Of a stretch of 64,000 nt of DNA, positions 1-64,000 are shown in pieces. The translations under genes and the position numbers were made by a program. Location: assembly GCF_000213575.1 (NCBI RefSeq), contig NZ_GL892007.1, positions 248,001-312,000 on the forward strand, written 5' to 3'. Each line of letters begins with the position of its first letter. Within the stretch, counting starts at the first letter, position 1. The notes below the pieces were generated by a model, which saw only the letters and a list, made by a program, of their open reading frames with translations, was not told where the DNA came from and did not search any database. The DNA comes from Dysgonomonas mossii DSM 22836. GTDB taxonomy: Bacteria; Bacteroidota; Bacteroidia; Bacteroidales; Dysgonomonadaceae.

Positions 1-130
1 ATGCCTGGGAAGATGGTATTAAATTTTTCAGGTAACTGTCGACGTAGTGAATAATATATTCCTAAATATATAATTTAGTCTAATTTCTCCACTACGTCAA
101 AAAAAAGTTTATATGCAAATAAGCAAAAGC

Positions 131-1855
131 TTATGGTTGAAAATCATTTGAAGATGTTGAATATAAACCGATCAATGCTCCAGTAAAACCACCGGCAACA
201 TCTGTGGAAAGAATATCACCGGAAACAGTTCCTCCAACATTCTTAAATACCTGATTATAAACAGAGTAATTAAATTTATAATTATCTTCGTCTGCTTCAA
301 CCTGCAATTTTATTGGTTTGCTTACATCAATTTTTTCACTGGCTACAAGAGTAGACTTATTCTTATCTGTTCTGACAAGCAAGATATAAGAGTCGTTTCC
401 TTTTTGTGTAACACCAAATACATAGTTGAACGATTCTTTTTGATAACAAACGATTCCTGCTAAATCAGTTTCAGAGGCAGGTACATAATTCATATCCACT
501 GTCGTTGAAAATGTTTTATGTTGCTGTCTATGAAATAAAGCTGAAATAGGCTTACGCTCTTTGATATTTGTCTGGAATGGCTTTATCTGTAAACCATCTT
601 TTGTAATATTCACAAAATCCTCACGAGGACCTCTTACTGCTATCCATCTATGATCTAAACTCTTGCTTGAAAAATCGTCGTTAAAAGTAAAATTTCCATT
701 AGGAAAGAAACCATTCATTCCTGTTTGATTTTGTACACCTTCCGGCATTTTCAATTTAGGCGATAGAGGAATAAGACCATTCTCGAAAACAGGGAATTCT
801 CCACTCCAGTCTACAGGTAATATAAATGTTTCTCTACCTGAATTCACTCTTTGTTTATTATTAGGACGAATTGCTAAAAACACACCATAATACTTCCCAT
901 CAGGAGCTTGTACTAAATCGGCATGTCCTGCCCAATCTACTTTATCTTTTCTATCTTTTGCAAAATATCTTTGAGTCAGTATTGGATTGTTGGCTGCCGG
1001 CTTAAATGGCCCGCGAGGATTTTCGCTAACAAAAATCACTTCACTATGCCAATCGCCAGTACCTCCTTCTGCACACATCAAAAAATAGCGACCATCTTTT
1101 TTATATATATGAGGGCCTTCTATCCATATAGGTCTCTTTGTTATATCCACACCCCCATCTACGATTATTTTATCTGTACCAGGAATCACTCTATCGTTTT
1201 CTACATCATATTCCCATTGTTTAATAACCCTGTGACCAGAATACAATTCTTTGCCATGATCCGGAGCATCATTGTGTACTAAATAAGCTTTGCCGTCATC
1301 ATCAAAGAATAATGCCGGATCAATTCCATTAAACTCTAGACGGATCGGGTCGCCCCATCCTTGTCGAGGATCTTTAGTCTTAACAACAATATTGCCCAAA
1401 CCTCCTCCAATATGAGTCGTGATCATATAGAAAGTATCATTATGAGGATTGTATGCAATATCTGGAGCATATACCCCAGCACTCATTTCTATATCTTGTA
1501 CTTTTAATTGGGTTGGTCTTTCTAATACATTTCCTATTTGTGTCCAATTAACTAAATCTTTACTATGAAAGATTGGTACTCCCGGAAAAAAAGCAAAAGA
1601 TGAGTTGACCAAATAATAGTCATCACCTTTACGAGTAATACTCGGATCGGGATAACACCCTTGCAAAATAGGTGTATAAAACTCATTGCTTTTTAAAGGG
1701 TTTTCGTTATAAACCTTATCATTCCCTTGATAAATAAATTTGGAAAAAGTAGGAACCCCCTTTTGAAGTTTTTTGTTTGCTTTAGTCTGACTGCTCAAAC
1801 TAAAAGGACTAAATAAGAGTATACCTGTAATAATAGCAATTACATTTTTTTTCAT
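131..1855 (-). CDS. GH43 family beta-xylosidase/alpha-L-arabinofuranosidase, two-domain, secreted
   Basis: Glycoside hydrolase family 43 enzyme expected to remove terminal xylose or arabinose from xylan fragments in the periplasm. Residues 1-23 form a signal peptide without a clear lipobox. The five-bladed propeller occupies about residues 58-370. The three family acids are visible: general base D70 in CYPDPS, pKa-modulating D179 in GIDPALFFDDDG, and general acid E246 in WIEGPHIY. Residues 385-574 form a C-terminal beta-sandwich of the kind that often completes the active site in long GH43 enzymes. The gene is alone on the minus strand with its own promoter: a TAGCTTTG box at 1915-1908 and an HTCS-type direct repeat at 2015-1988. 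Substrate and subfamily cannot be fixed by eye. Confidence 0.88.
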   Translation of the reverse strand: MKKNVIAIITGILLFSPFSLSSQTKANKKLQKGVPTFSKFIYQGNDKVYNENPLKSNEFYTPILQGCYPDPSITRKGDDYYLVNSSFAFFPGVPIFHSKDLVNWTQIGNVLERPTQLKVQDIEMSAGVYAPDIAYNPHNDTFYMITTHIGGGLGNIVVKTKDPRQGWGDPIRLEFNGIDPALFFDDDGKAYLVHNDAPDHGKELYSGHRVIKQWEYDVENDRVIPGTDKIIVDGGVDITKRPIWIEGPHIYKKDGRYFLMCAEGGTGDWHSEVIFVSENPRGPFKPAANNPILTQRYFAKDRKDKVDWAGHADLVQAPDGKYYGVFLAIRPNNKQRVNSGRETFILPVDWSGEFPVFENGLIPLSPKLKMPEGVQNQTGMNGFFPNGNFTFNDDFSSKSLDHRWIAVRGPREDFVNITKDGLQIKPFQTNIKERKPISALFHRQQHKTFSTTVDMNYVPASETDLAGIVCYQKESFNYVFGVTQKGNDSYILLVRTDKNKSTLVASEKIDVSKPIKLQVEADEDNYKFNYSVYNQVFKNVGGTVSGDILSTDVAGGFTGALIGLYSTSSNDFQP

Positions 1856-1907
1856 GATATGAATTAAGTTATTATATATATGGTTTTACGCTTTAGCGAT
1901 AACATTA

Positions 1908-2015
1908 CAAAGCTATATATCTATAAAAATTAAAGGATAAAAACTTGTTTCTTTTACAATCGCACAAGTAATTACAACCATACCGATTGTTGCATTTTCA
2001 ATCTTCTATGTTGCA
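1908..2015 (-). promoter_or_regulatory. Putative HTCS-responsive promoter of the 131-1855 GH43 gene
   Basis: On the minus strand TGCAACA (2015-2009), 14 nt, and TGCAACA (1994-1988) form a direct repeat with a 21-bp period. Exactly 72 nt further on is a perfect TAnnTTTG box, TAGCTTTG (1915-1908). Transcription should start near 1901, leaving a leader of about 46 nt. The same arrangement is found at four other promoters in the window. Binding by an HTCS AraC-type domain is inference. Confidence 0.72.
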
Positions 2016-2138
2016 CATTACATTTTCTTTCACTAAAAAGACTCTCTATATCAGAGAGAAAGCGAATAATTGGCTTTTTTATATTATTTATAATCGATTG
2101 CATAAAAAAAGAGTTATCGTCCTTTGTATATAAAGCAA

Positions 2139-3110
2139 CTAATTAAGTGTACCTTCAATCGTTTTAATTTTACCTTTGCTATCATATTCTAGTTCTACCA
2201 CCTTAAGGCTACGCAACCATGTTTTCCCTCCAGATGGTACACAGTCATGGTAAAATAAATACCACTTCCCTTTGAATTCGGCAATTGCATGATGAGTAGT
2301 CCAACCGATAACCGGAGTAAGAATTACTCCTTGATACACAAAAGGACCATACGGATTATCTCCGGTAGCATAACACAATAAATGTGTATCACCAGTGGAG
2401 TATGAAAAGTAATATTTACCATTGTATTTATGCATCCACGATGCTTCAAAAAAACGTCGCTCTGTATCCCCTGCCGTCAATGGGTCTCCGTTCTCATCTA
2501 AGATTAGAACATCGCGAGGTTCTTCTGCAAATCCAAGCATATCTACACTCAATTTTACAACTTTAGGACATAGAGCTAAATCTTTCCCTTCGGGCTGAAC
2601 AGCACATTCAAGCGCTTTGTTGTTACGATAACGCTGAAGCTGTCCACCCCATAATCCACCAAAGTACATATAGTATTCTCCATTTTCTTCCCAAATAGCA
2701 GGATCTATACTATAACTTCCCTTTATTGGATTTTCCTCTGGAATGAATGGTCCTTCGGGCTTATAGCTAATAGCTACTCCTATACGAAAAATATCATTTT
2801 GATCCTTCAGTGGAAAATACATATAATATTTACCATCTTTACATGCTACATCACAATCCCACAATTGACGACCAGCCCAAGAGATATCTGCTGTATCTAA
2901 CACAACACCATGATCTGTAAGGACACCATTTTCGATATCGTCAGTAGAAAACACATGATAATCCTTCATATCGAAGTGATCTCCATTATCATTTTCTTCG
3001 ATTCCACTTTCCCAATCGTGTGAGGGATATATATACAATCTTCCATCAAAAACATGGACAGCAGGATCTGCCATATAAGCATCAGGAACTAAGTATTTAG
3101 GTATTTTCAT
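2139..3110 (-). CDS. GH43 (Xsa-like) beta-xylosidase/arabinofuranosidase, no signal peptide
   Basis: Single-domain GH43 enzyme of 323 residues that closely resembles the bifunctional beta-xylosidase/alpha-L-arabinofuranosidase Xsa of Bacteroides ovatus. No signal peptide is present, so it probably acts in the cytoplasm on imported xylo-oligosaccharides. Catalytic acids are base D15 in MADPAVH, D136 in SIDPAIW and acid E222 in FFEASWMHKY. It lies 7 bp after the GH10 gene, so the two are co-transcribed. It is a paralogue of the protein at 45574-46548, and the gene order transporter, GH10, GH43 is the same in both places. Here the transporter is destroyed, so this copy belongs to the decayed duplicate. 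Confidence 0.9.
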   Translation of the reverse strand: MKIPKYLVPDAYMADPAVHVFDGRLYIYPSHDWESGIEENDNGDHFDMKDYHVFSTDDIENGVLTDHGVVLDTADISWAGRQLWDCDVACKDGKYYMYFPLKDQNDIFRIGVAISYKPEGPFIPEENPIKGSYSIDPAIWEENGEYYMYFGGLWGGQLQRYRNNKALECAVQPEGKDLALCPKVVKLSVDMLGFAEEPRDVLILDENGDPLTAGDTERRFFEASWMHKYNGKYYFSYSTGDTHLLCYATGDNPYGPFVYQGVILTPVIGWTTHHAIAEFKGKWYLFYHDCVPSGGKTWLRSLKVVELEYDSKGKIKTIEGTLN

Positions 3111-3117
3111 TTTTCCT

Positions 3118-4284
3118 TTATTTGTCAGTTGATATTGCTACTCTATTTTTTTTAGACATTGCCTCATCTATTATACTCTGAACAACAGGTTTGGCTTTAT
3201 AACTTCTATCAAACAATAATGGATAATCTGTACGGCCTCTCATGGGGAAATTATTTTTCCAAGAATCACCATCCGTTACACCCCACATAGTTACCCTACT
3301 CACTTTATCAGAATTATCCAGAAAAAGTGTAAAATATTCCAACATCCGCTTACTCCAAATATCTGAAACAGAATCGGGCAAAGCTTCAACATAAGGATTC
3401 ATCTCCTTCCGATAAGCTTCTGTATCCGAGATATTAGCTCCTACATTAAAGCGCGGAGAAGGCAATGCACTCAATTCAAATTCTGTAATCATAACTTTCA
3501 CACCCAATGCAGTATAGGCATCTATCGCCGCCTTATAATCGGCTAATGTCGGAGAATCTAATCCTACGTGACCTTGCATACCAACGCCGTCGATACGAAT
3601 ACCTTTTTCTTTTAAAGCCTTAACTAGATTCACAATTGCATCACGCTTCTCGTTAAGCCATTCGTTATAGTCGTTGTAATAAAGCTCTGCATCGGGATCA
3701 GCTTCGTGAGCATATTGAAATGCTAACGGAATGAATTCTTCACCCAATATCTCATAGAATTTACTTTTGCGAAACTCTCCATTATCTAATATCGCTTCGT
3801 TAACAACATCCCAACCTTTTATGCGTCCTTTATAACGACTCACAATTGTTGTTATATGATTTTTCATCCTTTCTTTTAAGACTTCAGGCGAAACGTCTTT
3901 TCCTTTATCATCGGTAAAGAACCACGAGGGAGCCTGAGAATGCCAGATAAGACAATGCCCTGTGACAAAAAGGTGATTCTGCTCACCTAATTCAACAAAC
4001 TTATCTGCATCATCAAAAAAGAACTCTCCTTCTTTGGGCTGCATATACATGCTTTTCATGCAATTTTCTGCTACAATGGCAGCAAACTGATCTTTTACAA
4101 TTCTCAAAGACGCTGTATCGCGACCTTGTATCTGATTCAGATTTAAAGCCGTTCCGATATAAAACTTTCCGTCTAATGCCTTTTTCAAAGATGGAGTTTT
4201 GTCATCACTTGTCGATTTAGCCTGAACACAGCAGAGCAATAAAAGCATTAAGCTAAAACTAAGAATAGGTGTTAATAATTTCAT
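3118..4284 (-). CDS. GH10 endo-1,4-beta-xylanase (second copy)
   Basis: Family 10 endoxylanase of 388 residues, expected to cleave the beta-1,4-xylan backbone. Residues 1-22 are a hydrophobic signal peptide with two cysteines (C18, C19); the lipobox is poor, so lipidation is uncertain. The catalytic barrel covers about residues 34-375. Acid/base E163 lies in WDVVNEAI and nucleophile E268 in [12 protein letters not shown], where the usual ITELD is altered. There is no carbohydrate-binding insertion, so it probably works on oligosaccharides in the periplasm. It is a clear paralogue of 44401-45552. Upstream is a transporter remnant (4337-4482), and no good promoter box follows the degenerate repeat at 4922-4949, so expression may be low. 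Confidence 0.92.
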
Positions 4285-4336
4285 GATAATGATTTTTCTA
4301 TATTATATATTTATTAATATCATTTTTAGAGCAACG

Positions 4337-4482
4337 TTATTTATCATTCAAATACCGTTCTTCGATTTCCATATTAATCTTGTTAATCACATTGTCTTCC
4401 AGTTCATATTTAGATTTATCCTCATCGATTTTACAAATTGAGCAATGAGTACTAGCGACACCAGGGTCTTTATTAATTTAGG
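4337..4482 (-). pseudogene. Remnant of a GPH-family sugar transporter gene (C-terminal fragments)
   Basis: Reading the minus strand from about 4482, one frame gives KTLVSLVLIAQFVKS, matching KTQVWLVFIAQFIKS in the intact transporter at 42963-44375. After a large internal deletion and a one-base frame shift the reading continues as KYELEDNVINKINMEIEER and a stop at 4339-4337, matching the intact C-terminus RYELEDNVIDKINMEIEER. The remnant sits just before the GH10 gene, exactly where the intact transporter precedes GH10 in the other copy. It is the fossil of an inverted duplication of transporter-GH10-GH43. Nothing recognisable of the transporter's N-terminal half remains. Confidence 0.85.
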
Positions 4483-4999
4483 CTTATTATCCCGGTCTTC
4501 ACACGTCTCAGACTAAGGACTTTCTGCATTGTAAAATTAAATCATTAACAAAAGGGAGGAAACTATTATTGATACAGGTTACGCTATCGTATGTTTCGCA
4601 ACAACTCTAAGATGTTTCACTTTATATCTATATTGTTTCTTCAGATTCTCGAAAGCATAAAAGAGGATTATAGCACTTCTTTTTACAAAAGAGCTTGACC
4701 TCAAAAAAATAGGCTGTTCTATCGAGAAAGTCAATGTTAGCATAAATGCGATACATTTGCACTTACAATCGAATTGGTACATGTGCCGATTTAGCGAAAA
4801 TTATACTAATATTTGAAATTTAAAGAAACGTGCATGTAATTATACAGTTATTAATACCTATGCTCCTAAAGCAGAAGAAACCAACACAAAACGTCAAAAC
4901 AAAAACACAAAACACTCGTTACGTTTCACAAACCATAGCTTATGTTGCACATGGAACAAAATATGTTTATTTTGTTCCCTTTTTCATTGTTTAATTCTT
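4483..4999. other. Intergenic region between the decayed operon and HTCS1
   Basis: About 500 bp without a convincing gene. A 67-codon open frame on the minus strand (4782-4579) has no recognisable domain and lies in decayed DNA, so I do not call it. On the minus strand TGCAACA (4949-4943), 14 nt, and TGAAACG (4928-4922) form a degraded version of the HTCS-type repeat. At the position where a -7 box stands in the five good promoters (4849-4842) there is AACTGTAT instead of TAnnTTTG. This fits a dead or weakened promoter of the duplicated operon. Confidence 0.5.
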
Positions 5000-5007
5000 T
5001 ATTTTTG
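5000..5007 (+). promoter_or_regulatory. -7 box of the HTCS1 gene
   Basis: TATTTTTG is a perfect match to the Bacteroidota TAnnTTTG element and lies 32 bp before the ATG at 5040, predicting a short leader of about 26 nt. No HTCS-type direct repeat is found at the matching distance on this strand, so the regulator gene is probably expressed constitutively. Confidence 0.5.
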
Positions 5008-5039
5008 TTTCACATTCTAATACCGAAAATCTAAAATAC

Positions 5040-8000
5040 ATGAGCAAACGCCTTTTTTTGTTTTTTGCCCTTTCTTGCGTCTCCATAAGTTTAAGCTTAG
5101 CTCAACAGGAACGCTTTTATGGATTAGGAAAATTATCGAGCAACCTAATCACCCGAATTACTCAGGATTCTTCAGGATTTATTTGGATAGCTACCGAAAA
5201 CGGATTAAATAAGTTTGATGGATGGAGTTTCACTCATTATTTCTACAACGATAAAGACTCCACATCCTTATCCGGTAATTATATCGAAACTTTTTTTACA
5301 GATGACTCCGGCTCTCTCTGGATCGGAGCCAATAGGGGATTAGAATATTACAATCCTTACAAAGACTCATTCATTCACGTCAAATTCCCCGATAATACAC
5401 ATCCATCAGTCAGAGGAATCATACAACTGCATAGTGGAGAAATCTGGATTGTAACAGGAGGCTATGGTCTTTACTCTATTAATAAACAAACAATGACAGC
5501 AACGTCTCTTACAGATGTAAATAAGCTGTTGGCCATCCCTTATTCGAACCATATTTTTGAAGACCGAGCACATCAAATATGGATAGTATTATCAGAAAGT
5601 CGTATGGCATGCATTTCTCCAGATAAAAAAAGCGTGAAAACTTATGATTTGCCTATCGACCCACAATATAAAGTCTATGGAATAACAGAAGACCACATGG
5701 GTAGAATGTTTGTTGCAACAAGCTCCTGCGTATTTCTATGGGATATAATCCGCCAAGACTTTATGCGTATCAAAAATGACGAACCCAATGTAAATATACG
5801 AGGCATCGCTTGCCTTAAAGACGGAATGGTATACGTCAACACCTTAGGACAAGGATTGAAATATATAGACACCAATACGATGACCCTGGTTACGCCTTCC
5901 AAACTTAAAAATGGATATGACAATCCTATAAAGGAACGTATTACAACTTTTTTTGAAGACAACAAAGGAAACTTATGGTTTGGGTGCAACCAGAAAGGGT
6001 TATTGATGGGCTTAAATGAGCCTACTCAGTTCGATTTTTGGTATTTTAAAGAAAATGGAGAGACAGGGTCTATCACTTCATTATATCAAGACCGTGAAAA
6101 TGAATTGTGGCTAGGAACGGACAATGGTAAACTTCATAAGATAAACAACAGAGGTAAGATTCTGAAGTCTTATAATATCCAAAAAGATGTTTCGACCATG
6201 TATGAGGATATCAGCGGTACATTTTGGATAGGAAGCTATCAAGGAGGGGTTTATACTTTTGATAAAAAAAGTGGGAGGAGTGCTAAATATCCATCCTTCG
6301 AGGGCAAATCTGTTGTTGCCATAGCTGAAGATAAAAAGAAAAATGTATATATATCTGTACTCGGTGAAGGTTTCATTCGCTATAATATTGAAACAAAAAA
6401 ATGGATATTGATATCGGATAAAACTCGTTTAGCAAATGGTCAGGTTTTATCTAACAACTGGATTAATGATATTTTGTGTGACTCCGATGGGCTTATTTGG
6501 CTTGCACATAGTATAGGTGTAGACTGCTATGATCCCGATAAGAGTATCTTCCTTCACTATAGCGATGATGCATCTCTTTCTTCTATGATTTGCACCACTC
6601 TAATGGAAGATAAGAAAAAAAACATTTGGATTGGAACAAATAATGGATTATACAAATATGACAAGAAAACAAAAAAGATAGAACATTATGGAATGGAAGA
6701 AGGTTTGCCTAACAACATTATATGCGGACTAGGCACTGATGCTAAGGGGAACAACATTTGGGGAAGTACACTAAACGGAATATTCCAGTTAAATATAGAG
6801 ACCGGACGTATCGCATGTTACTACACAGGGAATGGACTAGTTGATAGAGAATTCTCAAAGAACATTTTTCTACAAGATAAGATGGGATATTTATATTTCG
6901 GTGGGTTATATGGAGTAACCAAATTCTTACCGGATTCAATTAAGGCTCTAAACTTAGACTTTCAACCCAAACTGACTCATTTATACATAAATAATGTATC
7001 CGTCAGTGCAGATAAAATAATAAAAGGCAAACCGATATCCGAGACTAGACTGTTTGATGCTTCAGAGATAAACCTATCCTATAACGAAAAGTCTTTTTCT
7101 CTGGAATTTTCTACAATGAATTATCATAATCCGGAGAATGTGATTTTTGAATATCGCCTACTGGGAATGAATGAAGAATGGATATCTACATTTCCGGGAG
7201 AGAATCGTATAACATATAACTTTTTATCTCCTGGAAATTATACCTTAGAGGTAAGAGCTTTCGAAAACAATGCTTACTCCTCTATCAAGACTCTAAATAT
7301 AAAAATATCCCCACCTTGGTACAGTACTACTTGGGCAACGTCCTTATATGTATTACTTTTTATCGGAATATTAACAGGTATTGTCTATACATGGCAGAAA
7401 CGTCAACAAAGACGTAGAGAAGAACAAAACAATGAAGATAAATTAAAATTCTTCATTAATATTGCACATGAAATACGATCACCTACTACATTAATTATAA
7501 GCCCATTATCTGAATTACTAAAAACCGAATATGATGAGAAAACAAAAAAGTTATTAGAAACAATACAGCGTAATGCACATCGGATAATGAGCCTTATAAA
7601 CCAGCTTTTGGATATTAGAAAGATAGACAAAGGACAGATGAAGATTGCATGTCAGGAAACAGATATGGTCGGATTTATAAAGGATCTAACCCTTGTTTTT
7701 GATTACCAAGCAAATAAACGAAATATAAAGTTTACTTTCGAATCATCAGAAGATCGTCTTCCGGTATGGATTGACAGAAACAACTTCGACAAGGTATTGA
7801 TGAATTTGCTCATAAACGCATTCAAATATACTAAGGATGGAGGCGAAATTAAAATAACCCTCGCAGCTATTAAATCCGAAGATGCAGGGAATGCAAGAAA
7901 GTATGCTGAAATTAATATCATTGACTCGGGATTAGGATTAAACGAGAAAGAGGTTGAACGTATCTTCGAACGATTTTATCAAGCAGAGCCGTACAATCCA

Positions 8001-9008
8001 TTAGGATTCGGTATAGGACTGAACTTATGTAAACTATTAGTGGAACTTCACCATGGCACGATAAAGGCTTCTAATAGGAAGGACATACAGGGTAGCTGCT
8101 TTACCGTTCGTATCCCTATAGGGAATGAACACTTCACAAAAGAAGATATTGTTCAGCAAAGTGAAACTATCCGCTTTGCATTGGAAACCCCTATTTGTTG
8201 GGAAGAAAAAGATCATCCAACAGTAGCAATTAAAAATAAAAAAAGACAACGGATATTAGTTGTAGATGATGATGAAGGACTACAAGAATATATACAAAGA
8301 GAATTAAGTGCGAGTTATAAAGTTGTTACGGCAAATAATGGCAACGAGGCTTTGCAAATATTACTACAAGAACGCATCGACTTGGTGATATCGGACGTAG
8401 CTATGCCCGAGATGGATGGCTTCACTCTACTCAAGAAAATCAGAAACAATGAGAATATAAGTCATATCCCGGTCATTCTGTTAACTTCTCAGGTTGAAGC
8501 GGATAGTCGCATGATGGGCTGGAATGTAGGTGCCGATGGCTTTATGGATAAACCGTTTCTGATGGAAGAACTGCTCTTCCTTTGTAATAATCTGATATCA
8601 AACAGATCATTATTGAAAGGTAAATTTGTAGGGGTAAAAGAGCTGGAAGAGAAAGTGACTCCTTTAGATATTAAATCGAATGACGACCTATTTATTGAGC
8701 GACTGATGACTCTTATTAATAAAAATATAGACAATTCTAAATTCAGTATTGAAGCTCTATCTAAAGAAGTTGGCATCAGTCGTACGCAACTACATCGAAA
8801 GCTTAAAGAAATAACAGGGATAACTACCAGCGACTTTATTCGAAATGTACGATTAAAACAAGCTGCAAAATTGTTAGTTGAGAAGAAAGTGAATATATCA
8901 CAGGTTGCTTATGCTACAGGTTTTTCAAACCCTACTATTTTTGCAGTTGCATTTAAGAAATTCTATGGATGCACCCCTACAGAATATGCAGAGAGGGGAG
9001 AAAGTTGA
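5040..9008 (+). CDS. Hybrid two-component system sensor/regulator (HTCS1)
   Basis: One-protein signalling system of 1322 residues. A signal peptide (1-21) is followed by a periplasmic sensor of Reg_prop beta-propeller repeats (about 25-670; repeated motifs such as IWIATENGLNKFDG) and a Y_Y_Y domain (about 678-755). A transmembrane helix spans about 767-788. The cytoplasmic part has a dimerisation domain with H810 in NIAHEIRSP, an ATPase domain with N-box and GFGIGLNL G-box, a receiver domain with acidic pocket D1076-D1078 and phospho-acceptor D1119 in ISDVAMPEMDG, and an AraC-type DNA-binding domain (about 1235-1318). Ligands of such sensors are usually oligosaccharides; here presumably xylan-derived. 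It is most like HTCS3. An HTCS-type site starts two bases after its stop codon and faces transketolase. Confidence 0.95.
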   Translation: MSKRLFLFFALSCVSISLSLAQQERFYGLGKLSSNLITRITQDSSGFIWIATENGLNKFDGWSFTHYFYNDKDSTSLSGNYIETFFTDDSGSLWIGANRGLEYYNPYKDSFIHVKFPDNTHPSVRGIIQLHSGEIWIVTGGYGLYSINKQTMTATSLTDVNKLLAIPYSNHIFEDRAHQIWIVLSESRMACISPDKKSVKTYDLPIDPQYKVYGITEDHMGRMFVATSSCVFLWDIIRQDFMRIKNDEPNVNIRGIACLKDGMVYVNTLGQGLKYIDTNTMTLVTPSKLKNGYDNPIKERITTFFEDNKGNLWFGCNQKGLLMGLNEPTQFDFWYFKENGETGSITSLYQDRENELWLGTDNGKLHKINNRGKILKSYNIQKDVSTMYEDISGTFWIGSYQGGVYTFDKKSGRSAKYPSFEGKSVVAIAEDKKKNVYISVLGEGFIRYNIETKKWILISDKTRLANGQVLSNNWINDILCDSDGLIWLAHSIGVDCYDPDKSIFLHYSDDASLSSMICTTLMEDKKKNIWIGTNNGLYKYDKKTKKIEHYGMEEGLPNNIICGLGTDAKGNNIWGSTLNGIFQLNIETGRIACYYTGNGLVDREFSKNIFLQDKMGYLYFGGLYGVTKFLPDSIKALNLDFQPKLTHLYINNVSVSADKIIKGKPISETRLFDASEINLSYNEKSFSLEFSTMNYHNPENVIFEYRLLGMNEEWISTFPGENRITYNFLSPGNYTLEVRAFENNAYSSIKTLNIKISPPWYSTTWATSLYVLLFIGILTGIVYTWQKRQQRRREEQNNEDKLKFFINIAHEIRSPTTLIISPLSELLKTEYDEKTKKLLETIQRNAHRIMSLINQLLDIRKIDKGQMKIACQETDMVGFIKDLTLVFDYQANKRNIKFTFESSEDRLPVWIDRNNFDKVLMNLLINAFKYTKDGGEIKITLAAIKSEDAGNARKYAEINIIDSGLGLNEKEVERIFERFYQAEPYNPLGFGIGLNLCKLLVELHHGTIKASNRKDIQGSCFTVRIPIGNEHFTKEDIVQQSETIRFALETPICWEEKDHPTVAIKNKKRQRILVVDDDEGLQEYIQRELSASYKVVTANNGNEALQILLQERIDLVISDVAMPEMDGFTLLKKIRNNENISHIPVILLTSQVEADSRMMGWNVGADGFMDKPFLMEELLFLCNNLISNRSLLKGKFVGVKELEEKVTPLDIKSNDDLFIERLMTLINKNIDNSKFSIEALSKEVGISRTQLHRKLKEITGITTSDFIRNVRLKQAAKLLVEKKVNISQVAYATGFSNPTIFAVAFKKFYGCTPTEYAERGES

Positions 9009-9010
9009 GA

Positions 9011-9118
9011 TGCAACATAAAAGAACGAATATGCGACATAATAGAAGTCGAAAGCACTATATACGATTGTAAAAGGAATGGATTCTGTAATTATTATTTT
9101 TAATGTTTCGTAAATTTG
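9011..9118 (+). promoter_or_regulatory. Putative HTCS-responsive promoter of transketolase
   Basis: TGCAACA (9011-9017), 14 nt, TGCGACA (9032-9038), then 72 nt, then a perfect -7 box TAAATTTG (9111-9118). The geometry is identical to the SusC and GH43 promoters. The predicted start is near 9125, with a leader of about 130 nt. It indicates that transketolase belongs to the xylan regulon rather than being a bystander. Confidence 0.7.
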
Positions 9119-9255
9119 AAATATGATCATTGAGAAAAACAATAATTGAAAGCAAAGAGGCTTTACTGATGAAAATGAAAGTTTATATCTAAAAAGCCTT
9201 TGTTTTACAAATATAATTTCTCTGATTAAACTTCGAAACATCAAAATATTTAACA

Positions 9256-11283
9256 ATGAGTTCTATTGATTTATTAAACAAAAGTGCAGACAATATTCGT
9301 ATACTGTCGGCTTCTATGGTTGAAAAAGCGAAGTCAGGACACCCGGGTGGAGCAATGGGTGGAGCGGACTTCATCAATGTTTTATTCACTGAATTTCTCG
9401 TTTACGATCCGCAAGACCCGACATGGGAAGGTCGTGACCGTTTTTTCCTCGATCCCGGACACATGTCACCGATGCTTTACAGCACGCTGTGCCTGACAGG
9501 AAAATTCACACTCGAAGACTTACAACAATTCCGCCAATGGGGAAGCGTTACTCCCGGACACCCCGAGAGAGATATCAACCGCGGAATAGAAAATACATCC
9601 GGACCACTGGGGCAGGGACATACTTTTGCCGTAGGAGCAGCAATCGCTGCGAAATTCTTAAAGCATCGATTTGGTGAACGTATGGATCAAACAATATATG
9701 CTTTTATTTCCGATGGTGGTATTCAGGAAGAGATCTCGCAGGGAGCAGGACGTACCGCCGGACACCTGGGACTCGATAACCTGATCATGTTCTATGATTC
9801 GAACGGAATACAGTTATCTACCAAAACAAAAGAAGTAACCGAAGAGGATGTTGCCGCTAAATATCAGGCTTGGGGATGGAGAGTGATCACCATCAAAGGT
9901 AATGACGCATCCGAAATACGTGCCGCTCTGACAGAAGCTAAAGCTGAAAAAGAAAGGCCGACTCTTATCATCGGTAAAACAATTATGGGGAAAGGTGCGC
10001 TTAAAGCAGACGGATCAAGCTTTGAAAATGAAACTGAGACTCACGGACAACCCTTAAGTGCTGCCGGGGCTTCTTTCGAGAAAACAATCGAAAACCTCGG
10101 AGGTGACCCCACAAATCCGTTCGTTATTTTCCCGGAGGTAAAAGAACTCTACGCCAAACGCAAGGCTGAACTCGAGGAAATAGTAGCAAAAAAACACGCC
10201 GAAAAAGAAGCCTGGGCAAAACAAAACCCTGAACTTGCCGAAAAAATGCAGAAATGGTTTAGCGGCTATACCCCGGCAATCGACTGGGCAGCCATAGAGC
10301 AAAAACCTAATCAGGCAACTCGGGCGGCATCAGCAACCGTACTGGGTGTATTGGCAAAGCAAGTGGAGAACATGGTTGTTTCCTCCGCCGACCTTTCCAA
10401 CTCGGATAAAACAGACGGCTTCTTGAAACATACCCACAGCATGAAAAAAGGGGACTTCTCAGGAGCATTCCTGCAGGCAGGGGTATCGGAACTGACAATG
10501 GCTTGTCTGTGTATCGGCATGACATTGCATGGCGGTATTATTTCAGCTTGTGCAACCTTCTTTGTGTTCTCTGACTACATGAAACCCGCCATACGTCTGG
10601 CTGCTCTGATGGAACTGCCTGTTAAGTTTATTTGGACGCATGATGCTTTCCGTGTAGGAGAAGACGGACCGACACATGAACCCGTAGAGCAAGAAGCTCA
10701 GATTCGTCTGTTGGAGAAATTGCAAAATCACAACGGACACAACTCCATGCTGGTACTGCGTCCGGCGGATGTTACAGAGGCGACGGTTTCTTGGAAAATG
10801 GCAATGGAAAATCAAACAAGCCCGACAGGACTGATTTTCTCCCGTCAGAACATCAATGACCTGCCGGCAAAAGAAGACAGATATGCAGAAGCCCTTCAAG
10901 CCGAGAAGGGAGCATATATAGTGGAGGAAGATGCGAACTATGACATCATCCTGCTGGCTTCAGGATCGGAAGTATCGACACTCGTTGACGGGGCTAAGCT
11001 GCTGAAAGAAGACGGCATAAAAACGCGTATTGTTTCCGTTCCATCCGAGGGGCTATTCCGCACACAAAGCAAAGAATACCAACAGAGCGTATTGCCGCAG
11101 GACAAGAAAAAGTTCGGATTGACTGCCGGCCTACCTGTGACATTACTTGGGCTCGTTGGCGACAATGGCAAAATCTGGGGTATGAATTCTTTCGGGTTTT
11201 CCGCTCCCTACAAAGTACTCGACGAAAAACTAGGGTTTACACCTGATAATGTATATAAACAGGTCAAAGAATATCTGAAGTAA
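9256..11283 (+). CDS. tkt: Transketolase
   Basis: Cytoplasmic thiamine-diphosphate enzyme of 675 residues, normal full length. It transfers two-carbon units between xylulose-5-phosphate and ribose-5-phosphate or erythrose-4-phosphate in the non-oxidative pentose phosphate pathway, the route that consumes xylose and arabinose. Family motifs are present: KSGHPGGAMGGAD near the N-terminus, ENTSGPLGQGH for cofactor and substrate binding, and a cofactor-binding stretch SDGGIQEEIS. The pyrimidine-binding and C-terminal domains follow (about 350-675). By eye the gene is richer in G and C than its neighbours, as expected for strongly expressed housekeeping-type codon use or a different origin. It follows an HTCS-type promoter (9011-9118) and is followed by a hairpin at 11296-11349. 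Confidence 0.96.
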   Translation: MSSIDLLNKSADNIRILSASMVEKAKSGHPGGAMGGADFINVLFTEFLVYDPQDPTWEGRDRFFLDPGHMSPMLYSTLCLTGKFTLEDLQQFRQWGSVTPGHPERDINRGIENTSGPLGQGHTFAVGAAIAAKFLKHRFGERMDQTIYAFISDGGIQEEISQGAGRTAGHLGLDNLIMFYDSNGIQLSTKTKEVTEEDVAAKYQAWGWRVITIKGNDASEIRAALTEAKAEKERPTLIIGKTIMGKGALKADGSSFENETETHGQPLSAAGASFEKTIENLGGDPTNPFVIFPEVKELYAKRKAELEEIVAKKHAEKEAWAKQNPELAEKMQKWFSGYTPAIDWAAIEQKPNQATRAASATVLGVLAKQVENMVVSSADLSNSDKTDGFLKHTHSMKKGDFSGAFLQAGVSELTMACLCIGMTLHGGIISACATFFVFSDYMKPAIRLAALMELPVKFIWTHDAFRVGEDGPTHEPVEQEAQIRLLEKLQNHNGHNSMLVLRPADVTEATVSWKMAMENQTSPTGLIFSRQNINDLPAKEDRYAEALQAEKGAYIVEEDANYDIILLASGSEVSTLVDGAKLLKEDGIKTRIVSVPSEGLFRTQSKEYQQSVLPQDKKKFGLTAGLPVTLLGLVGDNGKIWGMNSFGFSAPYKVLDEKLGFTPDNVYKQVKEYLK

Positions 11284-11295
11284 TATAAAAAAGCA

Positions 11296-11349
11296 AAGCT
11301 GATATACAGAATGGCTCGTTAACCAAACCAACTAGAAGTATATCAGCTT
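11296..11349 (+). terminator. Hairpin with T-run after transketolase
   Basis: AAGCTGATATAC (11296-11307) pairs perfectly with GTATATCAGCTT (11338-11349) around a 30-nt loop, followed by TCTATTTTTT (11351-11360). It fits a terminator or attenuator between tkt and the arabinofuranosidase gene, which starts only 45 bp further on and has no evident -7 box of its own. Partial read-through from tkt is therefore likely. Confidence 0.6.
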
Positions 11350-11394
11350 GTCTATTTTTTATAGTATTTATGTATAGAAATTAAATCAATATCA

Positions 11395-13758
11395 ATGAAG
11401 AAATTATTTACAACAATATTCTCATTCATTTGCGTCATTCAACTTTGTGCCCAGGAAACTACTCCTAAAATAAAATATTTTGATCTGAAAGACATAACGT
11501 TATTGGATAGTCCTTTCAAAAGAGCACAGGATCTTGATAAGAAATATCTTTTAGATTTAGATGCAGATAGACTTTTAGCTCCATTTATAAGAGAAGCAGG
11601 ATTGCAAAAAAAAGCTGAGAGTTACACGAACTGGGAAAACACAGGCCTTGATGGACACATCGGAGGACATTATGTTTCGGCTTTGGCTTTGATGTATGCT
11701 TCTACAGGAGATCAACAGATAAAAGATCGTCTTGACTATATGATAAGCGAATTGAAACGATGTCAGGATGAAAATGGCAATGGGTACATCGGAGGTGTTC
11801 CGGGAGGAAAGGCTATTTGGGATGAAATAGCGAAAGGAGATATCCAAGCCTCTGGTTTTGGGTTAAATAACAGGTGGGTTCCTCTCTACAATATTCATAA
11901 GACTTATGCGGGATTACGTGATGCCTACCTTATTGCAGGGAATGAGACAGCAAAGGATATGTTGATTAAAATGACAGACTGGGCTGTAAAATTAGTATCT
12001 AATCTGTCAGAAGAGCAAATACAAGATATGCTGCGTAGCGAACACGGTGGACTGAACGAAACTTTTGCGGATGTTGCTGTAATAACGCAAAATGAAAAAT
12101 ATTTGAAATTAGCCCATCAGTTTTCTCACCAATTAATACTAAACCCATTATTAGCTCATGAAGATAAACTAACAGGCTTACATGCGAATACGCAAATTCC
12201 TAAAGTTTTAGGTTTTAAACGTATTGCTGATATCGAAGGGAATGAATCTTGGTCAGAAGCTTCCCGTTTCTTTTGGGAAACTGTAGTAGAGCATCGCTCG
12301 GTATGTATAGGCGGAAATAGTGTAAGAGAACATTTCCACCCAACAAATGATTTTTCGAGTATGATAACAAGTAATGAAGGCCCCGAGACTTGCAATACAT
12401 ACAATATGCTCCGTCTATCTAAAATGTTTTATCAAACATCCTTAGATAAGAAATATATCGATTATTACGAAAAAGCATTATATAATCATATCCTTTCAAG
12501 TCAAAATCCTCAAACCGGAGGCTTAGTTTATTTCACACAAATGCGCCCCGGACATTATCGTGTATATTCTCAGCCTCAAACCAGTATGTGGTGCTGTGTT
12601 GGGTCAGGAATAGAAAGCCATGCAAAATATGGAGAAATGATTTATGCACACACAAGTGATGCTTTATATGTAAACCTATTCATTCCGTCTTTATTAAACT
12701 GGAAAGATAGAAATGTTGAGATTGTTCAGGATAACAAATTCCCCGACGAATCAAAAACAGAAATCACTGTAAACCCTAAGAAAAAAAGTGAATTTACAGT
12801 ATATGTACGATACCCATCATGGGTAGAAAAAGGAACAATGAAAATTAAACTGAATGGAAAAACATATCCTGGAGTTGAAAAGGATGGTTATATCGGAATA
12901 AAAAGAACTTGGCAAAAAGGAGATCGCATAAGTGTAGAATTACCGATGACTATTGTTGCAGAGCAACTTCCTGACAAATCAAATTACTATTCATTTCGAT
13001 ATGGACCAATTGTTCTTGCAGCGAAAACAGGTGTAGAAGACATGACCGGCTTATTTGCAGATGATAGCCGTGGTGGACACATCGCACACGGAACTCTTCT
13101 CCCTTTATCCGAAATGCCTCTATTGGTTAGCGATAAAGATGATATTACTTCGAAAATTAAACCTGTACCGGGTAAGCCTTTGACTTTCAATTTGAGTAGC
13201 CTTTATTCAACCGAATATCCGTCAGAATTGGAATTTATCCCTTTTTTCAGATTGCATGAATCTCGCTATATTATATATTTACCACAAACAACAACTGAAG
13301 GATTGGCTAGTTTGCATGAACAAATAAAGCGAAAGGAACAAGAACGTATAAAATTGGACTCTAAAACCATAGATAAAGTAGCGTGTGGAGAACAGCAACC
13401 GGAATCAGATCACTTTATAAAATTCGAAGAATCGAATGCCGGATCTTTCGAGAACGTTCACTGGCGAGAAGCTAAAGGTTGGTTTAGTTATCAAATGAGA
13501 AACAGAGACAAAAAAGCAAAAATTTTATATGTAAAATATCTGGCTTCTGATAAACTAGGTATGTATGAAATTTCGATCAATGGAGAGAAGCTTGAGAATC
13601 TAATTATGGATCGTAAGACTGAATCCGGAATGCAATTCATACTCTTAGATATCCCTCCAAGCGAGATGACAAAAGATATATTAGATATTAAGTTTACTGC
13701 AAACAAGGAGCATACAACACCGAAAATTGTAGAGGTTAGGTTATTAGAAGATAAATAG
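11395..13758 (+). CDS. GH146/GH127 beta-L-arabinofuranosidase (DUF1680 fold)
   Basis: Secreted enzyme of 787 residues with a signal peptide ending near CAQ (about 20). The start of the mature protein, KDITLLDSPFKRAQD, and the DUF1680 (alpha/alpha)6 core (about 27-560) are typical of beta-L-arabinofuranosidases. The zinc/cysteine site of the Bifidobacterium HypBA1 enzyme is visible as E331-x-C333 in GPETCNTYN and C400-C401 in MWCCVGSG; the cysteine is the proposed nucleophile. Length and N-terminus fit GH146 better than GH127, but I cannot separate them by eye. The C-terminal 200 residues are a beta-rich accessory domain. It lies between transketolase and an AraR-like regulator, a context fitting arabinose release and use. 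Confidence 0.88.
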   Translation: MKKLFTTIFSFICVIQLCAQETTPKIKYFDLKDITLLDSPFKRAQDLDKKYLLDLDADRLLAPFIREAGLQKKAESYTNWENTGLDGHIGGHYVSALALMYASTGDQQIKDRLDYMISELKRCQDENGNGYIGGVPGGKAIWDEIAKGDIQASGFGLNNRWVPLYNIHKTYAGLRDAYLIAGNETAKDMLIKMTDWAVKLVSNLSEEQIQDMLRSEHGGLNETFADVAVITQNEKYLKLAHQFSHQLILNPLLAHEDKLTGLHANTQIPKVLGFKRIADIEGNESWSEASRFFWETVVEHRSVCIGGNSVREHFHPTNDFSSMITSNEGPETCNTYNMLRLSKMFYQTSLDKKYIDYYEKALYNHILSSQNPQTGGLVYFTQMRPGHYRVYSQPQTSMWCCVGSGIESHAKYGEMIYAHTSDALYVNLFIPSLLNWKDRNVEIVQDNKFPDESKTEITVNPKKKSEFTVYVRYPSWVEKGTMKIKLNGKTYPGVEKDGYIGIKRTWQKGDRISVELPMTIVAEQLPDKSNYYSFRYGPIVLAAKTGVEDMTGLFADDSRGGHIAHGTLLPLSEMPLLVSDKDDITSKIKPVPGKPLTFNLSSLYSTEYPSELEFIPFFRLHESRYIIYLPQTTTEGLASLHEQIKRKEQERIKLDSKTIDKVACGEQQPESDHFIKFEESNAGSFENVHWREAKGWFSYQMRNRDKKAKILYVKYLASDKLGMYEISINGEKLENLIMDRKTESGMQFILLDIPPSEMTKDILDIKFTANKEHTTPKIVEVRLLEDK

Positions 13759-13789
13759 CTATTTAACATTATCTTTAAACTAAGATAAA

Positions 13790-13820
13790 AAGAACCAAGA
13801 CTTGGCTAGTCTTGGTTCTT
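13790..13820. terminator. Bidirectional terminator between convergent genes
   Basis: AAGAACCAAGACT (13790-13802) pairs with AGTCTTGGTTCTT (13808-13820) around a 5-nt loop, with a T-run on the right and an A-run on the left. It can end transcription from both the arabinofuranosidase gene (plus) and the Nudix regulator (minus, stop at 13855). Confidence 0.85.
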
Positions 13821-13854
13821 TTTTGCGATAATATTAATGGATATGTAACCAGTA

Positions 13855-14556
13855 TTAATCAACATATGAAAAAAAGGAATACCCCTTTTTCAATAATTCA
13901 TCATATTTTTCTTTGTTGAATTTGTAGTAAAAAGCACCTCGCTTCGAGGTTGATTTATCTTTATCCTGTTGCTTTTCCAAAACATTCATTTCCAGCATCT
14001 TCTTTCTAAAATTACGTTTATCTAATTTTGTTTGATAGATTGCTTCATAAAGGGATTGCAATTGAGGTAAAGTAAATTTTTCAGGTAATAAATTGAAACC
14101 GATAGGCTGAGTCGCAGCTTTTCGTCTAAGTATCACTAATGTATCTGATAGCATCTGGTTATGGTCGAAAACTAATTCTCCAACTTTATCCACTTCTTCC
14201 CATCTGGCATTGTGAACCTTACAAAGTTTATCATCGAACAACTCCAGATCAATCAATGCATAATATGCAATGGACACAACCCGTTCTCCGGCATCACGAT
14301 TAATATCGCCATATACACCAACCTCTTCCATATATACGTTCTGAATACCGGTATATTCATAAACAACACGAGAAATCGTTTCATTAAGATGTTCGTTCGA
14401 ACGCAAAAATCCACCCATGAGTGTATCATGACCTTCTAATGGGTTAAATTTTCGCTTCGAAATAAGTAAGTACATTTTATCATCTTTAAAACCAAGTATT
14501 ATACAGTCGACGGATATATAAAATTTTTCTTGTTCTTTATAGAATGATGGTGTCAT
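13855..14556 (-). CDS. Nudix-fold transcriptional regulator (NrtR/AraR-like)
   Basis: Protein of 233 residues with an N-terminal Nudix-like domain (about 10-145) and a C-terminal winged-helix domain (about 160-225). The layout matches the NrtR-type family in which Bacteroides AraR represses arabinose genes. The Nudix box is degenerate: GGFLRSNEHLNET is followed by RVVYEYTG where hydrolases have REUxEExG, so a catalytic glutamate pair is lost. This fits ligand sensing rather than hydrolysis. Neighbours (arabinofuranosidase, transketolase) fit control of pentose metabolism by arabinose, xylose or a derivative. The start is preceded by TATATTTG (14622-14615) and a short inverted repeat AGTGT-N7-ACACT (14588-14604) that could be an autoregulatory operator. 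Which sugar it senses is unknown. Confidence 0.82.
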   Translation of the reverse strand: MTPSFYKEQEKFYISVDCIILGFKDDKMYLLISKRKFNPLEGHDTLMGGFLRSNEHLNETISRVVYEYTGIQNVYMEEVGVYGDINRDAGERVVSIAYYALIDLELFDDKLCKVHNARWEEVDKVGELVFDHNQMLSDTLVILRRKAATQPIGFNLLPEKFTLPQLQSLYEAIYQTKLDKRNFRKKMLEMNVLEKQQDKDKSTSKRGAFYYKFNKEKYDELLKKGYSFFSYVD

Positions 14557-14858
14557 CTCAATTTATTTAAATTAAAAACAAACAATAGAGTGTACAATGA
14601 ACACTTATTGGATGCAAATATACCATCTTTTTTATAATTATTTATCCGACTCATATTCATTATATAATATTGTGCCATCCGACAAAAGTATAAATAGACA
14701 ACAACCAGAATAAAGATACAGATAGTTAAATACTTAACTAGCATTTATATTATATCCTCTAATACGTAAAACTTTTATTATTGAAATATTCGTCTAACAA
14801 AATTATAGAGGCTGTTCTTCCATACATCAAATCCTTATGAAGTACTCCTGTCCTACCA
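14557..14858. other. Intergenic region upstream of the Nudix regulator
   Basis: About 300 bp between the CE1 gene end and the start of the Nudix regulator. On the minus strand it carries a perfect -7 box, TATATTTG (14622-14615), and between it and the ATG an inverted repeat AGTGT (14588-14592)/ACACT (14600-14604). I see no clear terminator for the seven-gene operon that ends at 14859, and no gene. Confidence 0.5.
14615..14622 (-). promoter_or_regulatory. -7 box of the Nudix regulator gene
   Basis: TATATTTG on the minus strand, a perfect TAnnTTTG element 59 bp before the start at 14556. The inverted repeat AGTGT-N7-ACACT (14588-14604) lies between box and start codon, where a repressor could block its own transcription; this role is inference. 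Confidence 0.45.
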
Positions 14859-17314
<2,456 letters not shown>

Positions 17315-17327
17315 AAGTACACTTTAA

Positions 17328-18176
17328 TTACTTCTTTAATGAATTTTCGTTATACAATTGCAGCATTTTTTCCGCATATCTACTTCCTAAAGTTCGATAT
17401 CCGGCAGCGCTAAAATGCAATCGGTCTTTAACCCCTTCGCATCCTTTTGAAGAAATAACATGGGCATTCGGTATAACGTTGGGTAAAGTATTTATTATTA
17501 AATTCATGTTTGCGCATGCGCCATATTGTTCTTCATCTAATAGTTCTCCGGCTAGTAAGGGGATTGAATTCGGCTCGAAATTGAGATCTTTTAGTATATT
17601 GTCATATACTTTTCTGACTTTTTCCGGCCAATCAGTCTCTCCGTTATTAGATTCTCCTTGATGAAGTAATATTCCTTTAATCACACCACCTTGACTTTGG
17701 GCCAGCTTAGCCATCTCTATCAATCGGACATAAGGATTGCCATCATATTCATTAACCATGTTTTTGAGCCATTCTGGAGATTGATCTACATAAGATTGAA
17801 AATTTTCTTTATCAAAGAGTTCTATTCTACAACCTCCTACCGCAACATTGATTACCCCAACCTTCGTATCTGACGGAAGATTTGCCACCATCGTTCTTCC
17901 AAAATAATCAGCAGGACTAAGTCCTGTATGACATCGTGCTAATGGAGGAATAGCTTTATACCAGTTCCCCTTAAAACGTCCCAGTTCAGGACAGTCAACG
18001 GTCTGCAACATCATAAAACGACCATCTATATCAATAGTATCTTGTGCTTCAATCTTCGCATGCCCCTCCATGTTGGATTGCCCGAAACATAAAAAAACAT
18101 GAAACTTATCCTGAGCCACAATAGACATATTTAGTGACATAAAAAGCAATACAATAAAAAGAATATTTTTTTTCAT
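17328..18176 (-). CDS. SGNH/CE6-type acetyl xylan esterase
   Basis: Secreted esterase of 282 residues with the SGNH fold. The open frame could begin at 18317, but that would overlap the preceding GH43 gene by 83 bp and add a non-signal-like stretch. The ATG at 18176 gives a clean signal peptide ending VAQ (about 22). Motifs are the nucleophile S34 in FGQSNMEGHA, the oxyanion motif LLHQGESN and the C-terminal Asp/His pair in DRLHFSAAGY. The family (DUF303-type, CE6) removes O-acetyl groups from xylan. It lies between GH43/CBM6 and GH8 in the operon; deacetylation would open the backbone for the GH8 enzyme. Confidence 0.84.
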   Translation of the reverse strand: MKKNILFIVLLFMSLNMSIVAQDKFHVFLCFGQSNMEGHAKIEAQDTIDIDGRFMMLQTVDCPELGRFKGNWYKAIPPLARCHTGLSPADYFGRTMVANLPSDTKVGVINVAVGGCRIELFDKENFQSYVDQSPEWLKNMVNEYDGNPYVRLIEMAKLAQSQGGVIKGILLHQGESNNGETDWPEKVRKVYDNILKDLNFEPNSIPLLAGELLDEEQYGACANMNLIINTLPNVIPNAHVISSKGCEGVKDRLHFSAAGYRTLGSRYAEKMLQLYNENSLKK

Positions 18177-18234
18177 ATAAGAGTATATATTTAACAGTAA
18201 GATAAAAGATAACAATTGGTAAAAAAATATTACA

Positions 18235-19590
18235 TCATTCAGCAAACCTCCAATAGTCGAAGTACATGATATCAGTATTCTGAGGCCCTTTGAAAACAAA
18301 ATATAAATCATGTACACCTGTTATCTTAGGCACATCAATAGAAGCCAACGTCCACCTGTCGCTCCCCCCGGTACGTGGTACTTTTATTGTGCCAAGTAAG
18401 GCTCCGTCTAGTTTATCTTGACGAATTTCGAGTGTAACATTCGCATTATGAGTAGTTCCTATTCGTGCAAAAAACTTAGAAGCTCCTTTATTTTGGAAAT
18501 CAACATCCCTAACTTTTATGTATGCTCCATCTTTTTTTGCTGTTACAAATACTCCAACCTGTTTATTTTGAGATGCTTTTATACCTTCAGACCAAGCAAT
18601 TGTTTCGGCTTCTGTTTTTCGATAAGGATTGAGTGTTCCTATCCCTTGCTTAATTCCTTCAGTCATTTTCAATTGAGGAATAGAACCATCTGCATTAAAC
18701 GTCATTTCCTCAACACAGACTGACCTTGTGAAACCGCTTCCACCGGGCAGAGCTCCATTGTGATAGAAAAAGTAAGTTTTTCCTTTAAAATCGATCACTG
18801 CGGGATGGTTTGTAAAAGATTTTCCTTCTGTCGGCATAACAATTCCTCCATATTTCCAAGGGCCAATAGGGCTTTTACTTGTCGAATATCCTATAAATTC
18901 GGGTAAAGGTCCTCCCGGCCAAAATAAATAATAAAGATTATTACGCTTATACAACCATGGTCCTTCCTCGTATGAAGTCGGTCTTTCCGGATTATTTTCT
19001 CTCTTGCCGAATGATTCTGCAACCATCGGAACACGGACTACATCGCCCGAATAAGAGATCATATCTTCATTTAGCTTAACATAGTACAACTTGGGATTAC
19101 CCCAGTAAAGATAAGCCTGACCATCATCATCGATGAATACTGTAGGGTCTATATCTCCCCATTCTGTTTGCACGAAAGGCTCGCCAAGAGCATCATAAAA
19201 AGGCCCATACGGACTATCTGCCACGGCAACACCGATTGCCCCTCTGTTATTTATTCCTGATATAACAGGCACATACATATAAAATTTCCCATCACGCTCG
19301 ATACATTGAGGAGCCCAAGCATCACCTTTAGCCCATTCAAAGTCTGTATATTTGAGAATTACACCATGATCTGTCCAGTTAACCATGTCATCTGTAGAAT
19401 ACAACTTCCAATCATTCATTGTAAACCATGTAGAGTTATCCTCATCATGAGTTGTATAAACATATAATCTATCATTATACACCATTGGAGCCGGATCGGC
19501 AGTGTACATCGTTTGTATGATCGGATTCTGTGATTGTAATAATGTTGGCATAAATATTACCAACATTATTAAGTATATTTTTTCTTTCAT
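18235..19590 (-). CDS. GH43-CBM6 arabinofuranosidase/xylosidase (copy A)
   Basis: Secreted two-domain enzyme of 451 residues. After a signal peptide (1-20) comes a GH43 propeller (about 22-315) with base D32 in [10 protein letters not shown]148 in [13 protein letters not shown] and acid E209 in [12 protein letters not shown]6-type domain follows (about 325-451; starts [14 protein letters not shown], ends MYFDYWRF). This architecture is common among enzymes that remove arabinose from arabinoxylan, but beta-xylosidase activity is possible. It is a tandem paralogue of the next upstream gene (19611-20945), 20 bp away, and a third relative without CBM6 lies at 32975-33931. Part of the seven-gene GH31-led operon. 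Confidence 0.9.
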
Positions 19591-19610
19591 ATGTCTTTCG
19601 AATTTTATTT

Positions 19611-20945
19611 TTATTTAAATACCCAATAATCAAGGAAGAACAAGTTGTTTTTCTGAGAAGTACTTCTAAAACAGAAATAAAGATCATGCACCCCCTTAGC
19701 TCCATTTACTGCACATGACATCAGCTTAAATCTGTCCATCGCTCCCGAACGAGTTACTTCTAATGTGCCGATCAAAGGTCCACTGGTACTATCTAGTCGA
19801 ATATCAATATGACCTCCATCTACATTACATGCTGCAAGTACTGAAAATTCTTTTGCACCTTTTCCAAAGTCAACTCCACGAACACACAATGATTCATTAT
19901 GATCTATTCCGGTAAGACAAATTCTACCATCAGGCATCTTTTCCGTTTTCAAACCATATCCCCAAGCCATCGTTTCGGCTTCTACTCTGCGATACGGATT
20001 AAATAATTCAATTTGCTCTAATATATTCTCTGTCCAATATGGAACTTCCTGAATCGTTCCATCCGCATTATAATGCATTTTTGCTGCCATCGAAGATCTC
20101 CTCTCATGATGTTTAAAGGTTTCTAGGTGCATTAAATCGTAACTCAACCCAAACACATAAGAACTACCCTTATAATCGATTATACCGGGATGGTTTCCTC
20201 TGGTACGCTGGGTTGGTTTCATTATGTATCCTTTGGTTGTCCACGGGCCTGTAGGTTTGTCGCTCATGGCATACCCTAATCCTTCGGGACAGCAAGTAGC
20301 GGCAAAAGCCATATAATAATGTCCATTCCGTTTATATACCCATGGCCCTTCCTGATAATGCTCAGGATTCTTATCTAATTTCACAATATCTCCAGAATAA
20401 GAAATCATATCTTCATTCAGTTTCACATAATAAACATTGGGATTCCCCCAATACATATATGCCTGTCCATCATCGTCAATAAGAACGGTAGGGTCTATAT
20501 CCTCCCAATGTTCTTTTTGCCAGACAAGTGGTTTGTTTATAGGATCTTTAAATGGCCCATAAGGAGAATCAGATACTAAAACGCCAATACCTTGCCCGTG
20601 TATCGGACAATACATATAGAATTTACCGTTTCGTTCAACAACTTGTTGAGCCCAAGCTCCATTATCCTTTGTAACCCAACTAAAGCTTTTTAATGACGCA
20701 ACAGTCCCATGATCTGTCCAGTTTACCATATCCGTAGAGGTATAAAGCAACCAGTCGAGCATTTTAAATCCCTGAGAATCATCTTCGTCATGGGTGGTGT
20801 AAAGGAATACAGTATCATTATGAACCATAGGAGCCGGATCGGCTGTATATCTTGTCTGTATAAGTGGGTGCTGTGCCTTAATCTGTGATAAATTAATAAC
20901 AAAAAGACACACAAAACAGCTTAAAAGAATTAATCTTATATTCAT
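19611..20945 (-). CDS. GH43-CBM6 arabinofuranosidase/xylosidase (copy B)
   Basis: Tandem partner of 18235-19590, 444 residues, with the same layout: signal peptide (1-24), GH43 propeller (about 28-310) and CBM6-type domain (about 320-444). Catalytic acids are D36 in [10 protein letters not shown]151 in [13 protein letters not shown] and E199 in YQEGPWVY. The loop before the acid is shorter than in copy A and the active-site face differs ([15 protein letters not shown] against [15 protein letters not shown]), so the two probably differ in substrate preference rather than being redundant. Eight base pairs separate it from the GH97 gene. Confidence 0.9.
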
Positions 20946-20953
20946 AATTTATT

Positions 20954-22894
20954 TTAATAAGTTAATACAAATCCTCCCTGAGACAAAATAGATATTTCTA
21001 CATCTCCATTCTGTTTCACTTCTATTTCCTTCAAATAGGTTTCTCTATTTTTATCATCATTATACATTTTAATCTTCTTACCGGCATACATAGGAAGATT
21101 TAATTTTAGCTTCTGGGACTCCTTTAAGGCATTTACTCCGGCAACATACCATTGGTCATTATTACGACGGGCAATTACAGCATATTTTCCCGGATATCCG
21201 TCAATATATAATGTCTCATCCCAAGTTGTTGGTATTTTTTTCATAAAATCAAGAATGAAGCCTTGTGTATCTGTAAGATTATTAGGTGTAAGAGCAAACA
21301 TTTGAACAGCATTCTGATATAAAATACCTGTTGCCAGCTGAAAAGCATCTGTAGTCAGTCGTTTTTGTCCTTGTTTGTTCCCTTTGTTCAGGTATTTATT
21401 CAGGAATACACCTCCAAACTCCATAGATCCTACTGTATTGCGAATAAACGGATGCAGCGTGGAAAAGAAAGCCTCATTTTCTCGTATGCCTTCCGAAAAC
21501 ACGAGCATTTCAGAAGCCAATACAGCCTCACTGCCCACATAGTTCGGATACATACGTTCCCAACCACGAGGAAGAGTACATCCATGGAAAATAATCATCA
21601 GCCCATAATCGTTAGCATCTGAAAGAATATCTTCGTACAAGCGCATCGTCTCTTGCTTATCGCCACCGAAAAAGTCAACTTTCAGCCCTTTAACACCTAT
21701 TTTCTTTAGCCATTTCATTTCTTCTTTACGTGAAATAGATGTATTCATCTTATTTCTTGGTCCTTGAGGAGCATCATTAAAGCCACCATTAGAGTTATAC
21801 CATAGAAATACATCTACATTTTTTGACTTCGCATATTTTATCAATTCTTCAATTTTTGTGTAGCCGATATTTACATCCCATAATGCATCCATCAAAATAT
21901 ATTCATATCCCATTTCGGAGGCCAGATCAATATATTTTACCTGATCATCCCAATTCATACTATTATCTTGCCATACAATCCAACTCCAAGTTGCCCGACC
22001 ATATTTATATGATTGACTTGCTTGGTATAAAGGGTCAACAACATCGAATGGAATAGTAGTTTCTACAATTGGCTTGAGAGTTTCTCCTACAGTTATCGTA
22101 CGCCAAGGCGTAATACCGGGCAGACCAACCTGAGCGCCAGTGCTGCCAAATCCATTGTTTTGCCTTTTATCCGGGAATGCGACTGTGTACAAACCTTCTT
22201 GCGTACCATCACTTAAATGCGATGCACAATATAAACTGTTGACTCCTGTTTCTGAAATAAGAACCCAGCCGGCATCACTTATACGAAATAGACCGGGAAA
22301 AACGTATCCTTGATTTTCGTGAGTTGACTTCCCTACTTGTTCATCATTGGTATAACCACTTTCGTAACTCGGTGAAGTACGAGCAAAGGCTTGCATTGGG
22401 CTCATCATATATGACAAAAAGGTTGTAGTCGATTGAGGAAATTTAAAACCGGTAGCTTCCTTTTCTATAACACAAGCCTTTCTCTCACCCCATTCCGGAA
22501 GTTCGTAACGGAAAGCAATGTTATTGTTACTAACCTGAAACAGGATAGATATTTGATTCCCTTTTGGATTCTGAAATGTGCAAATCAAAGAATTTGCATT
22601 ATAATGGATCTCTGATTGCTTTATCTTATCCTGTGTATATTTTTTATCTACTGAACCCTCTTTTTTTGAAATATATTCGAGACCTTTACTAAAATCTCCC
22701 TCATTTGTAATAATTCCTAATGGAGACTTCTCGAGCATAGTCTTATTTTTATATTCAACGGCATACGTAGGAATCCCGTTATCAAGGAAGATATTTACCG
22801 ATAATAGTCCATCGGGGCTAGTCACTGCTGCTTTCTGACTATATGCCTGAGACATAAAAAAGGCTATAAAAACTAAACAAACAATTCTTTTCAT
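20954..22894 (-). CDS. GH97 alpha-glycoside hydrolase (retaining, alpha-galactosidase-like)
   Basis: Secreted enzyme of 646 residues, usual GH97 length, with a signal peptide ending near YSQ (20). The N-terminal beta-sandwich (about 22-285) is followed by a (beta/alpha)8 barrel (about 295-560) and a C-terminal beta-domain. KGLKVDFFGG places an aspartate (D407) where retaining GH97 alpha-galactosidases have their nucleophile, and GSEAVLASEML carries E456 and E462, one of them the likely acid/base. Inverting SusB-type alpha-glucosidases lack that aspartate, so I favour an alpha-galactosidase-type mechanism. In this locus it may remove alpha-linked galactose from complex arabinoxylan side chains; the sugar is inference. 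Confidence 0.85.
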   Translation of the reverse strand: MKRIVCLVFIAFFMSQAYSQKAAVTSPDGLLSVNIFLDNGIPTYAVEYKNKTMLEKSPLGIITNEGDFSKGLEYISKKEGSVDKKYTQDKIKQSEIHYNANSLICTFQNPKGNQISILFQVSNNNIAFRYELPEWGERKACVIEKEATGFKFPQSTTTFLSYMMSPMQAFARTSPSYESGYTNDEQVGKSTHENQGYVFPGLFRISDAGWVLISETGVNSLYCASHLSDGTQEGLYTVAFPDKRQNNGFGSTGAQVGLPGITPWRTITVGETLKPIVETTIPFDVVDPLYQASQSYKYGRATWSWIVWQDNSMNWDDQVKYIDLASEMGYEYILMDALWDVNIGYTKIEELIKYAKSKNVDVFLWYNSNGGFNDAPQGPRNKMNTSISRKEEMKWLKKIGVKGLKVDFFGGDKQETMRLYEDILSDANDYGLMIIFHGCTLPRGWERMYPNYVGSEAVLASEMLVFSEGIRENEAFFSTLHPFIRNTVGSMEFGGVFLNKYLNKGNKQGQKRLTTDAFQLATGILYQNAVQMFALTPNNLTDTQGFILDFMKKIPTTWDETLYIDGYPGKYAVIARRNNDQWYVAGVNALKESQKLKLNLPMYAGKKIKMYNDDKNRETYLKEIEVKQNGDVEISILSQGGFVLTY

Positions 22895-22926
22895 TTTTTA
22901 TTTTATTCTATGTTTAAGTATATATA

Positions 22927-25374
22927 TCAAAGTTTTACTTCTAACTTATTGCCATCGTATTCAACTGTCTTTTGGGTAGCATCCTGAAGAATTATTGTGA
23001 ATTTTCGACTAAGTAACATCCCTTTATAAGATCCTTTTCGATCTCCGATAATTAAGGTGCGGGAAGCATTATTCCATGTAATAGGAATCTCAGTATATTC
23101 TCCCTTTTCATAATTATAATTGTCAAATTCATCTTCGTAGAGAACAAATGACCCGTTAACACCTGTATATACACGTAGTTGCAAGTGATCCCATTGTTTC
23201 TCTGTGGCATACTGTACTTTAGGTCCAAATGGAATAATACTTCCGGCTTTAATAAATAATGGAGTATTATCGATAGATGTTTCCAGCTCTATTCTTTGTC
23301 CGCCTTTATATTGTTGATTAGTCCAGAAATCATACCAAGTAGTTCCGGTCGGAAGATATACCTGACTACGCTTCTTTGCTGTAAAATCAACAATCATATT
23401 GCCATCCGCATCTTTTGCACTATCTCTATTCCATCCTTCTTCTTCATTTACCTTTACAATCTTTTCGGGCGTGTATTGTGCTTTCACGATAGGAGCTACA
23501 AGGATTGACTTACCAAACATAAACTCGTCATTCAGGTCTAACGCTTTAGGATCATTCGGGAAATCCATTACTAAAGCTCGCATAAAACTAGACTGCTTAT
23601 TCGTTACTTCCCATGAGGTAGAATAAATGTATGGCAAAAGCGCGTAGCGCAGATTAATCGTTTTTTCAATAGCATCATAAATAGGCTCTCCTTTTGTTCC
23701 GAAATGATAAATCTCCCTTGGAGTATCTGTTCCGTGCGAACGCATCATCGGATTGAAAGCCCCAAATTGTAACCAACGAACATACAACTCCTGAAACATT
23801 GGATTACGGGTCGCACTGCCGTCATTCCACGTTTTATTATAAGCACCGGCAAAGAAACCACCGATATCGCTATTCCAATGAGGCAACCCACAAATAGAGA
23901 AATTAAGGCCAGCTGGAACCTGATTGCGTAATGATTCCCAAGATGAACTAACATCCCCTGACCAAACATTGGCTCCATAACGTTGTTGACCGGCAAAGCC
24001 CGAACGAGTAAGGATAAATACACGCTTATCCGAAGAGGTAGCTCGCTGATGATCATAAACACCACCTACCGTCATCAGAGGAAATGCGTTACGCACTTTT
24101 CGGAACGAACCGAGATAAGTTTTGGTATCCATATCTTCGGGTTTCCAGTCCAAGTGATCGGGTTCGGTAGAATCCATCCACCAGCCATCTATTCCGTATT
24201 TAAAAAGACCGCTATTTAAATATTTCCAATAAATATCTCGAGCTTTAGGGCTATACGCATCATATACACGCACACCCGATGGATAATCCATATTTGGAGG
24301 CCAAGTATCCATACCGGACTGAGGCCATGTTGTAAAATTGAATAGTAATCCGTTTTTGTCGAGTTCTCTGTAAGGCTTTGTTGCAGGACCAAATGACGAC
24401 CAAATAGAAATAATCATATGGGCATTCATGGAATGGATATCATCAACCATTTTTTGAGGATCGTTAAATAATGGGTTTTGGAAATCCATCGCATTCCACA
24501 GATAATTATGTCCCCAGTATTGCCAATCTTGAATAATTCCATCAAGAGGAACTCCCAAAGCTCTATATTTTTTTACGACGCCAACTGTTTCATCCTGGCT
24601 TTTGTACCGTTCTTTGCTTTGCCAAAAACCGTATGTCCATAACGGAAACATAGGCACTTGCCCTGTAAGTTCGCGCATTTGAGCAATTACTCCATCCGAA
24701 TTTCCGCCATACATAAAGTAATAATCAACACAGTCTCCGACCTCAGATGAGAAAGAAGTCTCTTCTTGATCATCTTTAAATGTAGTTGGAGAATAATTAT
24801 CCCAAAAGACACCATAGCCTTTATTTGATTGGAAAAATGTTACAACATTCTCCACATTTCCCTGAATTAAATATTTGGTTAAATTTCGTTGCTTCATTTT
24901 TCCATTTTGCAGCTGTCCTAAACCATAAATCGATTCATCTTTTTCAAGAGCATACTTTTGAGAGACCGAAAACGTTTTATCTCCGGCATCATCAAAATCC
25001 GTAAATATAGGCTTGCCTTTTTCCTTTAGCAAAAGTCTATTCTGCGCATTGTAAAAAAACATTTGTCCGGATTTTAAATCCAGAGTAACATGCATTGAAG
25101 GACTCTTCAATATAAGCACATCTCCCTTTTGCTTTTTTTCGATATTTACAGTACGATTATTCTCAATAACCGAAAGACTTTCCTTTTTGTATTGATGATT
25201 TTGTGGAGATTTTAAAATTCTTACACAAGATGGGGTGTAAAAGCGAAGCTCTATATCTATGCCATCTATGGTAGTTCGAATACCGGACTGTGTGTCTTGA
25301 TAATTTTGAGCTATTGACGGCAAAGTATAGCCACATGTCAGAAATAGGAGTAAAAAAATGAGACTGGGTTTCAT
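22927..25374 (-). CDS. GH31 alpha-xylosidase/alpha-glucosidase
   Basis: Secreted family 31 enzyme of 815 residues with a signal peptide (about 1-22). An N-terminal beta-sandwich is followed by the (beta/alpha)8 barrel; nucleophile D401 lies in GWWMDSTEPD and acid/base D474 in VWSGDVSS. The approach sequence FWQSKERYKSQDE is shared with many GH31 alpha-xylosidases. It has no PA14 insertion, unlike the larger xyloglucan alpha-xylosidases of Bacteroides. GH31 enzymes occur in the large arabinoxylan locus of B. ovatus, where complex xylans carry alpha-linked xylose or other caps. It is first in the seven-gene operon; a -7 box stands at 25416-25409. Confidence 0.88.
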   Translation of the reverse strand: MKPSLIFLLLFLTCGYTLPSIAQNYQDTQSGIRTTIDGIDIELRFYTPSCVRILKSPQNHQYKKESLSVIENNRTVNIEKKQKGDVLILKSPSMHVTLDLKSGQMFFYNAQNRLLLKEKGKPIFTDFDDAGDKTFSVSQKYALEKDESIYGLGQLQNGKMKQRNLTKYLIQGNVENVVTFFQSNKGYGVFWDNYSPTTFKDDQEETSFSSEVGDCVDYYFMYGGNSDGVIAQMRELTGQVPMFPLWTYGFWQSKERYKSQDETVGVVKKYRALGVPLDGIIQDWQYWGHNYLWNAMDFQNPLFNDPQKMVDDIHSMNAHMIISIWSSFGPATKPYRELDKNGLLFNFTTWPQSGMDTWPPNMDYPSGVRVYDAYSPKARDIYWKYLNSGLFKYGIDGWWMDSTEPDHLDWKPEDMDTKTYLGSFRKVRNAFPLMTVGGVYDHQRATSSDKRVFILTRSGFAGQQRYGANVWSGDVSSSWESLRNQVPAGLNFSICGLPHWNSDIGGFFAGAYNKTWNDGSATRNPMFQELYVRWLQFGAFNPMMRSHGTDTPREIYHFGTKGEPIYDAIEKTINLRYALLPYIYSTSWEVTNKQSSFMRALVMDFPNDPKALDLNDEFMFGKSILVAPIVKAQYTPEKIVKVNEEEGWNRDSAKDADGNMIVDFTAKKRSQVYLPTGTTWYDFWTNQQYKGGQRIELETSIDNTPLFIKAGSIIPFGPKVQYATEKQWDHLQLRVYTGVNGSFVLYEDEFDNYNYEKGEYTEIPITWNNASRTLIIGDRKGSYKGMLLSRKFTIILQDATQKTVEYDGNKLEVKL

Positions 25375-25408
25375 TGTATATTAGATTTCATTAACAAATA
25401 TGATTTAA

Positions 25409-25416
25409 CAAAACTA
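25409..25416 (-). promoter_or_regulatory. -7 box of the GH31-led operon
   Basis: TAGTTTTG on the minus strand matches TAnnTTTG and lies 35 bp before the GH31 start. At the distance where other promoters in the window carry TGCRACA repeats (25489-25516) there is no such repeat. This operon is therefore probably controlled by another regulator, most simply HTCS2 encoded just upstream. Confidence 0.5.
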
Positions 25417-25509
25417 ATATCAAAACTCACTTTTTCATGTTTGATTTCAGATAAAAAACCTTACATTTTAGACAAATCAGCCTGTTTATTCCGATTACAT
25501 GCCGTGTTA

Positions 25510-28500
25510 TTATATTTCTGTTGGCGATTTTCCAAAATATTTTTTGAATGCTGTGCTAAAATAATTATTACTCGAAAAGCCACAGATATCACTTACTTCC
25601 GAAATAGTATATTGGTGTGTTTTCAATAATTCCAAGGCATGATTAAATCTTATTGATCTGATGAAATCGATAGGTGATTGTCCTGTAAGCGCCTTCAGTT
25701 TCTGATATAGAAGAGAAGAGCTGATGTGCATTTCTGAAGCAAACTCTTCTTTCCCAAATTGAGTGTTTGACATATTTTCATGAACTATACTCAATGCTTT
25801 TTTTATGAATTTATCATTCAATTCATTTAGAAAAATATCTTGCTCTGTATCAGATTGACTTATTAGCTTTAGAGCTTTATCCCTGACTATAATTCTATTT
25901 TTTATGATTGTACTGATTCGATAATTAAGAATACGGATATCAAAAGGCTTTGTTATATAATCATCTGCACCAAGATCCAATCCTTCTATCAGATTTTCTT
26001 TTTCGGCAAGAGATGTTAAAAGTATAACAGGTATATGTGATGTTTCGAATGTTGATTTTACTAATTTACACAATTCCAACCCATTCATTTCAGGCATTAA
26101 AATATCAGAAAGAATTAAATCAAAAGATTTGGATTGAATAATAGCCCACGCTTCAACCCCATTACTTGCCGTTGAAATATTATATTGATCTCTAAAAGAA
26201 CAAGCTAAAAAATTCTGAAGGTCTATATTATCCTCCACAAGCAATACCGACATTGGTTTATCTTGAGTATTTTTCTGATCAATATCTTTATAAAGCGAAA
26301 TGTCATCTTTTAATTGTGTATTATTTTTTACTTCAGACAAAGCTGGTTTAAGCATCGCCTCCTCAACATGTTTATAAGGAACAACTATTTTAAAGCTAGA
26401 GCCTTCATTTTCTTTACTTTCGAAGAGAACATTCCCGTCATGCATGAGGATATAACTTTTTACAAGTAATAATCCAATACCCGAGCCTACTATTTTGGAA
26501 TTTATATTATTATCTCCTCTGTAAAATTCTCTAAATAATTTACCTTTTGCATTTTCGGATATTCCTAGGCCGTAATCTTTAACCTCTAAAGTCCATTGTT
26601 TAGGCTCACATATTAGAATTATATCGACTTGAGTGTCATCGTGCGAATACTTTATAGCATTGGAAATAAGGTTATCTACCACTTTTTCTATTTTCATATC
26701 ATCCAATGCAGTTATATATGAATTTTGATTTGAAGAGAAGTTTAACTTTATATTTCTCTTTCTTGACATTTCTTCAAACATCAAACATCGCTGAGATATT
26801 AATGTTACAATATCTGTCATCGATAAAAAGACCTGTCCTTTTCCTATATCTACTTTTTGAAAATCTAGCAATTGTGTAGCAACAGAGAGTAAACGTTTCG
26901 ACTGATTTTGTGCTAAAGACAAGTAATATTTGGATTTTTCGGACATCATTTGATCTTTTTCCAGTTCTTCAATCGGAGAATTTATCAATGTTACCGAAGT
27001 TCGGATATCATGTGCAATATTTGTAAAAAATCGTATTTTATCTCTGGCATGCTTTTGTTTCAGCCTATGGGAGTATGACCTTAGAAGGTAAGCTATAATT
27101 CCTATTATAATTATAAAAAGAATAAGACGAAACCACCATGTTTGCCAAAATGGAGGGGTTACATTTATAAGCAACGAACGCTCATCAAGCTGCTCGCCAG
27201 AACTGTCGAACATTCGTATTTTCAGATTGTAATCTCCTTTCTGGAGATTTGTATATGTTACAATCGGTAAATCACTGGGGTTACTCCAGTCTGAATCGAA
27301 CTCTTCTAACTTCCATGAGAATTTATATCCACTTAAAGAACTGCTTAATGGTAATAATTCGATCGTAAAATTATTCTGGTCATATCTCAATGTCAATTCC
27401 GATCGTTTATTAATTGATATATCTCCTAATAAGTCCTTATTCTGTCGTATAGATTTTCCAGATATAATTATATCCTGAATAAATATCTTCCCTTTAGTTT
27501 CATTATTATATAATAAATCTGGATTAAAAATAACCACTCCTTTATTTGTTCCCCAGATCAAATTTCCATTTTTCTGCCTGTATTTCGAATTTGTATTAAA
27601 TGATACTGTTTTTAATGATAATAATGATGGATACTCATATACCGATTTATCTTTTATGCTGAATCTACATAAACCACTTTCGGTACCAAGCCATAGATAA
27701 TCATCGTCCAACATAATGCTATTTACATAGTTTGAAGTCAATCCTGATTCGATAGTATATTTCTTTGAATTTCTTGTTTTATAGTTGAAATAAACCAATC
27801 CATTGCCTGAAGTCGCTAGCCATATATCATCGCCATTAATAAGAATATCCTGTACAAGACAATCATTTAAGAGCAACTCTTTATTCCCTGTATTTTTATT
27901 CATCGATATTAATCCATAATCACAAGCCAAAAGAAGTTTATCGGACGACAATTCCGCAAAAGCGTACATGGATTGACGATCAAAAATATGAAAACGCTTT
28001 TCTTGCTCTTTATAGCAAATAATATTGCCGGTGCCCCCAATCCAAATATTGCCTTGAGAGTCTTTAAATATGTCGGATATAAACTTACTAGAAAAACCAT
28101 TTTCTTCTTTCTCTTGAAAATAATGATTCAGTTCTCTCCCTGTATCGCCATCAAGAACATATACTCCTGAGGAATAACTTCCTGCCCAAATATTTCCATC
28201 ATTATCTTCACATAGGGCTAAAAAGACTTTAGCCTGTTCTTGCTTATTGTCATAAAATTTATCCCATTTATTTGATTTTGGATTCCATCTATTTACGCCA
28301 TTATTCGTTGCAAACCATATATTTCCTTTTTTATCTTCAATTACCTTATTTACATGATTATTTATTAGAGAGTTTGGGTTATTTATCTGATGTGTAATTT
28401 GAGTTACAGGGAAAATTTTTTGATCAAAAAATGATAGACCTCCGGTATAAGTTGCTACCCAGATACGTTCATTATCATCACAGAATATATCATACACACC

Positions 28501-29385
28501 ATCTCCATGAAGCGAGAAAAAGTCGTTAACATCTTCTTTATAGATATTCAATACCTTATCTCCATTTTCACTCAACTCCCACAATCCTTGACCATCAATA
28601 CCAATAAGAAGAGATGAGGTTGTATTTTTTTTTATTGACAATATAGGTTGTCTGGGCAATTTATTCACTTGTTTATTTAACATTTGACGTTTACTAAGAT
28701 CATAAGACCAAAGCCCATTCGAAATTGTTCCTATCCAAAGTTTATTTGTTTGTGCATCGTATAAAAATGAGGAAACTTCCAATTCGTTATCCCGGCTATA
28801 CTTATAGATATATTCCAGCTTATCTGTATCCGTAAAAAAAACAGCCATTCCTTTAGGAGTAGCTAAGAACAAGGTGTTTGAAATATATTTACTTATGAAA
28901 ACGATCTCTACATGGTGTACTTTTAATTTCAATTGTTGATTCTGAAACTTGTACAAACCATTCGAGGTACCAATCCAGATATTTTTATTCTTATCTACTA
29001 GAGCTCTTTTTGTAGCAATGTACTCGTTATTTAATGATCGTTTCAAATCTACTAATAGATTAAACCTATCATATAGAGGATCATATTTAAAGATCTGGCT
29101 ATTATTGGTGTAGGCTATTAATGTCGAATCAGAATAATCAAGTCTTGTAAAATAAATATCAGTAGATTTATGGGGTAGTTGATATTTTTTACAATTATTA
29201 GAAGATATCCTTAATATGCCCGTTTTGGAGGCGCCCCAAATAAATCCATCATGATCTTTAGTTATAGAATATACTTCACGAATAGACGTACCATAAACAT
29301 CATTTATATTATAAAATCGAATATCAGCAGCAAGTATACTAATTGTGAATATAAACAAAAGAAGTAAAAGTAAAATATTCTTCAT
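25510..29385 (-). CDS. Hybrid two-component system sensor/regulator (HTCS2)
   Basis: HTCS of 1291 residues from the ATG at 29385, which gives a clean signal peptide (MKNILLLLLLFIF, about 1-20); an in-frame ATG 13 codons earlier is unlikely. The periplasmic part has Reg_prop propeller repeats (IWIGTSNGLYKF and similar) and a Y_Y_Y domain (about 660-735). A transmembrane helix spans about 753-775. Phospho-acceptor H792 lies in FFTNIAHDIRTSVTLI, where the usual proline after the R-S/T pair is replaced. ATPase motifs VGSGIGLLL are intact. The receiver has D1094 in ILSDILMPEMNG, and an AraC-type domain ends the protein. It is the most divergent of the three HTCS here and lies 135 bp upstream of the GH31-led operon, its likely target. 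Confidence 0.94.
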   Translation of the reverse strand: MKNILLLLLLFIFTISILAADIRFYNINDVYGTSIREVYSITKDHDGFIWGASKTGILRISSNNCKKYQLPHKSTDIYFTRLDYSDSTLIAYTNNSQIFKYDPLYDRFNLLVDLKRSLNNEYIATKRALVDKNKNIWIGTSNGLYKFQNQQLKLKVHHVEIVFISKYISNTLFLATPKGMAVFFTDTDKLEYIYKYSRDNELEVSSFLYDAQTNKLWIGTISNGLWSYDLSKRQMLNKQVNKLPRQPILSIKKNTTSSLLIGIDGQGLWELSENGDKVLNIYKEDVNDFFSLHGDGVYDIFCDDNERIWVATYTGGLSFFDQKIFPVTQITHQINNPNSLINNHVNKVIEDKKGNIWFATNNGVNRWNPKSNKWDKFYDNKQEQAKVFLALCEDNDGNIWAGSYSSGVYVLDGDTGRELNHYFQEKEENGFSSKFISDIFKDSQGNIWIGGTGNIICYKEQEKRFHIFDRQSMYAFAELSSDKLLLACDYGLISMNKNTGNKELLLNDCLVQDILINGDDIWLATSGNGLVYFNYKTRNSKKYTIESGLTSNYVNSIMLDDDYLWLGTESGLCRFSIKDKSVYEYPSLLSLKTVSFNTNSKYRQKNGNLIWGTNKGVVIFNPDLLYNNETKGKIFIQDIIISGKSIRQNKDLLGDISINKRSELTLRYDQNNFTIELLPLSSSLSGYKFSWKLEEFDSDWSNPSDLPIVTYTNLQKGDYNLKIRMFDSSGEQLDERSLLINVTPPFWQTWWFRLILFIIIIGIIAYLLRSYSHRLKQKHARDKIRFFTNIAHDIRTSVTLINSPIEELEKDQMMSEKSKYYLSLAQNQSKRLLSVATQLLDFQKVDIGKGQVFLSMTDIVTLISQRCLMFEEMSRKRNIKLNFSSNQNSYITALDDMKIEKVVDNLISNAIKYSHDDTQVDIILICEPKQWTLEVKDYGLGISENAKGKLFREFYRGDNNINSKIVGSGIGLLLVKSYILMHDGNVLFESKENEGSSFKIVVPYKHVEEAMLKPALSEVKNNTQLKDDISLYKDIDQKNTQDKPMSVLLVEDNIDLQNFLACSFRDQYNISTASNGVEAWAIIQSKSFDLILSDILMPEMNGLELCKLVKSTFETSHIPVILLTSLAEKENLIEGLDLGADDYITKPFDIRILNYRISTIIKNRIIVRDKALKLISQSDTEQDIFLNELNDKFIKKALSIVHENMSNTQFGKEEFASEMHISSSLLYQKLKALTGQSPIDFIRSIRFNHALELLKTHQYTISEVSDICGFSSNNYFSTAFKKYFGKSPTEI

Positions 29386-29514
29386 GATATATGATGTCCA
29401 TTCATTAAAGCTATTAATAGGCATAGAACTTTCTTAGCCTTGTATATAGTTTCTGGGATAGAAAGAGTTAAAGATATGAGCTTTAAGATTATAACAAAAG
29501 TCTAAAACAGATAA

Positions 29515-29522
29515 CAAATATA
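29515..29522 (-). promoter_or_regulatory. -7 box of the HTCS2 gene
   Basis: TATATTTG on the minus strand (29522-29515), a perfect TAnnTTTG element, about 130 bp before the chosen HTCS2 start at 29385. The interval 29386-29766 otherwise holds only the facing promoter of the nucleotidyltransferase-like gene; I see no further gene or repeat there. Confidence 0.4.
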
Positions 29523-29732
29523 ATTGAATAAAGCCATAAAAAAAAGAAATGTAGCAATAACAATCGAACTGATTTCATATAAAATATTGAGATAAATGAA
29601 TCTTAAAAATTGAATTTGAAGAAGTAGTGAATCAAGAACTATTGGGAGAGCTTTTCGGACATGCTTATATTATAAAAATCAGAAACAAAAAGAACAGATA
29701 AATATTGTTGTATCCGATTTTAAGATTTTGAA

Positions 29733-29740
29733 TATCTTTG
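29733..29740 (+). promoter_or_regulatory. -7 box of the nucleotidyltransferase-like gene
   Basis: TATCTTTG matches TAnnTTTG and predicts transcription from about 29747. It lies downstream of the first possible ATG (29728), which decides for the later start at 29767 or 29770. Confidence 0.5.
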
Positions 29741-29766
29741 TTTTCGAAGTAAGTAATAGAAATCGA

Positions 29767-30357
29767 ATGATGGATAAGATTTTAGCATTGTCTACACAAA
29801 ATCAGCAGAGAGCTTGGGAAATTATCAAAGAGACGAATGTAATAAATATATGGAAATCTATCGGAGCAACAATCAATCTGATTGGGTCTTTAAAGTTGGG
29901 ACTTATGATGAAGCACTGCGATATCGATTTTCATATATACACATCTCCATTCTCGTTAACTGATAGTTTTGCAGCTATGGCCAAACTTGCAGAACATCCT
30001 TCTATAAAACGAATAGAATACACTAACCTCTTAAAGGAAGAGGATGCTTGCCTCGAATGGCATGCATGGTATGAAGACAGGGATGGAAAAATGTGGCACA
30101 TAGATATGATTCATATCGTCAAAGATTCACGCTTTGATGGATATTTCGAAGATGTTACCAATCGTATTGCTAGCGTATTGAACGAAGAAATAAAAAATAC
30201 TATTCTACGTTTAAAGTACGAAACGCCCGACGATCAAAAAATAATGGGAATTGAATATTATCAGGCTGTAATTGAGGGAGGTGTGAGAACTTATAAAGAC
30301 TTTATCCAATGGCGTAAAGAGAATCCGGTTACAGGTATAATAGAATGGAAACCCTAA
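29767..30357 (+). CDS. Nucleotidyltransferase-fold protein of unknown function
   Basis: Small cytoplasmic protein of 196 residues without signal peptide or membrane segment. It shows the hallmarks of the polymerase-beta-type nucleotidyltransferase fold: GSLKLGLMMKHCDID (GS followed by a DxD pair) and a third aspartate on a later strand in MWHIDMIHI. The function is not known; aminoglycoside-type or tRNA-type nucleotidyltransferases share the fold, but nothing points to a substrate. The frame is open from 29728, but the -7 box at 29733-29740 makes 29767 or 29770 the real start. It is an odd neighbour inside a xylan locus, transcribed alone and towards the GH51 gene. Confidence 0.65.
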   Translation: MMDKILALSTQNQQRAWEIIKETNVINIWKSIGATINLIGSLKLGLMMKHCDIDFHIYTSPFSLTDSFAAMAKLAEHPSIKRIEYTNLLKEEDACLEWHAWYEDRDGKMWHIDMIHIVKDSRFDGYFEDVTNRIASVLNEEIKNTILRLKYETPDDQKIMGIEYYQAVIEGGVRTYKDFIQWRKENPVTGIIEWKP

Positions 30358-30445
30358 TTTTAGACACCAAACAGTCTCATTTAAGCCCATAAAAGACTAT
30401 TAGTAAACGAATACAACATAGAGGAAAATAAGCATAAGAAAAACG

Positions 30446-30470
30446 AAGGCACCTCAATGTGAGATGCCTT
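30446..30470. terminator. Terminator between convergent genes
   Basis: AAGGCACCTCA (30446-30456) pairs with TGAGATGCCTT (30460-30470), one mismatch, three-base loop, followed by TTGTCTTT. It separates the nucleotidyltransferase-like gene (plus) from the GH51 gene (minus, stop at 30503). Confidence 0.7.
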
Positions 30471-30502
30471 TGTCTTTATAAAGATTTTTATTTTCGCAAT
30501 TT

Positions 30503-32935
30503 TTATTTTTTAGTTGTCAGGCGTAATACTGTCAACGAATTACCTGGGAATGAACGTGTAAGTTTTTTCCATGAGAATTTGAAATTATCGGTCTTAGGCG
30601 AAACTTTTGTGGGTTCGTCCAATGTGTTTTCATCAAACGGACTAGCAGACGTCAATACGATAGCCGAGCCATTTCCTGTAAGCAAATCAGCACCCTTCAA
30701 GTCAATCTGAGTCTTTACACTTTTACCTGTAACATTCACGATTTTCAAAATAATATCGCCTGTTTTATCATCACGTGAAGCACTTGAGCAAAGGCCTTTT
30801 ACTTTCAGACTTTCATCAGCAGAGACTTCCTGTATAAGTTTACCGTCCAGATACGCTTTTACCGAAGTACCACGGAGTTCTATCTTCACATCGTACCAAC
30901 GACCGGGTTCGACATTATAAGGCATACTTTCAGTTATCAACCCAACCTCTAACATGTTCACAGAGTTCGTAAAACCACCTAAATCCCACCGGGTACGCTC
31001 TCCCCTATTCTTATTATGGAAATAAATTTGAAATCCATTTTCTCCCTCTATTTTACGAGCTTTCACTTTTATTGTGTAATCCGTCCAGAGCGTATCTCCC
31101 ATATAAATGGTCGTATTTGGTGAAATTGCAGATTGTTTCAATATACCATTGGCTGCAGACCATTCACTGCTAGGCGTATTTTTCCATGTTTCATCTATTT
31201 TAGTAAAATCGGGTTTGAATAATACTTTACCATTCGGTGCTGTTACCTCTAAGTCTTTGAACTCTGCCGAATTCAACCAAGTTCCCAATCCGATACATCC
31301 ACTCGAACGAGGCATCTCAACATTCGGTGCATAGTCTATATTAACGGGCAAATTTACTGTCCCTTGATTGGTTGCGAACATCTGCTGAACATAATAGCTC
31401 GGAATACCGAACCAGCGGTTGTTATCAAAATTGATCAGGTTTACAGGCCATGCCTTATGTTTGGCATGACAAAAAAGAGGCGCATAAGCTGCCATAACAA
31501 CGATATCAGAATTACGTTCCATACCCGTCATCCAAGCTGCTTCACCGATAGCTCCACGTAGATTTCCATTCCCTGTACCACTTGTGACAGCATACTCTCC
31601 CACAAATATTTTAGAGCCATTGCGATCATAACTATCATATTTATTTGAATTCCAGATAAACCAATCAGGATTGCTATAATAATGCTCATCCACGATTTGT
31701 GGTTTTGGATTTTTGGGATGTCCCCCAGCCCATTCGTTAGCAATTAAAACAATATCAGGGTATTTATCATGAATAGCCTTCACAAAGAGTTCCCAGCGTT
31801 CAGCATAAGGAGCCATTCCATTTTCATTACCTATCTCTAAGTATTTCAAGTTGAATGGTGCGGGATGTCCGTTTTTGGCACGAATACTCCCCCATACAGA
31901 AGTGACAGGACCATTTGCATATTCAATCGCATCCAGAGCATCTTGTATCCATTGCCCCATCTGATCCATTGGAACCACCTCCCGGTGGGAAATACCGGCA
32001 TTGATACAAAATAGAGGTTCAGCACCAAGATCTTCGGATAGTTGCAAATATTCATGATACCCTAGGCTGTGTGTAGCATTATATCCCCATATATTCCACA
32101 ATGGAGTACGGGTATCTACATTACCGATAGTCTTTTTCCAATTATTCATATGGGCTAAATCTTCTCCTTCTACCCAACAGCCTCCGGGAAAACGAAGGAA
32201 AGTTGGCTTCAATGCGTTGATTGATTCAGCCAAATCTATACGTAATCCACTGTTCTTCCACGTTTTTTCGGGAATCAACGAAACCATATCCAGAAATAAT
32301 TTACCATTTCCACTACCTGAAATTTCAAGTCGGGCATTGGAACTGCTTCCAGAAGCAGTAAGTACGAGAGGATAATATTTCCATTCTGAAGTGATACTGC
32401 TTATTTCACCCGAAGCAAGAACATTTCCGTCTGCACTCACAATCTTTACTTGCAATGGGGTTTTTAGTCCGCCAACAGCGCAGGCAGCCAATTTGAACAA
32501 ATATCTTTCTCCACTGACAACATGAATTCCCCAGTAACCGTTATTTTCTAATTTAAAAGAACCTTCAAAATCAATAAAAAGTGATTTACGATTGTAAGGA
32601 TTTAACGGTGGCACGAGTGGCTGAGAATTAACATTCGCCTTAATAATATTAGCGGTTGATTTGTTATTAGCCCCCATAAACTTCCAGTACTGTAACGTAT
32701 CGGCATCTTCAAACGAACGGTTTCGAATAAGTTCTGCATATAGTCCTCCATCGGCAGAGAGATTTATATCTTCGAAAAATATACCGAACAAAGTAGGCGA
32801 AATTGTATGTCCCGGCGTTCCGACATCAACAGTTATTTTAGCCGTCGAAGATTTCTGTGCATAAAGTTGCAAAAACGAAACAGATAAAGTCAGGCTCAAA
32901 AAGAGACAAGCTTTTCTAAATATTTTTGTTGTCAT
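30503..32935 (-). CDS. GH51 alpha-L-arabinofuranosidase
   Basis: Secreted enzyme of 810 residues, longer than the roughly 500-residue cytoplasmic GH51 enzymes. A signal peptide ends near YAQ (27). The mature protein starts with a beta-domain and a CBM4-like sandwich (about 75-215), followed by the barrel with acid/base E371 in LEIGNENG and nucleophile E447 in IFVGEYAVTSG. A LamG/DUF1080-like sandwich (about 540-700) is inserted before the final beta-domain. It removes alpha-1,2- or alpha-1,3-linked arabinose from arabinoxylan or its oligosaccharides. It is the last gene of the operon starting at 37677, 39 bp after a GH43 gene, and is closed by the terminator at 30446-30470. Confidence 0.92.
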   Translation of the reverse strand: MTTKIFRKACLFLSLTLSVSFLQLYAQKSSTAKITVDVGTPGHTISPTLFGIFFEDINLSADGGLYAELIRNRSFEDADTLQYWKFMGANNKSTANIIKANVNSQPLVPPLNPYNRKSLFIDFEGSFKLENNGYWGIHVVSGERYLFKLAACAVGGLKTPLQVKIVSADGNVLASGEISSITSEWKYYPLVLTASGSSSNARLEISGSGNGKLFLDMVSLIPEKTWKNSGLRIDLAESINALKPTFLRFPGGCWVEGEDLAHMNNWKKTIGNVDTRTPLWNIWGYNATHSLGYHEYLQLSEDLGAEPLFCINAGISHREVVPMDQMGQWIQDALDAIEYANGPVTSVWGSIRAKNGHPAPFNLKYLEIGNENGMAPYAERWELFVKAIHDKYPDIVLIANEWAGGHPKNPKPQIVDEHYYSNPDWFIWNSNKYDSYDRNGSKIFVGEYAVTSGTGNGNLRGAIGEAAWMTGMERNSDIVVMAAYAPLFCHAKHKAWPVNLINFDNNRWFGIPSYYVQQMFATNQGTVNLPVNIDYAPNVEMPRSSGCIGLGTWLNSAEFKDLEVTAPNGKVLFKPDFTKIDETWKNTPSSEWSAANGILKQSAISPNTTIYMGDTLWTDYTIKVKARKIEGENGFQIYFHNKNRGERTRWDLGGFTNSVNMLEVGLITESMPYNVEPGRWYDVKIELRGTSVKAYLDGKLIQEVSADESLKVKGLCSSASRDDKTGDIILKIVNVTGKSVKTQIDLKGADLLTGNGSAIVLTSASPFDENTLDEPTKVSPKTDNFKFSWKKLTRSFPGNSLTVLRLTTKK

Positions 32936-32974
32936 AATTCTAAATTATATAATTTCAGGTCTTGATATACTTTA

Positions 32975-33931
32975 TCAAACCGGCTTTACTCCTTCTTTTG
33001 TTTGTACAACTTTCTGAATCGTCCCATCCGGATTAAAATATAAATAATCGATACAAATAGAACGACGATAACTTCCTCCGGTAGGAAGAGCTCCATTGTG
33101 ATAAAAGAAATAGGTATTCCCTTTGAAATCAAGAATTCCGGGATGAGTCGTAAAACTATTGGGCACATTATCTTGTATTATTCCTTTATATTCCCATGGT
33201 CCTTCAGGACTATTCGACATACAGTATTCGATCATCTCGGGTTTTGTACCTGCTCCTGCATAGATTAAATAGTACATTCCATTTCTCTTGTATAGCCACG
33301 GACCTTCAATATATCCTTCCGGTTTGAAAGCTTTGATCTCGCTATCAAGCTCAATCATATTTTCCTTCAGTTTAGCCCATTTGCAACTACCGTTTCCCCA
33401 ATAGAGATAAGCTTGTCCATCATCATCTACAAATACAGAGGGATCAATATCATCCCATCCATGTTTCATATCTGTAGTCATTTCATTTACCACGAGGGCT
33501 TTCCCTATCGCATCCTTGAATGGACCTGTAGGACTATCAGAGACGGCAACACCTATTGCTGCACCTCCATTAGAGTTTTCGTCACTTTTATGAAAAGTTG
33601 ATACATACCAATAGAATTTACCATTGCGTTCAACACACTGCGCTGCATAAGCATCGCCTGTAGCCCACGAAAATGTTGAAGGCGAAAGGCATGATCCATG
33701 ATCCTTCCAGTTTACCATATCGGTAGACGAAAAAACATACCAGTCGGGCATTTTATAATTTGTATCTTCTTCAGTTGCACCATCGTGCCCGGCATAAAGA
33801 TATACTGTACCGTCGTGTACCAAAGGCGCAGGGTCGGCTGTAAACATGTGAGTGATAATTGGGTTTTGAGCATTCGTAGTTATCGCCAATGGCAAAAGAC
33901 CCAAGATAAAAATCAGAGCTTTCTTTTTCAT
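32975..33931 (-). CDS. GH43 arabinofuranosidase/xylosidase (single domain)
   Basis: Secreted single-domain GH43 enzyme of 318 residues with a signal peptide (about 1-22). Catalytic acids are base D33 in FTADPAPLV, D163 in DDIDPSVFVDDDG and acid E209 in YIEGPWLY. It belongs to the same subgroup as the two GH43-CBM6 enzymes at 18235-20945 but stops right after the propeller and lacks CBM6. This is a natural single-domain form: it ends cleanly with a stop 39 bp before the GH51 gene and no CBM6 remnant follows. It is the third gene of the operon GH43, tandem CE1, GH43, GH51. Confidence 0.9.
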   Translation of the reverse strand: MKKKALIFILGLLPLAITTNAQNPIITHMFTADPAPLVHDGTVYLYAGHDGATEEDTNYKMPDWYVFSSTDMVNWKDHGSCLSPSTFSWATGDAYAAQCVERNGKFYWYVSTFHKSDENSNGGAAIGVAVSDSPTGPFKDAIGKALVVNEMTTDMKHGWDDIDPSVFVDDDGQAYLYWGNGSCKWAKLKENMIELDSEIKAFKPEGYIEGPWLYKRNGMYYLIYAGAGTKPEMIEYCMSNSPEGPWEYKGIIQDNVPNSFTTHPGILDFKGNTYFFYHNGALPTGGSYRRSICIDYLYFNPDGTIQKVVQTKEGVKPV

Positions 33932-34056
33932 TAGATTATGATTTGTTATTCCTTTAACTATTATTTTTCAGGTATATGATACTTGTAGATTATATTCGTT
34001 TTTTACTATTCGATATTTAGGCTGTTATTATTCCGTATAATAATCTAATTATACCG

Positions 34057-36042
<1,986 letters not shown>

Positions 36043-36129
36043 TTAAGTACATCAACTTATGCTTAGAATAAAACACTACGGTTAGGATTCAATTTCACCT
36101 TGAAACTATTCCCCCCTTTTACATTCATA

Positions 36130-37677
36130 TTATTCGCTTTTAGCATATTCAAAATAGTCAACATCAACATACCCTCCGGCAGCTTTAGTGGCATAATTAT
36201 ATATTGCAAAACGGTTGCCCATAAAATGTTTGAGGTTATAAATCATATGAAATTCGGTACCTAACTGTATCCAATTTTCTTTATCAACACTATAGAAAAA
36301 ATTAGCATTATCGGTATTGAAATCGCAATCCATACGTAAATATACCTTATCAACAGATAGGTCAACTCTTGCCCTTTCTTGATCTCGGTCTGTCATAACA
36401 AGGTACTTTTTATTCCCTTCCATTACTACGGATATTAATCCCGGTTCTGCACAGTATGCTCCGAGCCCTGCAATATCTCCATCTTTCATATTCGAAATAT
36501 CCATAGAAATAATACCACTACATTTTGGCCCCTCTGTCCTTTGTGATAAAATATTACGAGCTTCAAATATAGTTTCAACTACTTTACCTGTTTTTAATCT
36601 CATATAACCCGGACGTTCTGATAAAGACCACAGATTATTATCAGGATTATGATTCCATTGCCAGTTTAGAGCTAATTTATAGGCATCGAAATTGTCGCTT
36701 ATGACTAACGGCATTGCACCAAATCCTTGTATAGGTTTTTCCATTACTTTAGGTACTTTTCCTTCTTCATTACCTAGTATTGGCCAACCATCTTCCCAGC
36801 GACAAGGCACCAATACCGGTACACGTCCTACAGCCCCTCTGTCTTGAAACAAGAAACCATACCAATCTCCAGCCTCTGTATCGATAATAGCACCCTGTGC
36901 AACACCGGCACCCGGTCTATCCATAAAGTCCGACAATATTACTTTTGATTCATAAGGACCTCCGATTTGGTCTGAACGAAAGCATAATTCAGTGCGAATA
37001 CCTCCCTGAGGCCACCAGATTAAAAACATATAATATTTATCGTTGTATTTATATAGATGAGTACCTTCCAACAGATTAGGAAAGCCATCTTCTTTCCCTT
37101 TGATCACAATGACATCAAGTCCGTCAGGTTTAATATCCGAAAGATCACTCTTCAATTCTGTTATGCGAATCTGACCGCTACCATACGCCAGATAAACTTT
37201 TCCATCGTCGTCGAACAAAAGTGATGCATCATGGAAGTTTTTATCAAACTCGCTTATCTTCTTCCACTTCCCCGTAGGATCTTCTGTCTCATAAATATAT
37301 GTTCTCTGAGGTCTGTTAGTAGCAAACAAAACATAAAATTTCCCATTATGATATCGAAGAGATGACGCCCATTGCCCTTGCCCATATATGTTACCACCTT
37401 CTAAATCATACAAAGGGCTATCTTTAATTTCATCAAAGAGATAACTTACAATTTCCCAATTAACAAGATCTTTCGATCGCATAATAGGTGCTCCGGGCAT
37501 TAAGTGCATAGTAGTACTAACCATATAGTAGTCACTCCCAACTCTGATTATATCCATGTCGGGAACATCTGCATATATTACAGGATTTGTAAACTTATCT
37601 TTTTTGACTGAAGGTGTATTTTTACACCCTGCCAAAGCAGATATAAATAAGGCTAATACTAAAAGAATATTTTTCAT
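36130..37677 (-). CDS. GH43 two-domain beta-xylosidase/arabinofuranosidase, lipoprotein
   Basis: Lipoprotein of 515 residues; the lipobox ALAGC predicts lipidation of C18. The GH43 propeller (about 30-320) has general base D40 in DVPDMDI (Asp-Met-Asp where many have Asp-Pro), D150 in FHDASLLFDDDG and general acid E204 in LLEGTHLYKY. A C-terminal beta-sandwich (about 330-515) is of the type that contributes a loop to the active site. The group contains enzymes that act on xylo-oligosaccharides or arabinoxylan side chains. It is the first gene of the minus-strand operon and is driven from the left arm of the 96-bp inverted repeat; the predicted start near 37761 gives a leader of about 84 nt. 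Confidence 0.9.
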   Translation of the reverse strand: MKNILLVLALFISALAGCKNTPSVKKDKFTNPVIYADVPDMDIIRVGSDYYMVSTTMHLMPGAPIMRSKDLVNWEIVSYLFDEIKDSPLYDLEGGNIYGQGQWASSLRYHNGKFYVLFATNRPQRTYIYETEDPTGKWKKISEFDKNFHDASLLFDDDGKVYLAYGSGQIRITELKSDLSDIKPDGLDVIVIKGKEDGFPNLLEGTHLYKYNDKYYMFLIWWPQGGIRTELCFRSDQIGGPYESKVILSDFMDRPGAGVAQGAIIDTEAGDWYGFLFQDRGAVGRVPVLVPCRWEDGWPILGNEEGKVPKVMEKPIQGFGAMPLVISDNFDAYKLALNWQWNHNPDNNLWSLSERPGYMRLKTGKVVETIFEARNILSQRTEGPKCSGIISMDISNMKDGDIAGLGAYCAEPGLISVVMEGNKKYLVMTDRDQERARVDLSVDKVYLRMDCDFNTDNANFFYSVDKENWIQLGTEFHMIYNLKHFMGNRFAIYNYATKAAGGYVDVDYFEYAKSE

Positions 37678-37766
37678 ATGGTAAAATATTTAGATTATTT
37701 GTTTTTCATATTTAGAATAAGGATTGTGATAATTCACGTTGACACAGACCAAACCCACGGCATACT

Positions 37767-37862
37767 ACAAAATTAAAACAAGCAAAGAGAAGTAGAGACT
37801 ATTGTTGTATACTATTACCCAAATAAATGTCTTATCTACATCGTATTTGTTGCATATCCTTT
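37767..37862 (-). repeat. Left arm of a perfect 96-bp inverted repeat, containing a promoter
   Basis: These 96 bases are an exact reverse complement of 38298-38393. Read on the minus strand the arm holds the proximal HTCS half-site TGCAACA (37854-37848), then 72 nt, then the -7 box TAATTTTG (37775-37768), ending one base after the box. The arm is therefore essentially the core promoter of the 37677-30503 operon. A second perfect half-site TGCAACA (37875-37869) lies just outside the arm, in the spacer. Confidence 0.93.
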
Positions 37863-38297
37863 AGCTATTGTTGCACACAAGAATACAACCACTTATCCAC
37901 TAGAATAATTATAGCCTCATTTTTAATCACATACAGATGCTTCACATAAAAAACAACCTAGGCACAAACATTATCGCCTCCTCCCCCAAAAACATGTGGC
38001 AGTAAATTTTATTACATCCGCAACGAAATCAGAAATAAAAAATCTCTATTCGTTTTTAAGGAAAAAATACAATTAGCTTACCAATTATTTACCGACATTC
38101 ATATTTTTCTTGATTTCAACTCTCAACACTTCTTAAACAAAGGCCTCCTATATTTCAATTAATATTAAAGAACTCCTCCCGAAAAACAATATAATTTTAA
38201 AAGCAACAATATTCAAAAAAATACAATTTCACACGAACCTAAAAACAATAATTTAAGGCAGTTTTTAATTCTAAAATTAAACAATAAGACAAAAACG
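37863..38297. other. 435-bp AT-rich spacer between the inverted repeat arms
   Basis: No gene is seen here. The left end carries a perfect distal half-site (TGTTGCA on the plus strand, 37869-37875). The mirror position at the right end (38285-38291) holds the degenerate TAAGACA. Apart from these sites the spacer is AT-rich and without obvious structure. No recombinase gene lies inside it or elsewhere in the window. Confidence 0.7.
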
Positions 38298-38393
38298 AAA
38301 GGATATGCAACAAATACGATGTAGATAAGACATTTATTTGGGTAATAGTATACAACAATAGTCTCTACTTCTCTTTGCTTGTTTTAATTTTGT
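38298..38393 (+). repeat. Right arm of the perfect 96-bp inverted repeat, containing a promoter
   Basis: Exact reverse complement of 37767-37862. It holds the proximal half-site TGCAACA (38306-38312), then 72 nt, then -7 box TAATTTTG (38385-38392). It should drive the plus-strand operon beginning with GH115; the predicted start near 38399 gives a leader of about 89 nt. The distal half-site at 38285-38291 (TAAGACA) is degenerate. Confidence 0.93.
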
Positions 38394-38487
38394 TTAATAC
38401 ATATCGTACATAATCTTAGACTAAAATTAACCGATTTTATGTCGGTATGATGGTAAAACTATCGATACTGAAAATCTATCATATATC

Positions 38488-41007
38488 ATGAAAAATATAA
38501 AGTACATTCTATCAACAATCTGTTTATTCCCTTTGATTTTATTTGCTCAAGCAGATCAATTTGTTTCATTCTCTGCCAAAGAGGATGCCTTCACGCTGGT
38601 AAAACCTTTTGTTGCTGCACCTATATTGATCGATAACAATATAGATTCCGGAATACTGAAAGCAATAGTCAACCTGTCTGTGGATATAGATAAAGTAACA
38701 GGAGTATCTCCCATATTGAAAGTAGATAAAGTGTCTGCCGAAGAAACTGTATTGCTGATCGGCACTATCGGTAAATCGAAATACATTGATGATTTGGTAA
38801 AAAACAAAAAGATCAATGCTTCAGAATTGCAAGGGAAATATGAGAAATATCTGATTCAAACAGTACAAAATCCTATTGAAGGAGTAAAGGAAGCCTTAGT
38901 TATAGCTGGTAGCGATAAACGAGGGACAATATATGGTATATACGAACTGTCTAAACAAATAGGAGTTTCTCCTTGGTATTATTGGGCAGATGTTCCTATA
39001 AAAAAACAAGAGAATATATATATAAAAAGAGGAAAATATACAGAAGGCGAACCGGCTGTAAGATACAGAGGTATATTTCTCAACGATGAAGCCCCTGCCC
39101 TTAGTGGTTGGGCTAATGCAACATTTGGAGGATTTAATAGTAAATTTTACGAGAAAGTTTTTGAGTTAATTCTTCGCCTGAAAGGCAATTTCCTTTGGCC
39201 GGCCATGTGGGGAAGCGCATTCTATGACGACGACCCTCAAAATGGAATTTTAGCAAACGAAATGGGAATTGTTATGAGCACATCTCACCACGAACCCATG
39301 GCTATGGCACAATCCGACTGGCATCGTTATGTAAAAAGAAATAACTTACCAAATATATGGGACTATACTAAAAACACAAGAGCCCTGCAAGAATCTTGGA
39401 GGTTCGGAATGCAGCGAGCCAAAGACTGGGAGAAAGTAGTAACGGTAGGCATGCGCGGGGATGGGGATGAAGCAATGAGCGAAGACACAAACATTGCTTT
39501 GCTCGAAAAAATAGTAAAGGATCAACGAAAGATAATAAGCGAAGTTACAGGAAAGAAACCGGAAGAAACACCTCAGGTCTGGGCGCTGTATAAAGAGGTG
39601 CAAGATTATTACGATCAGGGGATGCGAGTGCCTGATGATGTCACACTTCTCTTCTGTGACGACAACTGGGGAAATGTACGGAAACTTCCCGAAATCAATT
39701 CGAAACCGCATAAAGGAGGATATGGAATGTACTATCACTTCGATTATGTAGGTGCTCCCCGAAACTCGAAGTGGATCAATATAAACCCGATACAACGTGT
39801 CTGGGAACAGATGAATCTTACTTACACACATGGAGTGGATCGTATATGGGTTGTTAATGTAGGGGATCTTAAACCAATGGAATATCCAATCAGTTTCTTC
39901 CTTAATATGGCATGGAATCCCGGCCAATTCAATCCACATAACCTTTTGGATCATACAGAAAAGTGGTGCGAACAGCAATTCGGAAGTACATACGCAAAAG
40001 AAGCGGCACGTTTGATTAATCTTTACTCAAAATTCAATAGACGTGTTACTCCTGAATTATTAAATGATAAGACTTACAGCCTTGAAAATTATAACGAATT
40101 TGAGACTGTGATGAACGATTATCGCAATCTGGTAATCGATGCTATGCGTCTATATTATCTAATGCCGAGCGAATATAAAGATGCGTTCGATCAGCTGGTA
40201 TTGTTTCCAATCAATGCGTGTTCCAATCTTTACGAAATGTATTATGCTCAAGCAAAGAATAAATTGTATGCAGCTAAAAAAGATATACAGGCTAATTATT
40301 GGGCAGATAAAGTAAAAGAATGTTTTGAGAGAGATTCATTACTGACTATACATTACAATCAGACTATAGCAGGAGGTAAATGGTCGCATATGATGGATCA
40401 GGTGCGTATAGGATATACAAGCTGGAACAATCCGCCTAAAAGTATTATGCCTAAGGTAGAATACATAATGCAGACAACAGACTACAAAGAGAAAGTTTTT
40501 GTCGAAAAAAACGGTTATGTTTCTATTGAAGCGGGCAATTACAGTCGCTTGAATAATTCAGACAAGATACATTGGGAGATGATACCGGATATGGGGAAGA
40601 CAAAATCAGCCATGACTACTTTCCCTCAAAATATCTATCCAAAAGAAAATGATAATATCTATCTCGAGTATGACATTGATTTCGAATCGACTGGAGACTT
40701 TAATGTACATCTATTACTTTCTCCGACATTGAACTTCAATGCGAATAAAGGGCTTCGTTATGCAATCTCATTTGATGGTAGGAATGAACAAATCGTAAAT
40801 TTCAACGGACATTACAAAGGCGAGCTTGGTCTATGGCAGGCAGAAGCGATAATTAAATCGACCACAAAGCATACGATAACGGAGAAAGGAAAACACACTC
40901 TTCGATTCCGTGTATTAGAACCAGGCATTGTTCTACAAAAAATATTAATAGATACTGGAGGTCTGAAACCGTCCTACTTGGGTGCACCTAAAAGCGAATT
41001 GAAATAA
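38488..41007 (+). CDS. GH115 alpha-(4-O-methyl)glucuronidase
   Basis: Secreted enzyme of 839 residues with a signal peptide ending near FAQ (21). GH115 enzymes remove (methyl)glucuronic acid from internal positions of xylan, unlike GH67. The N-terminal alpha/beta domain (about 25-190) is followed by the barrel, with long family blocks such as RYRGIFLNDEAPALSGW, LWPAMWGSAFYDDDP, STSHHEPMA and VTVGMRGDGDEAM. A helical domain and a C-terminal beta-sandwich (about 680-839) complete the usual family length. It is first in the plus-strand operon, 11 bp before the CE20-like gene. Its product should reach the hexuronate genes uxuA and the reductase at the end of the same cluster. Confidence 0.95.
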   Translation: MKNIKYILSTICLFPLILFAQADQFVSFSAKEDAFTLVKPFVAAPILIDNNIDSGILKAIVNLSVDIDKVTGVSPILKVDKVSAEETVLLIGTIGKSKYIDDLVKNKKINASELQGKYEKYLIQTVQNPIEGVKEALVIAGSDKRGTIYGIYELSKQIGVSPWYYWADVPIKKQENIYIKRGKYTEGEPAVRYRGIFLNDEAPALSGWANATFGGFNSKFYEKVFELILRLKGNFLWPAMWGSAFYDDDPQNGILANEMGIVMSTSHHEPMAMAQSDWHRYVKRNNLPNIWDYTKNTRALQESWRFGMQRAKDWEKVVTVGMRGDGDEAMSEDTNIALLEKIVKDQRKIISEVTGKKPEETPQVWALYKEVQDYYDQGMRVPDDVTLLFCDDNWGNVRKLPEINSKPHKGGYGMYYHFDYVGAPRNSKWININPIQRVWEQMNLTYTHGVDRIWVVNVGDLKPMEYPISFFLNMAWNPGQFNPHNLLDHTEKWCEQQFGSTYAKEAARLINLYSKFNRRVTPELLNDKTYSLENYNEFETVMNDYRNLVIDAMRLYYLMPSEYKDAFDQLVLFPINACSNLYEMYYAQAKNKLYAAKKDIQANYWADKVKECFERDSLLTIHYNQTIAGGKWSHMMDQVRIGYTSWNNPPKSIMPKVEYIMQTTDYKEKVFVEKNGYVSIEAGNYSRLNNSDKIHWEMIPDMGKTKSAMTTFPQNIYPKENDNIYLEYDIDFESTGDFNVHLLLSPTLNFNANKGLRYAISFDGRNEQIVNFNGHYKGELGLWQAEAIIKSTTKHTITEKGKHTLRFRVLEPGIVLQKILIDTGGLKPSYLGAPKSELK

Positions 41008-41018
41008 AGTTTAATAAT

Positions 41019-42950
41019 ATGCAAAGTAAAAATATTGTAAAATTCTGTTTGATTGTAGTATTCATTTTGGGTTTTGGTATACAGTCAAATGCGAAAGTAA
41101 AATTACCTCGTCTGATTAGCGATGGGATGATCCTTCAAAGAGATACTCCTGTCAAAGTATGGGGCTGGGCATCACCTAGAGAATCTGTAATTGTAAAATT
41201 TCGAGGAGAAATATATAAGACAAAAGCCGACAAAAATGGAGATTGGGCAGTTATTTTACCTGCACAAAAAGCAGGGGAACCCTCCGAAATACAGATCAAT
41301 GACATCATAGTTAAAGACATTTTATTTGGAGATGTCTGGTTATGTTCTGGGCAATCTAATATGGAATTACCGATCAGACGAACACTCGATTTGTACCGTG
41401 AAGAAGTAAAAGAGATTAATAATCCAGATATAAGACTTTTCCGTATGCCAAACAATTATGCATTCGGCGAGCCTCTCATTGATTATAAAGGAGGTGAATG
41501 GAAAGATGCTTCACAGGAAAACATCATGGAATTTTCAGCCACGGCATACTTTTTTGCAAAAGAGCTGCATGACAAGTACAAAGTTCCAATAGGACTTATA
41601 AGTACTGCCATTGGAGGCACTCCTGTTGAAGCATGGATTAGTGGCGAGACTATAAAGAAATATCCTGAGCTCAATGCTGAAGCTGAAAAGTTTGCAACAG
41701 TGGGTTTTATCGAAGATACTAAAAAAAGAGAACAAAAAGAAAGACTTGAAAAATGGTCTGAAGCGAGACCAATTGACAAAGGTGCAGGAAATTGGCATAA
41801 AGAAGGTATCGATATATCGGAATGGAAAGATTATTATCTCCCGGGCTCATGGAGAGAAAAAGACATGGAAATAAATAGAAGTGTCATCTGGTTTCGCAAA
41901 GAAATTGAACTAACAAAAGATGAAGCAACCCAAGCGGCAATCTTACGCTTAGGATATATAATAGATTCGGACTCAACCTTTGTTAACGGGAAATTTGTTG
42001 GTACAACAAGTTATCAATACCCACCTCGCATCTATAATGTCCCTGAAGGTATACTTAAAGCCGGAAAAAACACGGTTGCTATACGAGTTGTTACCAATAG
42101 AGGTGGTGCATTTATGGAAGAAAAACCATATAAAATGATTCTGAGCGACAGAGCAATCGATTTGACAGGAGAATGGAAATATCGTATTGGAGTAGAAAAT
42201 CTACCTATAGAAGGTGGCTATACTTCTTATCAGGATAAACCCACCGCACTGTATAACGGCATGATTGCGCCATCAAACAACTATAAGATCAAAGGTGTAA
42301 TCTGGTATCAAGGAGAGTCCAACGTCAGCAGGGCAAAAGAATACGAAGCCTTATTTAAGGATCTGATAAACGATTGGAGAATCCAACGAAATGAATCGAA
42401 ACTACCATTTATATACGCTCAACTGCCGGAACTTAACAGAGCAAACAAATATCCATCGGAGAGTGGCATGGCAAAACTTAGAGAAGCGCAAAGAAAAGCT
42501 CTAAGTTTACCATATACAGGTATGGCTGTCACATTAGGACTCGGTGACTGGAACGATATCCACCCGCAAAACAAAAAAGGAGTAGGTCATCGTTTGGCTT
42601 TAGAAGCTCAACGTGTAGCTTATGGTGACACCTCAATTGTAAGCAGAGGCCCCCAATTGGAAAGCTTCGAGGTTAAAGGAAATAATATCGTTCTCACTTT
42701 CTCTTCTGTAGGATCAGGCTTATATTCCAATCAGGTGCTTAACGGATTCTCTATTGCAGGAGCAGATAACAGGTATGTTTGGGCTGAAGCGGCTGTACTA
42801 AACAAAAAGACAATAAAAGTATGGAGCAATCAGGTGCAACAACCTGTATCCGTACGATATGGCTGGGCTGACAATCCCGAAGGAGCCAACCTGAAGAATA
42901 AGGAAGGTCTTCCCGCATCTTCATTCCAAGTTGAATTAATTAAAAAATAA
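41019..42950 (+). CDS. Sialate-O-acetylesterase-like SGNH esterase (CE20-type)
   Basis: Secreted esterase of 643 residues with a signal peptide (about 1-25). An N-terminal beta-sandwich precedes an SGNH hydrolase core interrupted by a large inserted beta-domain (about 245-390; a jelly-roll like that of GH2 enzymes), after which the core resumes with GVIWYQGESNVS. Nucleophile S113 lies in CSGQSNMEL; the Asp/His pair is D513 and H515 in NDIHPQNK. The family is often annotated as sialate O-acetylesterase, but members with the inserted jelly-roll act on acetylated xylan or xyloglucan (CE20). In this operon, deacetylation of xylan or of acetylated xylo-oligosaccharides is the best inference. Confidence 0.86.
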   Translation: MQSKNIVKFCLIVVFILGFGIQSNAKVKLPRLISDGMILQRDTPVKVWGWASPRESVIVKFRGEIYKTKADKNGDWAVILPAQKAGEPSEIQINDIIVKDILFGDVWLCSGQSNMELPIRRTLDLYREEVKEINNPDIRLFRMPNNYAFGEPLIDYKGGEWKDASQENIMEFSATAYFFAKELHDKYKVPIGLISTAIGGTPVEAWISGETIKKYPELNAEAEKFATVGFIEDTKKREQKERLEKWSEARPIDKGAGNWHKEGIDISEWKDYYLPGSWREKDMEINRSVIWFRKEIELTKDEATQAAILRLGYIIDSDSTFVNGKFVGTTSYQYPPRIYNVPEGILKAGKNTVAIRVVTNRGGAFMEEKPYKMILSDRAIDLTGEWKYRIGVENLPIEGGYTSYQDKPTALYNGMIAPSNNYKIKGVIWYQGESNVSRAKEYEALFKDLINDWRIQRNESKLPFIYAQLPELNRANKYPSESGMAKLREAQRKALSLPYTGMAVTLGLGDWNDIHPQNKKGVGHRLALEAQRVAYGDTSIVSRGPQLESFEVKGNNIVLTFSSVGSGLYSNQVLNGFSIAGADNRYVWAEAAVLNKKTIKVWSNQVQQPVSVRYGWADNPEGANLKNKEGLPASSFQVELIKK

Positions 42951-42962
42951 ATAAAACATACA

Positions 42963-44375
42963 ATGGAATCAACATCACAAGGTAAAGCCGAATCAAAAGG
43001 ATTTTACAAATTATCAGGAATACAACGCATTGGATTCGGCTCGGGCGATTTAGCCCAAAACCTTATCTATCAGACGGTATCGATGTACCTTCTCATTTTC
43101 TACACAAATGTATTTGGCATTTCTGCTGCCGCAGCAGGGGTCATGTTTCTTATAGTGCGAATTGTAGACGTAATCTGGGATCCTATAGTCGGAGCATTTG
43201 TAGATAAACACAATCCGAAACTAGGTAAATACCGTTCTTATCTGGTACTTGGAGGCATACCCCTTACCGGCTTTGCCATCCTTTGTTTCTGGAATGGGTT
43301 TTCGGGGTCATTGCTTTATGCCTATATCACGTATGTTGGTTTATCGATGCTTTATACCCTTATAAATGTTCCTTATGGAGCGTTGAACGCCTCACTTACA
43401 CGCGATACAGACGAAATCACCAAACTTACTTCGGTACGTATGTTTATGGCAAATCTTGGGGGATTGGCGGTAGGTTATGGAATACCTATTCTTGTAAAGA
43501 TCTTCTCTTCTGACGGAAAAATTAATTCGCCGGAATCAGCGAACGCATGGTTTATCACAATGACGATTTATGCCATAGCCGGATTAGCCTTATTAATTTT
43601 CTGTTTTACTCAGACTAAAGAACGGGTAGTAATGGCTGAAAAAGAAACAGAAAATGTAAAAGTTTCGGACTTGTGGATAGAATTTAAACATAATCGTCCT
43701 CTGAGAATACTAGCTTTTTTCTTCATCACCGCTTTTGCAATGATGGCAATCGGCAATTCGGCCGGGTCGTATTATATGATTTACAACGTGCAGGCACCCG
43801 ATATGCTTCCATACTTTATGGCTTTGGGATCTATCCCTGCTTTTATCTTTATGCCGATGGTACCTGCCATCAAACGAGCAATAGGTAAAAAGCAAATGTT
43901 CTATGTATTTCTAACGGTTGCTATTATCGGTATGGGGTTGTTATATGCCATTTCGGTAATACCTGCGCTTAAGACCCAAGTCTGGCTGGTATTTATTGCC
44001 CAATTCATCAAATCGACAGGAATAATTGTTGCTACGGGCTATATGTGGGCTCTAGTTCCGGAAGTAATCTCGTATGGAGAACATACAACAGGAAAAAGAA
44101 TTTCGGGCATAGTCAATGCTTTGACAGGTATCTTCTATAAGGCAGGAATGGCCTTAGGTGGTGTTGTTCCGGGACTTGTATTGGCTTTTGTCGAATTCGA
44201 CAAAGACAACCAAGTTACACAATCAGCATTTGCCGAACAAGGTATTTTATGGCTTGTTGCTGTAATCCCTGCAATACTTCTTCTTTTGGCCATGTTCATC
44301 ATATCCCGATATGAGCTGGAAGATAATGTAATCGACAAAATAAACATGGAAATTGAAGAGAGACATTTGAAATAA
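42963..44375 (+). CDS. GPH-family sugar:cation symporter (xylo-oligosaccharide transporter)
   Basis: Inner-membrane transporter of 470 residues with about 12 hydrophobic helices and no cleaved signal. It belongs to the glycoside-pentoside-hexuronide:cation symporter family: RIGFGSGDLAQNLIYQTVSMYLL at the start, DPIVGAFVDKHNPKLGKYR between helices 2 and 3, and VPYGALNASLTRD between helices 4 and 5. It probably brings xylose oligosaccharides or glucuronoxylo-oligosaccharides into the cytoplasm, where the signal-less GH43 at 45574-46548 acts. It starts 12 bp after the CE20-like gene and ends 25 bp before GH10. A dead duplicate fragment lies at 4337-4482. Confidence 0.9.
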   Translation: MESTSQGKAESKGFYKLSGIQRIGFGSGDLAQNLIYQTVSMYLLIFYTNVFGISAAAAGVMFLIVRIVDVIWDPIVGAFVDKHNPKLGKYRSYLVLGGIPLTGFAILCFWNGFSGSLLYAYITYVGLSMLYTLINVPYGALNASLTRDTDEITKLTSVRMFMANLGGLAVGYGIPILVKIFSSDGKINSPESANAWFITMTIYAIAGLALLIFCFTQTKERVVMAEKETENVKVSDLWIEFKHNRPLRILAFFFITAFAMMAIGNSAGSYYMIYNVQAPDMLPYFMALGSIPAFIFMPMVPAIKRAIGKKQMFYVFLTVAIIGMGLLYAISVIPALKTQVWLVFIAQFIKSTGIIVATGYMWALVPEVISYGEHTTGKRISGIVNALTGIFYKAGMALGGVVPGLVLAFVEFDKDNQVTQSAFAEQGILWLVAVIPAILLLLAMFIISRYELEDNVIDKINMEIEERHLK

Positions 44376-44400
44376 AAATAACGCCATAAAACATTTTAGT

Positions 44401-45552
44401 ATGAAAAAAAACATCTATTATTTTCTCATTTCTTTATTGCTGATGACAGCATTTGCCTGTAGCGCAAAAAGTAATAAAGAAATAAAAAATGAACCGTCAC
44501 TAAAAGGAGCTCTAAAAGGAAAATTCTATATAGGTACAGCTCTTAATGTAACTCAAATACATGGAATAGATACCGCATCGATAAATATCGTGAAAAACGA
44601 ATTCGATGCCATAGTAGCAGAAAACTGTATGAAAAGCATGTTCCTACAACCAAAAGAGGGTGAGTTTTTCTTTGAAGATGCTGATAAGTTTGTAGAATTT
44701 GGAGAACAAAACAATCTTTATATCACAGGACATTGTCTGATTTGGCATTCGCAAGCTCCATCGTGGTTCTTTGTTGACAATGACGGAAAAGACGTATCTG
44801 CAGAAGTTCTTAAGCAACGCATGAAAACGCATATCATGACAGTAGTATCTCGTTATAAAGGACGTATAAAAGGTTGGGATGTGGTAAATGAAGCTATTAT
44901 GGAAGATGGATCATATCGCAAAAGCAAGTTTTATACAATTTTGGGAGAAGAGTTCATTCCTTTGGCTTTCCAATATGCTCATGAGGCTGACCCTGATGCT
45001 GAACTGTATTATAACGACTATAACGAATGGCATAAAGGCAAGCGTGAAACTATTATCAACTTGATAAAATCGTTTAAAGAAAAAAACATACGAATCGACG
45101 CTGTAGGTATGCAAGGGCATTTTGGGATGGATGGACCAAGTCTGGAGGAATATCAAGCTACCATTGATGATTATACTTCAACAGGCGTAAAGGTTATGGT
45201 TACAGAGTTAGATCTTAGTGCCCTACCCTCTCCTCGTCGAAATACAGGCGCAAACATCTCTGATATAGAAGCATATAATCAGAAAATGAATCCATATACA
45301 ACCGGACTACCAGATTCCGTTTCAGTAGCATGGACTGAACGTATGGGAAGTTTCTTTAAGCTCTTTATAGATAATAAGGAAAAAATAACCCGTGTCACCT
45401 TATGGGGTGTAAGCGATGTAGATTCATGGAAAAACGATTTTCCAATGAAAGGCCGTACCGACTATCCTTTATTGTTTGACAGACAATACAAGGCTAAACC
45501 TGTTGTTCAGGAAATTATCAAGATGGCTGGTCTTCTTGAAGAGAAAAAATAA
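44401..45552 (+). CDS. GH10 endo-1,4-beta-xylanase, lipoprotein
   Basis: Family 10 xylanase of 383 residues. The lipobox AFAC gives a lipidated C20. The barrel covers about residues 32-375; acid/base E164 is in WDVVNEAI and nucleophile E269 in MVTELDLSALPSP, the standard form. There is no CBM insertion of the kind found in surface xylanases of B. ovatus, so it is more likely a periplasmic enzyme for imported fragments. It is paralogous to 3118-4284, which has a weaker lipobox and ITEFE at the nucleophile. It lies between the transporter and the Xsa-like GH43, in the order that is repeated in the decayed copy. Confidence 0.94.
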   Translation: MKKNIYYFLISLLLMTAFACSAKSNKEIKNEPSLKGALKGKFYIGTALNVTQIHGIDTASINIVKNEFDAIVAENCMKSMFLQPKEGEFFFEDADKFVEFGEQNNLYITGHCLIWHSQAPSWFFVDNDGKDVSAEVLKQRMKTHIMTVVSRYKGRIKGWDVVNEAIMEDGSYRKSKFYTILGEEFIPLAFQYAHEADPDAELYYNDYNEWHKGKRETIINLIKSFKEKNIRIDAVGMQGHFGMDGPSLEEYQATIDDYTSTGVKVMVTELDLSALPSPRRNTGANISDIEAYNQKMNPYTTGLPDSVSVAWTERMGSFFKLFIDNKEKITRVTLWGVSDVDSWKNDFPMKGRTDYPLLFDRQYKAKPVVQEIIKMAGLLEEKK

Positions 45553-45573
45553 ACATCATTATCTAATAAAAAA

Positions 45574-46548
45574 ATGAAACAAGCACGATATTTATTTCCG
45601 AAGGATTATATGGCTGACCCATCTGCACATGTGTTCGATGGTAAGATCTATATTTATCCTTCCCACGATTGGGAAAGTGGCATTGCAGAAAATGACAACG
45701 GGGATCATTTTAATATGAAAGATTATCATGTCTTCTCTTTAGAAGATGTGGAAAACGGAGAGGTAACCGATCATGGGGTTGTTCTTTCAGTGGAAAATAT
45801 TCCCTGGTCTGGTCGTCAGCTATGGGATAGCGATACGGCTTTTAAGGACGGCAAATATTATTTATATTTCTCAATGAAAGACAAAAATGATATTTTCCGT
45901 TTGGGAGTAGCTGTTAGCGATAAACCTTACGGGCCATTTATACCACAGGATAACCCAATAAAAGGAAGTTATAGTATAGACCCTTGTGTATTTGAAGAAA
46001 ACGGACAATATTATATTTATTTTGGAGGCATCTGGGGCGGGCAGCTACAACGCTATCGCAAAAATAAAGCATTGGAGTGCGCTTCTTTTCCGGCCGACAA
46101 CGAACCCGCTTTGTGTGGAAAAGTTGCACGTCTGAGAGATGACATGCTCGAATTTGACGAAGAGCCTCGAGATGTAATTATTCTTGATGAACATGGCAAT
46201 CCATTGACGCAAGGTGACACCAATCGACGATTCTTTGAAGCATCATGGATGCATAAATATAACGGCAAATATTACTTCTCGTATTCCACAGGAGATACGC
46301 ACCTTCTATGCTATGCTATAGGTGACAATCCATACGGGCCTTTCACTTATAGTGGTGTTATACTCACTCCTGTAGTCGGCTGGACAACGCATCACAGCAT
46401 TGTCGAATACAGAGGCAAATGGTATCTTTTCCATCATGACTCCGTACCCTCGGGCGGAAAAACATGGCTTAGAAGTATGAAAGCTATCGAATTGGAATAT
46501 AACAATGACGGAACAATTAAAACAATAGAAGGGTTAGAAAGCTATTAG
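45574..46548 (+). CDS. GH43 (Xsa-like) beta-xylosidase/arabinofuranosidase, cytoplasmic
   Basis: Single-domain GH43 enzyme of 324 residues without a signal peptide, close to the Xsa bifunctional enzyme of B. ovatus. Catalytic acids are D15 in MADPSAHV, D136 in SIDPCVF and E222 in FFEASWMHKY. It probably finishes oligosaccharides imported by the transporter two genes upstream, releasing xylose (and possibly arabinose) for the pentose phosphate pathway. It starts 21 bp after GH10. A hairpin lies between it and the GH67 gene. Paralogue: 2139-3110. Confidence 0.92.
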   Translation: MKQARYLFPKDYMADPSAHVFDGKIYIYPSHDWESGIAENDNGDHFNMKDYHVFSLEDVENGEVTDHGVVLSVENIPWSGRQLWDSDTAFKDGKYYLYFSMKDKNDIFRLGVAVSDKPYGPFIPQDNPIKGSYSIDPCVFEENGQYYIYFGGIWGGQLQRYRKNKALECASFPADNEPALCGKVARLRDDMLEFDEEPRDVIILDEHGNPLTQGDTNRRFFEASWMHKYNGKYYFSYSTGDTHLLCYAIGDNPYGPFTYSGVILTPVVGWTTHHSIVEYRGKWYLFHHDSVPSGGKTWLRSMKAIELEYNNDGTIKTIEGLESY

Positions 46549-46602
46549 TTTATTTTAGGTTTAAAGGTTTTAGGTTAATTTTTTGGACTCTTAGTTTTCT
46601 GG

Positions 46603-46628
46603 CAAGGGCGAATGAATATTCGCCCTTG
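46603..46628 (+). terminator. Intra-operon hairpin before GH67 (attenuator or processing element)
   Basis: CAAGGGCGAAT (46603-46613) pairs perfectly with ATTCGCCCTTG (46618-46628) around GAAT. The tail (TATTTAAT) is only weakly T-rich, and no -7 box stands between it and the GH67 start at 46652. It could lower expression of the GH67-uxuA-reductase part or stabilise the upstream mRNA rather than end transcription fully. Confidence 0.5.
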
Positions 46629-46651
46629 TATTTAATATTAAAAGGATTAAT

Positions 46652-48682
46652 ATGACAATCAGATACATTTCGCTCTTTATTATTTTTGTTTTATCATCTC
46701 TTTTATCATGGGCAGAAGACGGGAGCCGCTTATGGCTACGCTACCCTGAAACAAAGCAAAAAGAGAAATCGATACTATCATCACATAGTAGCCCTACTAT
46801 CAATATTGCTTTGGATGAATTATCAAATCATTGGCAAGGACAGACCGTAGAGTTACAGTTAAATAAAAAACTCAAGCATCTTAAAGATGGGTATAGTATT
46901 AAGTCTAATAATCGGAAAATTACTATTTCAGCAGGTTCTGATGTCGGGCTACTATATGGATCATATTGTTTATTACGATTGCAACAAACAGGAGCAGACC
47001 TTACTACTTTAAATATAGAAGAACTGCCCTCTTATGATATACGTATCCTCAATCACTGGGATAACCTGGACGGAACTATCGAACGTGGATATGCGGGTTA
47101 TTCGTTATGGAAATGGGACGAACTGCCTAATACACTTTCACCACGATATAAAGAATATGCTCGTGCAAATGCTTCAGTAGGTATCAATGGTACTGTTTTG
47201 AATAATGTTAATGCTTCTCCCAATATTCTAAAGAAAGATTATTTGGAAAAAGTAAAAGCTTTAGCTGACATTTTTCGTCCGTATGGGCTGAAAGTTTACC
47301 TCTCTGTAAATTTCTCTTCTCCTAAGGTATTGGAAGGTCTATCCGATTCTGACCCATTAAACCCGGAGGTACAGAAGTGGTGGAAAGCCAAAGCCAAAGA
47401 GATCTATTCACTAATTCCCGACTTTGGTGGTTTTCTGGTAAAAGCTAATTCTGAAGGTCAACCCGGACCGCAAGATTACGGACGAACTCATGCCGATGGA
47501 GCAAATATGTTAGCCGATGTACTGAAGCCATACAAGGGTATAGTTATGTGGCGAGCGTTTGTATATAATCCGAGCATGGAAGACCGGGCAAAACAGGCAT
47601 ATCAGGAGTTTGTACCATTAGATGGACAATTCCGGGATAATGTCATTATTCAGATAAAGAACGGCCCTATCGATTTTCAGCCGCGTGAACCATTCAATCC
47701 GTTGTTTGGTGCACTGCGTAAGACTCCGGCAATGGTAGAATTTCAGATAACACAAGAGTATCTCGGTTTTTCTAACCACCTTGCATATCTGGCTCCTTTG
47801 TTTAAGGAAACTCTTGACAGCGATACATATTCTGATGGGCAGGGCTCTACGGTAGCCAAAATAACAGACGGAACATTACGTCCGGCTAAAACAACGGCCA
47901 TATCGGCAGTAGCTAATATAGGCGAAGATATAAACTGGTGTGGGCATCATTTTGCACAGGCAAACTGGTATGCATTCGGACGATTGGCTTGGAACCACCA
48001 ACTTTCTTCAAACCAAATAGCTGATGAATGGATAAGAATGACATTCTCCGATAATAGCAAATTTGTTGAGCTGGTAAAAAATATGATGCTAAATTCCAGG
48101 GAAACCATTGTTGACTATATGATGCCGTTGGGACTTCACCATATTTTTGCCGAAAACCATCATTACGGACCTGAACCTTGGTTGTCGGAAGCAGGTCGAG
48201 AAGACTGGACTTCTGTATACTATCACAAAGCGGATAGCATAGGGCTCGGTTTTAATCGTACAATAACGGGTAGTGATGCTGTGTCGCAGTATTTCACTCC
48301 TTTGAATAATATTTATAATGACATATCAACCTGTCCGGAGAATCTACTCATGTGGTTTCATCATGTTCCCTGGAATTATAAGATGAATGACGGTAAAACG
48401 ATGTGGGATGCTCTTTGTTATAAGTATGATTCGGGTGTACAACAAGTAAGGGAGTATCAGAAGGTTTGGGATAGAATGGAGCAATATATAGACTACAGAC
48501 GTTTCGAAGAGGTTCAATCCAAATTAAAAATTCAGGCACGAGATGCCGTATGGTGGAGAGATGCTTGTTTGTTGTACTTCCAGACATTCTCAAAAAAGCC
48601 TATCCCCTATGAGCTTGAACGTCCCATATATGAACTCGATGACCTAATGAAAATAAAACTAGATATGAAACACCATAATTAA
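46652..48682 (+). CDS. GH67 alpha-glucuronidase
   Basis: Secreted enzyme of 676 residues with a signal peptide ending near SWA (21). Family 67 removes (methyl)glucuronic acid only from the non-reducing end of xylo-oligosaccharides and so complements GH115. The catalytic acid is E268 in KANSEGQPGPQDYG; the two bases are D341 in NGPIDFQPREP and E369 in FQITQEYLG. The spacing (73 and 28 residues) equals that of E292, D365 and E393 in the Cellvibrio enzyme. It follows GH43 after a 103-bp gap with a hairpin and is 7 bp from uxuA, tying glucuronate release directly to its breakdown. Confidence 0.94.
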   Translation: MTIRYISLFIIFVLSSLLSWAEDGSRLWLRYPETKQKEKSILSSHSSPTINIALDELSNHWQGQTVELQLNKKLKHLKDGYSIKSNNRKITISAGSDVGLLYGSYCLLRLQQTGADLTTLNIEELPSYDIRILNHWDNLDGTIERGYAGYSLWKWDELPNTLSPRYKEYARANASVGINGTVLNNVNASPNILKKDYLEKVKALADIFRPYGLKVYLSVNFSSPKVLEGLSDSDPLNPEVQKWWKAKAKEIYSLIPDFGGFLVKANSEGQPGPQDYGRTHADGANMLADVLKPYKGIVMWRAFVYNPSMEDRAKQAYQEFVPLDGQFRDNVIIQIKNGPIDFQPREPFNPLFGALRKTPAMVEFQITQEYLGFSNHLAYLAPLFKETLDSDTYSDGQGSTVAKITDGTLRPAKTTAISAVANIGEDINWCGHHFAQANWYAFGRLAWNHQLSSNQIADEWIRMTFSDNSKFVELVKNMMLNSRETIVDYMMPLGLHHIFAENHHYGPEPWLSEAGREDWTSVYYHKADSIGLGFNRTITGSDAVSQYFTPLNNIYNDISTCPENLLMWFHHVPWNYKMNDGKTMWDALCYKYDSGVQQVREYQKVWDRMEQYIDYRRFEEVQSKLKIQARDAVWWRDACLLYFQTFSKKPIPYELERPIYELDDLMKIKLDMKHHN

Positions 48683-48689
48683 CTGGAAA

Positions 48690-49862
48690 ATGAAAAAGAC
48701 ATGGAGGTGGTTCGGGAAAAAAGATAAGATTACGCTGCCTATGTTAAGGCAAATCGGAGTCGAAGGAATTGTTACCGCATTGCATGATATACCGAACGGT
48801 GAAGTATGGTCGTCGGAAGCAATTAATGATCTGAATAACTATATAAAAGAAGCCGGATTGTGCTGGTCAGTTGTAGAAAGCCTGCCTGTTAGCGAAGCTA
48901 TTAAATATGGAGGAGATAATAGAGATTTATTGATAGATAATTATATTACAAGTCTTCGGAATCTTGGAGAAGCCGGTATCAAGACTGTTTGCTACAACTT
49001 TATGCCCGTTATAGACTGGATTCGCACAGATCTCATGTACCCGTGGTCTGACGGTACTTTCTCTCTTTATTTTGATAAGACACGCTTCGCTTACTTTGAT
49101 TGCATGATCCTTAAACGTGAGAGTGCAAAAGAGGATTACTCAAAAGAAGAAATGGATAAGGTCTACGAACTGGATAAGGTTATAACAGAACATGAAAAAG
49201 AACAGTTGATAGACACTATCATTGTAAAGACACAAGGTTTTATCAATGGTAATATAAAGGACGGGGATAAAAACCCTGTCGCTATTTTTAAAACACTTCT
49301 AGCATTGTACAATGGAACAGATCAAAAAGCATTAAGAGAAAACTTAAAATACTTTTTAGAGCGTATAATGCCTATCTGTGACGAATACGATATTAATATG
49401 TGTATTCATCCTGACGATCCACCATATCCGGTATTGGGTTTACCCCGTATTGTTTCTAACAGAGATGATATTGAATGGATATTAAATGCTGTTAATAACT
49501 CACATAATGGACTTACATTTTGCGCAGGATCACTCAGCTCAGGAATACACAATAATGTTCCGGAATTGGCTCGCCAATTTGTATCGCGTACACGCTTCGT
49601 ACATTTAAGAAGTACAAATATTCTTTCGGATGGCAATTTTATCGAAGCACCACATCTCGAAGGGCGGGGACATCTAATAGAATTAGCCTGTATTTTTGAA
49701 AAGGAAAATCCGTTACTCCCCATGAGAGTTGATCATGGCAGACTAATGCTCGATGATGCTGATAAAGGTTATAATCCGGGATACTCATTCTATGGACGCA
49801 TGTATGCCCTAGCACAGATGGATGGAGTGATAGAAACCATAAAAAACGAATTGAACAGATGA
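48690..49862 (+). CDS. uxuA: D-mannonate dehydratase
   Basis: Cytoplasmic enzyme of 390 residues, usual UxuA length, converting D-mannonate to 2-keto-3-deoxygluconate in hexuronate breakdown. The N-terminus MKKTWRWFGKKDKITL and the block IGVEGIVTALHDIPNGEVW are family signatures. Metal-binding candidates are in MCIHPDDPPYP, TFCAGSLSSG and RVDHGRLM. The stop overlaps the start of the next gene by 4 bp (ATGA), so the two are translationally coupled. It handles glucuronate released by GH115 and GH67 after isomerisation and reduction; a glucuronate isomerase (uxaC) is not in the window. Confidence 0.93.
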   Translation: MKKTWRWFGKKDKITLPMLRQIGVEGIVTALHDIPNGEVWSSEAINDLNNYIKEAGLCWSVVESLPVSEAIKYGGDNRDLLIDNYITSLRNLGEAGIKTVCYNFMPVIDWIRTDLMYPWSDGTFSLYFDKTRFAYFDCMILKRESAKEDYSKEEMDKVYELDKVITEHEKEQLIDTIIVKTQGFINGNIKDGDKNPVAIFKTLLALYNGTDQKALRENLKYFLERIMPICDEYDINMCIHPDDPPYPVLGLPRIVSNRDDIEWILNAVNNSHNGLTFCAGSLSSGIHNNVPELARQFVSRTRFVHLRSTNILSDGNFIEAPHLEGRGHLIELACIFEKENPLLPMRVDHGRLMLDDADKGYNPGYSFYGRMYALAQMDGVIETIKNELNR

Positions 49863-50698
49863 CAGATATTAATACAAAAATAAAAGAGAGCCTCTTTTGT
49901 ATAAAAGGAAAAGTTGCAATTGTAACAGGAGGCTACGGAGTATTAGGTGGTAGTATCTCCAGACACCTTGCAGAACAAGGCGCAAATGTTGTAATACTAG
50001 GACGTAACGAAGACAAAGGAAATGCGCTTGTTAAGGAAATTAATGACAATGGAGGTAAATCTTTATTCATCAAATGCGATGTGATGGATGAAAATCAGCT
50101 GATAGAAAGCCGAGACAAAATACTCAGCATATATGGTAAATTAGATATTCTCATCAATGCCGCAGGCGGCAATGTTCCGGGAGCAACTTTAGCTCCAGAT
50201 CAGGATTTTTATACAATGAAAACAACGGATTGGGAAAAAGTTATAAAACTCAATATGGACGGTACCGTTTTCCCAAGTCTGATATTTTCAAAAGTTATGG
50301 CCGAACAAGGAAGCGGATGTATTATAAATGTGTCTTCCATGGCTGCATATTCTGCAATAAGTCGTGTCCCTGGCTATTCGGCAGCAAAAGCAGCGATAAG
50401 CAATTTCACACAGTGGATGGCTACCGAAATGGCTCTAAAACATGGAGATAAGATCAGGGTAAATGCTATTGCTCCGGGATTTTTTATCGGAGAACAAAAT
50501 CGGGCTGTACTTATCAATCCCGATGGTTCTTTAACAGAAAGGAGTAGAAAGGTATTGGCTAAAACCCCAATGGGACGTTTTGGTGATATTACAGAACTAA
50601 ACGGAGTTGTACAGTTTCTATGTAGTGATGCAGCTAGTTTTATAACCGGAGCTGTGCTTCCTGTCGATGGCGGGTTTAGTGCTTATAGTGGCGTTTAA
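49859..50698 (+). CDS. SDR-type D-mannonate oxidoreductase (fructuronate reductase)
   Basis: Short-chain dehydrogenase of 279 residues. The nucleotide-binding motif is TGGYGVLGG (residues 23-31), the structural NAAGG motif is at 100-104, the catalytic serine is S159 or S160 in NVSSMAAYS, and the catalytic pair is Y173 and K177 in GYSAAKAA. Coupling to uxuA by a 4-bp overlap makes reduction of D-fructuronate to D-mannonate the likely role, as for the SDR-type reductase next to uxuA in Bacillus and Bacteroides; it is unrelated to the long-chain UxuB of E. coli. It ends the plus-strand cluster, followed by a terminator. Confidence 0.85.
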   Translation: MTDINTKIKESLFCIKGKVAIVTGGYGVLGGSISRHLAEQGANVVILGRNEDKGNALVKEINDNGGKSLFIKCDVMDENQLIESRDKILSIYGKLDILINAAGGNVPGATLAPDQDFYTMKTTDWEKVIKLNMDGTVFPSLIFSKVMAEQGSGCIINVSSMAAYSAISRVPGYSAAKAAISNFTQWMATEMALKHGDKIRVNAIAPGFFIGEQNRAVLINPDGSLTERSRKVLAKTPMGRFGDITELNGVVQFLCSDAASFITGAVLPVDGGFSAYSGV

Positions 50699-50787
50699 AT
50701 ATTTAGATTGTAGTACAATCATCCTTTTTGGTTTGTAATACAAAAGCAAATTATAAAACCAACTGTATAATCTTCTATAAAAGATTT

Positions 50788-50817
50788 AATCCTGCTAATG
50801 TTATTCTTGGCAGGATT
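50788..50817 (+). terminator. Terminator of the GH115-to-reductase cluster
   Basis: AATCCTGCTAA (50788-50798) pairs with TTGGCAGGATT (50807-50817), including one wobble pair, around 8 nt and is followed by ATTTATCTAT. It lies about 90 bp after the reductase stop. Confidence 0.65.
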
Positions 50818-50985
50818 ATTTATCTATATATAGGTTAGTCGAAAGAGAAAGTAACAAAGAAATATATACAATAACCTGTTACATTTGTCACCTTTGTCAC
50901 TTTTTGGGTATATCTACTTGGGGTTAAATAAATTGGCAAACTAAATTTCGAAAGATCTGTACGACTCTTATTCGATAGCAAGAAA

Positions 50986-51011
50986 AAACCTCAAGGCAGT
51001 TCTTGAGGTTT
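50986..51011 (-). terminator. Terminator of HTCS3
   Basis: On the minus strand AAACCTCAAG, a 6-nt loop, CTTGAGGTTT and a T-run form a textbook terminator ten bases after the HTCS3 stop. It stands back-to-back with the terminator of the plus-strand cluster at 50788-50817. Confidence 0.85.
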
Positions 51012-51020
51012 ATATTAATT

Positions 51021-54000
51021 CTATTTTTCAGCATCATCTTCATCCTGAGATTTCATTATATACTCAGTAGGAGAAATGCCATAGAGTTTCTTAAACATTG
51101 TGGAAAAATAAGATTGATTTGTGAACCCGACAGAATATGCAACTAAGGACACATCCATCTTTTTTTCTCTGAGTAGATTAGCAGCTTGCTTGAGTCGAAT
51201 ATTCTTAATAAAGTCTACGGGTGCTATACCGGTCATATCTTTCATCCGCCGATGTAGCTGCGATCGGCTAAGACCAACTTGAGATGCCAGCATGTTTACA
51301 TTGAGCTCGGTATTGCTTATATTCTCATTTATCACTGTAACAACACGTTCCATTAAGATATCATCGCCTGATTTGAAATCAATAGGTTTTATTTTATCTT
51401 CTTGATCCTGAGCTCCAGAGAATTTCCCTTTAAGTAACCTCCGATTTAAAATTAGATTATTTATTGTGACGATCAATTCTTCTATATTAAATGGCTTCGA
51501 CAAATAGGCGTCTGCTCCCCGATCTAATCCCTGTATACGATCTTGATATTCGGCTTTCGATGTTAGAAGAATAATCGGTATGTGGCTTACATTATTATTG
51601 TTCTTTAGCCTTTTCAACAAATTTAAACCATCCATATTGGGCATCATTACGTCAGAAATAATTAAATCAGGCAGTCGATCTATCGCTACTTGTAATCCAT
51701 CAACTCCATCTACAGCCGTAATTACTTTAAATAACTCACCCAATTCTTGAGAAAGAAAATCTCTTATTTCTTCTTCATCATCGATAATTAGAATTTTATA
51801 ATTAGTTCTTCGCCTATACGTATCGGATTTTTCATTTGTAACATTTTCTATAAAGTTCCTCTGGCTCAACAACGGACGACTATCTGGTGCCTGATCTGAG
51901 ATTTCATCCTTTCTCAAATGCTGATTTCCTAAAGGTATGCGAATAGTAAAACAACTGCCTGCAATACCCTCCCTGTTTTTAGCTGTGATAGCACCATAAT
52001 GTAATAGCACCAGTGTCCGAGCAAGATTTAGTCCTATCCCCGACCCTACAGTAGTAAACGTTTCCTGATTTTGTCCTTGATAGAACCTATCAAATATTTT
52101 TTCTATCTTCCCTTCTTCTAAGCCTATCCCCGAATCAACGATTGATATCTCCATGTATTTCTGAAGTGGTCCCCAAACACTGTTGTCGACCCCTATAGCT
52201 AATGAGACAGCTATTTCGCCACCGTCAGGAGTATATTTGAACGCATTTGATAATATATTCATCAATATTTTGTCGAAGTTATTCTGGTCAATCCACACTT
52301 CTAAGTTGTCATCTTGGTGTTGGAAAGTAAACTGAATATTTCTTTTTACCGATTGGTATTCAAACACATTAAACAACTCCTTAATAAAACCAACCATATC
52401 AGTCTTACTGAACCTCAACTTCATTTGTCCTTTATCCAGTTTTCTGATATCGAGCAATTGATTAACTAGTCCCAATATCCTATTTGCATTCCGATGCATA
52501 TTTTGCAAAGTTTGCATGGTTTCTATATCGAAACTGCTTTTCAAAAGCTTTTCCATCGGACTTATTATCAAGGTCAGAGGAGATCTTATTTCATGAGATA
52601 TATTAATAAAAAACTGAAGCTTTGATTCATTTATCTGTTCATTTCTTTTCTTCCGAATAAGATTTACAATCAATACTCCAAAGATAAGAATGAGAAATAA
52701 GTAAAATGCATATGCCCATGTACTCTTATACCAGGGAGGTGATATAATGATAGAAAACTGCTTCGGCTGAGAAAAAGCACCAAATTTACCGGCCTTAACT
52801 TCTAATGTGTATTTTCCGGGATTAAGATGATTATATGTTACCTGATTAATTCCCGGTAGTGTTGAACTCCACTCGCTACTTAATTCTTTTAATCTATATT
52901 CGTAGTATATATTCTCCGGGTCAATGAAATCCATAGTCGAGAATTCGAAAGTGAAAGTGTTGTCTTCATACGAAAATTTAAACTCTTTCGCTGATAGTAT
53001 CTCCGAATCGATTATATGTTTCCCTCCTGATAATGTATTAATATTCACAGACTGATTATGGACATACAGATTAGTAGTCAATATCTCATGTTCATAACTG
53101 GGCGTAATAATATTTTCAGGATAAAAAGAAGTTATTCCATTATTCCCTCCCCAATAAATAATCCCATCAGCACCCTGAAAATAAACACCTCTATTATAAA
53201 TCTTGTCAAATAATCCATTCCCTATATAATAGTTTATTATTTTATTATCTTTTATTTTTATTTGATTAATACCCTGAAAGGTACTACACCAAATATTCCC
53301 CTCTTTGTCTTGAGCCAAGCCACAAATAACGTCACTCGACAGCCCATCTTTTACTGTGTAATTCTTTATATCCTGAGTAGCTCTATCTATAGAGAAAAGT
53401 CCATTATATGTTCCTAACCATATATTGCCATCGTTACTCTCCATAATAGACAAACATATCTGATTTGATAAAATACTATCATGCTTGATAGGAATAAAAC
53501 GATTTTGAGATGGGTCAAAACAACTCACCCCTTTATAATGGGCAAACCATATTAACCCTTTGGAATCACATAGGATAGAAGTAATCCAATCATTGCCAAG
53601 CCTACCCTTTTGCGGGTCCTCTTGCCGCATATTATACTGTTTGTGAACACCTGTTTGAGGATTATATTGAATAAATCCGGCTCCAAAAGTTGATATATAT
53701 AGTAAATTATCCCGACCTTCCCTTATTGTCTTCATATAGCCAGAATAAGGGATATTCAAGAAATTACATTTGCCTGTATTACGATCCAACTTAGCAAGCC
53801 CCTTACTATAAGAACCAATCCAAAGATTATTTTTTGAATCTTCCACTATAGATATTATATCATCAACATCAGTAAACTGTTTTACAACTTCTCCTTTATT
53901 ATTTAGTTTAAGAACTCCTACTCTATCTACAGTGCCCCAAATATAGCCTTCATGATCCTTACATATTGATGTTATTAGATTTCCTAATTGATTTTGACTA

Positions 54001-55028
54001 TTTATGATACTCCAAAAATTAAATTGAGTCGATTTATTAGGAATTACTAATAACCCTTTCATAAAACAGCCCAACCAAAGATTTTTATCACGATCCTCTA
54101 ATAGTGTATAGATCTTTGCAGTATTAATTGCTATACTATTTGTAGGATTTGTATATGTTAAAACTTTTCGGCTAACCTTATCGATATACTTCACTCCCTG
54201 CCCTTTAGTTGTAGTACTAATAAATACAGTTCCATTATGACTTAGCATCATATCGGTAATTCCATACCCAGGTTGTCCATCCCATTCTAAGGGTATAAAC
54301 TTTTGAATATTTCGCTCAAAATAACTCACTGATTTTGATGTACTCATTAGCAATCTATCGTTGTCATCTTCAAGCATACAAATGATAGAATTAGAAGGAA
54401 TATTCGGAGTCGTAAATTTCTTCGTTTTTTTTGTGACAGGATTCATTTGAATAAGCCCTTTGTCATTAATTCCAAACCAAATATATTTTTCTTTATCCTG
54501 ATAGACATATGCAATAAAATCGCCCGTCAAACGTGTAACCTCTACGAGAGGCTCTGCTGTCAGGTTATCTCTGTTGATAGAAAAGACTCCACTACCTGCT
54601 GTCGTCACCCACATCTGACCATCATGCAACTCTATTATATTGGAAACGTGAAGAGATAAATTTTCAGGGAAACTTATTGTTTTAAAAGAATTCTCTAAAG
54701 AATTATAACATTGAATTCCCTTGTTAGTACCGATCCATAGTATACCATCCTTATCGATTATCAATGTTTTAACATTATTGCTTAACAAAGAAGTACTATC
54801 CTCTTCTAGGTGCAAATACTGAGTATATTTTATTCCATCAAATTTATTTAATCCGTAATCAGTTGCAACCCATATATAACCATCAGAATCCTGAATTATT
54901 TTATTGATAAGATTTGAGGATAGTTCTGTCATTCTATAATCTTTCATAGTGAAAGGGCGATTGTGCTGCGCTGACAGTTTACTTAGGCAAAAGAATGACA
55001 ATATAGATAAAAGGTATACGTATTTCAT
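51021..55028 (-). CDS. Hybrid two-component system sensor/regulator (HTCS3)
   Basis: HTCS of 1335 residues, divergent from susC/susD. Signal peptide (1-20), Reg_prop propeller repeats (about 25-675; YIWVATDYGLNKFDG and similar) and a Y_Y_Y domain (about 690-765) form the periplasmic sensor. A transmembrane helix spans about 770-792. H812 lies in FFINISHEIRSPLTLI; the ATPase motifs (NAFKYTPDGG, VGSGIGLNL) are intact. The receiver has phospho-acceptor D1126 in IISDVMMPNMDG, and the AraC-type domain occupies about 1245-1325. It is the closer relative of HTCS1, with similar DNA-binding domains (QLHRRMKDMTGIAPVDFIKNIRLKQAA against QLHRKLKEITGITTSDFIRNVRLKQAA). Its position next to SusC makes it the main candidate reader of the TGCRACA repeats. 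Confidence 0.95.
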   Translation of the reverse strand: MKYVYLLSILSFFCLSKLSAQHNRPFTMKDYRMTELSSNLINKIIQDSDGYIWVATDYGLNKFDGIKYTQYLHLEEDSTSLLSNNVKTLIIDKDGILWIGTNKGIQCYNSLENSFKTISFPENLSLHVSNIIELHDGQMWVTTAGSGVFSINRDNLTAEPLVEVTRLTGDFIAYVYQDKEKYIWFGINDKGLIQMNPVTKKTKKFTTPNIPSNSIICMLEDDNDRLLMSTSKSVSYFERNIQKFIPLEWDGQPGYGITDMMLSHNGTVFISTTTKGQGVKYIDKVSRKVLTYTNPTNSIAINTAKIYTLLEDRDKNLWLGCFMKGLLVIPNKSTQFNFWSIINSQNQLGNLITSICKDHEGYIWGTVDRVGVLKLNNKGEVVKQFTDVDDIISIVEDSKNNLWIGSYSKGLAKLDRNTGKCNFLNIPYSGYMKTIREGRDNLLYISTFGAGFIQYNPQTGVHKQYNMRQEDPQKGRLGNDWITSILCDSKGLIWFAHYKGVSCFDPSQNRFIPIKHDSILSNQICLSIMESNDGNIWLGTYNGLFSIDRATQDIKNYTVKDGLSSDVICGLAQDKEGNIWCSTFQGINQIKIKDNKIINYYIGNGLFDKIYNRGVYFQGADGIIYWGGNNGITSFYPENIITPSYEHEILTTNLYVHNQSVNINTLSGGKHIIDSEILSAKEFKFSYEDNTFTFEFSTMDFIDPENIYYEYRLKELSSEWSSTLPGINQVTYNHLNPGKYTLEVKAGKFGAFSQPKQFSIIISPPWYKSTWAYAFYLFLILIFGVLIVNLIRKKRNEQINESKLQFFINISHEIRSPLTLIISPMEKLLKSSFDIETMQTLQNMHRNANRILGLVNQLLDIRKLDKGQMKLRFSKTDMVGFIKELFNVFEYQSVKRNIQFTFQHQDDNLEVWIDQNNFDKILMNILSNAFKYTPDGGEIAVSLAIGVDNSVWGPLQKYMEISIVDSGIGLEEGKIEKIFDRFYQGQNQETFTTVGSGIGLNLARTLVLLHYGAITAKNREGIAGSCFTIRIPLGNQHLRKDEISDQAPDSRPLLSQRNFIENVTNEKSDTYRRRTNYKILIIDDEEEIRDFLSQELGELFKVITAVDGVDGLQVAIDRLPDLIISDVMMPNMDGLNLLKRLKNNNNVSHIPIILLTSKAEYQDRIQGLDRGADAYLSKPFNIEELIVTINNLILNRRLLKGKFSGAQDQEDKIKPIDFKSGDDILMERVVTVINENISNTELNVNMLASQVGLSRSQLHRRMKDMTGIAPVDFIKNIRLKQAANLLREKKMDVSLVAYSVGFTNQSYFSTMFKKLYGISPTEYIMKSQDEDDAEK

Positions 55029-55048
55029 GGTTTAAGTTTAGATTGTAA

Positions 55049-55056
55049 CAAAGATA
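55049..55056 (-). promoter_or_regulatory. -7 box of the HTCS3 gene
   Basis: TATCTTTG on the minus strand matches TAnnTTTG and lies about 20 bp before the HTCS3 start, giving a very short leader. No direct repeat is found at the activator distance on this strand. Confidence 0.5.
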
Positions 55057-55225
55057 CTATTTATAAGAGAAACTTTCTTATCCATCATCAATAATACCAT
55101 TCCTTAACAATGAGCTCAACAAGTATAACCCAACACACAAACAAACCATCAACACAATATAAATCAAACAATTATATAACAAACTATTGCTTTTTCCAAC
55201 CCAGGTAATATTAAAGATTTTAGGA

Positions 55226-55333
55226 TGCGACAAAAACAAAACAATATGCGACAAAATAGATTTTGGTACAACAATTTTAAACAAATAGAAGATAGTTTCA
55301 TTAAACAATAATCCATGCTAGTTTCTAGATTTG
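55226..55333 (+). promoter_or_regulatory. Putative HTCS-responsive promoter of susC/susD
   Basis: TGCGACA (55226-55232), 14 nt, TGCGACA (55247-55253), then exactly 72 nt, then TAGATTTG (55326-55333), a perfect -7 box. The predicted start is near 55340, about 470 nt before the susC ATG. A second TAnnTTTG-like box (TATTTTTG, 55341-55348) lies close by but at a different distance. Confidence 0.75.
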
Positions 55334-55339
55334 TTTAAC

Positions 55340-55810
55340 GTATTTTTGCATAAGCGCCGGTATATATTGCATAAATATTATAGTGGAATCTGAACTGTGT
55401 TCAGAAGGATATAACGATTGGTGTATAGTTTTTATAACTATCGCTGAGTGATTCTTTTTGTTATAAAATATTTTATATTATGAAAAAGCTGCTAAAAATC
55501 AAATCTATTACAACTGAACTTTGGGAAAATTTAACCTAAAAAGATAATGGCTGAAAGCTGTTATTTTGAGAATCTAAATCGATAGTGTTTTATAAAAATT
55601 TCTTTTTTACTGATTAGCCTAAGTCTATGTAGAATTCCTATCAAATTCTAAAAGCTTCTGTAGAATAAAACAACAAGTGATGAAAAATACAAAACATTAA
55701 ATTATATATTTATGAAATAACATGTAACAAAAAAGAAATAACATCAAGCTTCTTATAAAGAAGATATTGCTAATAAAACAATTAAATTTTTAATACTTAA
55801 AATTGTTATA
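55340..55810 (+). other. Long 5' leader of susC
   Basis: About 470 nt of AT-rich sequence between the predicted transcription start and the susC ATG. It contains a perfect hairpin, CTGAAC (55390-55395)/GTTCAG (55399-55404), and a 19-codon open frame at 55480-55539 starting MKKLLKIK with no recognisable function. I see no known riboswitch. Leaders of the other four promoters of this type are only 46-131 nt, so this one is unusual. Confidence 0.45.
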
Positions 55811-58800
55811 ATGAAAAATACATTTTTATATAAACCTACTTCTCTAACCAAGAGTAAGTCGTTTTTAGTCATATTACTATTAGGTATTTTATATAGTTTA
55901 CCGACTTTAGCACAGCAAAAAGGTAGAACAATAAATGGTAAAGTTTTAGATGAAACACAGGAAGCACTCATTGGAGTTTCTATTGTACAAAAGAATACAA
56001 CGAATGCAACTGTAACAAATACAGATGGAGAATTTAATATTGAACTTACCTCAGGAGAGCAAGTCCTCATAGTCTCATACATCGGAATGGAAACACAACA
56101 AATTGATGTTTCGAACAAAAATAATATCCAAATTATTTTAAAAGAAAATAACAAGAGATTAGACGAAGTTGTGGTTATTGGTTATGGTGTGCAAAAGAAA
56201 CGAGACCTTACAGGGGCTATATCTCAAGTGAAAGCCGAAGACTTGATTGCAACAGCACCAACAACCATACAAGAAGCGCTGCGTGGAAAAGTAGCAGGGA
56301 TGATGGTTGCGGGAGCAGATCTTAATGCCGACCCAATGATTCGTATACGAGGAAATCGCTCAATTGAAGCGACCAATGATCCGTTATTCGTTATTGACGG
56401 AATACCATCGGCCAGTGGTGTAAGCGTAATCAACCCATCGGATGTTGCTTCGATCGAAGTTTTAAAAGATGCATCAGCAACAGCAATATATGGATCTCGT
56501 GGAGCAAATGGAGTTATACTTGTAACGACCAAGAAGGGGGAAGAAGGAAAAGTTAATGTAGAATATAATGGTTATGTTACTATTGGTAAAATAGATAATA
56601 TGAGGAAAGTGCGAAATGCAGCGGAATATATAGAATATCTACGTGAAGCCGATCGTAAATATATCTATGATGGACAAGGAGGATATACCTTAGATCCTAC
56701 TTCGGCATACCCGTCCATGACTCCAAATTGGGAATATGATCAAAAAATGGAATATATTACGCGTGATCAATCCGGATATGTCCTTGAGTCTGTACGCAAA
56801 GCATGGGAAAGTGGGACATATAATCCATCTATGCTTCGCGGATTCAACTGGCAAATGGCAGGATACAGAGATGAGGCAATATCACAAAATCATAACATAA
56901 GCATACGTGGTGGAAGTAAGGATACCAAAATCTTCCTATCCGGGTCGTTTATGGATAATCAAGGAATTACCCCACGATCTTTTCGAACAAGATATACCTT
57001 ACGTATGAACGTAGACCAAAAACTTGGTAAACATATAAATATGGGAGCCACTACAAACTTCGCTTATTGGGAATATTTCAATGGTACTGGAGTTGGAGGA
57101 AACTGGAACCCATTAGGGACTCCTTATTATACTCCGGGCGGTAGTGGTGATTACGGTAATGGAGGTGATGTTACAAAAAATGGAGATCCTGCTCTAGGGT
57201 TAGTTCCACATCCAACAGGAGAAGGTATGCTATGGAATCCTTTCTATGACTTTACTGGAAATCAAGGAAAAACCAAAAGAAATCAGATTGATGCAACCCT
57301 ATATGCTCAAATAACATTAGACAATGGATTATCATACCGAGCTAATTTCGGAACAAATTATTATAGTGGACAAGAGCAAGCTTTTTACGCTTCTGCCTCT
57401 ACGCAACAAGGTTTTGGTCATGCCAGAGCCAATCAAAATCTGGAGTTTAAAAGAAGTTGGACCTTTGAGAACATACTTAGCTATAACAAAACGTTTGGGC
57501 AACATAGCATTAATTTAACAGGAGTACAATCTGTTGAGAAATCAATTGATGAACCTGTTACGGCAAGCGGTGTGGGTCTACCAATTGAGTCTCAATGGTA
57601 CTACAATCTAGGAACAGCAAGTACACAATCTGCTACAAGTGGTTACACGCAATGGTCAATGATGTCATGGATGGGTCGTGCTATCTATGGGTTCAAAGAT
57701 AATCGTTATATGTTAACAGCCTCTATCCGTAGTGATGGTTCTTCTCGTCTAGCTGAAGGTCATAAATGGGTTGCATTCCCATCTGCATCTTTTGCATGGC
57801 GCATTTCCGATGAAGCGTTTATAAAAAATAATATACCAGTAGTTTCTAACTTGAAGCTTCGTTTAGGTTATGGAAAGACAGGAAACTCTGCTGTTAATCC
57901 ATACCAAACGATAGGACAGATTTCTAGTAGCCGCTACACATGGGGAGAGATCGGCGCTATAGGTTATGCACCTAATTCACTATCTAATCCACTATTAACA
58001 TGGGAGACCACAGGACAATACAACCTCGGAGTTGATTTTGGAATATTAAGAGGGCGTATCTCCGGTTCCGTTGATGTTTACAAGCAAAGGACAAAAGATC
58101 TGTTAATGTTCCGTGCATTACCTGAAGTATCGGGATTTGGTCAAATTCTTTCAAACATCGGAGAAACAGAAAATCAAGGGATTGAAGTAGCCATATCCAC
58201 GGTAAACTTTGAAACAAAAGACTTCAAATGGAATACTTCTTTACAGTTTTCGATGAATAAAGAAAAAATTGTAAAATTAGCATCGGGCCTAGAAAAAGAT
58301 GTAGCAAATATGTGGTTCGTAGGACACCCCGTTGATACATATTACGATTATGTAAATACTAAAAACGTTTGGGGATACTCAAAAGAGGACATGGAAGAAA
58401 TGGCAAAATTCAATGCAAACGGACACTCTTACAAACCCGGTGATTTACGTTTTGTTGACCTAGATGGAAACTATAAAATCGATGAAAAAGACCGTGATTT
58501 CCGCGGACAAAAAATGCCAAAATGGAATCTTGGTATGGGGAATAATTTCTATTATAAGAATTTCGACCTTTATATATTTATGTATGGAATGTTTGGGCAT
58601 ACAATTTATAGCGATCCCGGAGTAGGACACGATGGTCGTATGAACACACGGGTTGTAAACTATTGGACACCTGAAAATACGCAGAGCAGATTCAGAAAAC
58701 CTACAAAAGGAGATGCTGACCAACCACATAGAGAAGCATATTGGTATAACAAGGGGGACTTTGTGCGGATATCGGATATTACATTAGGGTATACTTTACC

Positions 58801-59002
58801 GGCCAGTCTTACAAGAATTGTTGGTGTTGAAAAAGCTAGATTTTACGCACAATTACAGAATCCGTTCACTTTTACAAGTTATCCAAACAACGACCCTGAA
58901 GGTTCGGTTAAAGCTACAAGAGACTATGCTCGCAAACACGAATCTTATAGTGAACCTACAACCCTAAGAAATTATATGTTTGGCGTAAATTTAACATTTT
59001 AA
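55811..59002 (+). CDS. SusC-like TonB-dependent outer-membrane transporter
   Basis: Outer-membrane importer of 1063 residues, energised by TonB. A signal peptide (about 1-35, ending TLAQQ) is followed by a carboxypeptidase-like domain (about 40-115; GKVLDETQEALIGVSIVQKN), the TonB box region DEVVVIGYG, a plug domain (VPTTIQEAL-type start, FVIDGIPS, ASATAIYGSRGANGVI) and a 22-strand barrel ending in NLTF. The signature SusC motif IRGNRSIEATNDPLFVIDG is present. With SusD it should take up xylo- or arabinoxylo-oligosaccharides. It carries the HTCS-type promoter 55226-55333. It is the only SusC/SusD pair in the window, so all enzymes here presumably depend on it or on pairs elsewhere. Confidence 0.96.
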   Translation: MKNTFLYKPTSLTKSKSFLVILLLGILYSLPTLAQQKGRTINGKVLDETQEALIGVSIVQKNTTNATVTNTDGEFNIELTSGEQVLIVSYIGMETQQIDVSNKNNIQIILKENNKRLDEVVVIGYGVQKKRDLTGAISQVKAEDLIATAPTTIQEALRGKVAGMMVAGADLNADPMIRIRGNRSIEATNDPLFVIDGIPSASGVSVINPSDVASIEVLKDASATAIYGSRGANGVILVTTKKGEEGKVNVEYNGYVTIGKIDNMRKVRNAAEYIEYLREADRKYIYDGQGGYTLDPTSAYPSMTPNWEYDQKMEYITRDQSGYVLESVRKAWESGTYNPSMLRGFNWQMAGYRDEAISQNHNISIRGGSKDTKIFLSGSFMDNQGITPRSFRTRYTLRMNVDQKLGKHINMGATTNFAYWEYFNGTGVGGNWNPLGTPYYTPGGSGDYGNGGDVTKNGDPALGLVPHPTGEGMLWNPFYDFTGNQGKTKRNQIDATLYAQITLDNGLSYRANFGTNYYSGQEQAFYASASTQQGFGHARANQNLEFKRSWTFENILSYNKTFGQHSINLTGVQSVEKSIDEPVTASGVGLPIESQWYYNLGTASTQSATSGYTQWSMMSWMGRAIYGFKDNRYMLTASIRSDGSSRLAEGHKWVAFPSASFAWRISDEAFIKNNIPVVSNLKLRLGYGKTGNSAVNPYQTIGQISSSRYTWGEIGAIGYAPNSLSNPLLTWETTGQYNLGVDFGILRGRISGSVDVYKQRTKDLLMFRALPEVSGFGQILSNIGETENQGIEVAISTVNFETKDFKWNTSLQFSMNKEKIVKLASGLEKDVANMWFVGHPVDTYYDYVNTKNVWGYSKEDMEEMAKFNANGHSYKPGDLRFVDLDGNYKIDEKDRDFRGQKMPKWNLGMGNNFYYKNFDLYIFMYGMFGHTIYSDPGVGHDGRMNTRVVNYWTPENTQSRFRKPTKGDADQPHREAYWYNKGDFVRISDITLGYTLPASLTRIVGVEKARFYAQLQNPFTFTSYPNNDPEGSVKATRDYARKHESYSEPTTLRNYMFGVNLTF

Positions 59003-59021
59003 CAATTAAATAATAAGAAAC

Positions 59022-61097
59022 ATGAAATCCTTAAAATATATAATTACAATTGGAATATTCGGATGTATTATGGCATCCTGCTCAGATTTTTTGGAAGAAA
59101 AAGGATATAATACGAATTATACCTACTACAATTCCAACGAAGGGCTTAATGCGTTGGTTGTATCAGCTTACCAAAACGGACGAGGAATGTTTTCAACATC
59201 GAATACTCCATCAGGAATAATCTTTCAGGAGATAGGTACAGATATGTACACAATAGGAGGAGATGGAGGTACGGATTTTGCTTTATATACATCGGCAATG
59301 AATCCCTCGAATGAGACATTTTCTGCCTTTTGGACAGATTGCTACAATGGCGTAGCTAGAGCTAATCTAGGGTTAAAGCACATAGAATCAAATACAACTA
59401 TGGCCGCCGATATCAAGAGCATAAGAAAAGGTGAGTTGTTGTTCTTGCGTGCCTATTATTACTACGTACTGGCTATACACTATGGTGATTGTCCGTTAGT
59501 ACTAGAGCCTGTTGATGCACCAAAGCTCAATTTTGTACGTTCGCCTCAAAAAGAAATTTGGGCACAAATCATAAATGATGCTACAGAAGCATGGAATTTA
59601 CTTCCGTGGGCTGATGCACAAGGTAAAGTAACAGGTGATTATGGTCGCGTGGGTAAAGGTGCTGCAGGACATTTACTAACTAAATCGCATATGTTCCGTT
59701 ATTGTCAAAAATATACACAAAGTCAGTCTGACCCTAAAATGAATGAAGATCGTGGTGCAACTGCAGACGATTTAGATTTGGCGATAAAATATGCAAGTGC
59801 AGTTTGTAATTTTGGTACAGGTGCAGGAAGTGGTAGTAATCATACTCTTAGCCCCGACTATGCTGACTTATGGAGATTTAACCCTAAAACAGGAGGTCCT
59901 ACTCCAGGTGATTATGCTGGTCCTGAGATTCTTTTTAGCATACAGTTCTCAACCAACCATTTTTATAATAACCAAACTCCAGACAAAGTTAATGATGGTG
60001 GTAACTGGCTGCATATGATGTTTACTACACAGGCTGACGGTATGCCTATGGTTACAGAAAATGGAAAAGGAACAGAAAGTGTAAGTAGAGGTACTAGTAT
60101 GGGAATAGGGCGTGATTTAATTACAGGTCGCGGATGGAGACGTACATCTCCAACTCCTTTCTTGTATGCCGATAACGGACTCTACGGGCCACAATATTAT
60201 GCAAGTTCTAAACAAGGTAAACTAATAGACTCTCGTCTTTATAAGTCTCATGTATGGGTATATTATGCCAACCAGACACCTTCGGCTGATGTGAGTTGGA
60301 AATCTTTCACGAATGCCGCAGGAACCTTTGATCCGACGTCGATAGGTAAAACTGAAGGGTCACCTCGTTATGCGGTAGGCGATACAGCAATCGTATTTTC
60401 TGTAGAGAATCTGGATAAACGTTTCCAGAGTGGAACTCGTTCTGAGAAGCTTGCTTTAGCACGTTCTATGGAACCTTACTGGTATATACCAATGCAATCT
60501 ATTACAAAAACCGAGATTGGAAATAGAGGTATCAGAGACGGAATAACAAATACCTTCCCTACCCTAATAAAATATTTAGATAGTCGTCGAGCATCAACCA
60601 ACGACCAAGCAGGGTTTAGAGATTATTTCTGCTACCGCTTAGGAGAAACATATATCTTATTAGCTGAAGCTTTGGCTATGAAAGGTGATTATGCAAATTC
60701 GGCCGCAGCTCTAAATATTGTCCGCGAACGCGCTGCATGGAAAGAAGGAGAAAGCAAATATTCACATTATTGGAAATATGATGGAGGTAACTACGCTGAC
60801 AGAAAAAAATCGACAGTAGATGAAATGAAAGTTACAGCAGGCTTTATCAGTGCTATGACCGATGATGCAAGATTAGTATTCTTCCTTGACGAAAACGGTA
60901 AAGAGACAGAAGGTGAATTACATCGTTTTGAATATTTAGTAAGAAATGGAGCTGATTTCTTTGTCAAAATGCTCAAAGAGCGCAATTCTTTTGCTGCACC
61001 AAATGTTAAACCGTTCCACCGATTCAGACCTATACCTCAAAAACATTTAGACCGAGTAAGTCCAATGGATCCAAATGGACAGAATTACGGATATTAA
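59022..61097 (+). CDS. SusD-like surface glycan-binding lipoprotein
   Basis: Lipoprotein of 691 residues, longer than most SusD homologues, lidding the SusC barrel. The lipobox MASC gives a lipidated C20; the following SDFLEEK is acidic, as in surface-exported Bacteroidota lipoproteins. The helical TPR-like scaffold includes RKGELLFLRAYYYYVLAIHYGDCPLV, the hallmark of the family, and the C-terminal region EYLVRNGADFFVKML...FHRFRPIPQKHLDR ends with typical SusD residues. It is 19 bp after susC and is followed by a strong terminator. No SusE/SusF-like binding protein follows. Confidence 0.94.
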   Translation: MKSLKYIITIGIFGCIMASCSDFLEEKGYNTNYTYYNSNEGLNALVVSAYQNGRGMFSTSNTPSGIIFQEIGTDMYTIGGDGGTDFALYTSAMNPSNETFSAFWTDCYNGVARANLGLKHIESNTTMAADIKSIRKGELLFLRAYYYYVLAIHYGDCPLVLEPVDAPKLNFVRSPQKEIWAQIINDATEAWNLLPWADAQGKVTGDYGRVGKGAAGHLLTKSHMFRYCQKYTQSQSDPKMNEDRGATADDLDLAIKYASAVCNFGTGAGSGSNHTLSPDYADLWRFNPKTGGPTPGDYAGPEILFSIQFSTNHFYNNQTPDKVNDGGNWLHMMFTTQADGMPMVTENGKGTESVSRGTSMGIGRDLITGRGWRRTSPTPFLYADNGLYGPQYYASSKQGKLIDSRLYKSHVWVYYANQTPSADVSWKSFTNAAGTFDPTSIGKTEGSPRYAVGDTAIVFSVENLDKRFQSGTRSEKLALARSMEPYWYIPMQSITKTEIGNRGIRDGITNTFPTLIKYLDSRRASTNDQAGFRDYFCYRLGETYILLAEALAMKGDYANSAAALNIVRERAAWKEGESKYSHYWKYDGGNYADRKKSTVDEMKVTAGFISAMTDDARLVFFLDENGKETEGELHRFEYLVRNGADFFVKMLKERNSFAAPNVKPFHRFRPIPQKHLDRVSPMDPNGQNYGY

Positions 61098-61135
61098 AGA
61101 AATGTAATTATTCTTCAAGCATAACTTATTTTGGA

Positions 61136-61170
61136 AAAGCCCCGAATCTTATATAAGAATTCGGGGCTTT
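61136..61170 (+). terminator. Strong terminator after susD
   Basis: AAAGCCCCGAAT (61136-61147) pairs with ATTCGGGGCTTT (61159-61170); the loop itself contains the palindrome CTTATATAAG. A run CTTTTTT follows. It marks the right end of the xylan locus. Confidence 0.9.
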
Positions 61171-61341
61171 CTTTTTTGGGAAAAGAATTTGAAAAGCTCT
61201 CATAAAACGATTGTCCGTCCTTAGACTAGCAAAAACTCCTTAAATATTATTTTAATAAAAGACAGAAAATCATTAGAATCAAACATCTGATTTTAATAAC
61301 TTTCTAATTGAAAACAAGAAGAATAAACAGGGGAGATACCC

Positions 61342-61349
61342 TATTTTTG
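61342..61349 (+). promoter_or_regulatory. -7 box of the surface-antigen barrel gene
   Basis: TATTTTTG matches TAnnTTTG and predicts a start near 61356. This is after the first possible start (GTG at 61354) and so supports the ATG at 61390. Confidence 0.55.
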
Positions 61350-61389
61350 TATCGTGAATAAACCGAAAAATAAATCCCTAATAAATTTT

Positions 61390-62556
61390 ATGCGATACAA
61401 AATAATACTTATTCTTCTGGTAGGAATAGTAATAACAGTGAATGCACAGACAAATATCGAGGAAGACACAATTATAGTTGAAAATAAAGGTTTTATAAAA
61501 CCGGCAATTAATTATATAGAGAATACAGTTTTCCAATATTTACAAAAATCCGATCAAACTTCATCAGACAAATCTTTTAACTATTCTGTAATCGGAGGCC
61601 CTTATTATACCAATGAAACTAAGGTTGGTATGGGGCTTATAGGCTCAGGGCTATTTCGCCTAAACGGTTGTGAGAAGGATAATGATCCATCTAATATATC
61701 TTTATATATTAATGCAACCTCCTCAGGAGCTTATGCTCTTGGAATACGCAGTAGTATTTATTTCCAAAAAAAGAGATATTGGATAGATTCGGATATTTCT
61801 TTTTCTGATACACCTTCCCAATATTGGGGAGTTGGTTATAATGCAGGAAGAAATTCATATTACACAGATTATAACATACAAGATATGCAAGTAAAAGTCA
61901 ATTTATTCAAGAAAATAGATAACCATACTGCCATAGGTTTGATGACAAATGCTCGAGATATAAGGGGTAAATATTTTGATGATATGAGTATTCTGAATGG
62001 AGAGAAAAGAAAAATAACAGTGATAGGTGCCGGAATGACTTTAATTTATGATTCCAGAGATAATACTACAGAACCTCATAAGGGAATCTATATAAAAATC
62101 GGAGATATATTCTATCCAAATTTCTCTAGTAACACTTCTGGCTTTAATAAAACAGAGATGACATTCAGATATTACAAAAAACTCAATAAGGGAACTATTG
62201 TTGCTTTTGATCTTGGAGGGCAATTCAACAGGGGGGATGTTCCTTGGAACCTGATGGCTCAAGCAGGAGATGCAAGCCAAATGCGTGGATACTATACAGG
62301 ACAATACAGAGATAAAAACTTCGTAGAATCACAAATTGAGTTAAGACAGCACATTTACAAACGAAGTAGTATGGTTGCGTGGGTAGGTGCAGGAAATGTT
62401 TTCCCTAAATTAAGCGATTTCAAAATGAAAGAAACCTTGCCAACTTTTGGACTTGGATATCGTTTTAGAGTTAAAGACAGAACTAACCTTCGAATTGATT
62501 ATGGTATAGGCAAGGGTCAATCTGCATTTTATATTAACATAAATGAGGCTTTTTAG
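61390..62556 (+). CDS. Omp85/D15-type outer-membrane barrel protein without POTRA domains
   Basis: Outer-membrane protein of 388 residues. From the ATG at 61390 it has a clear signal peptide (MRYKIILILLVGIVITVNAQ). An upstream in-frame GTG at 61354 would precede the signal and coincide with the predicted transcription start, so I reject it. The C-terminal part matches the bacterial surface antigen (Omp85/D15) barrel: DSRDNTTEPHKGIYIKIGD, the lid-loop motif QMRGYYTGQYRDKNFVESQIELR and a final aromatic residue (NEAF). POTRA domains are absent, so it is not BamA itself; members of this short family have no settled function. It lies beyond the terminator of susD and has its own promoter, so it is probably not part of the xylan system. 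Confidence 0.75.
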   Translation: MRYKIILILLVGIVITVNAQTNIEEDTIIVENKGFIKPAINYIENTVFQYLQKSDQTSSDKSFNYSVIGGPYYTNETKVGMGLIGSGLFRLNGCEKDNDPSNISLYINATSSGAYALGIRSSIYFQKKRYWIDSDISFSDTPSQYWGVGYNAGRNSYYTDYNIQDMQVKVNLFKKIDNHTAIGLMTNARDIRGKYFDDMSILNGEKRKITVIGAGMTLIYDSRDNTTEPHKGIYIKIGDIFYPNFSSNTSGFNKTEMTFRYYKKLNKGTIVAFDLGGQFNRGDVPWNLMAQAGDASQMRGYYTGQYRDKNFVESQIELRQHIYKRSSMVAWVGAGNVFPKLSDFKMKETLPTFGLGYRFRVKDRTNLRIDYGIGKGQSAFYININEAF

Positions 62557-62561
62557 TATTC

Positions 62562-63902
62562 TTAGCTCAGAGTAAACTCAATCGTAAAAGTGGTTCCTTT
62601 ATCTACTACAGAATGAATACCTATTATTCCTTTATGAAGAACTATTACTTTTTTCACCAAAGCTAAACCTATACCATTCCCCTGTACATATTTTTTATTT
62701 GTTCCCCGGAAAAATGGAGTAAATAGATGTTCTAGCTCATCCTCGAGGATACCTATACCTGTATCCGAGAATCGTAAAATAACTCTTTTGCCAATAAGAG
62801 AGATTTCAACAGTAGAGGTTTTATTGTGCGAATATTTGCAATTATTCTCCATTAGATTGACAAAGGCTGTCTTTAAGAGATACTCATTTCCAATAATAGA
62901 TAGTTCTCTATTTTCCATAATACCCTGATTGAAAATAAGCTTAATATCATATTCAGGATTCCCCTTCAAGACTAATTCTACAGCTTCTAAGACTGCCTCA
63001 TCAATCTTTACGGGATTCATAGACATATTGTTTTCATCGTAACTGGCTTTTGCCAAATCGAGTAAACCGTTAAGTAGTTTTATCAGTTTGTTTGTATCCT
63101 GACGCGAGTTTATTAAAGTATTTCTATATTCTTCTGCCGTACGTTCTTTTAATAGTGATAGATCTATCTCTCCGATAAGAGTTGCCAAGGGTGTACGAAG
63201 TTCATGAGATACATTGCTGACAAACATTTTCTGAGATTCAAAAGATGCCTCTATTATATCCAATGCTTTATTAAATGATGCTGCAAGTTCTCCAAATTCA
63301 TCTTTCTCATTATATCCGATCAGTCGTAAATGAAGTTTATTCGCTGTTATATCTTTCATTCTATCCGAAATAGTTCCTACAGGTTTTAAAACGGATTTTG
63401 CGAGATAGTATCCGAGGACACATGCCGCAAGTAAAGAAACCAAACTTAATATAAGAAGATAAAGGACCAATTTTTGCATTTTGATCTGTCCATAGTTATC
63501 ATGTCCAGATGTGATAACTGCATAATTTACATTCTGATGAGTAAAGATAAATCCAATGGTCTGGAATTTCCCTTCATTTTCTATATAGTCTTCTTTTGTT
63601 TCAAATATATCTTTTACGATAGTTGCTATTTCCTCACTTCTATTAGAAATTTTATCTGCGTCGGTATAAAGAAGTTTGTAATTAATATCATATATAGAAA
63701 CATCTATTTTATCTAATTTTTTCTGGATAGCTTTTGCTTTAAAAAAAAGCTCGGCTCTTGCAGCACCTTCCTTTTTTAGATCTACATAAAATTCCTGCAT
63801 CCTTACCCTAGTGGATACAATATAGTTGAGTGCAACAAATACAAACATTACAGCAGTTATCACAGCTGTAATACGAAGGGCTATCCTTGTACGTATTTTC
63901 AT
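62562..63902 (-). CDS. Sensor histidine kinase (HAMP type)
   Basis: Inner-membrane histidine kinase of 446 residues. Two membrane helices (about 9-29 and 144-166) flank a periplasmic domain of about 115 residues with no recognised ligand fold. A HAMP linker (about 167-220), a dimerisation domain with H233 in FVSNVSHELRTPLATL and an ATPase domain (N-box NLMENNCKYSHN, then DTGIGI and GNGIGLALV) follow. Its ATG overlaps the stop of the response regulator by 4 bp. The stimulus is unknown. Organisation and domains resemble CusS/RprX-like kinases rather than polysaccharide sensors, and I infer no link to the xylan locus. Confidence 0.9.
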   Translation of the reverse strand: MKIRTRIALRITAVITAVMFVFVALNYIVSTRVRMQEFYVDLKKEGAARAELFFKAKAIQKKLDKIDVSIYDINYKLLYTDADKISNRSEEIATIVKDIFETKEDYIENEGKFQTIGFIFTHQNVNYAVITSGHDNYGQIKMQKLVLYLLILSLVSLLAACVLGYYLAKSVLKPVGTISDRMKDITANKLHLRLIGYNEKDEFGELAASFNKALDIIEASFESQKMFVSNVSHELRTPLATLIGEIDLSLLKERTAEEYRNTLINSRQDTNKLIKLLNGLLDLAKASYDENNMSMNPVKIDEAVLEAVELVLKGNPEYDIKLIFNQGIMENRELSIIGNEYLLKTAFVNLMENNCKYSHNKTSTVEISLIGKRVILRFSDTGIGILEDELEHLFTPFFRGTNKKYVQGNGIGLALVKKVIVLHKGIIGIHSVVDKGTTFTIEFTLS

Positions 63903-64000
63903 TCTTCACTTTTTAGTATAAAACCTAATCCCGGACGTGTGTGTATAAGTTTCGAATCGAACCCTTTATCAATCTTCACCCTTAAGTAATTTATATAAAC
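63899..64000 (-). CDS. OmpR-family response regulator, C-terminal end (cut by window edge)
   Basis: Only the last 33 codons lie in the window; the minus-strand reading gives YINYLRVKIDKGF, then KLIHTRPGLGFIL and a stop. This is the end of an OmpR-type winged-helix domain (the VYINYLR/IxTxRGxGY-like wing). The stop overlaps the histidine kinase start by 4 bp (ATGA), so the two form a conventional pair. Confidence 0.8.
   Translation of the reverse strand, partial: VYINYLRVKIDKGFDSKLIHTRPGLGFILKSEE

Follow-up and report, generated by a model that had tools for sequence, protein, structure and literature searches.

A mirrored pair of promoter-like repeats between two predicted xylan operons of Dysgonomonas mossii appears to evolve in concert

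Two divergent, predicted xylan operons of Dysgonomonas mossii DSM 22836 are separated by a perfect inverted repeat, and each of its 96-bp arms looks like most of a promoter facing outward to its operon. We read the structure as a mirrored duplicate promoter that would answer to one regulator and whose arms have been homogenised by recombination; we put the probability of this reading at roughly 0.85. The analysis covers a 64-kb stretch of the genome (64,000 nucleotides; the window hereafter), to which all coordinates refer unless a contig or locus is named. Features are collected in Table 1, in which CE1, CE20 and GH51 are presumably the usual family names for the Pfam matches concerned.

Table 1. 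Features of the inverted repeat, its predicted operons, related promoters and candidate regulators in the window
Feature	Position	Strand	Remarks
Left arm, predicted promoter of GH43-CE1-GH43-GH51 operon	37767..37862	-	96 bp, reverse complement of right arm
Spacer	37863..38297	none	435 bp
Right arm, predicted promoter of GH115-CE20-MFS-GH10-GH43-GH67-UxuA-SDR operon	38298..38393	+	96 bp
Left operator, TGCAACA-N14-TGCAACA	37848..37875	-	
Left distal half-site	37869-37875		outside arm, within spacer
Right operator, TAAGACA-N14-TGCAACA	38285..38312	+	2 mismatches
Right distal half-site	38285-38291		within spacer
Left putative promoter, TAATTTTG	37768..37775	-	-7 type box; offset from operator exactly 100
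Right putative promoter, TAATTTTG	38385..38392	+	-7 type box; offset from operator exactly 100
Sister promoter, TGCGACA-N14-TGCGACA-N72-TAGATTTG	55226..55333	+	exact; upstream of susC (55811)
Sister promoter, operator-N72-TAAATTTG	9011..9118	+	exact; upstream of transketolase (9256)
Sister promoter, operator-N72-TAGCTTTG	1908..2015	-	exact; upstream of GH43 (131-1855)
Left operon (predicted)	30503..37677	-	grouped by direction and spacing
GH43, left operon	36130-37677		
Two-domain esterase, left operon	34057-36027		
GH43, left operon	32975-33931		
Alpha-L-arabinofuranosidase, left operon	30503-32935		
Right operon (predicted)	38488..50698	+	GH115, SASA/CE20-like esterase, MFS_2 sugar transporter, GH10, GH43, GH67, UxuA, short-chain dehydrogenase
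HTCS, first candidate to bind the arms	51021..55028	-	divergent from susC (55811); HTH_18
Second HTCS, alternative or additional regulator candidate	5040..9008	+	ends just before transketolase site

The arms are exact reverse complements of each other, with 0 mismatches in 96 positions around a spacer of 435 bases, just as the original prediction described them. Their similarity extends inward, at 97% over 105 bases. No other perfect inverted repeat of at least 20 bp with arms within 2 kb occurs in the window. As background, 400,000 bases of the same genome (G000) were sampled as twenty 20-kb stretches (about 10% of the genome), counting repeats with a gap of more than 8 bases and arms within 2 kb; left out of the count were two hairpin-like repeats with a loop of 7 bases (22 and 20 bp) as well as self-overlapping palindromes, the longest of 32 bp. 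This sample held one perfect inverted repeat of at least 20 bp, which was 24 bp long. Across the whole genome, matches to the arm at E<=0.001 were the two arms only. The 96-bp repeat is real and exceptional, far beyond the genome background. When single-stranded it would fold into a long hairpin, a consequence of the repeat that we do not use as evidence. An assembly artefact of G000 is ruled out by a sister species, G015, which carries the same structure with different bases.

Each arm extends from just outside a proximal TGCAACA half-site to one base past the TAATTTTG box, both of which had been placed correctly beforehand. A distal half-site stands 21 nt upstream of the proximal one, just outside the arm, and reads TGCAACA on the left and TAAGACA on the right. 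With this half-site included, the promoter layout is TGCRACA-N14-TGCRACA-N72-TAnnTTTG, where we take TAnnTTTG to be the Bacteroidales -7 box. Each arm had been proposed to be a complete core promoter facing outward; the promoter-like character and the orientation towards an operon hold, but the distal half-site lies outside the arm and the two sides differ there. The further idea that the repeat forces equal expression of two half-pathways fares similarly: the promoter-like arms are identical but the distal half-sites are not, and because the right one is degenerate, equal regulation of both operons is not guaranteed.

The same layout is found at three sister promoters in the window. Exact copies of the pair TGCRACA-N14-TGCRACA number five in the whole genome, four of them within the window. 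TAnnTTTG starts exactly 100 bases past the first base of the pair in all six promoters inspected (left arm, right arm, susC, transketolase, GH43 at 1908-2015 and the promoter of a second GH115 gene in G015). This agreement in offset is not expected by chance, because eight intergenic stretches of the window, promoter regions included, contain TAnnTTTG 12 times in 6,662 positions counted on both strands. When up to two mismatches were allowed, operator-N72-TAnnTTTG was found at five places in G000, all of them in the window (four exact, the right arm with two mismatches), and at seven in G015, six of which are regulon promoters. The off-by-one control, N73, gave two places in G000 and one in G015, none of them among the N72 places. 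On this architecture, we assign the arms to the local xylan regulon as predicted members.

Beyond these two genomes, N72 showed no excess at the same tolerance: 99 genomes had 16 places with N72 and 19 with the N73 control, and a single conserved stretch that recurs in members of the genus accounts for 6 of the latter. With at most one mismatch, the N72 architecture is matched in 3 of 393 genomes of the order, one of which is G000, and the bare TGCRACA-N14-TGCRACA pair is present in 12 of 25 genomes of the genus, mostly once each. Among the 16 N72 places is one in G010 that departs from the pattern by one mismatch and looks like the susC promoter. About 400 bases downstream of it comes the first gene with a Pfam match, which encodes an esterase; a 93-aa ORF between the two belongs to no known family. 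It should also be noted that a possible third half-site occurs at operator offset 41, as TAAGACA in the arms (38326-38332, mirror 37828-37834), TACAACA at susC (55267-55273) and TGCAACA in G010, and is not evident in the transketolase and GH43 promoters.

Three genes for hybrid two-component regulators (HTCS) lie in the window, at 5040, 25510 and 51021. The HTCS at 51021-55028, with an AraC-type DNA-binding domain, is beside susC, and a TGCRACA direct repeat with a 21-nt period stands between the two. A direct-repeat operator of about this spacing is exact in four of the five window promoters and has two mismatches in the right arm. In the parts of PMC3878776 considered here, predicted HTCS motifs of Bacteroides are direct repeats whose two sites are on average 21 bp apart. 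Because the 21-nt repeat fits these motifs, the regulon of the arms is probably under HTCS control, with regulator binding and transcription deduced from sequence. HTCS 5040-9008 and HTCS 51021-55028 are 54% identical in their C-terminal DNA-binding regions (107 aligned residues). Since two related HTCSs adjoin such sites, the regulator of the arms is not fixed, and one, the other or both likely control these promoters. The 72-bp gap between operator and -7 box is long for a classical AraC-type activator, which counts against our reading.

Judged by direction and spacing, each gene set flanking the repeat would form one operon. Among named relatives of the adjacent GH115, the best comes from Dysgonomonas sp. 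PF1-14 and is 71% identical (the window's own genome was possibly left out of that comparison). Elsewhere in the same cluster, 13855-14556 encodes a NUDIX plus NrtR/AraR-type winged-helix protein, with domains similar to those of the arabinose regulator BtAraR in the portion of PMC4666351 considered. A second block at 14859-29424 holds esterases, GH8, two GH43-CBM6, GH97, GH31 and its own HTCS (25510-29424); no exact TGCRACA pair was found in this block.

The mirrored structure is carried by two species only among 25 genomes of the genus and 101 relatives. The right arm is matched in 2 of the 25 genus genomes, and the whole region in 4 of the 101 relatives, in two of them over about 30 bases. 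Among 393 genomes of the order, 8 match the right arm, all but G000 over a short length (26-33 bases). A search for the wide operator GATAAGACRTTTA...GTATACAA, with up to 3 mismatches in the 25 genus and 101 family genomes, returned only the arms of both species and the second GH115 promoter of G015. A relative of the GH115 is encoded in 8 of the 25 genus genomes. The divergent layout is absent from G016, G008, G001, G019 and G014, the other genus genomes with a near-full-length GH115 match, where a long same-direction frame abuts GH115 upstream (G004, with partial matches, was outside this comparison); the locus of the nearest named relative, L015, likewise has a same-direction frame abutting GH115 and no divergent layout. 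None of the 80 named GH115 loci listed (L015-L094, several with little upstream DNA) has a 96-bp inverted repeat within 1.5 kb, the longest inverted repeat among them being 42 bp at 93%.

Two loci from this survey deserve separate mention. A Tannerella MAG has runs of AATTGTCAATTG-type microrepeats upstream of its GH115 gene (L092:3540-3985); the short inverted repeats of that locus are microrepeats of this type and were rejected as candidates. In G223, from another family, a 30-bp match of unproven relation lies between a gene for a histidine-kinase/receiver/AraC regulator and one for a TonB-receptor (SusC-like) protein; it contains a mirror-image pair of its own, AAATGTCTTATCTAT / ATAGATAAGACATTT (L111:1480-1530), which resembles part of the arm.

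The comparison of arms between related genomes, which the original prediction had proposed, was made with G015. This species has the same locus with the spacer in the same orientation as in the window, and its two arms match each other without a difference across precisely these 96 positions. Compared with the window, the arms of G015 differ at 8 of 96 sites, and all 8 differences are common to both G015 arms, so that the copies are closer within a genome (0/96) than between species (8/96). If the arms changed independently, the chance of 8 identical changes out of 8 would be about 4e-13, as a rough estimate. For the flanks, the comparison took in 15 bases beyond either end of the arm (-15 to -1 and 96 to 110). 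In the window, the left and right sides differ at 18 of these 30 positions, 17 of which distinguish the sides in G015 as well, showing that homogenisation ends where homology ends. At the 18 side-specific sites the base is the same in both species at 18/18 on the right and 15/18 on the left; of the other three left sites, two changed to a third base, and position -5 of G015 carries the right-side base. The edge of the homogenised tract is not perfectly sharp at this last position.

Because the flanks are largely side-specific and conserved, and the arm end-points are the same, both arms were already present in the common ancestor. The pattern, which comes from one species pair, requires at least one homogenising event after the split and indicates that the arms evolve in concert, presumably through arm-to-arm gene conversion or template switching since then. 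The original prediction had listed recent duplication, conversion or repeated inversion; homogenisation is borne out by the 8 of 8 common changes, but the duplication predates the split from G015, as the same end-points attest. G015 also has a second, divergent GH115 gene (C1:937540-940167, 46% identical in the best segment) with a single copy of the arm promoter, 73% identical (L011; C1:937136-937269). When this paralogous promoter was used as outgroup, 4 of the 8 changes were placed on the window lineage and 3 on the G015 lineage, with 1 unplaced, which suggests that conversion acted in both lineages, as far as an outgroup of 73% identity allows.

Between the species, each arm differs at 8/96 sites and three single-copy sister promoters taken together at 8/324 (Fisher p=0.014 without correction). 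Since the arms changed more than the single-copy promoters, their identity does not reflect extreme constraint. The fast-diverging spacer differs at 110 of 408 aligned sites, plus gaps, the flanking coding stretches at 93/1278 and 79/1213, and the leaders at 4/88 and 4/94. We note that the 5' leaders (37678-37766 and 38394-38487) are about 95% conserved, versus 92% for the arms and 93% for the coding stretches.

Repeats at so short a distance could undergo inversion as well as conversion. Because the promoters lie within the arms, a flip of the spacer would leave both in place, and would only swap the distal half-sites TGCAACA and TAAGACA. This allows for a self-correcting pair, in which conversion keeps the half-pathways equally inducible and an occasional inversion makes the strong distal half-site (TGCAACA) and the weak one (TAAGACA) trade places, acting as a ratio switch and not as an on/off switch. 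We consider this extension improbable; were it true, cells favouring one operon could coexist in a population with cells favouring the other.

A DNA switch in the stronger sense, in which the 435-bp spacer is inverted through recombination of one arm with the other and expression of both operons changes as a result, had also been suggested, and we find it slightly harder still to support. Perfect inverted repeats are present, spaced where inversion is possible, and a flip would give TGCAACA-N14-TGCAACA on the GH115 side and TAAGACA-N14-TGCAACA on the GH43 side. However, in classical invertons the promoter lies between the repeats and its orientation sets expression on or off, whereas here the -7 box and the proximal half-site lie in the arms and are unchanged by inversion; an on/off switch is rejected on this ground. 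The spacer points the same way in 2 of 2 species, and the asymmetry of the distal half-sites is kept by side in both. Nor was a site-specific recombinase found among the 34 window ORFs of at least 180 aa, of which 32 match Pfam families, none of them a recombinase family, and 2 match nothing.

Identity of the arms might instead be kept by selection on each arm alone, without recombination between them. The arms do have the same regulator and promoter elements, and elements common to the second GH115 promoter of G015 are conserved. Against this, all 8 interspecies changes occur in both arms, and outside the common elements the regulon's single-copy promoters differ among themselves as well as from the arms. 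The 8 co-changes strongly disfavour selection alone, which we reject as very unlikely. Independent recent duplication of one arm to the other side, once per lineage, would also make arms identical within a genome, but we hold it to be just as unlikely: in both species the arms end at exactly the same bases, and the bases outside and the distal half-sites are largely side-specific and conserved, which argues that both arms are ancestral. Copying onto an arm already in place is gene conversion. Least credible of all are terminal inverted repeats of a small, MITE-like mobile element, which have the overall shape in their favour (inverted arms around an unrelated spacer) but are rejected because dispersed copies are lacking in G000, where the only two are the arms at this locus. 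It also speaks against them that single promoters of this regulon look like the arms, that G015 has the locus in the same position and that no target duplication is obvious at the ends by eye.

We therefore return to the mirrored duplicate promoter under recombination. A regulated promoter would have been duplicated and placed back to back before the split from G015, allowing one regulator, most likely the hybrid two-component system of the PUL, to induce two divergent xylan operons together. Each copy comprises a TGCRACA direct-repeat operator with a 21-nt period and, after a gap of exactly 72 bp, a -7-type box of the form TAnnTTTG. Recombination between the arms would then have re-equalised them, in tracts that end where arm homology ends, either by gene conversion or by polymerase template switching between the inverted arms. 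These two routes are not separated by the data, and either can yield inversions. The sequences directly show the repeat, the rigid architecture at five places in this genome and the joint change of the arms; from them we infer regulator binding, the transcription start and the choice of homogenising mechanism.

Parts of this picture have precedents. In Bacteroides HTCS PUL promoters, as far as PMC3878776 was covered, an operator of about 21-bp direct repeats likewise lies beside susC and the HTCS gene; unlike there, two copies are mirrored here over 96 bp and co-evolve. The exact 72-bp gap from operator to -7 box, seen at five places here, does not appear in the covered parts of that paper. 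Repeated bacterial genes, tuf and nif among them, are kept alike by homologous recombination (PMC8262849), and here too copies within a genome are homogenised by recombination; unlike these tuf-type coding families, the present case concerns 96 bp of non-coding promoter, inverted and 435 bp apart. In yeast, according to the part of PMC8604942 consulted, template switching homogenises the arms of inverted repeats and can invert the spacer as its other product. The arm homogenisation is alike, but the yeast case concerns short repeats in coding DNA, whereas here the arms are long, lie in a bacterial promoter region and enclose a spacer of conserved orientation. Bacteroides invertons (PMC10994844) resemble our case in that they, too, place inverted repeats at a promoter in a Bacteroidales genome. 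They differ in that the promoter here is part of the repeats themselves and would not be silenced by inversion.

The best known bacterial gene conversion involves long repeated genes. A search by title, with most subscription literature outside it, found no publication on mirrored promoters under concerted evolution. The locus is a natural example, compact in size, of two regulatory regions that serve one pathway, stand 435 bp apart and have undergone identical base changes between species. The rigid architecture from operator to -7 box is a precise, searchable signature of this xylan regulon, and the mirrored arms make it testable whether mirrored promoters lock the expression ratio of divergent operons.
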